Shown here: one piece after another, positions 1 through 32,759 of the stretch
Layout: the number at the start of each line of letters is the position of its first letter
Position numbering within the stretch: position 1 is the stretch's first letter
The notes under the pieces: generated by a model
What the model was told of the DNA's origin: nothing
The model's database searches: none
What the model saw: the letters and a program-made list of their open reading frames with translations, nothing else
Source: Halonotius terrestris
GTDB lineage: Archaea; Halobacteriota; Halobacteria; Halobacteriales; Haloferacaceae
Direction: 5' to 3'
NCBI RefSeq assembly: GCF_006861665.1
Contig: NZ_RKLU01000007.1
Location: forward strand, 26,517 to 59,275
DNA: 32,759 nucleotides
Program-made: the position numbers and the translations under genes

Positions 1-80
1 CGGGCGGTCATCCGAACCCGGTCTTCACCCGTAGTCTGGCGTTCCATCAGGCTCTCGGAGTTCGGCCCGTCTTCGGTCAT
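1..80 (-). CDS. N-terminus of a probable haloarchaeal winged-helix regulator (partial)
   Basis: Reading leftward from the ATG at 78-80, 26 codons stay open to the window edge, starting MTEDGPNSESLMERQTTGED. A TATA-like stretch (102-110) lies about 26 nt upstream of the ATG, the spacing of a leaderless haloarchaeal promoter, which supports a real start. From memory, the short run TGEDRVRMTA resembles the entry to the first helix of small haloarchaeal HTH/DUF7342-like regulators. Only 26 residues are visible, so family assignment is tentative. The reading frame and start are better supported than the function. Confidence 0.5.
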   Translation of the reverse strand, partial: MTEDGPNSESLMERQTTGEDRVRMTA

Positions 81-101
81 ACAACATCGTTCGAGTTTCG
101 T

Positions 102-110
102 CTTAATATA
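102..110 (-). promoter_or_regulatory. TATA-like box for the partial gene at 1-80
   Basis: Read on the minus strand the sequence is TATATTAAG. It is centred about 26 nt upstream of the ATG at 80, which fits a leaderless archaeal promoter. Judged by eye only. Confidence 0.45.
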
Positions 111-273
111 GATTGAGGCCATTAGTCCTATATTGAATTCTTTTCTTCGGTATCGTCTCGAGCTCAGCTGAGGAAACTCAGCGAAATCCCGAACCTCTGT
201 CTTGGCGGCTCTACCCCGGGGGAAGCGGCATCGTGAGGCGGTTGCAGCATTCGTGCTTCACCGACAGCGGCGG

Positions 274-338
274 GGTACTTCAAAGTGGTCGTGATTATTC
301 GTGTAATCACGTCCAGATGCGTATTTGCCTGAAGTACC
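274..338. repeat. Nested inverted repeats (possible cruciform or regulator site)
   Basis: The outer arms are GGTACTTCA (274-282) and TGAAGTACC (330-338), a perfect 9-bp inverted repeat. Inside them lie CGTGATTA (290-297) and TAATCACG (304-311), a perfect 8-bp inverted repeat with a 6-nt loop. The nesting makes chance less likely. It could be a protein-binding site, an extruded hairpin, or part of an origin. Confidence 0.5.
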
Positions 339-455
339 GAATTCCAGTAGTAGCAGTGTTAATAGCCAAGAAACCGGGATTATAAATTATATATCGCTAT
401 ACCAAAACTGAGCCGGCGGTCTCAACTGAGTTCACCGTATAGAGCCGGAATCAGA

Positions 456-519
456 CTATTCTGAAGTTGCTGTTGGGGTATTGTAGAATAGCTTTCTATT
501 TTGGAATAGTACGCTATTC
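456..519. repeat. Partition-type repeats downstream of the parA operon
   Basis: Copies of GAATAG or its complement CTATTC occur at 456-461 (CTATTC), 486-491 (GAATAG), 504-510 (GAATAGT) and 514-519 (CTATTC). The last pair forms an inverted repeat with a 3-bp spacer and overlaps the stop codon of the gene at 514-915. The same hexamer is denser upstream of parA (1794-1958), so the operon is bracketed by it. This looks like a centromere (parS-like) or operator array. Confidence 0.55.
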
Positions 520-915
520 AGTCGATTCTGAAGAAGCAGATTCGCGAGCTTGTTCGAATCGTTCGGCCACTTCGTCTACGAGATCTTCCTCCACGACGGT
601 TCGGAGAAGAGCATCAGTCATCTCCCGAACGACGATGTTCTGGTAGCCCTGCTGGTTGAGCTCGCGTTCCAGTTCGTACTTCAACCAAGAATCGAAGTCC
701 TCGATCGTAGCCTCCCGGGCGTAGAAAGGCCGCTGTTTGGCGGCCTCATAGCTGAACGCTGAATCGGTCATCGGGTTTCGTCGTTCGACGGGTTCCTGAG
801 AGGGCGTCTCCTCGTCGCCTTCCGATTCAGACGCGTCATCCGTATCTTGGGGTTCGTCGTCCGGTTCATCTTCGAGTGTCTCCCCGAGGTCGGCAAACGG
901 ATCGTCGTCAGACAT
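514..915 (-). CDS. Small acidic protein of the parA operon, probable partition partner
   Basis: A 133-residue protein beginning MSDDDPFADLG. The first ~50 residues are very acidic and low-complexity, probably disordered. The C-terminal half (about residues 48-125) looks helical and includes the stretch EATIEDFDSWLKYELERELN. The ATG overlaps the end of parA by 8 bp, so the two are almost certainly co-transcribed and translationally coupled. A longer in-frame extension upstream exists but lies wholly inside parA in another frame and is Ser/Thr/Arg-rich, unlike real haloarchaeal protein, so I reject it. By position it could be the centromere-binding partner of ParA. I see no clear ParB, CopG or AbrB motif, so the role is inferred from context only. 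Confidence 0.7.
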   Translation of the reverse strand: MSDDDPFADLGETLEDEPDDEPQDTDDASESEGDEETPSQEPVERRNPMTDSAFSYEAAKQRPFYAREATIEDFDSWLKYELERELNQQGYQNIVVREMTDALLRTVVEEDLVDEVAERFEQARESASSESTE

Positions 916-1846
916 GGCGGACCACCTCACCTGCCTCGACGATGTGCGCCAACTCGTCGAAACACTGCAACTGGTCACAGTCAGGGTCGTAGTCCAGCAG
1001 GGGTTTGCGCTCGCCGTAGGCCTTCGTGATGCTGGTACGGTCACGGATGCCCGGTGAGGGTTTGAGATCGCCGGCGTCGACAGCCTCCCAGTCCGTGATC
1101 CGCGCGAAATTCGGGATGCGATCCTGAAGGTTATCGTGCGAGTTGAGACGTTCGAGGAGCTGTCGATCTTGAGTCTGCTGGTCGATACGGCCGCTCAACA
1201 TGTTGGGAACCAGCGACAGGACGTCGACGTCCATATGCTGCCGAAGCGGGGAGATCTGTCGCTCGATGGTTCGCTCCAAGCCGGCCATCGCCTCGTTCCC
1301 CGGGGCGAGCGGAAGCACCAGATTCGCCGTCGCGACGAGCGCGTTGTCCGTGAGTCGGGAGCGGTACGCCGGCGAATCTGTGACGATGTAATCGTACGTA
1401 TCACCGAGGAGTGGGTCGACAACTTCCCGTTTGAGCAGCGCAGAGGGTTGGAATACGTCGCCGACGACGATCTCCCGCTCGACCTGTTCTAAGTCCTCGC
1501 TGGACGGGAGGATATCGAACGCATAGCTGGTATCGTAGACAACTGAAGTCGGGTCAGCATCGTTGAAGAAGACGTCGCCGATGGTTTCCTCGGTGTTGTG
1601 GTACTGGTCGTCAAACCCCAGCCCCACGGACGCGTGGCCGTTCGGGTCAAGATCGATGAGGAGGACATCGTGTTCGTGTGCGGCCAGTTGTCGGGCGAGG
1701 TTGACCGCAATCGTCGATTTGCCGACGCCTCCCTTCAGCATACACACCGAAACAGCCCGAGAGTTCCCATCGGTCTGTACCGAATCATATGGGCTATTTG
1801 GGCTATTCGTTCTATCTATGCTATTCTTGCTATCTGAGCCACTCAT
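908..1846 (-). CDS. parA: ParA-family partition ATPase
   Basis: A 312-residue protein of the ParA/MinD/Soj ATPase family, which drives segregation of low-copy replicons by ATP-dependent DNA binding. The deviant Walker A motif KGGVGKST is at residues 38-45, the A' motif in LLIDLDPNGHAS at about 62-73, and Walker B-type YIVTDSPA at about 153-160. Length is normal for a plasmid ParA. The first ~30 residues are a Ser/Asn-rich leader (SKNSIDRTNSPNSPYDS) whose codons are themselves degenerate copies of the GAATAG repeat, so the start region may double as an operator. It forms an operon with the small gene at 514-915. Function is confident; whether it segregates this replicon is inferred. Confidence 0.9.
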   Translation of the reverse strand: MSGSDSKNSIDRTNSPNSPYDSVQTDGNSRAVSVCMLKGGVGKSTIAVNLARQLAAHEHDVLLIDLDPNGHASVGLGFDDQYHNTEETIGDVFFNDADPTSVVYDTSYAFDILPSSEDLEQVEREIVVGDVFQPSALLKREVVDPLLGDTYDYIVTDSPAYRSRLTDNALVATANLVLPLAPGNEAMAGLERTIERQISPLRQHMDVDVLSLVPNMLSGRIDQQTQDRQLLERLNSHDNLQDRIPNFARITDWEAVDAGDLKPSPGIRDRTSITKAYGERKPLLDYDPDCDQLQCFDELAHIVEAGEVVRHV

Positions 1847-1958
1847 ACTATTCAGCAGTATCTACCCCTCTCAACTTAACTCTGTGGTGAATAGTCCGAA
1901 TAGTATTCTATTCCAAAGCTACACGCTATTCCAGAATAGTTCGCTACTCTAGAATAGT
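1794..1958. repeat. GAATAGT/ACTATTC repeat array at and upstream of the parA start
   Basis: Exact copies of CTATTC are at 1803-1808, 1821-1826, 1848-1853, 1908-1913 and 1926-1931. GAATAGT is at 1889-1895, 1898-1904, 1934-1940 and 1952-1958. Pairs make short palindromes: 1898-1913 (GAATAG-tatt-CTATTC) and 1926-1939 (CTATTC-ca-GAATAG). A degenerate copy (CTATTT) lies at 1794-1799, inside the parA coding start. This is the expected layout of a ParA/partner operator or a parS centromere. Confidence 0.65.
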
Positions 1959-1982
1959 TAGGATAGAATCAGTAAATGTGGC

Positions 1983-4900
1983 TCAGGAGACGAGCTCCAA
2001 CATAGAGCGAAGTTCAGATTCGATATCAGTCAGTTCACTCCGTTGCCACTCAAACTGTTCTTCCACCCCAACATCGGTAAACCGGAGTGAAGCACGAACC
2101 TGACGGGCGGGATCGTGCTGGAAGAGCGCGAGAGCGTAGGCAAGCATTTGCGGCCGATAGTGGTCAGCGAGGGTATCAGTCGTCGTCGACGAAAGATCGT
2201 TCGTCTTGTAGTCGATGATATGATACGCATCAGGAGTGACCAGAAGACGGTCAATATCACCCACTATGCGGGAGTCATCAAGACGAGCGACAACTGAGTA
2301 CTCGTCATAGGTCGCTTCGAGTGGGAGGTCAGCCTCAGTTTCATCGACGAACCGGATCGCATCCTGGGCATGGCTCACGGCCGCTTGGAGATCGTCATCC
2401 GTCGGTTCCTCGCTCCCCATACGACTCAATTGACGAATAAACGAGGGCCACTCTTCTCGTGGGGGACGGAGCTCATTGAGCCGATGGACAACAGTTCCAA
2501 AGGTGGTGGGACTCAATCCGACTGTCCCATCCCCCGACGTGTAGCTGTGTCCGTCTTCGGAGGCATCCGCAACAGCACTGACGAGGGTCGTCGCGGCAAC
2601 GCGAACGGCAGCCTGACGTTCCGGCGGGGAAGGGACAGTAATCGCAGGGTCTAACTCTTCAGTCGGAGCCTCAGATTTCCATTCAACCGGCCGAGGTGGC
2701 GCCTGAATGGTGTGTGGGGCATCCCCAATTCGAGCGTCCGCAGCTCCCTCGTGAACCGCCTCAGCGACTAGCTCTTGGTCGTCAAACAGAATTGGCTGGA
2801 GCCAATCCCGCCATCGGCTGGCGTCGTCGAAATCATCTGGCTCACCGAGTTCGATGTGGCCAGACTCATCAACATCGATGTCGTGTGTTCCACACAGCAG
2901 CAGGTGGTCCCGAGTTCGAGTACAGGCCACGTAGAGCAGTCGTTTGGATTCCGCACGCTCTTGCGGGAGCGAGCGGCGATCGGCATATTCGTGGACTGCG
3001 GTCTTCTCGATTGCGAACGCATCGTCGGGGCGGGGAGCACCCACGGCAGGAATTGGTGGAGCATCAGTCGTCCCCTCGACGAGGCGGACATAACCGTGGT
3101 CGTCGACGGACCGCCCGAAATTGAGGTCACTTCCGAGATCGGGGACGGTGACGATCGGGAACTCAAGTCCCTTCGCGGCGTGAATCGTCATTATCCGGAC
3201 GCCCTCCGCATCGCCGGGGATGTCAGCCTCCCCTTCTCTGGGGTCGATCTCGGCTTGGCGGTCGATCCGGTGGAGCAACCCGGCAGCCGTGTGAACACTG
3301 TTCTCGCTCCAAGTGCGGACCTGGTCCCGGAACTTCTCGACGTTCGCGACGGCCTGCTGACCGCGTTCGTCAGCACTCACACTCGCCAGATACCCCGTGT
3401 CGTCAATCACTCGAGACAACAGACGGTTCCACGGGAGCACGCCATCCTCAGACGGCATCGCACAGCCGCTAAGCGTCCGCCACGTCGTGAGGAGGTTAAA
3501 CGCGTCCGCGAGCTGTGGATCGTCCGTCTCGGCCAGCGCGTCCAACACTGAATCAGCCTCGGCAACTGCCGGTGCGAGGCGGTCATCGGTGAAGCCAAAC
3601 AGCGGCGATCGAAGTACCCCATAGAGAGAGACGTCGTCCTGCGGATCACCAAGTACCCGAAGCAGGTTCGTTAGCGCCTGGACCTCGGGCGTATCGTAGA
3701 ATCCGACACCACCGACGACAGTATAGGGAATGTCGTACTCCTCGAGGGCCCGCTGATACCGATCCAGATGAGTTCGCCGGCGGAGGAGGATCGCCGTGTC
3801 GTCCGGCGTAGCGTCGCGATGAGCAACCGTGTCGGGGTCTTGGACTTGTGGCGGATCGTCGAACAGGTGGGTCAGTCGAGCAGCGAGCGCTTGCGCTTCG
3901 GCCTCGATGGTGTGGTCGAGCGCGCCTTCGGCGACCGGATGGTCGTCGCCGAAGAGCTCTGCCGCCGTGTCAGCGTCGTCAGGGACAGCGAGATACTCGA
4001 CACTCCCGGTCAGTCCCTCGATGTCCTCGACACGGTCGCGTTGCGTGGTCAACTCCTGCGGTGGCGCTTCGTAGGGTTCGTGGCGGTCACCCTCCGGCTG
4101 GAACAGATACTCGAAGAGCTCGTTCAGGAACGACAGCGGCTCGTCCAGCGTCCGGAAGTTCCCGGAGAGTTCGAGCGCGGTCGGACTCTCGGCCTCGCTA
4201 TCGGGGACGTCGTCAACCCCACGAGCCTCGTTGACGGTCTGGAGTTCTGTCCTCGCCGCCCCGAACGTCGTCACGTCGGCCCCACGGAAGCCGTAGATAC
4301 TCTGTTTCTCGTCGCCAACCAAGAAGACGTTCGACGCCGTCTGCTCGTCAACGCCCGTGAGAAGCTTGACTAGCTCCCACTGGCGCGGGTCCGTGTCCTG
4401 GAACTCGTCGACCATCACGGCCGCAAACTGCTCTCGTAGCCGCTCCGTGACGGCATCGTTCGCTCGCAAGAACTCGAGGGTTGTCTCGATCACGTCGGGA
4501 AAGTCGAGCGTATCGCGGCGCTCCTTCTCGTCGGTGTAGGTTGCGAGGACGTCATCGAAGACCCGCATCAGAGCCAGCGCGTAATGGGCACTGTTTGCTT
4601 CGAGCTCACCGGGTGTCGTCTCGACTGCATCTGCGTGCGGTTCGACGGCCGCGATGACCGCGTCGATGGCGTCCTTCAGGTCATCGTAGACGTCGCCGTA
4701 CTCATCCCACTCGTCCCGGTCGCCGACGACGTACCCCGAACTGCTGTACAGGCCGCCGTTCTTCTTCTCACAGGCCTCGTACAGCTCGAGAATTGCCCGC
4801 TGACAGTCGCGGGGATCGCTTTCCTCGGGGTCGTCCGAGAGTGTCGCCGCGACCTCGGTGAAGGTCCGGTAGGCCCGAAAACCGTCCTCGTCGCCGATAG

Positions 4901-5621
4901 CGCCCTCGCGGTCGACGCGGCCCGCGACTGTGTGTAGCCGCTCAAGGATTCCGTCCGCATATAGCGTCTGTCGGGCGTCGACGACGTCGAGATCACAAAC
5001 GACCTCCCAGCAGATATCGACGTAGTCGTCGACCTCGGCGTCACGCCACTCCTTGAGGACGGACTCGCTCTGTGGGCGCTCATCGAGTAGTCCAGTGAGT
5101 ACATCGACCAGCTGGTCACGACTCCAAAGCTGAGCAAGGAGCTCCACGTCGTCATCGTCCTGGTTGCGTTCGAGGAACTCCGTCACGACTTCGCGTTGGA
5201 GTGTCGCGGCGCCGTCTTCGTCGAGCACGTCGAAGCCGAGCGGGACCGGAGCCTCGACGGCCCGTTCTCGCAAGAGCCGCGTACAGAACGCGTGAATGGT
5301 GTGGACGTAGCCGTCTTCCAGGTCGTCGAGAACGTTTCGCCAGCGGTGGTAGGCCTCTGGTGAGTCAACAGCCTCGAGCCGGTCGTACACCTCCTCTCGA
5401 ACGCGCTCAGTCAGTTCGGCAGCAGCCTTTCGCGTGAAGGTGATCGTGACGATGTTCTCCGGTGTGAGTGACGGGTTCTCGGCCAGTATCGTCACGTACC
5501 GCTCGGTGAGCGTTGTCGTCTTCCCCGTCCCGGCGCCGGCAGTGATCGCGACGTTCCGGCCCTGGACGAGCGCGTCCTCCTGTTCCCCCGTGAGCTGAAT
5601 CTCCTCGGGGTCCTCAGTCAT
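1983..5621 (-). CDS. AddA/RecB-like UvrD-family helicase-nuclease
   Basis: A 1212-residue superfamily 1A helicase with a C-terminal nuclease. Visible motifs are a Q-motif-like LTGEQEDAL (10-18), Walker A AGAGTGKT (28-35), motif Ia TFTRKAAAEL (61-70), Walker B DEFQDTD (405-411), motif III GDEKQSIYGFRGAD (436-449) and the later motif MTIHAAKGLEFP. The C-terminus carries a RecB-type PD-(D/E)XK site: GDID near 1121-1124, IDYKTND near 1136-1142, then PQMLAYALAL. This order is that of AddA, which unwinds and degrades double-strand ends. Its ATG overlaps the end of the AddB-like gene by 8 bp, so the pair forms one operon. In a cell it would process DNA breaks or linear phage DNA. The name AddA is by architecture; orthology to bacterial AddA is not established here. 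Confidence 0.85.
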   Translation of the reverse strand: MTEDPEEIQLTGEQEDALVQGRNVAITAGAGTGKTTTLTERYVTILAENPSLTPENIVTITFTRKAAAELTERVREEVYDRLEAVDSPEAYHRWRNVLDDLEDGYVHTIHAFCTRLLRERAVEAPVPLGFDVLDEDGAATLQREVVTEFLERNQDDDDVELLAQLWSRDQLVDVLTGLLDERPQSESVLKEWRDAEVDDYVDICWEVVCDLDVVDARQTLYADGILERLHTVAGRVDREGAIGDEDGFRAYRTFTEVAATLSDDPEESDPRDCQRAILELYEACEKKNGGLYSSSGYVVGDRDEWDEYGDVYDDLKDAIDAVIAAVEPHADAVETTPGELEANSAHYALALMRVFDDVLATYTDEKERRDTLDFPDVIETTLEFLRANDAVTERLREQFAAVMVDEFQDTDPRQWELVKLLTGVDEQTASNVFLVGDEKQSIYGFRGADVTTFGAARTELQTVNEARGVDDVPDSEAESPTALELSGNFRTLDEPLSFLNELFEYLFQPEGDRHEPYEAPPQELTTQRDRVEDIEGLTGSVEYLAVPDDADTAAELFGDDHPVAEGALDHTIEAEAQALAARLTHLFDDPPQVQDPDTVAHRDATPDDTAILLRRRTHLDRYQRALEEYDIPYTVVGGVGFYDTPEVQALTNLLRVLGDPQDDVSLYGVLRSPLFGFTDDRLAPAVAEADSVLDALAETDDPQLADAFNLLTTWRTLSGCAMPSEDGVLPWNRLLSRVIDDTGYLASVSADERGQQAVANVEKFRDQVRTWSENSVHTAAGLLHRIDRQAEIDPREGEADIPGDAEGVRIMTIHAAKGLEFPIVTVPDLGSDLNFGRSVDDHGYVRLVEGTTDAPPIPAVGAPRPDDAFAIEKTAVHEYADRRSLPQERAESKRLLYVACTRTRDHLLLCGTHDIDVDESGHIELGEPDDFDDASRWRDWLQPILFDDQELVAEAVHEGAADARIGDAPHTIQAPPRPVEWKSEAPTEELDPAITVPSPPERQAAVRVAATTLVSAVADASEDGHSYTSGDGTVGLSPTTFGTVVHRLNELRPPREEWPSFIRQLSRMGSEEPTDDDLQAAVSHAQDAIRFVDETEADLPLEATYDEYSVVARLDDSRIVGDIDRLLVTPDAYHIIDYKTNDLSSTTTDTLADHYRPQMLAYALALFQHDPARQVRASLRFTDVGVEEQFEWQRSELTDIESELRSMLELVS

Positions 5622-8600
5622 CGCTCATCACCGCCTCGATGTCCTCGTCGTCACGAACACGGAGCGGAACGTACGCAGCGTCGTCCTCGTGAACCTCGTC
5701 GACAAACTCCCGCTTGCGGTGATGGCGGACATCGCACGCCCGACGGTAGTCACAGTATCGGCAGTTCGCACCCCGAGCGGACAGGAGGGTCGTGTGGAAC
5801 CGACCGTTGCCGATCGCCTCGTCGAGCTGGCCCAACCACTCCGGAACGACATCGTTCAGGAACCGGCGGAGTTCGGCCTCTGAATCGAACTTCGATTCGA
5901 CGCCGCGTGGAACCTTGAGGTCGTTTGGCGGTCGAACCTGATAGTACGTCGCTGAAAGCGATCCCTGCTCGAATAGGTCACCGTCGACGACCTCGGCGGC
6001 AGCGAGCAGATAGATGGGGAGTTGGAACTTCGTGCCGCCGGTCGTCTTCGTCATATACGGTGCTCGACCAGTCTTGTAGTCGTAGAGCGTGAGCGTCGGT
6101 TGTTCTCCATCCCGGTTCACGTCAACGCGGTCGATGTAACCCCGAATCGAGACAGTCGAGCCGTCCGGCCGCTCAACCGTGAACGGTCCAGCATCCGAGT
6201 CAGGAAGCCCCTCACCGAACGGGGCTTCGAACAGGTGTGGGCGGCCGGCGCCGTCACGCAAGAGTTCGTTGTCGAGGAAGGTAGCGAACAACCCCAGTTC
6301 CGGTGCGTCGTGGGGTTTGCTCCCAGCCTCGTACGGAGCGCTCACGCCGTCACCCAGACCCGCGAACAGCTCCGCCTTCCACCGTTCGTAGAACAGGCCG
6401 TCGTACTCGAAGTCAGCATCCCGGAGTTCGTCAACGGCGATCTCGCGAAGGTGCGTCGCCAGGTCGTCCCGGTCGAAGTCTGTGAGATCGACACCATCCT
6501 CGGTCTCGTCCTGCAGATCCGCGAAAAATCGTTCGAGTACGTCGTGAACGTACGACCCGGTTTCGAGGGGCGTAGGGACGACCTCGACGTCATCCGGATC
6601 CTCGATTCCGAGCACTTTCTCGGCGTAGAACTTGAACCCACACTCGACGTATCGCTCGATCCGACTCGCGCTGTAGGGTTCCCGTTCCGACGGAGGGTAG
6701 ACCTCATCGACTGTCTCGGGATCCAACACACCATCGTGTTCAGAGAGGCCAGCCGTTCCCCTGTTGTCCGCACAGTGGAGACCTCGATCCGTGCGCTTGG
6801 TCTGCTCGGGGGAGAGATCACCTCGGTCGCCGGCGTGGCTGACTGCCGCACGCCGGTCGGCCGTTGCAGCGACGTGGCGCTGGAGATCTTCGCGAGAGCC
6901 CACGCGGTCGTCGACGCCATCTTCGGGTTCGATGCCGGTCACGCGCTGGAGTTCGTCGAGGACTGGCGACCGGACGATGGCGGATTCGTCGTCGCCCGTC
7001 TCTGGTGTGGTGATCGTAAGTTCGTCGACATTCGCGAGCAGCGTCGCGAAGAGATAGCGGCCACGGAGTCGTTCGTCGCCGGTGTCGAATCGCGGATGGG
7101 CGTCGGTCATCTCCTCGAAGAAGGCCGGGCGTTCCGGCGTCACCGGGAAATGCTCGCTCGTCAGTCCCACGAGAAACACCTTCTCGAACGAGCGCATCCG
7201 GGCGTCGAGCAACCCCATCACTTCGACGTGACCGCCAGCAGCGCGCTGCGGAACCCGGATCGGAACACCATCGAACGCACGAGTGAACAGTGCCAACGGA
7301 GAGAGATCGCTATTGACCGCCGCCAGCGACTCGAACGAGGAGAGGACCTCGTCTACGAGGTCGTAGGCTCGCTGTTCGACGGCTTGCTCGGCGCCGCTGG
7401 CGTAGTCATCTGTCGCCGCCTCTAGGTCGAACCGGTCGTCCAACAGTCGTCGGAGCGTCTCAGTTGCTCCCTCGATGTCCTCTGTTCTGAGCGACTCCAG
7501 CGTGACCAGCAGCTCCTCGATTAGTGCCGCCGGGTCGTCGTCGAGGTCCTTGAGCAGTGGTGACACAGAAACTGTGTCACGCCGGCGAGCAGCTGCCGTG
7601 ACGGCGTTGGCTTGATCGGTATCGACGACGTCGACCAGTGGATTCGCTAACAGGGACGTGAGGTTCTCCGCCCGCGGATTCGGTTCGGCGAGGCTCAGGA
7701 GATCGTGGACAACGCTCCCGGTGAACGTCCGGTTCAGCTGTGAGGCGGCGGTCGTGACGTGCGGAATGTCGAACGTATCGAACGTGTCCTGGACGTACCC
7801 CGAATAGGCCTCGGTTCCCGGGACGACGACGGCCAGGTCGTCGGGGTCACGGCCATCGGCCAACTCGGTTCGGAGTTCGCGAGCAACAAAGCGGATCTCG
7901 CGCTCGGGCGTCGGGAGTTCACGCCACTGGAGGGCGTCTGGAACAGGGACAGCATCCGGGTCCGGGCGGTAGAGCGACTCGGTGATCGTTCCAAAGGCCC
8001 GCCCTGACTCGTCGACGGGCTCGAGTTCTACTGCCTCAAAGTCAAGTGCGTCGTAGACATCCAAGGCGTCTTCCGCAACGGCGTCGACTCCGCTCCGACC
8101 ATCTTGGTGAAGCGGCAGCAGTGCGATCATCGGAAGTTCGTCGACGAGGCGTTCGATGAGGCGGCGTTCGACAGGACGGAACTCGTGATACCCGGAAAGG
8201 ATGATGACATCCAGTTCCGGCGAGAACGCCGATAATGACTGCTCCGCCGTCGCGACGGCGTTGAACATTTCTCCCCGAGTACAGACCCACTCGTCGACAT
8301 AGTCGCCGTGGAGATCCCGGTAGTGTCGGTACGCGTCGACAGTGGCTTTCGCGATACGGTTATCGAGGTCTGAGCCCTCGAACTCCGCTACGAGCGCGTC
8401 AGCGGTCCCGACGTCGGCGTCGTCGAAGAGTGAGAAGCGGCTACTGAACGAATCAGCGAGGGCGGCCGAGGCGGGTTCGCCGGCGAGAGCGCCATCTGTT
8501 TCGGCTGTCGTTCTGTCAAGCGCGTACTCCGCGAGCCGACGGTTCAGCTGCCCGGAGAGAGGTTGAACCGGACCGTGGAGATGCTCGTACCACTCCCGAA

Positions 8601-8802
8601 CGACCGCGTCAAGCGTCTCGGTACGAAGGCGAAGAGGCTCGTGCGAAGCGGCCCAGCTGTCCTCAACCATACTCCGGCGAGCGTCGTTCCGGGTTATATA
8701 CAGGATTGAACCAAGAAGGTCATCAGCCACCTGATCCGCACGTTCAAAAGCAGCTTGTTCCAAACGTGAATGTTGAGAACCAGTTAGAAGCGTATTATTC
8801 AT
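5614..8802 (-). CDS. AddB-like PD-(D/E)XK nuclease with Fe-S cysteines
   Basis: A 1062-residue protein, first gene of the helicase-nuclease operon. The C-terminal nuclease shows GYIDRVD, then LYDYKTG (Asp908, Lys910) and QLPIYLLA, the RecB-family signature. Four cysteines fit the AddB-type 4Fe-4S staple: Cys721 (in ECGFKFYAEK) and Cys1014, Cys1017, Cys1023 (C-x2-C-x5-C) near the end. The middle holds helicase-like remnants such as EVMGLLDARMRSFEKVFLVG. Bacterial AddB has an N-terminal Walker A; I see none here, only TGSQHSRLEQAAFERA, so this subunit probably does not hydrolyse ATP. The ATG at 8800-8802 is preceded by no obvious TATA box. A TATAAA on the minus strand near 8913-8920 could give a leader of roughly 90 nt. 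Confidence 0.82.
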   Translation of the reverse strand: MNNTLLTGSQHSRLEQAAFERADQVADDLLGSILYITRNDARRSMVEDSWAASHEPLRLRTETLDAVVREWYEHLHGPVQPLSGQLNRRLAEYALDRTTAETDGALAGEPASAALADSFSSRFSLFDDADVGTADALVAEFEGSDLDNRIAKATVDAYRHYRDLHGDYVDEWVCTRGEMFNAVATAEQSLSAFSPELDVIILSGYHEFRPVERRLIERLVDELPMIALLPLHQDGRSGVDAVAEDALDVYDALDFEAVELEPVDESGRAFGTITESLYRPDPDAVPVPDALQWRELPTPEREIRFVARELRTELADGRDPDDLAVVVPGTEAYSGYVQDTFDTFDIPHVTTAASQLNRTFTGSVVHDLLSLAEPNPRAENLTSLLANPLVDVVDTDQANAVTAAARRRDTVSVSPLLKDLDDDPAALIEELLVTLESLRTEDIEGATETLRRLLDDRFDLEAATDDYASGAEQAVEQRAYDLVDEVLSSFESLAAVNSDLSPLALFTRAFDGVPIRVPQRAAGGHVEVMGLLDARMRSFEKVFLVGLTSEHFPVTPERPAFFEEMTDAHPRFDTGDERLRGRYLFATLLANVDELTITTPETGDDESAIVRSPVLDELQRVTGIEPEDGVDDRVGSREDLQRHVAATADRRAAVSHAGDRGDLSPEQTKRTDRGLHCADNRGTAGLSEHDGVLDPETVDEVYPPSEREPYSASRIERYVECGFKFYAEKVLGIEDPDDVEVVPTPLETGSYVHDVLERFFADLQDETEDGVDLTDFDRDDLATHLREIAVDELRDADFEYDGLFYERWKAELFAGLGDGVSAPYEAGSKPHDAPELGLFATFLDNELLRDGAGRPHLFEAPFGEGLPDSDAGPFTVERPDGSTVSIRGYIDRVDVNRDGEQPTLTLYDYKTGRAPYMTKTTGGTKFQLPIYLLAAAEVVDGDLFEQGSLSATYYQVRPPNDLKVPRGVESKFDSEAELRRFLNDVVPEWLGQLDEAIGNGRFHTTLLSARGANCRYCDYRRACDVRHHRKREFVDEVHEDDAAYVPLRVRDDEDIEAVMSDD

Positions 8803-8945
8803 CGAATACTACTCACCAAGAGGTCCGTCTCACTTCACTTTTGCCGAGACAATCTCATGAGAGATAGATTCCATAGGGATGCGGAATTTTACAAGAGAAG
8901 CTGCTATGATTAGTTTTATAGACGTTCCGCGGAGGCTGGGTCCAT
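8803..8945. promoter_or_regulatory. Upstream region of the AddAB-like operon
   Basis: No coding frame is visible. Around 8911-8920 the sequence TAGTTTTATA reads TATAAAACTA on the minus strand, a candidate TATA box for the AddAB-like operon. It reads TTTATA on the plus strand, which may be a relic of the IS promoter ahead of the tnpB remnant. Which one, if either, is used cannot be told from sequence. Confidence 0.3.
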
Positions 8946-9239
8946 CATTTATATCGAGCCCGAGTCTACAACCACTCGCAGGTCGCGGACTCGTTCGACC
9001 GCAACGGTTGGACCACCAGCAAGCTCTGGAACGTCGGTAACTACTACTCCCGCCGGAGATGGGAGAAACTGGGAGATTCCAGACTACGAGGAGCTCAGGC
9101 ACGAGATGAAGTCTCATAACAAGTATAAGGGACTACATAGTCAGTCCAGTTAGCGGGTCCGGAGGAACTCGCTGAAGCCTTCAAACCGTTGTATAACGGA
9201 GATCATAACCGGGATAGTTCGCCCGGCTATCGTAAACAG
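8946..9239 (+). pseudogene. tnpB: Decayed TnpB (IS200/IS605, IS1341-type) N-terminal remnant
   Basis: Translating with shifts recovers a TnpB N-terminus: YRARVYNHSQVADSFD, then SKLWNVGNYYSRRRWEK, then (after a frameshift near 9070-9075) EIPDYEELRHEMKSHNKYKG and LHSQSS. A stop TAG (9151-9153) stands where CAG would encode Gln. A second one-base loss near 9157-9162 precedes EELAEAFKPLYN and SSPGYRKQN. These blocks match the haloarchaeal IS1341-type TnpB pattern (SKLWNV, LHSQSSQRVLEELAEAF, PPGYRK) as I recall it. The rest of TnpB is gone: the fragment ends at the pglZ stop codon. TnpB is an RNA-guided nuclease of transposons; this copy cannot be functional. Confidence 0.8.
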
Positions 9240-9243
9240 AACT

Positions 9244-11397
9244 CTATTCCTTCTCAATCCGGATGAAGTTCAGCATACATTCCTGCGGAAGGATCCCACC
9301 GTGATAATAGCGGGCGTCGGTAAGCCCACTTTTACTGTTGTACTGTCGGGGGTGGGCGAGCAGTCGAACTGATGTTTTTAGATATTCTGTTCCGGGTGTC
9401 TGACCCGTAACTCGGACGCCCGTTCCGGCGTCCTCGACGTCGTCTCCAGCGATTCGCCGATATTTGACCTCTCCATCTCCGTCGTAGCTAGAAATCGATT
9501 CCATCGTAGTCCCCTTCGGGAGCAGGACGAATCCGTGATCCGTCACCACGTAGATTCGATCCCAGTTTTCGTTCTCTAGCTTCTCTGTAATCAGATCGTA
9601 GAGCTCATCGATGTAACTGGTGAAATGACTCTCTGGATTGTCGAGTTCATTCTCACCGATATCGTCGATGTCCTTGTCGTAGTAGGCGATTTGGTGATGT
9701 TGCCACCCGGAATCGCGATCGTCCGGCACGTCCCATCCCTCTCGTTCAAGCACTTTCACTCGGTTTCCTTTGTTGTCGAGACGCTGACCACCTCGTTCGA
9801 CAGAGAGCTTCCCGTTCCGGAATTTGACGCGGAATCTGTGGGCTCGCCCCGGTGTGAGTGCAGCCATCCCGAATTTGGTCTCTGATGGAAGTGTGCTAAC
9901 TCTGGTCTCTTCGGCTATCGAATAGTCTTCTCGAAGGCGGTTGGCCAGCTCCCGAGCGAGGTCTAATCGCAGCGCATCAATCAGAAACAGGGCGACTGTT
10001 TCCCCTGTTGCGAGATCCTGTTCGTTGTCAGTCCACCACTCGTAGGCAGCGTCCTTCCCCGCCAGAGGCGATCCAGTACTGAACGAACTGACTACTGCCT
10101 CGCTCATCTCCTCAAGATAGTCCATATACCGCGTCTCTAAGAGCTCGGCACGAATCTCAGGGAGCGATTCCGTCGCCGGGTGAGAGTCGAGGAGCCTCTC
10201 TTGCTCGGGTTCACCTGTGATCTCGAGTTCCAACACCCCATAGTCGATCTTCCAAGTTCCGTCTTCCTGATCGGCATACTGGTCGAAGGGGTCGAACGAC
10301 TGGGACCGCTCTTCCCAGGCTGCAAACCGCAATTCCAACTCGGCTACCTGTTCGGCTTGTTCCCAGAGCGTGGTCCAGGGAATATCGTCCGGATACACCC
10401 CGAGGGCTTGTTGGCGTTCGTTCGCTCTTTCGATACATTCCGTGTACCTCCCCTCTTCTAATGATTCGAGCCAAGCATCCCACAGAGCTGCATCAAGCGC
10501 CCCATCAACCGGACAGGCCACGAGCTCCCACACATCGTCAGATGCTTCGATTACATCCCCCCAGTAGCTCTCGCTCAGATACCGCTCTGCCAACCGCTTG
10601 CTCTGTCGGGAATCGACAATCCGTTTTAGTGGGTTGATATCGCCAAGGGTGCTACCCACTTTTCCATATCCCTCGGGGAAGGCGTCGACATCCATTCCCT
10701 CGGCGACTAGCCAACGGGCAACGGCCCACTTCCAGACGACGTCCTCGATCTCCTCTGGTGTTTCAGCACTGTCTGCAGGAGCGACGTGCCTGTCTTTCAG
10801 TGATTCTTGCACTCGGGCGATTGTCTCGTCATCCCGGTCAATTTCTGGCCATCCTCCTTCGAGGAGATGCTCTAAAATCTGCCCCTCCCCTTTGGTGATG
10901 ATCTCACCGATTAGATCTCCGTAGCGTGGGATTCCACCGCTCCCAAACTGATTCTTGATTACCTTCGCCGCAGTTTCGCGATCAGATTCCGTTCCTCGTT
11001 CAATATCGTAGATATCCCAGGGGTTTACCTCATACAACTCGGCAGTCAGCTGTTCGATTGTGAGTTCGATTTCACCGCCTGTTTCACGGATGTCTCTGAA
11101 CCAGTCCCGCTCAATCATCCCCTCTTCTGAATCTTTGATTGTTTTCGCTTCCGGGATGTACCAGACGTGGGGCGATTCCGGTTCTTTCACTGCGGTTCTC
11201 CTCAGTTCGAGAGGGAACCGTTCTGCCTCCGAGAACCTCACTCCAATCTGGTCTGCAGCAGCACGGACAACCTCCCGGAGATGGCCCCCCTCGTCCCACC
11301 AGACGACCCGAACTGCCGTTGCGTGTTCATCAGGAAACTCATCCTCGAGATGGGCTTTCGCTTGGTTTTCGAGTGTCGTAGTTGGTTGCGACTTCAT
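9244..11397 (-). CDS. pglZ: PglZ, alkaline-phosphatase-fold protein of BREX
   Basis: A 717-residue PglZ-domain protein, the BREX hallmark. The early segment VRVVWWDEGGHLREVV (29-44) is typical of the N-terminus. The alkaline-phosphatase-like core shows FLIDALRLDLARELANRL (471-488, metal-binding Asp474), STLPSETKFGMAALTPGR (501-518), VVTDHGFVLLP (617-627) and the terminal YYHGGILPQE (697-706). PglZ is required for BREX phage defence; its exact substrate is not settled. Its ATG overlaps the stop of the preceding brxC by 4 bp (ATGA), and it is the last gene of the minus arm. The stop lies only a few bases from the tnpB remnant, so the island border is here. Confidence 0.93.
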   Translation of the reverse strand: MKSQPTTTLENQAKAHLEDEFPDEHATAVRVVWWDEGGHLREVVRAAADQIGVRFSEAERFPLELRRTAVKEPESPHVWYIPEAKTIKDSEEGMIERDWFRDIRETGGEIELTIEQLTAELYEVNPWDIYDIERGTESDRETAAKVIKNQFGSGGIPRYGDLIGEIITKGEGQILEHLLEGGWPEIDRDDETIARVQESLKDRHVAPADSAETPEEIEDVVWKWAVARWLVAEGMDVDAFPEGYGKVGSTLGDINPLKRIVDSRQSKRLAERYLSESYWGDVIEASDDVWELVACPVDGALDAALWDAWLESLEEGRYTECIERANERQQALGVYPDDIPWTTLWEQAEQVAELELRFAAWEERSQSFDPFDQYADQEDGTWKIDYGVLELEITGEPEQERLLDSHPATESLPEIRAELLETRYMDYLEEMSEAVVSSFSTGSPLAGKDAAYEWWTDNEQDLATGETVALFLIDALRLDLARELANRLREDYSIAEETRVSTLPSETKFGMAALTPGRAHRFRVKFRNGKLSVERGGQRLDNKGNRVKVLEREGWDVPDDRDSGWQHHQIAYYDKDIDDIGENELDNPESHFTSYIDELYDLITEKLENENWDRIYVVTDHGFVLLPKGTTMESISSYDGDGEVKYRRIAGDDVEDAGTGVRVTGQTPGTEYLKTSVRLLAHPRQYNSKSGLTDARYYHGGILPQECMLNFIRIEKE

Positions 11398-14300
11398 CGG
11401 TCTCCCTCCTCTGTATCGATAACCACAATTGTTCCGTCACCTGGTTCTGTTACCTCTGCCCAGAGCTCGTCGGCAGAAGGCCCATCGTCATCTTGGTCAT
11501 CATCGTCTTCATCATCCTTATCATCATCCTCTGACTCGAGCTTTGCATCGGCCTGTTTCACCAACGCTTCTGCTCGAGACGGTGTGACGAGGTCTGGTCC
11601 ACTTAGCGCACGCTTCACCTGCTTCGTGATGAACGCATCAGAATGTTCTGAGTTGAGTTCCTCGTACCGAGATTCGAGCTGATTGTAGAGAGGACCATTT
11701 GGTTGATCCTCGAGTAGTCCCCGTGCCTTCTCAAGCTGGCTAGCTTCGCTGACTGCGTTCCCGGATGCGATATCGGATTCGGAGATGTCATCCGCGGATG
11801 CAGCGATCTCATCGAGTTCTCTGAGTGACTCGAAATTCACTCCTGAAATTGTCTCGGTGACGGTATCGATTTCTACGATTATGTCTTGATCCAGTAACGC
11901 TTGCTCGACCACTGAACAGAGCTCCGAGATTGAATCCCCATCGGGTGTGGTTCCCGTGAGAAGGTGGTAGAGCTCACTAATCTGGGAGGTACGGAAGTCC
12001 TGAGCCTCTGTCTGGAGCTTAGTGAGACTCTCTTTGGAAGGGATGCGTGACCCATCGACGGCGTCCTCCATCTTGTAGGTAATCGCAGCATCTGGGTACA
12101 GTGATCGCATCGTCTCGAGTGTGCTGTTGAACTCATCCCAGAGCGGCTCCTCACCCTCGAATAATGGTTCAGCTTTGTGGAACCACTCTGCCTGCGTTGG
12201 TACTGGCGATTCAGTCAGTACTGCATCGTCAAGTTCGCCACCTGCCATCCCTGGTTCTAACGCGTCACGGAGCGCATCCAGCGTGATTTCTTCGTCAAAC
12301 TCGAGATCCACACGAGCACAGATGTTCCGAATACCCGAACTATTCTTTTCTGCCCATGAAGCGAGATTGGAGAGCCAAGCGGTCGGATCGTTCCCTTGTG
12401 GAGCGAATCCTCGGAGAGACTGATAGACCGCTTTTAGATTGCTACTTCCCTCAATGTCTACGGGATCGAATCCAATATCGATGTCACGGATATCGGAAAT
12501 ACGTCGCATCACGCGACCGATTTCGCCCGGGTCTTCGATACGGACCCCATCACGTCTGATCTCGATTTTGTTTGCTGCGGCAAGCGTGATCAGAAGCGCC
12601 GCCAGTGCCTCGCGTGGCGTTCCGAGATATTTCCCCCGTCGACCAGCGATTTCTTCGAGGACAGTCTCTCCACTCACTAATTCCTCTCCAGCGTAATCGT
12701 TGAGGAACTCTTCAGCCCACCCGTCACTAATCTCTCTCGGAACTGTCTTGACCCCGAGCATCTCTGCGTCGTCGCTTGAGAACGGCCACGTACCATTCCC
12801 GTTGAAAAACTCGAAGAGGGTCCGAGCGTCGTCAACCTCCTGCAGCCGTGTATCGAGTGTTTTCCTGTTCTCGAATTTCTCTCTGACAGCATCAGCGAGC
12901 ACACTATCGATGTTGCTTAGATACGTCCCTCGCGTCGTGTTATGGTCCGGCGTATAGAGCTTCGCTCCATAGAGGAGTTCCTCGATCTCGTCTTCGACGG
13001 TCTCCTCCTCCTGTTGTTGCTCGATACGGAGTTCTGCGCTAGCCCCCGGCTCCAATAACTTATCCAACGCAATCAGATGCCGAATACTCTCGCGAAGGCC
13101 CTCTGAAAGCTCAATAACGATGAGGACGTCTTCAACGCCTTGGTCACCAGCGTTCGCCTCCTGCCATCTCGTTCGTGACTCTTCTATTGTATCCGGGTCA
13201 GCCGCTAGTACCCTGGCAACTACACCATCGAAACGAGGTTCCGGTGATGAGTCGACTTGGTCTAATACAGTATAGCGGAACGTATACGGGGCGTCGGAGA
13301 TCCCGTCGATATTCCGCGTTCGGAGTGAATCATCTGCGGTCAACCGACCACGATCTGCCTCCCGGAGAAGGTCCTCAATATTGTACCGAACTTGATGTTG
13401 AGGAAGCCCTGCTGCCTCCCGGTGAATCTGATCCCAGAACTCGACGATCTCCTTCGACAGGATTCTATACGTCTGCGGTTGGACACTCTCGTCGGTTCGA
13501 ACGAAGTTGTCCTCCATCAGCGCTTTGAGGGCTTCCTCAACATCGTTTTCGAGCTGATCGATGTCAGTATCTACTGAGCTAACCAGCAGCCGTGTGATGT
13601 TCTCCTTCGTTGTTGGGACGGCCTCGACCTGGCCAAGGAGATAGAGAACTTTCGCGACACTCACCCCCATCTCGTCAGTCGTGTTCTCAACTTTCTGGAT
13701 CTGGTCCTTTGCCCACCCCGGAATGTCCGTTGTTTCGCGCTCAATCAAGTCATAGATTTCATCCCACGCAACGACCGCTCCAGGCTCTTTCTGGGACCAA
13801 TCAAAGCTGGTGAAGAGAGAACGAACGAGAATCAGCAGCGCTCGTCCTTGAACATACTCTCTGTCCACTTCCAAGTCTTCTTTCTTGAGACTCTGCATGA
13901 CCTCGCGGAGCAACCAGAGGTCGTGTTCACGGAAGGGATACGCCTCTACGGGCTCACCGACGTCGGTGTATTCTGAAGCGTCGGCAAGTTCTAACTCGAA
14001 GTCAGGAGCCCGTTCGAGCAGGTCGTGTACCGTGTTCGCCCCGGAATCTGACTTTCGGAGCCACCGCTTCCTGACTATGATCTCGGTATCGGCACCCCGG
14101 AGCGGAATTTCGTTCGTGTACCACGCCTCAGGATCGACCTCTCCCATGAAATCCTGCTGCATGTCCCGCAGCGACCACTGTCCTGTTCCCAAAATTGGGG
14201 GATTAATGTCGGCGATGAGTGTGTCGACCGTCTCCAGGAACTCTCGATAGCGGTGTTGCTGGTCACCGACGTAAATGGCGACTTCGTCGAGCCCGATGAG

Positions 14301-15086
14301 GAACTCGTACGTTTCGCCTGATTCCTGTAGGTAGCGCTTCGTTCGGTCCAGCCGTTCTACGAGTTCATTGGGTGTGAACGCCTCAGTACTGATCCGTCTC
14401 GTGGCTTGCTCGATTGATTCCCTGACGCCATCTTTCGTTGCATAGGGCGTGCCGTCAGTCTCGTGCATCTCAGGAAGTGCTTCATAGAGCCATGGACGGA
14501 GCGCAGCCTTGTCTTGTGCTGCTTCCTCTATCGACATTCCATCGTGTTCTACAGAGCGTACGGGTTCCCAGAGCCCATGCTCGATCTCTAGTGTCCACGC
14601 CCACTCGAGTAGCCAGAGTGGGTCAGTCGGGTAGTTGAGCTGATTCCCCAGCTCCTCGTAGATCAGGAGCGAGAGCGTTGAGTCACGGACCTTGTCCCGG
14701 TCGAGGAGGTTCATAAACAGGGGGACCAGGTGATCGATGTGGGACGAATTGAGCCGGTCTCTGAATTCCTTGAACCCAGAGAATTGGCTCGACAGCTTCG
14801 GAGCAACCGTTTCGAGCCCCTCGATCTCGCCGGTCGCGATTCCGATCAGCTTCAGAAGGTGCGTTTTCCCGGATCCGAAGGTGGCATGGACATACCGGAA
14901 GCGTGGCTGTGATCCTGTACTGTTGACGACTTCTCCAAGTTCTGTGAGTACCTTTCGAGCGCTATCAGTCTCGTAGAACTCGTCTATGTCGCGTTCGGCT
15001 TGGCCGACTTCGTTGACTTTCTGTACTTCTTCGAGTTCTCGCGTCGGCGAGCGAGCAAACAGTGATTCAAGTGTCGTATCAGTCAT
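11394..15086 (-). CDS. brxC: BrxC/PglY-type ATPase, first paralogue
   Basis: A large P-loop ATPase, 1230 residues from the ATG at 15084-15086 (MTDTTLESLFARS). An upstream TTG at 15116 would add ten residues, but the ATG gives an 8-bp overlap with brxB and a normal N-terminus. Walker A is FGSGKTHLLK (about 70-79) and Walker B FLIGLDEVAIYVGD (about 262-275), followed by a long helical body. The C-terminus has a striking Asp/Glu-rich run (KDDEDDDDQDDDG) before DELWAEVTEPG. BrxC proteins are essential ATPases of BREX, probably acting with PglZ and BrxB. It is one of two BrxC copies in the operon, and the two differ in N-terminus and tail. Paired BrxC genes are a mark of archaeal type 5 BREX. Confidence 0.88.
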   Translation of the reverse strand: MTDTTLESLFARSPTRELEEVQKVNEVGQAERDIDEFYETDSARKVLTELGEVVNSTGSQPRFRYVHATFGSGKTHLLKLIGIATGEIEGLETVAPKLSSQFSGFKEFRDRLNSSHIDHLVPLFMNLLDRDKVRDSTLSLLIYEELGNQLNYPTDPLWLLEWAWTLEIEHGLWEPVRSVEHDGMSIEEAAQDKAALRPWLYEALPEMHETDGTPYATKDGVRESIEQATRRISTEAFTPNELVERLDRTKRYLQESGETYEFLIGLDEVAIYVGDQQHRYREFLETVDTLIADINPPILGTGQWSLRDMQQDFMGEVDPEAWYTNEIPLRGADTEIIVRKRWLRKSDSGANTVHDLLERAPDFELELADASEYTDVGEPVEAYPFREHDLWLLREVMQSLKKEDLEVDREYVQGRALLILVRSLFTSFDWSQKEPGAVVAWDEIYDLIERETTDIPGWAKDQIQKVENTTDEMGVSVAKVLYLLGQVEAVPTTKENITRLLVSSVDTDIDQLENDVEEALKALMEDNFVRTDESVQPQTYRILSKEIVEFWDQIHREAAGLPQHQVRYNIEDLLREADRGRLTADDSLRTRNIDGISDAPYTFRYTVLDQVDSSPEPRFDGVVARVLAADPDTIEESRTRWQEANAGDQGVEDVLIVIELSEGLRESIRHLIALDKLLEPGASAELRIEQQQEEETVEDEIEELLYGAKLYTPDHNTTRGTYLSNIDSVLADAVREKFENRKTLDTRLQEVDDARTLFEFFNGNGTWPFSSDDAEMLGVKTVPREISDGWAEEFLNDYAGEELVSGETVLEEIAGRRGKYLGTPREALAALLITLAAANKIEIRRDGVRIEDPGEIGRVMRRISDIRDIDIGFDPVDIEGSSNLKAVYQSLRGFAPQGNDPTAWLSNLASWAEKNSSGIRNICARVDLEFDEEITLDALRDALEPGMAGGELDDAVLTESPVPTQAEWFHKAEPLFEGEEPLWDEFNSTLETMRSLYPDAAITYKMEDAVDGSRIPSKESLTKLQTEAQDFRTSQISELYHLLTGTTPDGDSISELCSVVEQALLDQDIIVEIDTVTETISGVNFESLRELDEIAASADDISESDIASGNAVSEASQLEKARGLLEDQPNGPLYNQLESRYEELNSEHSDAFITKQVKRALSGPDLVTPSRAEALVKQADAKLESEDDDKDDEDDDDQDDDGPSADELWAEVTEPGDGTIVVIDTEEGDR

Positions 15087-15705
15087 CGAGATACACCTCA
15101 GTGATTTTCTCGTCAATTCGGTGGGCTGGGTAGTAGTGGCGTGCGTCCTCGTTGAAGAAGCTCAATTTCCCGCCTCTAATCGAACCAGGGAACGGGATTC
15201 CGATTGTAGTATTCACGTTTCGGCGGTCCATCTCATCGAGCAGCTCTGAGGCGCGGGTGAACGGATAGAGGCTTCCGAGGTTCACCAGCAGAAGGATATG
15301 CTGCTGCGCATTCTCGCCTTTGAGTTGTCCTTCGACGAGTTTCCCGATGAGTTCGTCAGCTAGACTCGTTTCGAGCGTCTCCGTTACTGCATTCGTGGTG
15401 GTCCGCTCAAGAGGCCCGAGATCGAGTGTGGTTTCGAAAACACGCGTCTCGGGCATCAGGTGGTCAAGCCGAACACACTCGACTGTGAGTTCGTTGCCGG
15501 CCTGGTTCTCGATGCCAGCCCAGTTCGTCAGTGTATCTGGTGTCTCGGGGTCTGCCCACTGAATCAACCGTTCCGTCACTCGGTGTTCAACAGATGGTTC
15601 GACTGGCACCATGACGAAGGGATTTCGAATTCCCCGCCGTTCGCCACTTGCGAAGTCGACCAATTCCTCGGTAAATCTCTTGAGCGGGTTTCGCGTCGAC
15701 GTCAT
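15079..15705 (-). CDS. brxB: BrxB (DUF1788 family)
   Basis: A 208-residue protein with the DUF1788 pattern: ETRVFETTLDLGPLER (86-101), VNLGSLYPFTRASELLDEM (141-159), IGIPFPGSIRGGKLSFF (168-184) and YYPAHRI (191-197). BrxB is a small core BREX protein of unknown biochemistry that accompanies BrxC and PglZ. It starts inside an ATGA overlap with the upstream brxC at 15702-15705 and overlaps the next brxC by 8 bp. It sits between the two BrxC genes, which suggests it is made in step with both. Confidence 0.88.
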   Translation of the reverse strand: MTSTRNPLKRFTEELVDFASGERRGIRNPFVMVPVEPSVEHRVTERLIQWADPETPDTLTNWAGIENQAGNELTVECVRLDHLMPETRVFETTLDLGPLERTTTNAVTETLETSLADELIGKLVEGQLKGENAQQHILLLVNLGSLYPFTRASELLDEMDRRNVNTTIGIPFPGSIRGGKLSFFNEDARHYYPAHRIDEKITEVYLDD

Positions 15706-18700
15706 TTGATAATCACACCTCCATCGATCTGTTCTATCGTCGGCTTCCTCGACTTCACGAGACGCTCAAATTGGCCCTTGAGTGCAGACTCATCGCCGAA
15801 TAGCACACCTACACCTTCGATTTCCTCGGGTCGAGTCCCACCAACCAGTTGCTCTACAGTCTCGTACTTCTCACGATACGTGTCGACTCGGTCCTCAGTG
15901 AGGCTTTCCCAATCCGTTGTTGAGGATACCGTCCCGAGCGCTCGTTTCAATGTGCGCTCGTCGTGAGTTCCTGGTTCCCGGTTCGTTAACGCACTAATAC
16001 AGACTTGGATGCTTTCGTGGGTATCTCTGAAGTGCCGAAGTGGGCGGAGATATCCGGATTGGAATCCATCGTGAATGCTGTGTTCAGGGAGCTGTAGGGG
16101 CGGGATCAGCCATTGATGTCCCTCGAGTTCTGTCACTAGTGATTTCGCGTTGGTCTCTGCCACTTGAGCCGACCAATCCTCTTCAAGCGCTGAAATTGCA
16201 GTCAACCGGGCATCCAGTGACTGATCAAAGGACTGCCAGCCCTCCTGCGTCCACCACTCCCGACCAGACTCGTTTTCGAGCTGTTGGCTCAGCTGGTCCA
16301 GTGCGTCGTAGAACGATTGGCTAAGCCAGTCAATCTCCAGCTCTCTGAATCGCAGTAGCCCGTCGAGTTGTAATAGATAGGATTCTCTGGAGTCCCATCG
16401 ATCCTCAACCGCAGTCAACCACTCTTCGTCACTCGCCACTTGATCGATTATCTCTTCCCAGTCCGTATCGTCGGCAGCGATTGCGTCGGCGCGTGATTCT
16501 GCGCTATCCGCCAGTTCAGAGAGCGCATTGCTGAATGACGCAACCAGAGAGACGAGTGCATCGCTCTCTAATTCCGTCTCTGTACTGACTTCTGTCGTCT
16601 CTGCAAGCGTGCGCGCTTGCCTCTTAACCGACTCATTCAGTTCTTCGAGGGCAACGATTCCCTCGTCGACCGTTTGAATCGGGTCGATGATTCCAGCATC
16701 GATGAACTGTTCCTTGAGCGACGTCGAAGACGGCGCAGTACGCAGCTTGATCTCCATCTGCTGAGAGAGCGTCAGCAGTTCATCCGCGGCGAGAGCCTCT
16801 CCGTCCTCTGCAACGGGACGGAACTCTCCCGCGCGACACAGCCCCCAGAGTACCGCCGTTACTGCCGGCTTGACCTCTCCGTAGAACGGCGTCTCCTCGG
16901 TGATTTTCTCGAAGAGTGCTGGCAGACCCATCTCGTTGTCATGGTCAACCAGCGTTCGACCGACGGCGCCTCGAATCTCTTTCGCAATCGTCCCCATCGT
17001 GGACACCTCCGCATCTGGTGTTGGGACATCGATTTTCTGTGCCCACTCTGGGTACTCCTCGTCGTCGATGAGCCGCTTTAGCTCCGAGAGGTAGCTCTGG
17101 TCCACCTCGAGCATGACGGGATGGAAGAACGAGGGATAGGCACGGTTGATACACTCTTTGACCGCAGACTCGAGACCACGTGGTTCCTGAGATTCAACCT
17201 TGTACGAGCCATCTTTGAGTGCGCTCGCGAGCTTACTTTTCACCCTGTCCGCTGCATCGTCGACGTCTCGGGCTATCGTGTCGGGTGTCTCCGTCTCGGC
17301 AGTCGCTTCGTGGAACGACCACCACTCGATGAGCTGGCTTCGGAGATCATCCAATCCATCCTCCTTGACCGACCAGTAGATCGTTCCCTCGTTGACTTTC
17401 TTAGAGTCGACATCAGGTCGCACGCCCCGGATAACCACTGTGGCTTCGAGCGCACTCTCGTGCTCGTCTTCCTCTTCCAGTGGTTGCCCGTCGATGGAGA
17501 AGTTGTACGAGATGGGGTAGTTGTCGCCGTCCCCACCGTAGGGAACCGACGTTGGGAGATTCAGACGAGGGCTGATGTCCGCCCAGAGTTCAGTGTCGAA
17601 AGCGGCGATAATCTCGTCCCAATCTGGGTTCTTGCGGTTCTTGCGTGCCTCTTCGATGATCTCTCGTTCCTCTCGATCCGTGATTCGAAGGAGAGGACCG
17701 TCCTCAGCAGTGTTCGGCCTGATGTACTTGTCGAGGTTCTCCAGTGAATTCTGGACCTGGTTTCGGACGGTCGTCCGCGGCTGCCCGTTAAGGTCGTCCA
17801 TCACCGCAACCGCGATGTTTGCGTCGTTCTGTGGGACTGAGTCGGGCACGTACGAGAGGAGTAAGACCGCTTTTGCGACCTTGAGATCGAAGTCAGTCGT
17901 GTCTTCGTCGGCTTCGATCTCTTCCAGGACTTCGATCTCGTTGGGGATGATGTCCTCGAGCTCGTACCGAATCAGGTCATAGAAGTCGACGAGGCTGATT
18001 AGGGACAGCTCGTCTTTGCTTTCGTCGCGCATCCATCGATCCCGGAGTCCGGCGACGATGGCGAGAATCGCTCTCGCTGTCCCTGAGAAGATCGACTTCG
18101 TCGAGTCGGCCAACTCGTTCCGAAGGTTCGAGAGTATCTCTAGGAAGAGCGCCGGCTGGTAGGGCAGGAGCGGATAGAACTGCACGAACTCCTTTTCTTT
18201 GACTCGATTGAGAGGTGGCTCTGTGTTCTGCCCGACCTCTGAGTAGACGAACGTAGATGTCGGATGTACCCGCGCCGTCAGTGCTTCTGACTCAACCCAA
18301 TCTGTTCCTGCTTCGGTCTTCTTGAGGAGGCGACGTTGAACGATTTCCCCGACGTGATGACTTGGCAAGTGGTACTGGTGGGGGAACCGGTCTTTGAGAA
18401 TCCCGAAGTCGAGTTGCTTCGCGGCAAGTCCTGGTCGGACGTCCTCGATTTGAGACTGCGCCGTCGCGACCATCTGGATGTTCCCCTCGCCGATCGTATC
18501 GATACTCTCCGCGAGCGCGTTGAGTTCCGAGAGACGCTGGTAGTCCCCACCGATGAAGAGCGTCACCTCATCGACGAGGAGGACGATCTTTACCGGCTTC
18601 TCAGACTCCGCCTCAAGGTCTTGCCGATACGACTCGACGGCTTCGACAGCCATCCGCTGCCCGATATCCTGGCGTTGGATATCTGCCAACCCATCTGCAG

Positions 18701-19403
18701 TTCCTGTCTCTCGTTCGACGAGCTCCTCCAATACAAGATCAGAGAGGGTTCGGTACTGTTGGACGTCGTCCCACGAGTACTGATCCGCGTTTGGAACGCC
18801 TTCGTTTTTGAGGACCTCTTTCGTGAGTTCGTCACGCTGATCCCACGTTCCCTGATTCTGGTACCACTCCTCGAAGAAGGCGACATCGAGTCGGTTCGAG
18901 AGGCCTCGCGCCTGGTAGACTGCTTGGAGGATGATCTCACTGAAGCTCTGTTCCCGGACGCTCTGGTACTTCAGGAGGTTGATTGGAAGGGGGACGAGAT
19001 GGTGCTCGTCGAGCATCGAGGACCATGTCTCGTAGAGGTCGCTGTAGGCGCTATCTGAATCCAGCCGATTCCAGACCTCTTCTCTGTCTTCCTCTTCGAG
19101 GTCTGCAGACGCAGTGAGGAGGTTGAGGACGGTCAGCAGGTGACTCTTCCCGCTGCCGTAGTACCCGTAGAGCCAGTGATTGGCCCCCTTCCGCATCTCC
19201 TCGTCGTGGCCGTGAATTCGAGTAAAGAAGTCACGGAGGAAGTTCTCTGAGGCATCTGTGATGTGGTAGGTGTCGAGGTAGTGGCGGTAGAGCTGATCGC
19301 GATGAGCGGCTTTGTCTTCGTCTTCTTCGAACTTCCGGTCGATGCGGATCGACTCCTCGAAGGTTGCGTCCTGCTTCTCGAAGAGGTCCTCCATGGGCGT
19401 CAT
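15702..19403 (-). CDS. brxC: BrxC/PglY-type ATPase, second paralogue
   Basis: A 1233-residue P-loop ATPase. The N-terminus (MEDLFEKQDATFEESIRID) is typical of BrxC; Walker A is GYYGSGKSHLL (80-90) and Walker B is VLLVDEVTLFIGG (274-286), followed by MVATAQSQIEDVRPG, a sensor-like segment. The long remainder is mostly helical with repeated acidic stretches and includes WADISPRLNLPTSVPYGGDG. The ATG at 19401-19403 makes a 4-bp ATGA overlap with brxA, favouring that start over the internal Met4. Within BREX it should act as the main ATPase together with PglZ. Compared with the copy at 11394-15086 it lacks the extreme acidic tail. Confidence 0.9.
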   Translation of the reverse strand: MTPMEDLFEKQDATFEESIRIDRKFEEDEDKAAHRDQLYRHYLDTYHITDASENFLRDFFTRIHGHDEEMRKGANHWLYGYYGSGKSHLLTVLNLLTASADLEEEDREEVWNRLDSDSAYSDLYETWSSMLDEHHLVPLPINLLKYQSVREQSFSEIILQAVYQARGLSNRLDVAFFEEWYQNQGTWDQRDELTKEVLKNEGVPNADQYSWDDVQQYRTLSDLVLEELVERETGTADGLADIQRQDIGQRMAVEAVESYRQDLEAESEKPVKIVLLVDEVTLFIGGDYQRLSELNALAESIDTIGEGNIQMVATAQSQIEDVRPGLAAKQLDFGILKDRFPHQYHLPSHHVGEIVQRRLLKKTEAGTDWVESEALTARVHPTSTFVYSEVGQNTEPPLNRVKEKEFVQFYPLLPYQPALFLEILSNLRNELADSTKSIFSGTARAILAIVAGLRDRWMRDESKDELSLISLVDFYDLIRYELEDIIPNEIEVLEEIEADEDTTDFDLKVAKAVLLLSYVPDSVPQNDANIAVAVMDDLNGQPRTTVRNQVQNSLENLDKYIRPNTAEDGPLLRITDREEREIIEEARKNRKNPDWDEIIAAFDTELWADISPRLNLPTSVPYGGDGDNYPISYNFSIDGQPLEEEDEHESALEATVVIRGVRPDVDSKKVNEGTIYWSVKEDGLDDLRSQLIEWWSFHEATAETETPDTIARDVDDAADRVKSKLASALKDGSYKVESQEPRGLESAVKECINRAYPSFFHPVMLEVDQSYLSELKRLIDDEEYPEWAQKIDVPTPDAEVSTMGTIAKEIRGAVGRTLVDHDNEMGLPALFEKITEETPFYGEVKPAVTAVLWGLCRAGEFRPVAEDGEALAADELLTLSQQMEIKLRTAPSSTSLKEQFIDAGIIDPIQTVDEGIVALEELNESVKRQARTLAETTEVSTETELESDALVSLVASFSNALSELADSAESRADAIAADDTDWEEIIDQVASDEEWLTAVEDRWDSRESYLLQLDGLLRFRELEIDWLSQSFYDALDQLSQQLENESGREWWTQEGWQSFDQSLDARLTAISALEEDWSAQVAETNAKSLVTELEGHQWLIPPLQLPEHSIHDGFQSGYLRPLRHFRDTHESIQVCISALTNREPGTHDERTLKRALGTVSSTTDWESLTEDRVDTYREKYETVEQLVGGTRPEEIEGVGVLFGDESALKGQFERLVKSRKPTIEQIDGGVIIK

Positions 19404-20239
19404 GCCGACCCCTCCGCGAGCATCGTGTAGAAGTCGTCGACGGGCTCGAACCAGACGCGACTCCGGGCTTCGTGGTGTGTCCAGCCCTCATATCCAGCCA
19501 GACGCTTACTCTGGGGTTCCCAGTACTCCTTGGACTGGAACAGGTAGAGCCAGCCGATCGGCTTCGTGAGCCATTCGTCGCCGTTCTGTGCCCAAGAGTA
19601 GTAGGCCGCGACCTGGAGAGGTACATCACCAACCTTCGGCGGTTGACCAGATGTCTCGGTTTTCCCTTCGAGCACACCAATATCACGAAGGGCAGACCTG
19701 AGTCCCTGTACCCACCGTTTCTGTGTTGATTCCGAGTACTCTAGCGGTTCGCCAGCCTTGTCGCGGAACTCGTCGAGGATGTTGAGAACAGTATCCGTCT
19801 CGAAGTCGAGTGCGGAGGGCCCTTGTTTCATCAGTCGGCGAAGGTACTCGTGGACGACATAACGAGCCAGCCCGTCGTGGTTGACGAGATAGAGGAAGAG
19901 GACCTGTGCCTGATCGCGTTCGTTTCGACATTGGTCCAAGACCTCTGGGAGCAACGGGATTGATGGAAACCCTTCACCCGCTGACTGAAGCCGTGCTCGA
20001 ATCGCAATGAGCAAGGATTTCGAACTGTTTCGACTACTCCTGTTCGCGACTCGTTCGTCGTACCAGATGTCTTTCACTGAGGTCCAGTCGAGTTCGTCCG
20101 CGTAGAGAGAGGAGATTTCGTGTGTTCTCTTGGTCTGGAGACCACACCGAGTTAGAGCCATCGTGATTTTCGATTCGGGGAGCGTCCCGATGAGAGATGG
20201 GACCCATGAATCTAAATCCCCGTTTCGACCTGTAGCCAT
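19400..20239 (-). CDS. brxA: BrxA (DUF1819 family)
   Basis: A 279-residue protein, first gene of the minus BREX arm. Features of the BrxA/DUF1819 family are an N-terminal segment SWVPSLIGTLPESKITMAL, the helical middle (AQVLFLYLVNHDGLARYVVHEYLRRLM), and a C-terminal WLYLFQSKEYWEPQSKRLAGYEG rich in aromatic residues (recognised as family-like, not aligned). BrxA is a small helical DNA-binding BREX protein. It is somewhat longer than the ~200 residues usual for bacterial BrxA. A weak TATA-like TCTAAGTA on the minus strand (20261-20268) lies about 25 nt upstream of the ATG at 20237-20239. The assignment rests on family resemblance plus its place in a BREX operon. Confidence 0.8.
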   Translation of the reverse strand: MATGRNGDLDSWVPSLIGTLPESKITMALTRCGLQTKRTHEISSLYADELDWTSVKDIWYDERVANRSSRNSSKSLLIAIRARLQSAGEGFPSIPLLPEVLDQCRNERDQAQVLFLYLVNHDGLARYVVHEYLRRLMKQGPSALDFETDTVLNILDEFRDKAGEPLEYSESTQKRWVQGLRSALRDIGVLEGKTETSGQPPKVGDVPLQVAAYYSWAQNGDEWLTKPIGWLYLFQSKEYWEPQSKRLAGYEGWTHHEARSRVWFEPVDDFYTMLAEGSA

Positions 20240-20359
20240 ACTATGACGAGACCGTGGTATCTACTTAGAAGTTCTTGTGAGGACTTCAGGAAAATCGACG
20301 GACCTCAAGGGAACTTTGATGTGGGCTCATTATGAGGTAGGAGACAAGAGCGGTACATC
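20240..20359. promoter_or_regulatory. Divergent promoter region between the two BREX arms
   Basis: This 120-bp spacer separates brxA (minus) from pglX (plus), so it must drive both arms. For pglX a TATA-like CATTATGA at 20328-20335 lies about 28 nt before the ATG at 20360. For brxA, TCTAAGTA on the minus strand at 20261-20268 lies about 25 nt before its ATG. Both spacings suit leaderless transcripts, but both boxes are weak. I see no strong operator palindrome. Confidence 0.5.
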
Positions 20360-23300
20360 ATGTCTGGACAATCTTCTCTTGAGACGAAAGCCCAACTGGA
20401 CAAATCAGAACGTGAGCATCTTGAAAAAGTTGTTAGGAAACTCCGGAAAACTGTAGAGTCAGACGTTGATTACCAGCTAGAACATTCGTACGACCTCAAA
20501 AAGAAAGGTGGCGGCGATGACCTATCTGGCGAAAAAGCAAGAGATAGGTCAAAATTAGCTGACGCAGTTGAACACGAGGATGAAGATCGAGACTGGTCCG
20601 AAAAATATCAACTCTACGTTACCGGGGTTGGATTTACGCTTGTTAACCGCATCACTGCATTGCGATGTATGGAGGTTCGAGACTTCATTGAAAGGCCGGT
20701 AACTCAGTTCGGAAACTCTGATACCACGCCTGCTGCTGAGAAACTTGAAAATGAAGAGTACCTAGCTCCCGATGAAGCGATAATCGAGGCCTTCAATCGT
20801 GAGTGCCTCGAGCTCGCCGACGAAATTGAGATCCTTTTCAATCCAGATTCCCCGTATTCGATTATCGACCTCGATGTAGATGTTTATAAAGAACTCTGTG
20901 AAATCATAGACGAAATCCCGGAGAATGTTTGGCTGGCCGATGATGTCCTTGGGTGGGTCTATGAATATTACAATCGTCCAATCGTTGAAGAATTAGAAGA
21001 CAAAAACACTCTGGAACCGGATGAGGTTCCTGCTGCGAATCAGTTCTATACGCCTCACTGGGTCGTTCGACTGCTCACTGACAATAGTTTGGGGAAGCTA
21101 TATTTAGAACAGAAGGATGAATTGCTGGATGCGGTTGATACTCAGTCGGAGATCTCTACTGAGCATAGAAAATCAAGGCCAACCACTCTGGAGCAAGCAC
21201 CCACTGTACAGGATTTCTGCACGTACCTCTTACCGAGCGAGAAGGAAGGTAAGGCAACAGATTTTGACCATCCAGAGGAAATACGTGTTATTGACCCCGC
21301 TTGTGGCAGTGGTCATTTCCTGTTGTACGCTTTCGATGTGCTTGAACGTATTTGGCGGCGCGAGTGTCCTGAATTAGATCCTGGAGAGATTCCTGGGAAA
21401 ATTCTGGAACATAACCTTCACGGGGTTGATCTCGACCTCCGGTCATGCCAGCTTGCTACTTTCAACCTCTATCTCAAGGCGAGAACACAAGCGGAGGCTG
21501 CCGGTAACGATCAGTTCACGCTTCCGAAAGTTGGGATTGTTTGCGCTGATGCTCGTATCGCAGATATGGAGTCCGTCAACGAGATTCTGGAAGGTATGTC
21601 TACTAGTGATTCAGAACTTGAAACTGCACTCCAGAAAATCTTGGACTCATTCGAAAATACTCCTGCGTTAGGGACTTTGCTCGACGTCAAAGGAACTCTA
21701 GAGGATGTATTTGACACAGATGATCAGGTGACAATACAGCAAGCAGTCAATGGTACTGGGAGCCTGAGTACTTTCTTACGCTCCCTTCAGGAAAAGATGG
21801 AGGAACGCTACGGAGATAATGAGGAGTTTGCTGCTCAGGATCTCCGGAGTTTCATCAAGCTTCTAGTTATTCTTACTCAGGACTACGATGTCTCACTGAT
21901 GAATCCGCCTTACGGTGCTCGTGGGCGGATGCCTGATGAAGTCCGTGACTACATTAACGAGAACAAGAATTACAAGTATACTCCTGAATATTACATCAAC
22001 TTCTTTGAGGCCTGCGAACGACTCTCGAAGAAAAACGGCCGCGTTGGAATGTTGGTCAAGCGTGAGTTCATGTTTAAAAACAGCTTGGCAGATTTCCGTG
22101 AGGATTTCATCGGGGAACGCGGTTCGTTTGATTTCCTCGCCGAATTTGGTGAGGGTATCCTTGACAAAGCAAAGGTCCGTGGAGCAGGGACCGTTGTGAG
22201 GACAAAAAGTGAGGATGACTCAGCATCTGCGGGTACGTTCATCCGATTACATGACGTACCTAAAGAACAAAAAGAGGGGAAATTACTGGAAGCTGCATAT
22301 GACGCTCCGGTAGATGAGGATGGTATTCAGCGTCTCTACCGGCGAGAATTATCTGAGTTTTCATTGATTCCAGGAAGCCCAATGTCTTATTGGGCACCGA
22401 TTGAGCTACGAGAAGTATTTGATTCGGAGATAGTATTTGATGCCGACAATGGGGGTGTGAATAAAAGAAGTCTCGGGGTGGTTAAACAGGGTCTCGCAAC
22501 TGCTGATGATGATCGGTTCACCCGACGCTTCTGGGAAACAGACTCTGACGACTGGGTACCATTCGCTAAAGGAGGAGAAGATGCGTGGACATTACCCCGA
22601 ATTAATCTGATGCTCTATTGGGGAGATAACGGTGTTGAATTAAAATCGTTTGACAGGTCCTATCTCAGGAATACTCACCACTACTTTTCGGAAGCTCTGA
22701 CCTACACATACATGAAAAGTAGTGGCAGAAGGTTCGGCTATCTGCACCCTCACTCGATATTTGGTCATGCTGGGAACGTGTTTATCCCTGATTCATCATC
22801 TTGGTCGGTCATGGCATATGGGAATAGTCATGTTGTAACCTATCTGATGGCTTGTCTCGACCCTGGTCGCCACTGGGAGGTAGGGAACGTGTCAAAGTTG
22901 CCGTGGTATAGCAAATTAGCAGACACCAGTGAACTTAGAGAAATCACGGAAGAAATTGCGGGCCTCTTGCTGTATCAGCGAATGTCCGATTTCAATTCTC
23001 CGTATTTTGTTGCACCACGGATTCTACAGTTAATTGGCGAAGATGAGCCTATAGACATCTTTGAGGACCACCCTCATCGTGACCTCTTGGAAAAAACCAA
23101 GTTGCCAACGTTCGACCCTGGATGTGATTCCGCTTGGGAAATCGAGGACCTAGCAGTAGAAACAACCCGGATTCAGAAGCAGGTTGAACACCAACTTAGA
23201 CAGTTAGCACGTGATACTGATACTGCTGTCTTCGACTCTTTCGAGTTTGATGAAGACCTGCGAACTGAGATCAAACGAGAAATTTCACTGCGCACTAATC

Positions 23301-24631
23301 AGAACCCGTTAGAACCACTTCCATCGGAACCCGATGAAGTATCTGAGCCGCAGAATTACGAATCTCAAGTACAGGACATTGTACTATATCTTGCCATAAA
23401 GGCGGTGACAAACAGTGAAGACGGGATTGCACCTCTCACCAAAGAAAGCGGTGAGTTCGAAACGCTGTTCGATATAGTCGTCACTGAAGCTGAGAGTGTA
23501 TTCGGGGAGTATGTCGATGAGCGACTAAATGAAATTGACTCTGCCCTCGGAGACAAACGTACCTCAGAGATTGCCTATCCGAACCTCAAGGATTGGCTCA
23601 AAAACAATCTGTTTGATTATCAGCTGGGCCGATTAGAGAATACCCCGATACTCTGGAGGTTTACTACAGAAAGGCTAGTTGCTGATCCTGAGAGTGAGGG
23701 CTTTGGTTGTTTTGTCGATTATCACCGCTTCAGCCCATCCACATTTGACCAACTCCAGACGAACTATCTCGAACCCCGAAAGGAAGCACTCCGAGATCTC
23801 AGAGCAACTGCGAATCAACGTCGAGACGATAGCTCCCTATCGAGTTCTGACCGGGCTGAAGCTGCTGAGGCGTTCAATAAATATGAGAATGCTCTGCGGC
23901 AAATCAACGAATTTGAAGAGGCTCTGCTTGAACTCTCGGAGGTACAGAGTCGAGGGGGGAGTAAAGAATCTCAGGAATTGGCCGCGGACTTGCAGTCAGA
24001 TATTGAGCGGTTCCAGAACAGGATGGAGGAACGGCTTGATGCGTTCAGGGATCTCGTAGATATGTCTGATGATGATTGGCTCGGTGAGACGTTCACTGAT
24101 ACCTTTAGTCCGTACGTCCTTGAACAAGAAGAGGAATGGCGAACTGCATTCGATTGCGGAATTGAGGCTTGTGGGGCGTACTCGAAAAACGAAAGTTCAC
24201 CAGTGGAACCCCATTACTATGATTACTTACTGAATTGCCAGGACAACATCGGTACGACGTCCTACCACAGGAATGGAATCCTCTTTTTACATCACTACTT
24301 CGGGAAGAAGGATTTCCGAAGCCTGCTCGACGATGGAGAGCCACGTGAAGGAATGGCAAAGCGGGAAACGCTGCTTGCGAAGCTGGCAGCAGGTATCGAT
24401 AAAGATGCAGAGCTGGGTGAAGATATCAAAAAGAAATGTGAACAGCTTCTGGGGGAAATCGAAGTGAATTGGAGCGGTTCATACTCCTCGGATTGGGAAG
24501 GTCGAGCATTGGACGAAATTATGACGGGTGGGTATCATCCGGTTAAAAAGCACGGCGTGGCAGTCAATATTCGGCCCCTCTCAGAAAAGAAACTAGTTCC
24601 AAAATCGGTCAACGATGACGTCGTACTCTAA
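20360..24631 (+). CDS. pglX: PglX, BREX adenine-specific DNA methyltransferase
   Basis: A 1423-residue N6-adenine methyltransferase. The methylase core shows NQFYTPHWVVRLLTDNSLGKLY, SAM-binding DPACGSG (312-318) and catalytic NPPY (515-518), then EYYINFFEACERLSKKNGRVGMLV. The second half should carry target recognition. PglX methylates host sites so that BREX spares self DNA; it also takes part in defence. It starts the plus arm, 9 bp ahead of brxHII. Base composition is clearly lower than its neighbours (for example 23 of 60 bases G+C at 21961-22020 against 40 of 60 at 25321-25380), with many A/T-ending codons, consistent with separate acquisition or allele replacement. No break is visible, so the methylase should be intact. 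An interrupted or phase-variable form can be excluded by the long open frame. Confidence 0.92.
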   Translation: MSGQSSLETKAQLDKSEREHLEKVVRKLRKTVESDVDYQLEHSYDLKKKGGGDDLSGEKARDRSKLADAVEHEDEDRDWSEKYQLYVTGVGFTLVNRITALRCMEVRDFIERPVTQFGNSDTTPAAEKLENEEYLAPDEAIIEAFNRECLELADEIEILFNPDSPYSIIDLDVDVYKELCEIIDEIPENVWLADDVLGWVYEYYNRPIVEELEDKNTLEPDEVPAANQFYTPHWVVRLLTDNSLGKLYLEQKDELLDAVDTQSEISTEHRKSRPTTLEQAPTVQDFCTYLLPSEKEGKATDFDHPEEIRVIDPACGSGHFLLYAFDVLERIWRRECPELDPGEIPGKILEHNLHGVDLDLRSCQLATFNLYLKARTQAEAAGNDQFTLPKVGIVCADARIADMESVNEILEGMSTSDSELETALQKILDSFENTPALGTLLDVKGTLEDVFDTDDQVTIQQAVNGTGSLSTFLRSLQEKMEERYGDNEEFAAQDLRSFIKLLVILTQDYDVSLMNPPYGARGRMPDEVRDYINENKNYKYTPEYYINFFEACERLSKKNGRVGMLVKREFMFKNSLADFREDFIGERGSFDFLAEFGEGILDKAKVRGAGTVVRTKSEDDSASAGTFIRLHDVPKEQKEGKLLEAAYDAPVDEDGIQRLYRRELSEFSLIPGSPMSYWAPIELREVFDSEIVFDADNGGVNKRSLGVVKQGLATADDDRFTRRFWETDSDDWVPFAKGGEDAWTLPRINLMLYWGDNGVELKSFDRSYLRNTHHYFSEALTYTYMKSSGRRFGYLHPHSIFGHAGNVFIPDSSSWSVMAYGNSHVVTYLMACLDPGRHWEVGNVSKLPWYSKLADTSELREITEEIAGLLLYQRMSDFNSPYFVAPRILQLIGEDEPIDIFEDHPHRDLLEKTKLPTFDPGCDSAWEIEDLAVETTRIQKQVEHQLRQLARDTDTAVFDSFEFDEDLRTEIKREISLRTNQNPLEPLPSEPDEVSEPQNYESQVQDIVLYLAIKAVTNSEDGIAPLTKESGEFETLFDIVVTEAESVFGEYVDERLNEIDSALGDKRTSEIAYPNLKDWLKNNLFDYQLGRLENTPILWRFTTERLVADPESEGFGCFVDYHRFSPSTFDQLQTNYLEPRKEALRDLRATANQRRDDSSLSSSDRAEAAEAFNKYENALRQINEFEEALLELSEVQSRGGSKESQELAADLQSDIERFQNRMEERLDAFRDLVDMSDDDWLGETFTDTFSPYVLEQEEEWRTAFDCGIEACGAYSKNESSPVEPHYYDYLLNCQDNIGTTSYHRNGILFLHHYFGKKDFRSLLDDGEPREGMAKRETLLAKLAAGIDKDAELGEDIKKKCEQLLGEIEVNWSGSYSSDWEGRALDEIMTGGYHPVKKHGVAVNIRPLSEKKLVPKSVNDDVVL

Positions 24632-24640
24632 GGGACCCAC

Positions 24641-27550
24641 ATGAGTATTGAATTCGACCCTGGCGATCACATTATACTCAACGGTGACCCAGCAGAGGTC
24701 ATCCGTACGTATGAGGTCGGGAACCTCCCATATCTCCGGGTTTACGTCGAAGGTGATGGCGCGAAGACGGTCTGTCTTGACCACGTCTCCGTCGAACCAA
24801 GCAGTGATGCACTCGATACCCTCGAAAATCAAGTAGCAGACCTCCACCCTCGACACGAAGCAGTCTCGTCGGAGTGGTTTGACCTCCGGACCGAGGCCCT
24901 CCAGCTTAAGATGGCCCACGAGCAGGGGCAGCTCCTGAGCATCTCGAACTCGCTCGTCCGCCTCGAACCCTACCAGCTCGCCTGTGTGAATCAGGTGATG
25001 CAGAAGCTCCGCCAGCGAGCACTCATAGCCGACGACGTCGGTCTCGGGAAGACCATCGAAGCAGGCCTCATCCTCAAAGAACTTGAAGCCCGAAATCGGG
25101 CCAACAGCGTCCTCTTCCTTGTTCCCGCACACCTCCAGAAGAAGTGGATCCGGGATATGGAGCGCTTCTTCGACATCGACCTCACGGTTGCGGACCGCCA
25201 GTGGGTCGACGCCGAGCGGCGACGACTCGGCGAGGAGGCGAACATCTGGGACCAGGAGGGCCAGCGTCTAGTCACCAGCATGGCGTTCCTCCGTCAAGAC
25301 GAGTTCCAGTCTGAGATCGAGAACGCCTTCTGGGACGTCGCCGTCATCGACGAAGCGCACAAGGCCAGCAAGCGGGGCGAGTCCCCCAGCAAGACCTCGC
25401 TTATGGCCGAACGCGTCGCCAATCACTGTGAATCCCTGCTGTTGCTAAGTGCGACGCCGCACGACGGGAAGGGGGAGGCGTTCCGATCCCTTATCAGCTA
25501 CATCGATCCATTCCTCGTCGCCGAGGACCAGGACCTCACTCGGGAGACGGTGAACCGTGTCATGATCCGGCGCGGGAAGGAGACCATCTACGACGACAAC
25601 GGCGAGCGCATCTTCCCCGAGCGAGACGTCCAGACGGCCACCGTCTCGATGTCGCCTGCAGAGGAGCAACTGTACGAGCGCGTGACTGAGTACGTCCGTG
25701 AGGTCTACAACCGATCTGACCAATTGAACGAGCCCGCCGTCGGCTTCGCGATGGCGCTCATGCAAAAGCGGCTTGTGAGCAGCGTAGGCGCGATTCGAGA
25801 GACACTCCGACGTCGCCTTCACGGGCTGCTCGAACCCGACGAGCGGGATCTCTCGACCGATGCGACGGCCTACCTCGAAGGCGAGGACCTGGAGGACTCT
25901 GACCGTGAACAGGCGGAGCAGGAACTCGAACGGCTCACGGTCGCTCAGGGTGATGAAGCACTCCAGAAGGAGATCGACACCTTGCGGGAGCTCGTCGCCA
26001 TGGCAGAGGACCTCCCAGTCGACACCAAAGCCCGGAAGGTCAAACGCTACATCGAGCAGCTCTTCGAGGAGCATCCGGACGAGAAGCTCATCCTGTTCAC
26101 TGAGTACCGCGATACGTTGGACTATCTCCTCGATCTCTTCGCCGACGAACCATGGGCAGACGAGATTCTGACCATCCACGGGGATGTGAGCAAAGACGAA
26201 CGAACCCGGATTGAGGACGAATTCAACTACGGGAAGTCCCGATTACTGATGGCGACCGATGCAGCCAGTGAGGGGATCGACCTCCAGCACAGCTGCCACA
26301 TTATGGTCAACTACGAACTCCCGTGGAATCCGAACCGCCTCGAACAGCGTATCGGTCGGATCCATCGCTACGGCCAGGATAAGGAAGTCAAGGTGTGGAA
26401 CTTCCAGTTCGATGGCACTCGGGAATCCGAGATCTTCGAGCTCCTCCAGGACAAGGTCGAGGAGATTAGATCGAAAGTCGGCGCGACGGCGGACGTCCTC
26501 GGGATGCTGGACGACGTTAACATCGACTCCCTCCTGATGAAATCCGTCCAGAATCAGGAACCAGCCTCAGCCACGAAAGAGGAACTCGAGGAGTTGATGG
26601 AAGAGCGTGAACAGACGCTCCTCGAGTGGTACGAGCGGAGTCTCATAGACTGCAGTACGTTCGACGCTGAGAGTCGGAAAGAGATTCAGTCGATCGTCGA
26701 CGACTCAGAGGACGTCTTCGGAAGTGAACAGGAAATCCGGGAGTTTTTCATTCGAGCTATTGAGGCGTTCGAGGGCTCAGTCGAGAAGCGCGGAAACCAG
26801 CTGTATGAGGCAGAAGTCCCATCTGCATTGACTGACAGCGGTCAGCCTGAGACGATGGGTCCGTTCACCTTCAGTCGCGATTTCGCCATCGATCACGACG
26901 GAATCGAGTACCTCTCCCCGGACGCGGATATTCTTCAGGCCCTCCGTGATTTGGTTCTCCAGCAGGAACAACACGCAGGGAAGGCCGGAATGAAGCTGCT
27001 GCCGTTCGTGGACCAACCCGGCATCACATTTGTCTACAAAGTCGCCTTCGAAGATGCAACCGGCAAGACGATTCGCGAGCAACTCATCCCCGTCTACGTC
27101 GACCTTGCTGGACTTGACGCTCAACGTTCACTCGGCCAGCGCGTCCTTGATGCAGAGACGGTTCACGCTCGTCCGGATGAGAGTACGGTATCTCGGCTAC
27201 TCAAGCAACGAGGCGACCTGGAGGACGCTGCCGAGAGGTACATCAGTAGTATGGTCGCCGACATCCGGGAAGATCTGCTCGAAAACCGTCAGCAGGACGT
27301 TCAGAAAGAACTCTCCGACTTGGAAGCCTATGAGCAAGCAGAACGCGATCGGATCCAGTCGTTCATCGATTCATACGAGCAAAAAGCGACAACGGGATCG
27401 GATATGCGCATCGCGATTCGGAACCAAAAACAACGTCTTGAGCAGCTGGAAACCCGGATCGAGTCACGAAAGGCAGAGCTACGGAAGCGAGAACAGGTGA
27501 TATCACTTGCACCAGACATTGAGGCGTACTGTCTTACACTTCCAGTATAG
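24641..27550 (+). CDS. brxHII: BrxHII-type SNF2-family helicase
   Basis: A 969-residue superfamily 2 (SNF2/Rad54-like) ATPase. Motifs: LEPYQLACVNQVM (108-120), Walker A DDVGLGKTIEAGL (131-143), DEAH box (237-240), LLLSATPHDGKG (266-277), HGDVSKDERTRIEDEFNYGK, TDAASEGIDLQ, and QRIGRIHRYGQ (569-579). The C-terminal third is a helical extension with coiled-coil character (REDLLENRQQDVQKELSDLE). In BREX type 3 and 5 systems a helicase called BrxHII accompanies PglX. The gene follows pglX by 9 bp with no promoter, so they are one operon. Its N-terminal half is much more GC-rich than pglX. A DISARM DrmD helicase is related, but no DISARM partners (DUF1998, PLD) are present. Confidence 0.88.
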   Translation: MSIEFDPGDHIILNGDPAEVIRTYEVGNLPYLRVYVEGDGAKTVCLDHVSVEPSSDALDTLENQVADLHPRHEAVSSEWFDLRTEALQLKMAHEQGQLLSISNSLVRLEPYQLACVNQVMQKLRQRALIADDVGLGKTIEAGLILKELEARNRANSVLFLVPAHLQKKWIRDMERFFDIDLTVADRQWVDAERRRLGEEANIWDQEGQRLVTSMAFLRQDEFQSEIENAFWDVAVIDEAHKASKRGESPSKTSLMAERVANHCESLLLLSATPHDGKGEAFRSLISYIDPFLVAEDQDLTRETVNRVMIRRGKETIYDDNGERIFPERDVQTATVSMSPAEEQLYERVTEYVREVYNRSDQLNEPAVGFAMALMQKRLVSSVGAIRETLRRRLHGLLEPDERDLSTDATAYLEGEDLEDSDREQAEQELERLTVAQGDEALQKEIDTLRELVAMAEDLPVDTKARKVKRYIEQLFEEHPDEKLILFTEYRDTLDYLLDLFADEPWADEILTIHGDVSKDERTRIEDEFNYGKSRLLMATDAASEGIDLQHSCHIMVNYELPWNPNRLEQRIGRIHRYGQDKEVKVWNFQFDGTRESEIFELLQDKVEEIRSKVGATADVLGMLDDVNIDSLLMKSVQNQEPASATKEELEELMEEREQTLLEWYERSLIDCSTFDAESRKEIQSIVDDSEDVFGSEQEIREFFIRAIEAFEGSVEKRGNQLYEAEVPSALTDSGQPETMGPFTFSRDFAIDHDGIEYLSPDADILQALRDLVLQQEQHAGKAGMKLLPFVDQPGITFVYKVAFEDATGKTIREQLIPVYVDLAGLDAQRSLGQRVLDAETVHARPDESTVSRLLKQRGDLEDAAERYISSMVADIREDLLENRQQDVQKELSDLEAYEQAERDRIQSFIDSYEQKATTGSDMRIAIRNQKQRLEQLETRIESRKAELRKREQVISLAPDIEAYCLTLPV

Positions 27551-27570
27551 TTTGGCTATGTTTTCAGCTG

Positions 27571-27587
27571 GGAGGTGTAATACCTCC
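27571..27587 (+). terminator. Hairpin after brxHII
   Basis: GGAGGT (27571-27576) and ACCTCC (27582-27587) form a perfect 6-bp stem with a 5-nt loop, about 20 bp after the brxHII stop. No T-run directly follows, so termination by this hairpin is a guess. Confidence 0.3.
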
Positions 27588-27915
27588 TTGGGATTCAACA
27601 GCGTAGCACAAAGACCCAGCTCCCACGTTGGATTCAATCAGTCTGATAGACTACTCTTACTGCCGTCAGAGGTTCAATATAGCCGATGCACACTCATTTG
27701 ACGATGGAAATATGGGTAGCAACTGGTTCTACGAGAAAGAGTTGTTTTCGTCAATAGACCAATTCCGGAAGTTCCCTGAAATTTGGAGTTTCGTGAAATA
27801 GGAATCGCAGTACCTCGCGTGAATTTGGATAGGTGCAAATAGCCATAATGGTCTTTTTCCGGAAGTTACCCGGTCACGCTTTTATAACTAGACAGAAAAT
27901 CAGTCTAACACATAG
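27588..27915. other. Candidate replication-origin region upstream of cdc6
   Basis: No gene is visible in this stretch. It is AT-rich in its right part and carries an 11-bp direct repeat TTCCGGAAGTT at 27763-27773 and 27857-27867, and TTCCCTGAAA at 27772-27781, which recurs beyond cdc6 at 30681 and 30749. TTCC-n-GAAAC-type elements recall the core of haloarchaeal origin recognition boxes, though these are shorter than the classical form. A TATA-like TTTATAA at 27881-27887 precedes the cdc6 ATG by about 31 nt. The combination of AT-rich DNA, repeats and an adjacent initiator is the usual look of an archaeal origin. Confidence 0.5.
27881..27887 (+). promoter_or_regulatory. TATA box of cdc6
   Basis: TTTATAA is centred about 31 nt upstream of the ATG at 27916, giving an expected transcript start only a few nucleotides before the start codon, as is common in haloarchaea. 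It is the clearest TATA-like box in the window. Confidence 0.6.
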
Positions 27916-28944
27916 ATGATCCGCGATGCTCGCGTTCTCCGCGCCGGGTTCGTTCCTCGGGAAGTTGAGCATCGCGACGCCGAAGTCAACCACCTCTCTA
28001 GCGTCCTCGAGCCAATCACGAATGGCGAACCCGCCGACACCGCTATCGTCACCGGACCCAGCGGCGCTGGCAAGACCTGCATCTCCAAGTTCGTCACCGA
28101 ACGGCTCCGTGAAGAGGTCCTGGACGTCGAGACCACCTACGTCAACTGCTGGCGCAACTATACCCGATTCCGGACGCTCTACCAGATCCTCGACGACCTC
28201 GGCGCCACTATCGATATCCACCGGCAGTCGACGCCGCACGACGAACTGGTCGACCGCCTTCAGCAACACGACGGTCCGCGAACGGTCGTTATCCTCGACG
28301 AAGTCGACCAACTTGAGGATCCCAGCGTCATCTACGACCTCCACAGTCTCCCACAGTTCGCGATTATCTGCATCGCGAACAAGGAAGAGGAGCTGTTCGG
28401 CCGCGTCGACGATCGCCTCGTGAGTCGCCTCCGCTCCAGCGAACACGTCCGGATGGACAAGTACCACGACGACCAGCTGTACGACATCCTGAGCGCTCGC
28501 GCGAAATGGGGGCTCGACGAGGACGTCATCACCGACGACCAACTCTACCGCATTGCCGACGCGGCCGCCGGCGACGCCCGCCTTGCAATCGGTATCCTTC
28601 GAACAGCGGCCAGCAAGGCCGATCGCGAGAACCACGAGCGCATCACCGACGACATTCTCCTGGACGCCGCCGAGGATGCTCGGGCCCAGATCAAGCAGAA
28701 GAGCCTCGACTCGCTCACCCCCCATCAACGGGTTGTCTACGACATCGTTCGCGAGCACGGCCCGGTCGGGCCGAGCGAGATCCACGAGCGCTATACCGAG
28801 GACGTCGATGACCCACGGACGAAGCGGACTGTCCGCACGTACCTCTCGAAGATGGAGCAGTACAACCTCCTTGAGGCGAAAGGGACGAGTCGGGACCGAG
28901 AGTACTCACTCGTCGATTCGGCAGCTGCGTCGCCGATGCAGTGA
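27916..28944 (+). CDS. cdc6: Orc1/Cdc6-family replication initiator
   Basis: A 342-residue AAA+ protein with Walker A GPSGAGKT (47-54), Walker B VVILDEVDQL (124-133), sensor 1 region FAIICIANKEEE and sensor 2 region GDARLAIGILR, then a C-terminal winged helix (LTPHQRVVYDIVREHGPVGPSEIHERY). Orc1/Cdc6 proteins bind origin boxes and load the replicative helicase. At 342 residues it is slightly short compared with chromosomal Orc1 (about 400), which fits the divergent plasmid-type members. The start has a good TATA box in front. Repeats flank it on the left and, beyond two inserted genes, on the right, so it probably initiates at a local origin. Confidence 0.92.
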   Translation: MIRDARVLRAGFVPREVEHRDAEVNHLSSVLEPITNGEPADTAIVTGPSGAGKTCISKFVTERLREEVLDVETTYVNCWRNYTRFRTLYQILDDLGATIDIHRQSTPHDELVDRLQQHDGPRTVVILDEVDQLEDPSVIYDLHSLPQFAIICIANKEEELFGRVDDRLVSRLRSSEHVRMDKYHDDQLYDILSARAKWGLDEDVITDDQLYRIADAAAGDARLAIGILRTAASKADRENHERITDDILLDAAEDARAQIKQKSLDSLTPHQRVVYDIVREHGPVGPSEIHERYTEDVDDPRTKRTVRTYLSKMEQYNLLEAKGTSRDREYSLVDSAAASPMQ

Positions 28945-29033
28945 ATTGTTCGCTGTTCGATCAGGCGTCTCTGAATTGGTGTCTCAGCGGATCTCCACAT
29001 CAGCTTTTTCCACCGCCCACAGAACCGAGGTAT

Positions 29034-29831
29034 ATGGCGCAGGTCAACTGGGAGTTCTCTGAAACAGAGATCAGTAACGTTCGAAGGATTATCGATGAAC
29101 AAGAGAACAACCCGTTCGTCCAGAAACGGCGTGACCAGAACGTTGTAGAAGCGGAAGTCAGTATTACTGCAGATCACTTCTGGAACGTTCATCTGGCTGC
29201 ATTGCTAACCTCTCAGCAGCGGTCAGGACCAGAAAGCCATGTTTCGCAGTTTCTGAAAGAAGAAATTCAGTCAGTGAGTCTTGACCAGTGTCGGGACGTC
29301 GAGAGGATCGGCGAATACGTCTCCGGGATCCTCGAAGAGCACGGTGGGATTCGATACTACAACAATATCGGCGAAGCCTGTGAGAGAAATTTCGAACGAT
29401 TGGATACAGATGGTTGGGACGAACTGTGGGGTGAACTTGAAAAGCTAATTGAGATACGGAAGCGTAAACCAAGAGACAGCGACTACGCGGTGGAGAGAGA
29501 AGTATCGACGTATCTGTCTGAAGGGTTTGCTGGTGAAGGATTCCACAGAGTTGGCTCAAAGCAGGCACGGAATATCCTCCAGATTCTCGGGTTGACACGG
29601 TTCGAGATCCCTCTCGATTCCCGTATCACGAAATGGCTAAACACCAATCTTGATCTGCCTTATCGCGTCTCCGGCTCCGGGCTCAGCAACCGCGAGTACT
29701 ACCACTTTATTTCCGATATCGTCCAAGAGAGCTGTTCAACGGCCGGGGTTCTCCCATGTATTTTCGATGCCGCAGTCTTCTCAAGCTACGATACGAATTG
29801 GACACAAAGCAACGCTGACGCGATTTTCTGA
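29034..29831 (+). CDS. Probable HhH-GPD superfamily DNA glycosylase
   Basis: A 265-residue protein from the ATG at 29034-29036. An in-frame GTG at 28941 overlapping the cdc6 stop would add 31 residues, but those lack acidic residues and look non-coding. The key block is HRVGSKQARNILQILGL, then FEIPLDSRITKWL (residues 171-202). This has the arrangement of the HhH-GPD motif of Ogg-like glycosylases: hairpin, catalytic-type Lys176, and an Asp195 in the PxDxR/H segment, leading into a helix. An earlier FWNVHLAALLTSQQRS (49-64) fits the substrate helix. Such enzymes excise damaged or modified bases. Overall similarity beyond these motifs is not recognisable. Codon use is more AT-rich than cdc6, suggesting later insertion. 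Confidence 0.55.
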   Translation: MAQVNWEFSETEISNVRRIIDEQENNPFVQKRRDQNVVEAEVSITADHFWNVHLAALLTSQQRSGPESHVSQFLKEEIQSVSLDQCRDVERIGEYVSGILEEHGGIRYYNNIGEACERNFERLDTDGWDELWGELEKLIEIRKRKPRDSDYAVEREVSTYLSEGFAGEGFHRVGSKQARNILQILGLTRFEIPLDSRITKWLNTNLDLPYRVSGSGLSNREYYHFISDIVQESCSTAGVLPCIFDAAVFSSYDTNWTQSNADAIF

Positions 29832-29883
29832 CTGGCCAAAAAATTCGTGAGCGAGCAAGCAAGTGTATCGATTCGAGCGAGCA

Positions 29884-29947
29884 TTAACCAACACCGCGAG
29901 TTTTGGAAGGCCGTGTGTTGGTTAACAGATTGGTTTTCATGAACCAA
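29884..29947. terminator. Hairpins between convergent genes
   Basis: TTAACCAACAC (29884-29894) and GTGTTGGTTAA (29915-29925) form a perfect 11-bp inverted repeat with a 20-nt loop. A second pair, TTGGTT (29930-29935) and AACCAA (29942-29947), follows. They lie between the end of the glycosylase-like gene (plus) and the end of the nuclease-like gene (minus), so a bidirectional terminator is the simplest role. A recombination or protein site is an alternative. Confidence 0.4.
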
Positions 29948-29994
29948 ATTCGTGTACTCCTCATAGAACCAGCGGGAGTGCGAATCCGAGGAGA

Positions 29995-30612
29995 CTAATC
30001 GACCTGAACTGCGAGGTATCGAAAGTTCGGGCTACCAGATACTTCAATATCGTCTCGGTACGAGAAATCGCTCCATTCAATCTGGTACTTTCCGTCAAGG
30101 TCAATCGGCTGATCTCTATTGCGGCTTTCCATCCAGGGTCGATAGTCTTTCCAATCTAATTCCCCCTCAAGCGTTCTTCCTTCATAGATTCGGAATTCAT
30201 CATGGAGAGCACTGCGGCTGGGTTCGCTCCAGTAATTCGGAATATTACTTAACAGAATGAAATATCCATAACCCCCGTTCTCTGCTACGACGTTTTCTAA
30301 ACGTTTTATGTCCTTTATATTATCATAGTGAGATCTGTTCGCGTCATGATTCCCTCCAATCTGAAATGACTGATCAAATCTATGATCCCTCACTCGTGAT
30401 TTGGCAGTCAGGTATTTCAGCTCAATCGGAACGATGCTATCCTCCGTCCGAACGCCGATATCGGTTCGATTTCCGTCGACCGCTTCCCACTCAACTGTTA
30501 CCTGCTCTTCTCCATATCTCTGCAGAAGTTGAACCGCAAGTGAAAACCGAAATTGCTCTTCAACAGTGAATACCTGGTCAATACTGTTCATCGCTCCGTC
30601 AACATCGATCAT
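29995..30612 (-). CDS. Putative PD-(D/E)XK-fold nuclease
   Basis: A 205-residue protein from the ATG at 30610-30612 (MIDVDGAMNSID). On the minus strand TTTATG at 30638-30643 lies about 28 nt upstream, a leaderless spacing that favours this ATG over the TTG at 30624. The segment NRTDIGVRTEDSIVPIELKY (residues 48-67) has the spaced Asp...Glu-x-Lys of the restriction-endonuclease-like fold, with Asp51, Glu64 and Lys66, and Glu20 on the preceding helix. The rest is not recognised. It could be a restriction-type or repair nuclease. It faces the glycosylase-like gene and shares its low GC (22 of 60 G+C at 30301-30360), unlike cdc6 and polB. Confidence 0.5.
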   Translation of the reverse strand: MIDVDGAMNSIDQVFTVEEQFRFSLAVQLLQRYGEEQVTVEWEAVDGNRTDIGVRTEDSIVPIELKYLTAKSRVRDHRFDQSFQIGGNHDANRSHYDNIKDIKRLENVVAENGGYGYFILLSNIPNYWSEPSRSALHDEFRIYEGRTLEGELDWKDYRPWMESRNRDQPIDLDGKYQIEWSDFSYRDDIEVSGSPNFRYLAVQVD

Positions 30613-30637
30613 AACTCCGAGCAAGACTCTCCATCAC

Positions 30638-30643
30638 ATAAAT
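30638..30643 (-). promoter_or_regulatory. TATA-like box for the PD-(D/E)XK-like gene
   Basis: On the minus strand TTTATG stands about 28 nt before the ATG at 30612. It is the reason for choosing that start codon. Confidence 0.4.
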
Positions 30644-30680
30644 CAGGATGCCGAACTTCGATAAGCTCATTCTGGAAACG

Positions 30681-30758
30681 TTCCCTGAAACCGCCTATCT
30701 ACACAGAAATCTTGCCGACTGAGTACACGTAACCAACAGTCTGGCTCCTTCCCTGAAA
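30681..30758. repeat. TTCCCTGAAA direct repeats (origin-type)
   Basis: The 10-mer TTCCCTGAAA occurs at 30681-30690 and again at 30749-30758, both followed by C. The same 10-mer occurs at 27772-27781, upstream of cdc6. The first copy is preceded by TCTGGAAACG, which carries a related TGGAAAC. Repeats on both sides of a cdc6 gene are typical of haloarchaeal origins. Confidence 0.5.
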
Positions 30759-30809
30759 CTCGGAAGCGCCACGCCGCGGCTTATCGGGAATGTGGACCTC
30801 TAGTCGAGT

Positions 30810-31754
30810 ATGAGAGAACGCGCAACGTCGAACCGATTGGCGGTGGACCAACCGACACGGGGCGCTGACCGCAATCAGGCCCTTGCTGACCAAGCCGATC
30901 CGACCACGGACGCGATGTTGTTGCCGTCACTCGATGACGGCATCACGTTGCTCGACGTCGAGGAAAGTCGCGGCGTCCCAATCCTGCAGTCGCTCGTGCT
31001 TGACCGTCTCCTCCTGCACGACGGGGCCGCCTTCTGGGTCGACGCAAACGGCCACGCGACGACGACGACACTCGCTCAGATCGCGCCCAGCCAACGGTTG
31101 CTCAACCGAATCCACGTGGCACGCGGATTTACCGCCTACCAGCACTACGGCGCCGTCTGTGATCTCCCGTCAGCGGTGAACAAGTCGATCCAGATGTCCA
31201 CCACCAACGCCGGGGCGGCCGGTCGACGGGCACCAAGTCGTGACGAGGACACGTCGCCCCACACACCAGCCCTCATCGTCGCGCCAGCCGTCGACGCGCA
31301 GTACCGCGCCGACGATACCCTCGGCGAGACTCACGCGAAAACCCTCCAGGCCAGAACCCTCGCCCGGTTGGCGACCTACGCCGACGGATACGACATCCCG
31401 GTGCTCGTCACCCGGGCGCAGCGCGACGACTTCACGGCGCCGGTCGCGACGGCCGCCGACCACCACCTGGAGTGCGAGCAGACGCGGATGGGCCCACGGG
31501 TCGTCGGCGAGGACTTCGAGACGCTCGTTTACCCCGTCGACGACGGCGCGTACTACCAGACGACGTTCGCGTACTGGCAGCAGCTGCTCGCGGCACGCGC
31601 CACGCAGGTCGGCGTGGAACCGACGACGCCGGCGCCGTCGACGCCGACCCCGGAGGGTGTCGGCACGGGGGTCACCGCTGACGGTGAGACGGTGTCGGCG
31701 ACCGCGGACCCCTTGCTCGATGCGTGGACTGCGACCGGGACAGGAGGCCGATAG
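30810..31754 (+). CDS. RecA-fold-like protein lacking Walker A, linked to polB
   Basis: A 314-residue protein, first gene of a likely operon with the two downstream genes. The core (about residues 45-235) has the order of strands and phrases seen in RadA/KaiC proteins: ILQSLVLDRLLLHDG, AAFWVDANGHATTTTLAQIA, NRIHVARGFTAYQHYGAVC, then TPALIVAPAVDAQYR and a final PVLVTRAQRD. There is no GxxxxGK[ST] loop, so it should not bind ATP in the usual way. The last ~60 residues are a Thr/Pro-rich linker (TPAPSTPTPEG). It resembles recombinase paralogues that act as accessory factors, and its place next to a DNA polymerase suggests replication or repair. A TTATCG at 30781-30786 may be its TATA-like box. 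Function is inferred from fold-like pattern and context. Confidence 0.6.
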   Translation: MRERATSNRLAVDQPTRGADRNQALADQADPTTDAMLLPSLDDGITLLDVEESRGVPILQSLVLDRLLLHDGAAFWVDANGHATTTTLAQIAPSQRLLNRIHVARGFTAYQHYGAVCDLPSAVNKSIQMSTTNAGAAGRRAPSRDEDTSPHTPALIVAPAVDAQYRADDTLGETHAKTLQARTLARLATYADGYDIPVLVTRAQRDDFTAPVATAADHHLECEQTRMGPRVVGEDFETLVYPVDDGAYYQTTFAYWQQLLAARATQVGVEPTTPAPSTPTPEGVGTGVTADGETVSATADPLLDAWTATGTGGR

Positions 31755-31756
31755 CG

Positions 31757-32062
31757 ATGGGGCGTACGAACCCAACCTACCGAGATGCGCTTCGGGCCAT
31801 CGAAGAGCGTTGGTCAGAGTTCCGCCGGGCACTGCGGCGTCGCGACCAGCCTCGGTTCGACCGGCTGTTCGAGTACGCCCGCGAGCACGCCGACGCGAGC
31901 GGGCTGTTGAACCACCAAAATCCGCTGCTGCCGGCGCTTCTCAGCATCGATCTCGAACAGGAGGGCCGTCTCGACGATCACGAGGAACGCCTCGAGGAAC
32001 TCGAGGACGCGGTCGCAGCACGTGATGATGAGGAGGCCGCTCCGCCAGACTCGGACCCGTGA
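31757..32062 (+). CDS. Small helical protein between RecA-like gene and polB
   Basis: A 101-residue protein starting MGRTNPTYRD, two bases after the stop of the preceding gene. It is helical and charged (YRDALRAIEERWSEFRRAL, then DRLFEYAREHADASG) and ends in an acidic coiled-coil-like tail. An in-frame ATG at 31724 lies within the upstream gene and adds only basic shadow residues, so I use 31757. The stop overlaps or abuts the polymerase start, so the three genes are one transcript. I do not recognise a family. By position it may be a partner of the polymerase or the RecA-like protein. Confidence 0.65.
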   Translation: MGRTNPTYRDALRAIEERWSEFRRALRRRDQPRFDRLFEYAREHADASGLLNHQNPLLPALLSIDLEQEGRLDDHEERLEELEDAVAARDDEEAAPPDSDP

Positions 32063-32064
32063 CG

Positions 32065-32759
32065 ATGCCGTTCAGCATCGACTTCCTGGATGACGGCCGC
32101 GTCCTGGAGTGGGAGGCGACCGCCGACGGCGCCGTCGCGACCGAGCGCGATGACTACACGCCACGCTTCTACGTCGCCGCTCGCGACCCTGATGCCAACC
32201 TCGACCTCACGACGCTCCAGTCCGTGTACGACCAGCACCCGGATGTCGTCGCGACCGAAATGGTTGCGCGACGACCGGGCTTTCGACGGGACGAGGAGGC
32301 CGTTCTCGCGGTCGATGTCGCCCACATCGATCGCGTCACTCCACTCGCCCGGCAGGCGCGTCAACTGTCGGACTATCCAGTCGGGGATCTCGCCTGTTTC
32401 AACGTGGACTTTTCGCGGGAGTTCCGGTACTGTCTGGAGACCGGCGCCGATCCGACGCCGGCGAGCGAGCTGTCGACGCTCCGGCTCAGCGTCCCGGTGA
32501 GCGAAACGAGCAACGACGTCTACGAGGAACTGTCCGTTGCCGGCGACACCGTCACCGGCTCGCCGACGGATATCCTGACCGCCGTCCAAGAGGCACTCGA
32601 AGCGCACGATCCGGACGTCCTGGTCTGCTCAACCAGCGAGATCGTCCCGACCCTGTACGAGATGGCGACGGACGCCGGCGTCGACGACTTCTCGCTGAGT
32701 CGGTGGCCGGACGTCGACTACCAGCAGCTCGCGAGCCGGTCGACGTACTCGAGCTACGG
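32065..32759 (+). CDS. polB2: Family B DNA polymerase, N-terminus (runs off window)
   Basis: The frame starts MPFSIDFLDDGRVLEWEATA at the ATG 32065-32067 and stays open to the window end, giving 231 complete codons. A GTG at 32059, overlapping the upstream stop, is an alternative in-frame start. The visible part matches, from memory, the N-terminal domain of the second haloarchaeal B-family polymerase (PolB2): a FYVAARDPDANLDL segment, then LSDYPVGDLACFNVDFSREF, then a LSTLRLSVPVSETSND exonuclease-like domain entry. The catalytic YxDTDS region lies outside the window, so activity cannot be judged. B-family polymerases of this group often sit on haloarchaeal plasmids. Confidence 0.75.
   Translation, partial: MPFSIDFLDDGRVLEWEATADGAVATERDDYTPRFYVAARDPDANLDLTTLQSVYDQHPDVVATEMVARRPGFRRDEEAVLAVDVAHIDRVTPLARQARQLSDYPVGDLACFNVDFSREFRYCLETGADPTPASELSTLRLSVPVSETSNDVYEELSVAGDTVTGSPTDILTAVQEALEAHDPDVLVCSTSEIVPTLYEMATDAGVDDFSLSRWPDVDYQQLASRSTYSSY

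Follow-up and report, generated by a model that had tools for sequence, protein, structure and literature searches.

Why does a BREX type 5 defence locus encode two BrxC ATPases? The question is raised by a stretch of 32,759 nucleotides from the haloarchaeon Halonotius terrestris, called the window below, in which the original prediction recognised a BREX island with two BrxC genes and rightly called the need for both an open question. No explanation for the two BrxC proteins of BREX-5 was found in the literature searched, and neither was a biochemical study of any BREX-5 protein. The analysis now gives the question a specific, testable candidate answer, which is that one of the two proteins, BrxC2, has lost its arginine finger.

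All seven expected parts of the system are present and intact at 9244-27550, and profile searches assigned each of the seven proteins to a named BREX family with strong matches in NCBIfam, PADLOC and Pfam. On the minus strand lie brxA (19400..20239; PADLOC 287 bits, Pfam BrxA above cut-off), the first BrxC AAA+ ATPase gene brxC1 (15702..19403; PADLOC BrxC 1185 bits), brxB (15079..15705; an inactive AAA+/STAND-like PglZ partner, PADLOC 238 bits, Pfam BrxB above cut-off), the second BrxC AAA+ ATPase gene brxC2 (11394..15086; PADLOC BrxC 1036 bits) and pglZ (9244..11397), which encodes the BREX-5 PglZ, a metal-dependent effector of nuclease/phosphatase fold (PADLOC 617 bits). On the plus strand lie pglX (20360..24631), for the BREX-5 adenine-N6 DNA methyltransferase that sets site specificity, and brxHII (24641..27550), for a RapA-like Swi2/Snf2 helicase (PADLOC 1652 bits) whose best sequence relatives are RapA structures. 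The PADLOC models for BrxA, BrxB, BrxC (twice) and BrxHII align along almost their whole length. The start codons of the two divergent arms are separated by a 120-bp intergenic region (20240..20359), presumed by its position alone to hold the promoters of both. The minus-strand genes overlap by 4 bp at brxA/brxC1, brxC1/brxB and brxC2/pglZ, and by 8 bp at brxB/brxC2, counting brxC2 from the ATG at 15086; its reading frame extends to a TTG at 15116, but the ATG, as in the annotated Halorarius relative, is the likelier start. Overlaps this small (4, 4, 8 and 4 bp) fit a single operon.

The active sites of the system appear to be in working order. In PglZ, the only PglZ of the whole genome, residues D474, T507, D620, H621 and H699 are unchanged in an alignment of 64 relatives, and T507 and H699 are by eye the counterparts of the catalytic threonine and histidine of PorX/E. 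fergusonii (PMC12205998). The DPACGSG and NPPYG motifs of PglX are unchanged across 50 relatives, and the helicase motifs of BrxHII across 14. An active C-terminal nuclease of BrxHII has been described for some type 5 systems (PMC12839542); such a nuclease was looked for here and set aside, as the conserved C-terminal residues of the 14 relatives form no obvious PD-(D/E)XK signature by eye. From the intact active-site residues, the locus is taken as a functional BREX-5 system, which is a prediction. A 95-aa open reading frame at 8830-9117, between pglZ and addB, was also considered as a system gene and rejected; it spans the backbone boundary at 8850, has no family match and is probably no gene.

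The locus is a complete BREX type 5 system of a known, ordinary kind, as was predicted from its gene content. PglZ scores 1166 bits on BREX_PglZ_5 (NF033444; cut-off 250) and PglX scores 1806 bits on BREX_5_MTaseX (NF033454; cut-off 900), and both gene content and gene order are those of annotated BREX-5 loci. The other particulars of the prediction were borne out as well: the minus-strand overlaps of 4-8 bp, the lack of BrxL (PF13337 is missing from the entire assembly, which is 95% complete), and two distinct BrxC on either side of brxB, both of which belong to the BREX family by profile, sequence and fold. The two proteins score 176 and 253 bits on the general NCBIfam BrxC model, under its cut-off of 400, and 1036 and 1185 bits on the PADLOC BrxC model. 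The locus shares with BREX type 5 all seven genes, the absence of BrxL, the two BrxC and the type-specific PglZ and PglX models. With BREX type 1 (Acinetobacter, Escherichia, Salmonella) it has in common the BrxA, BrxB, BrxC, PglX and PglZ families and the BrxC N-terminal fold, but type 1 has a single BrxC with an arginine finger, a YYRA arginine in BrxB and BrxL in place of BrxHII (PMC13326643); with no BrxL and two BrxC, one without the finger, the window does not fit canonical type 1. A 2026 study prefers to treat types 5 and 6 as subsets of type 1 (PMC12839542). BREX type 3 has the BrxHII helicase in common with type 5 (PMC12839542), but has PglXI and BrxF where the window has a type 5 PglX and BrxB. 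Nor does the locus fit DISARM, which combines DrmA, DrmB and DrmC with a DrmD-type helicase: with 408-446 bits on DrmD models, BrxHII stays under the curated cut-off (610) and far from the 1652 bits of its own model, and in the profile search none of the locus proteins had DrmA, DrmB or DrmC as best match.

Contrary to what had been supposed, BREX-5 turned out not to be rare in haloarchaea, with PglZ above the BREX-5 cut-off in 62 of 392 haloarchaeal species genomes sampled evenly from the class. A phylum-wide sample of 345 genomes gave 11 such matches, all in the window's own taxonomic order. The divergent two-arm layout that had been described is present, but it is the minority form. Among about 60 BREX-5 loci compared for gene order, the majority are collinear (brxA-brxC1-brxB-brxC2-pglX-pglZ, often followed by brxHII), while in the minority, the window included, pglX and brxHII diverge from brxA-brxC1-brxB-brxC2-pglZ. 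The window's core proteins are only 37-57% identical to those of the collinear majority. Whichever the arrangement, a complete locus always has the order brxC1, brxB, brxC2. Two disrupted loci were seen along the way. In Haloquadratum walsbyi J07HQW2, a closely related cassette has brxC1 and brxC2 in several fragments and is a decayed BREX-5 copy. On plasmid PHS3 of Halobacterium salinarum R1, a transposase and other genes separate brxC2 from pglX, and pglX-pglZ lie about 6 kb from the remaining BREX-5 genes and are followed by the AddAB pair.

The two BrxC proteins were compared across about 55 loci covering both BREX-5 arrangements (52 BrxC1, 56 BrxC2), together with nine BREX-1 BrxC. In a tree of the AAA+ domain, built with the finger region omitted, BrxC1, BrxC2 and BREX-1 BrxC are each set apart by one branch with support of 99, 100 and 99; the method was a quick one, branches are long and the deep rooting is unsure, but the three groups are clearly separate. 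BrxC1 and BrxC2 are thus two separate ancient clades. Both gene arrangements recur within each of them, which makes the pair older than the split between arrangements. The BrxC2 branch is the longer, at 4.47 changes per column versus 2.41 for BrxC1. The two N-terminal domains were modelled with AlphaFold (pLDDT 73 and 82), and in a fold search solved BrxC chains (9zll, 9zdx) were the only matches of either model below E 1e-3. This settles the family membership of both proteins; neither is a non-BREX ATPase.

The difference between the two lies at the arginine finger. In Acinetobacter BrxC, the key residues are K78 (Walker A), E269 (Walker B) and R430 (sensor 2), and K326 and R330 are fingers which reach the ATP of the neighbouring subunit, where E289 receives R330; the mutation R330E abolishes self-association, restriction and methylation (PMC13326643). 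The residue aligned with R330 is arginine in 52/52 BrxC1 (R339 in the window's protein) and in 9/9 BREX-1 BrxC, and tryptophan in 56/56 BrxC2 (W332 in the window's protein, numbered from the TTG at 15116), with four residues missing immediately ahead of the tryptophan. A separate profile-profile alignment placed a tryptophan or a gap, never an arginine, opposite the finger arginine in BrxC2. The result was also checked without an alignment: a tryptophan stands exactly 15 residues ahead of the motif VRKRW in all 56 BrxC2, with no conserved arginine near it. The finger loop of BrxC1 (residues 317-347) is poorly resolved in its model, and the finger was placed through sequence alignment alone. 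Every BrxC2 in the compared loci has lost the arginine finger. No discussion of this loss was found in the literature searched, a search which did not take in the original 2015 BREX paper.

The other catalytic residues are kept. K78, E269 and R430 have their counterparts in 56/56 BrxC2, and in BrxC1 wherever the residue is present; the Walker B DE is retained in all BrxC2, and 52 of the 56 have E or D at the position of the acceptor E289. Of the catalytic columns among 30 AAA+ columns invariant in BREX-1 BrxC and BrxC1, R330 is the only one that BrxC2 has lost (Walker A S79 is T or S). BrxC2 thus seems capable of binding and hydrolysing ATP and of accepting a finger, and incapable of giving one. 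BrxC1 itself lacks the second, lysine finger, with isoleucine at K326. Around D204, the BrxB contact, BrxC1 and BrxC2 align too loosely to be compared.

A related change is seen in BrxB. The Acinetobacter BrxB docks on the ATP pocket of BrxC and provides a finger-like arginine, R182 (PMC13326643). In ten BREX-1 BrxB compared, the arginine of a YYRA motif (LYRA in one) is invariant, and in the aligned BREX-5 BrxB the motif is YYPA (YYPT in one), with proline replacing the arginine; the window's brxB is no different. Judging from residue spacing, R182 is most likely the YYRA arginine. If so, BrxC1 would be the sole finger donor left in BREX-5.

Given that the Acinetobacter R330E mutant loses association and both activities, a natural BrxC without the finger can hardly work alone, and this makes a directional BrxC1-BrxC2 assembly the simplest reading. 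We think it probable, though well short of certain, that the window holds an intact BREX-5 with a non-redundant, ancient BrxC pair, in which BrxC1 gives the finger and BrxC2 only accepts it. PglX would methylate host sites and so mark self, and BrxA, BrxB, both BrxC, PglZ and BrxHII would stop incoming viral DNA that lacks methylation; PglZ is the likely nuclease, and BrxHII would take the place of BrxL as DNA motor. BrxC1 has kept its ATP pocket as well as its arginine finger, and with them both faces of the AAA+ contact; the finger would insert into the ATP site of BrxC2. BrxC2, with a pocket predicted to work and its finger gone, would terminate the chain, and no closed homo-oligomeric ring could form once it joins. 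The gene content, the intact motifs, the finger loss in every BrxC2 and the separate ancient clades are observed; the contact between BrxC1 and BrxC2, the direction of assembly, its effect on methylation or restriction, and the anti-viral activity are what we infer.

Three other readings of the pair were weighed. BrxC1 and BrxC2 may instead work in separate complexes, one for methylation and the other for restriction, with no mixed assembly. In BREX-1, the complexes for the two activities are believed to overlap without being the same and to be under the control of BrxC (PMC13326643), and the gene order would suit such a division, since brxC2 adjoins brxB and pglZ while brxC1 adjoins brxA. However, the Acinetobacter finger mutant lost both activities, so a lone BrxC without the finger would be unexpected in either complex, and we regard this division of labour as unlikely. 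It is more doubtful still that BrxC2 has relocated its finger and is by itself a fully functional homo-oligomeric ATPase; the pair would then provide two parallel motors or different DNA preferences. The long BrxC2 branch makes rearranged contacts plausible, and all 56 BrxC2 do carry an arginine in the helix that follows sensor 1, the chief reservation about the directional assembly. But that arginine occurs at two offsets, 27 or 30 residues ahead of VRKRW (the two offsets account for 25 and 31 loci), and it is near the protein's own sensor 1, not before strand 5; in the models it looks too near its own ATP site for a finger role, and the tryptophan never varies among the 56 proteins. That the second BrxC serves as a spare copy or a decoy, for instance one diverged enough to escape viral inhibitors such as the vibriophage protein OrbA, which acts via BrxC (PMC11580459), is very improbable, as both genes are found in every complete locus, with the ATPase residues kept and one specific substitution fixed, and an idle spare would hardly look so.

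To a bolder proposal we would give an even chance. In BREX-5, the one homo-oligomeric BrxC known from BREX-1 may have become two obligate partners with a fixed direction, BrxC1 the sole donor of an arginine finger and BrxC2 a terminal acceptor without one. Such a pair would act as a ring-breaker inside the BREX complex and set its stoichiometry and polarity, the BrxB finger having been lost in the same redesign.

The cassette sits in a cargo slot (8851..27855) of a plasmid-like backbone, where backbone homology ends at 8843-8852 (8 loci) and restarts at 27855/27856 (3 loci). On one side is a block (908-8802) of ParA (908-1846), an AddA-like UvrD/PD-(D/E)XK helicase-nuclease (1983-5621, minus strand) and an AddB-like PD-(D/E)XK protein (5614-8802, minus strand), the latter two named from Pfam matches and belonging to the backbone, not to BREX; on the other side is Cdc6 (27916-28944). 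The ParA and AddAB-like block is more than 90% identical (the AddAB pair mostly so) on many haloarchaeal plasmids, beside changing cargo in which defence systems of the methylation type are frequent. In 45 neighbourhoods, about 20 of them without a class, the other cargo included collinear BREX-5, BREX-1, DUF499/DUF1156 methylase-helicase systems and McrBC. No truly empty slot was found; the loci with cdc6 nearest addB still carry 2-12 kb of other cargo. The AddAB pair was considered as a BREX-5 subunit and not adopted. As a backbone pair, it stands beside many other systems, though it is near PglZ more often than HsdR is: addB lies within 26 kb of PglZ5 in 16/94 cases and near other PglZ in 6/94, while among the matches listed HsdR is near any PglZ in 0/109. 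The main text of PMC12839542 makes no mention of AddAB, AddB, UvrD or RecB. The contig region 6518-26517 includes an integrase closely related to one found beyond ParA on a Halorussus plasmid, so the 79-kb contig may be a plasmid or an integrative element.

Within the slot, the cassette proper spans 9244-27549, the limits of its homology to the cassettes of other hosts, which ends at the pglZ stop codon (9244; 9235 in one locus) and at the brxHII stop codon (27549). Related cassettes occur in other genera and families, including Halorubrum trapanicum and Halobacterium salinarum, with DNA 92-95% identical over 9.6-12 kb. In Halorarius halobius, the BREX-5 locus of plasmid unnamed3 (NZ_CP101164.1) has the same gene order and orientation and core proteins 91-97% identical; it differs in its flanks outside 9244 and 27549, in a 522-bp hypothetical gene between pglX and the helicase gene, and in its PglX, only 54% identical. 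Among the related cassettes, BrxA, BrxC1, BrxB, BrxC2, PglZ and BrxHII are 90-100% identical where present, while identity in PglX is 49-65% over most of the protein. The contrast indicates that pglX was exchanged while the rest travelled as a block. The exchange is, judging from these identities, one of the whole gene or nearly so, and is predicted to be one that should change the methylated site.

The system itself is, by its predicted parts, ordinary, and the asymmetry of its BrxC pair is the interesting part. What is new is that one of the two BrxC proteins has lost its arginine finger in all the loci compared, which makes the question of why there are two experimentally testable. The tryptophan of BrxC2 is a natural counterpart of the Acinetobacter R330E mutant, and the asymmetry also matters for BREX-1, where the choice between a BrxC dimer and a closed BrxC ring is not yet settled. 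Together with the cargo slot, the swaps of pglX illustrate how haloarchaea reshuffle methylation-based defence.
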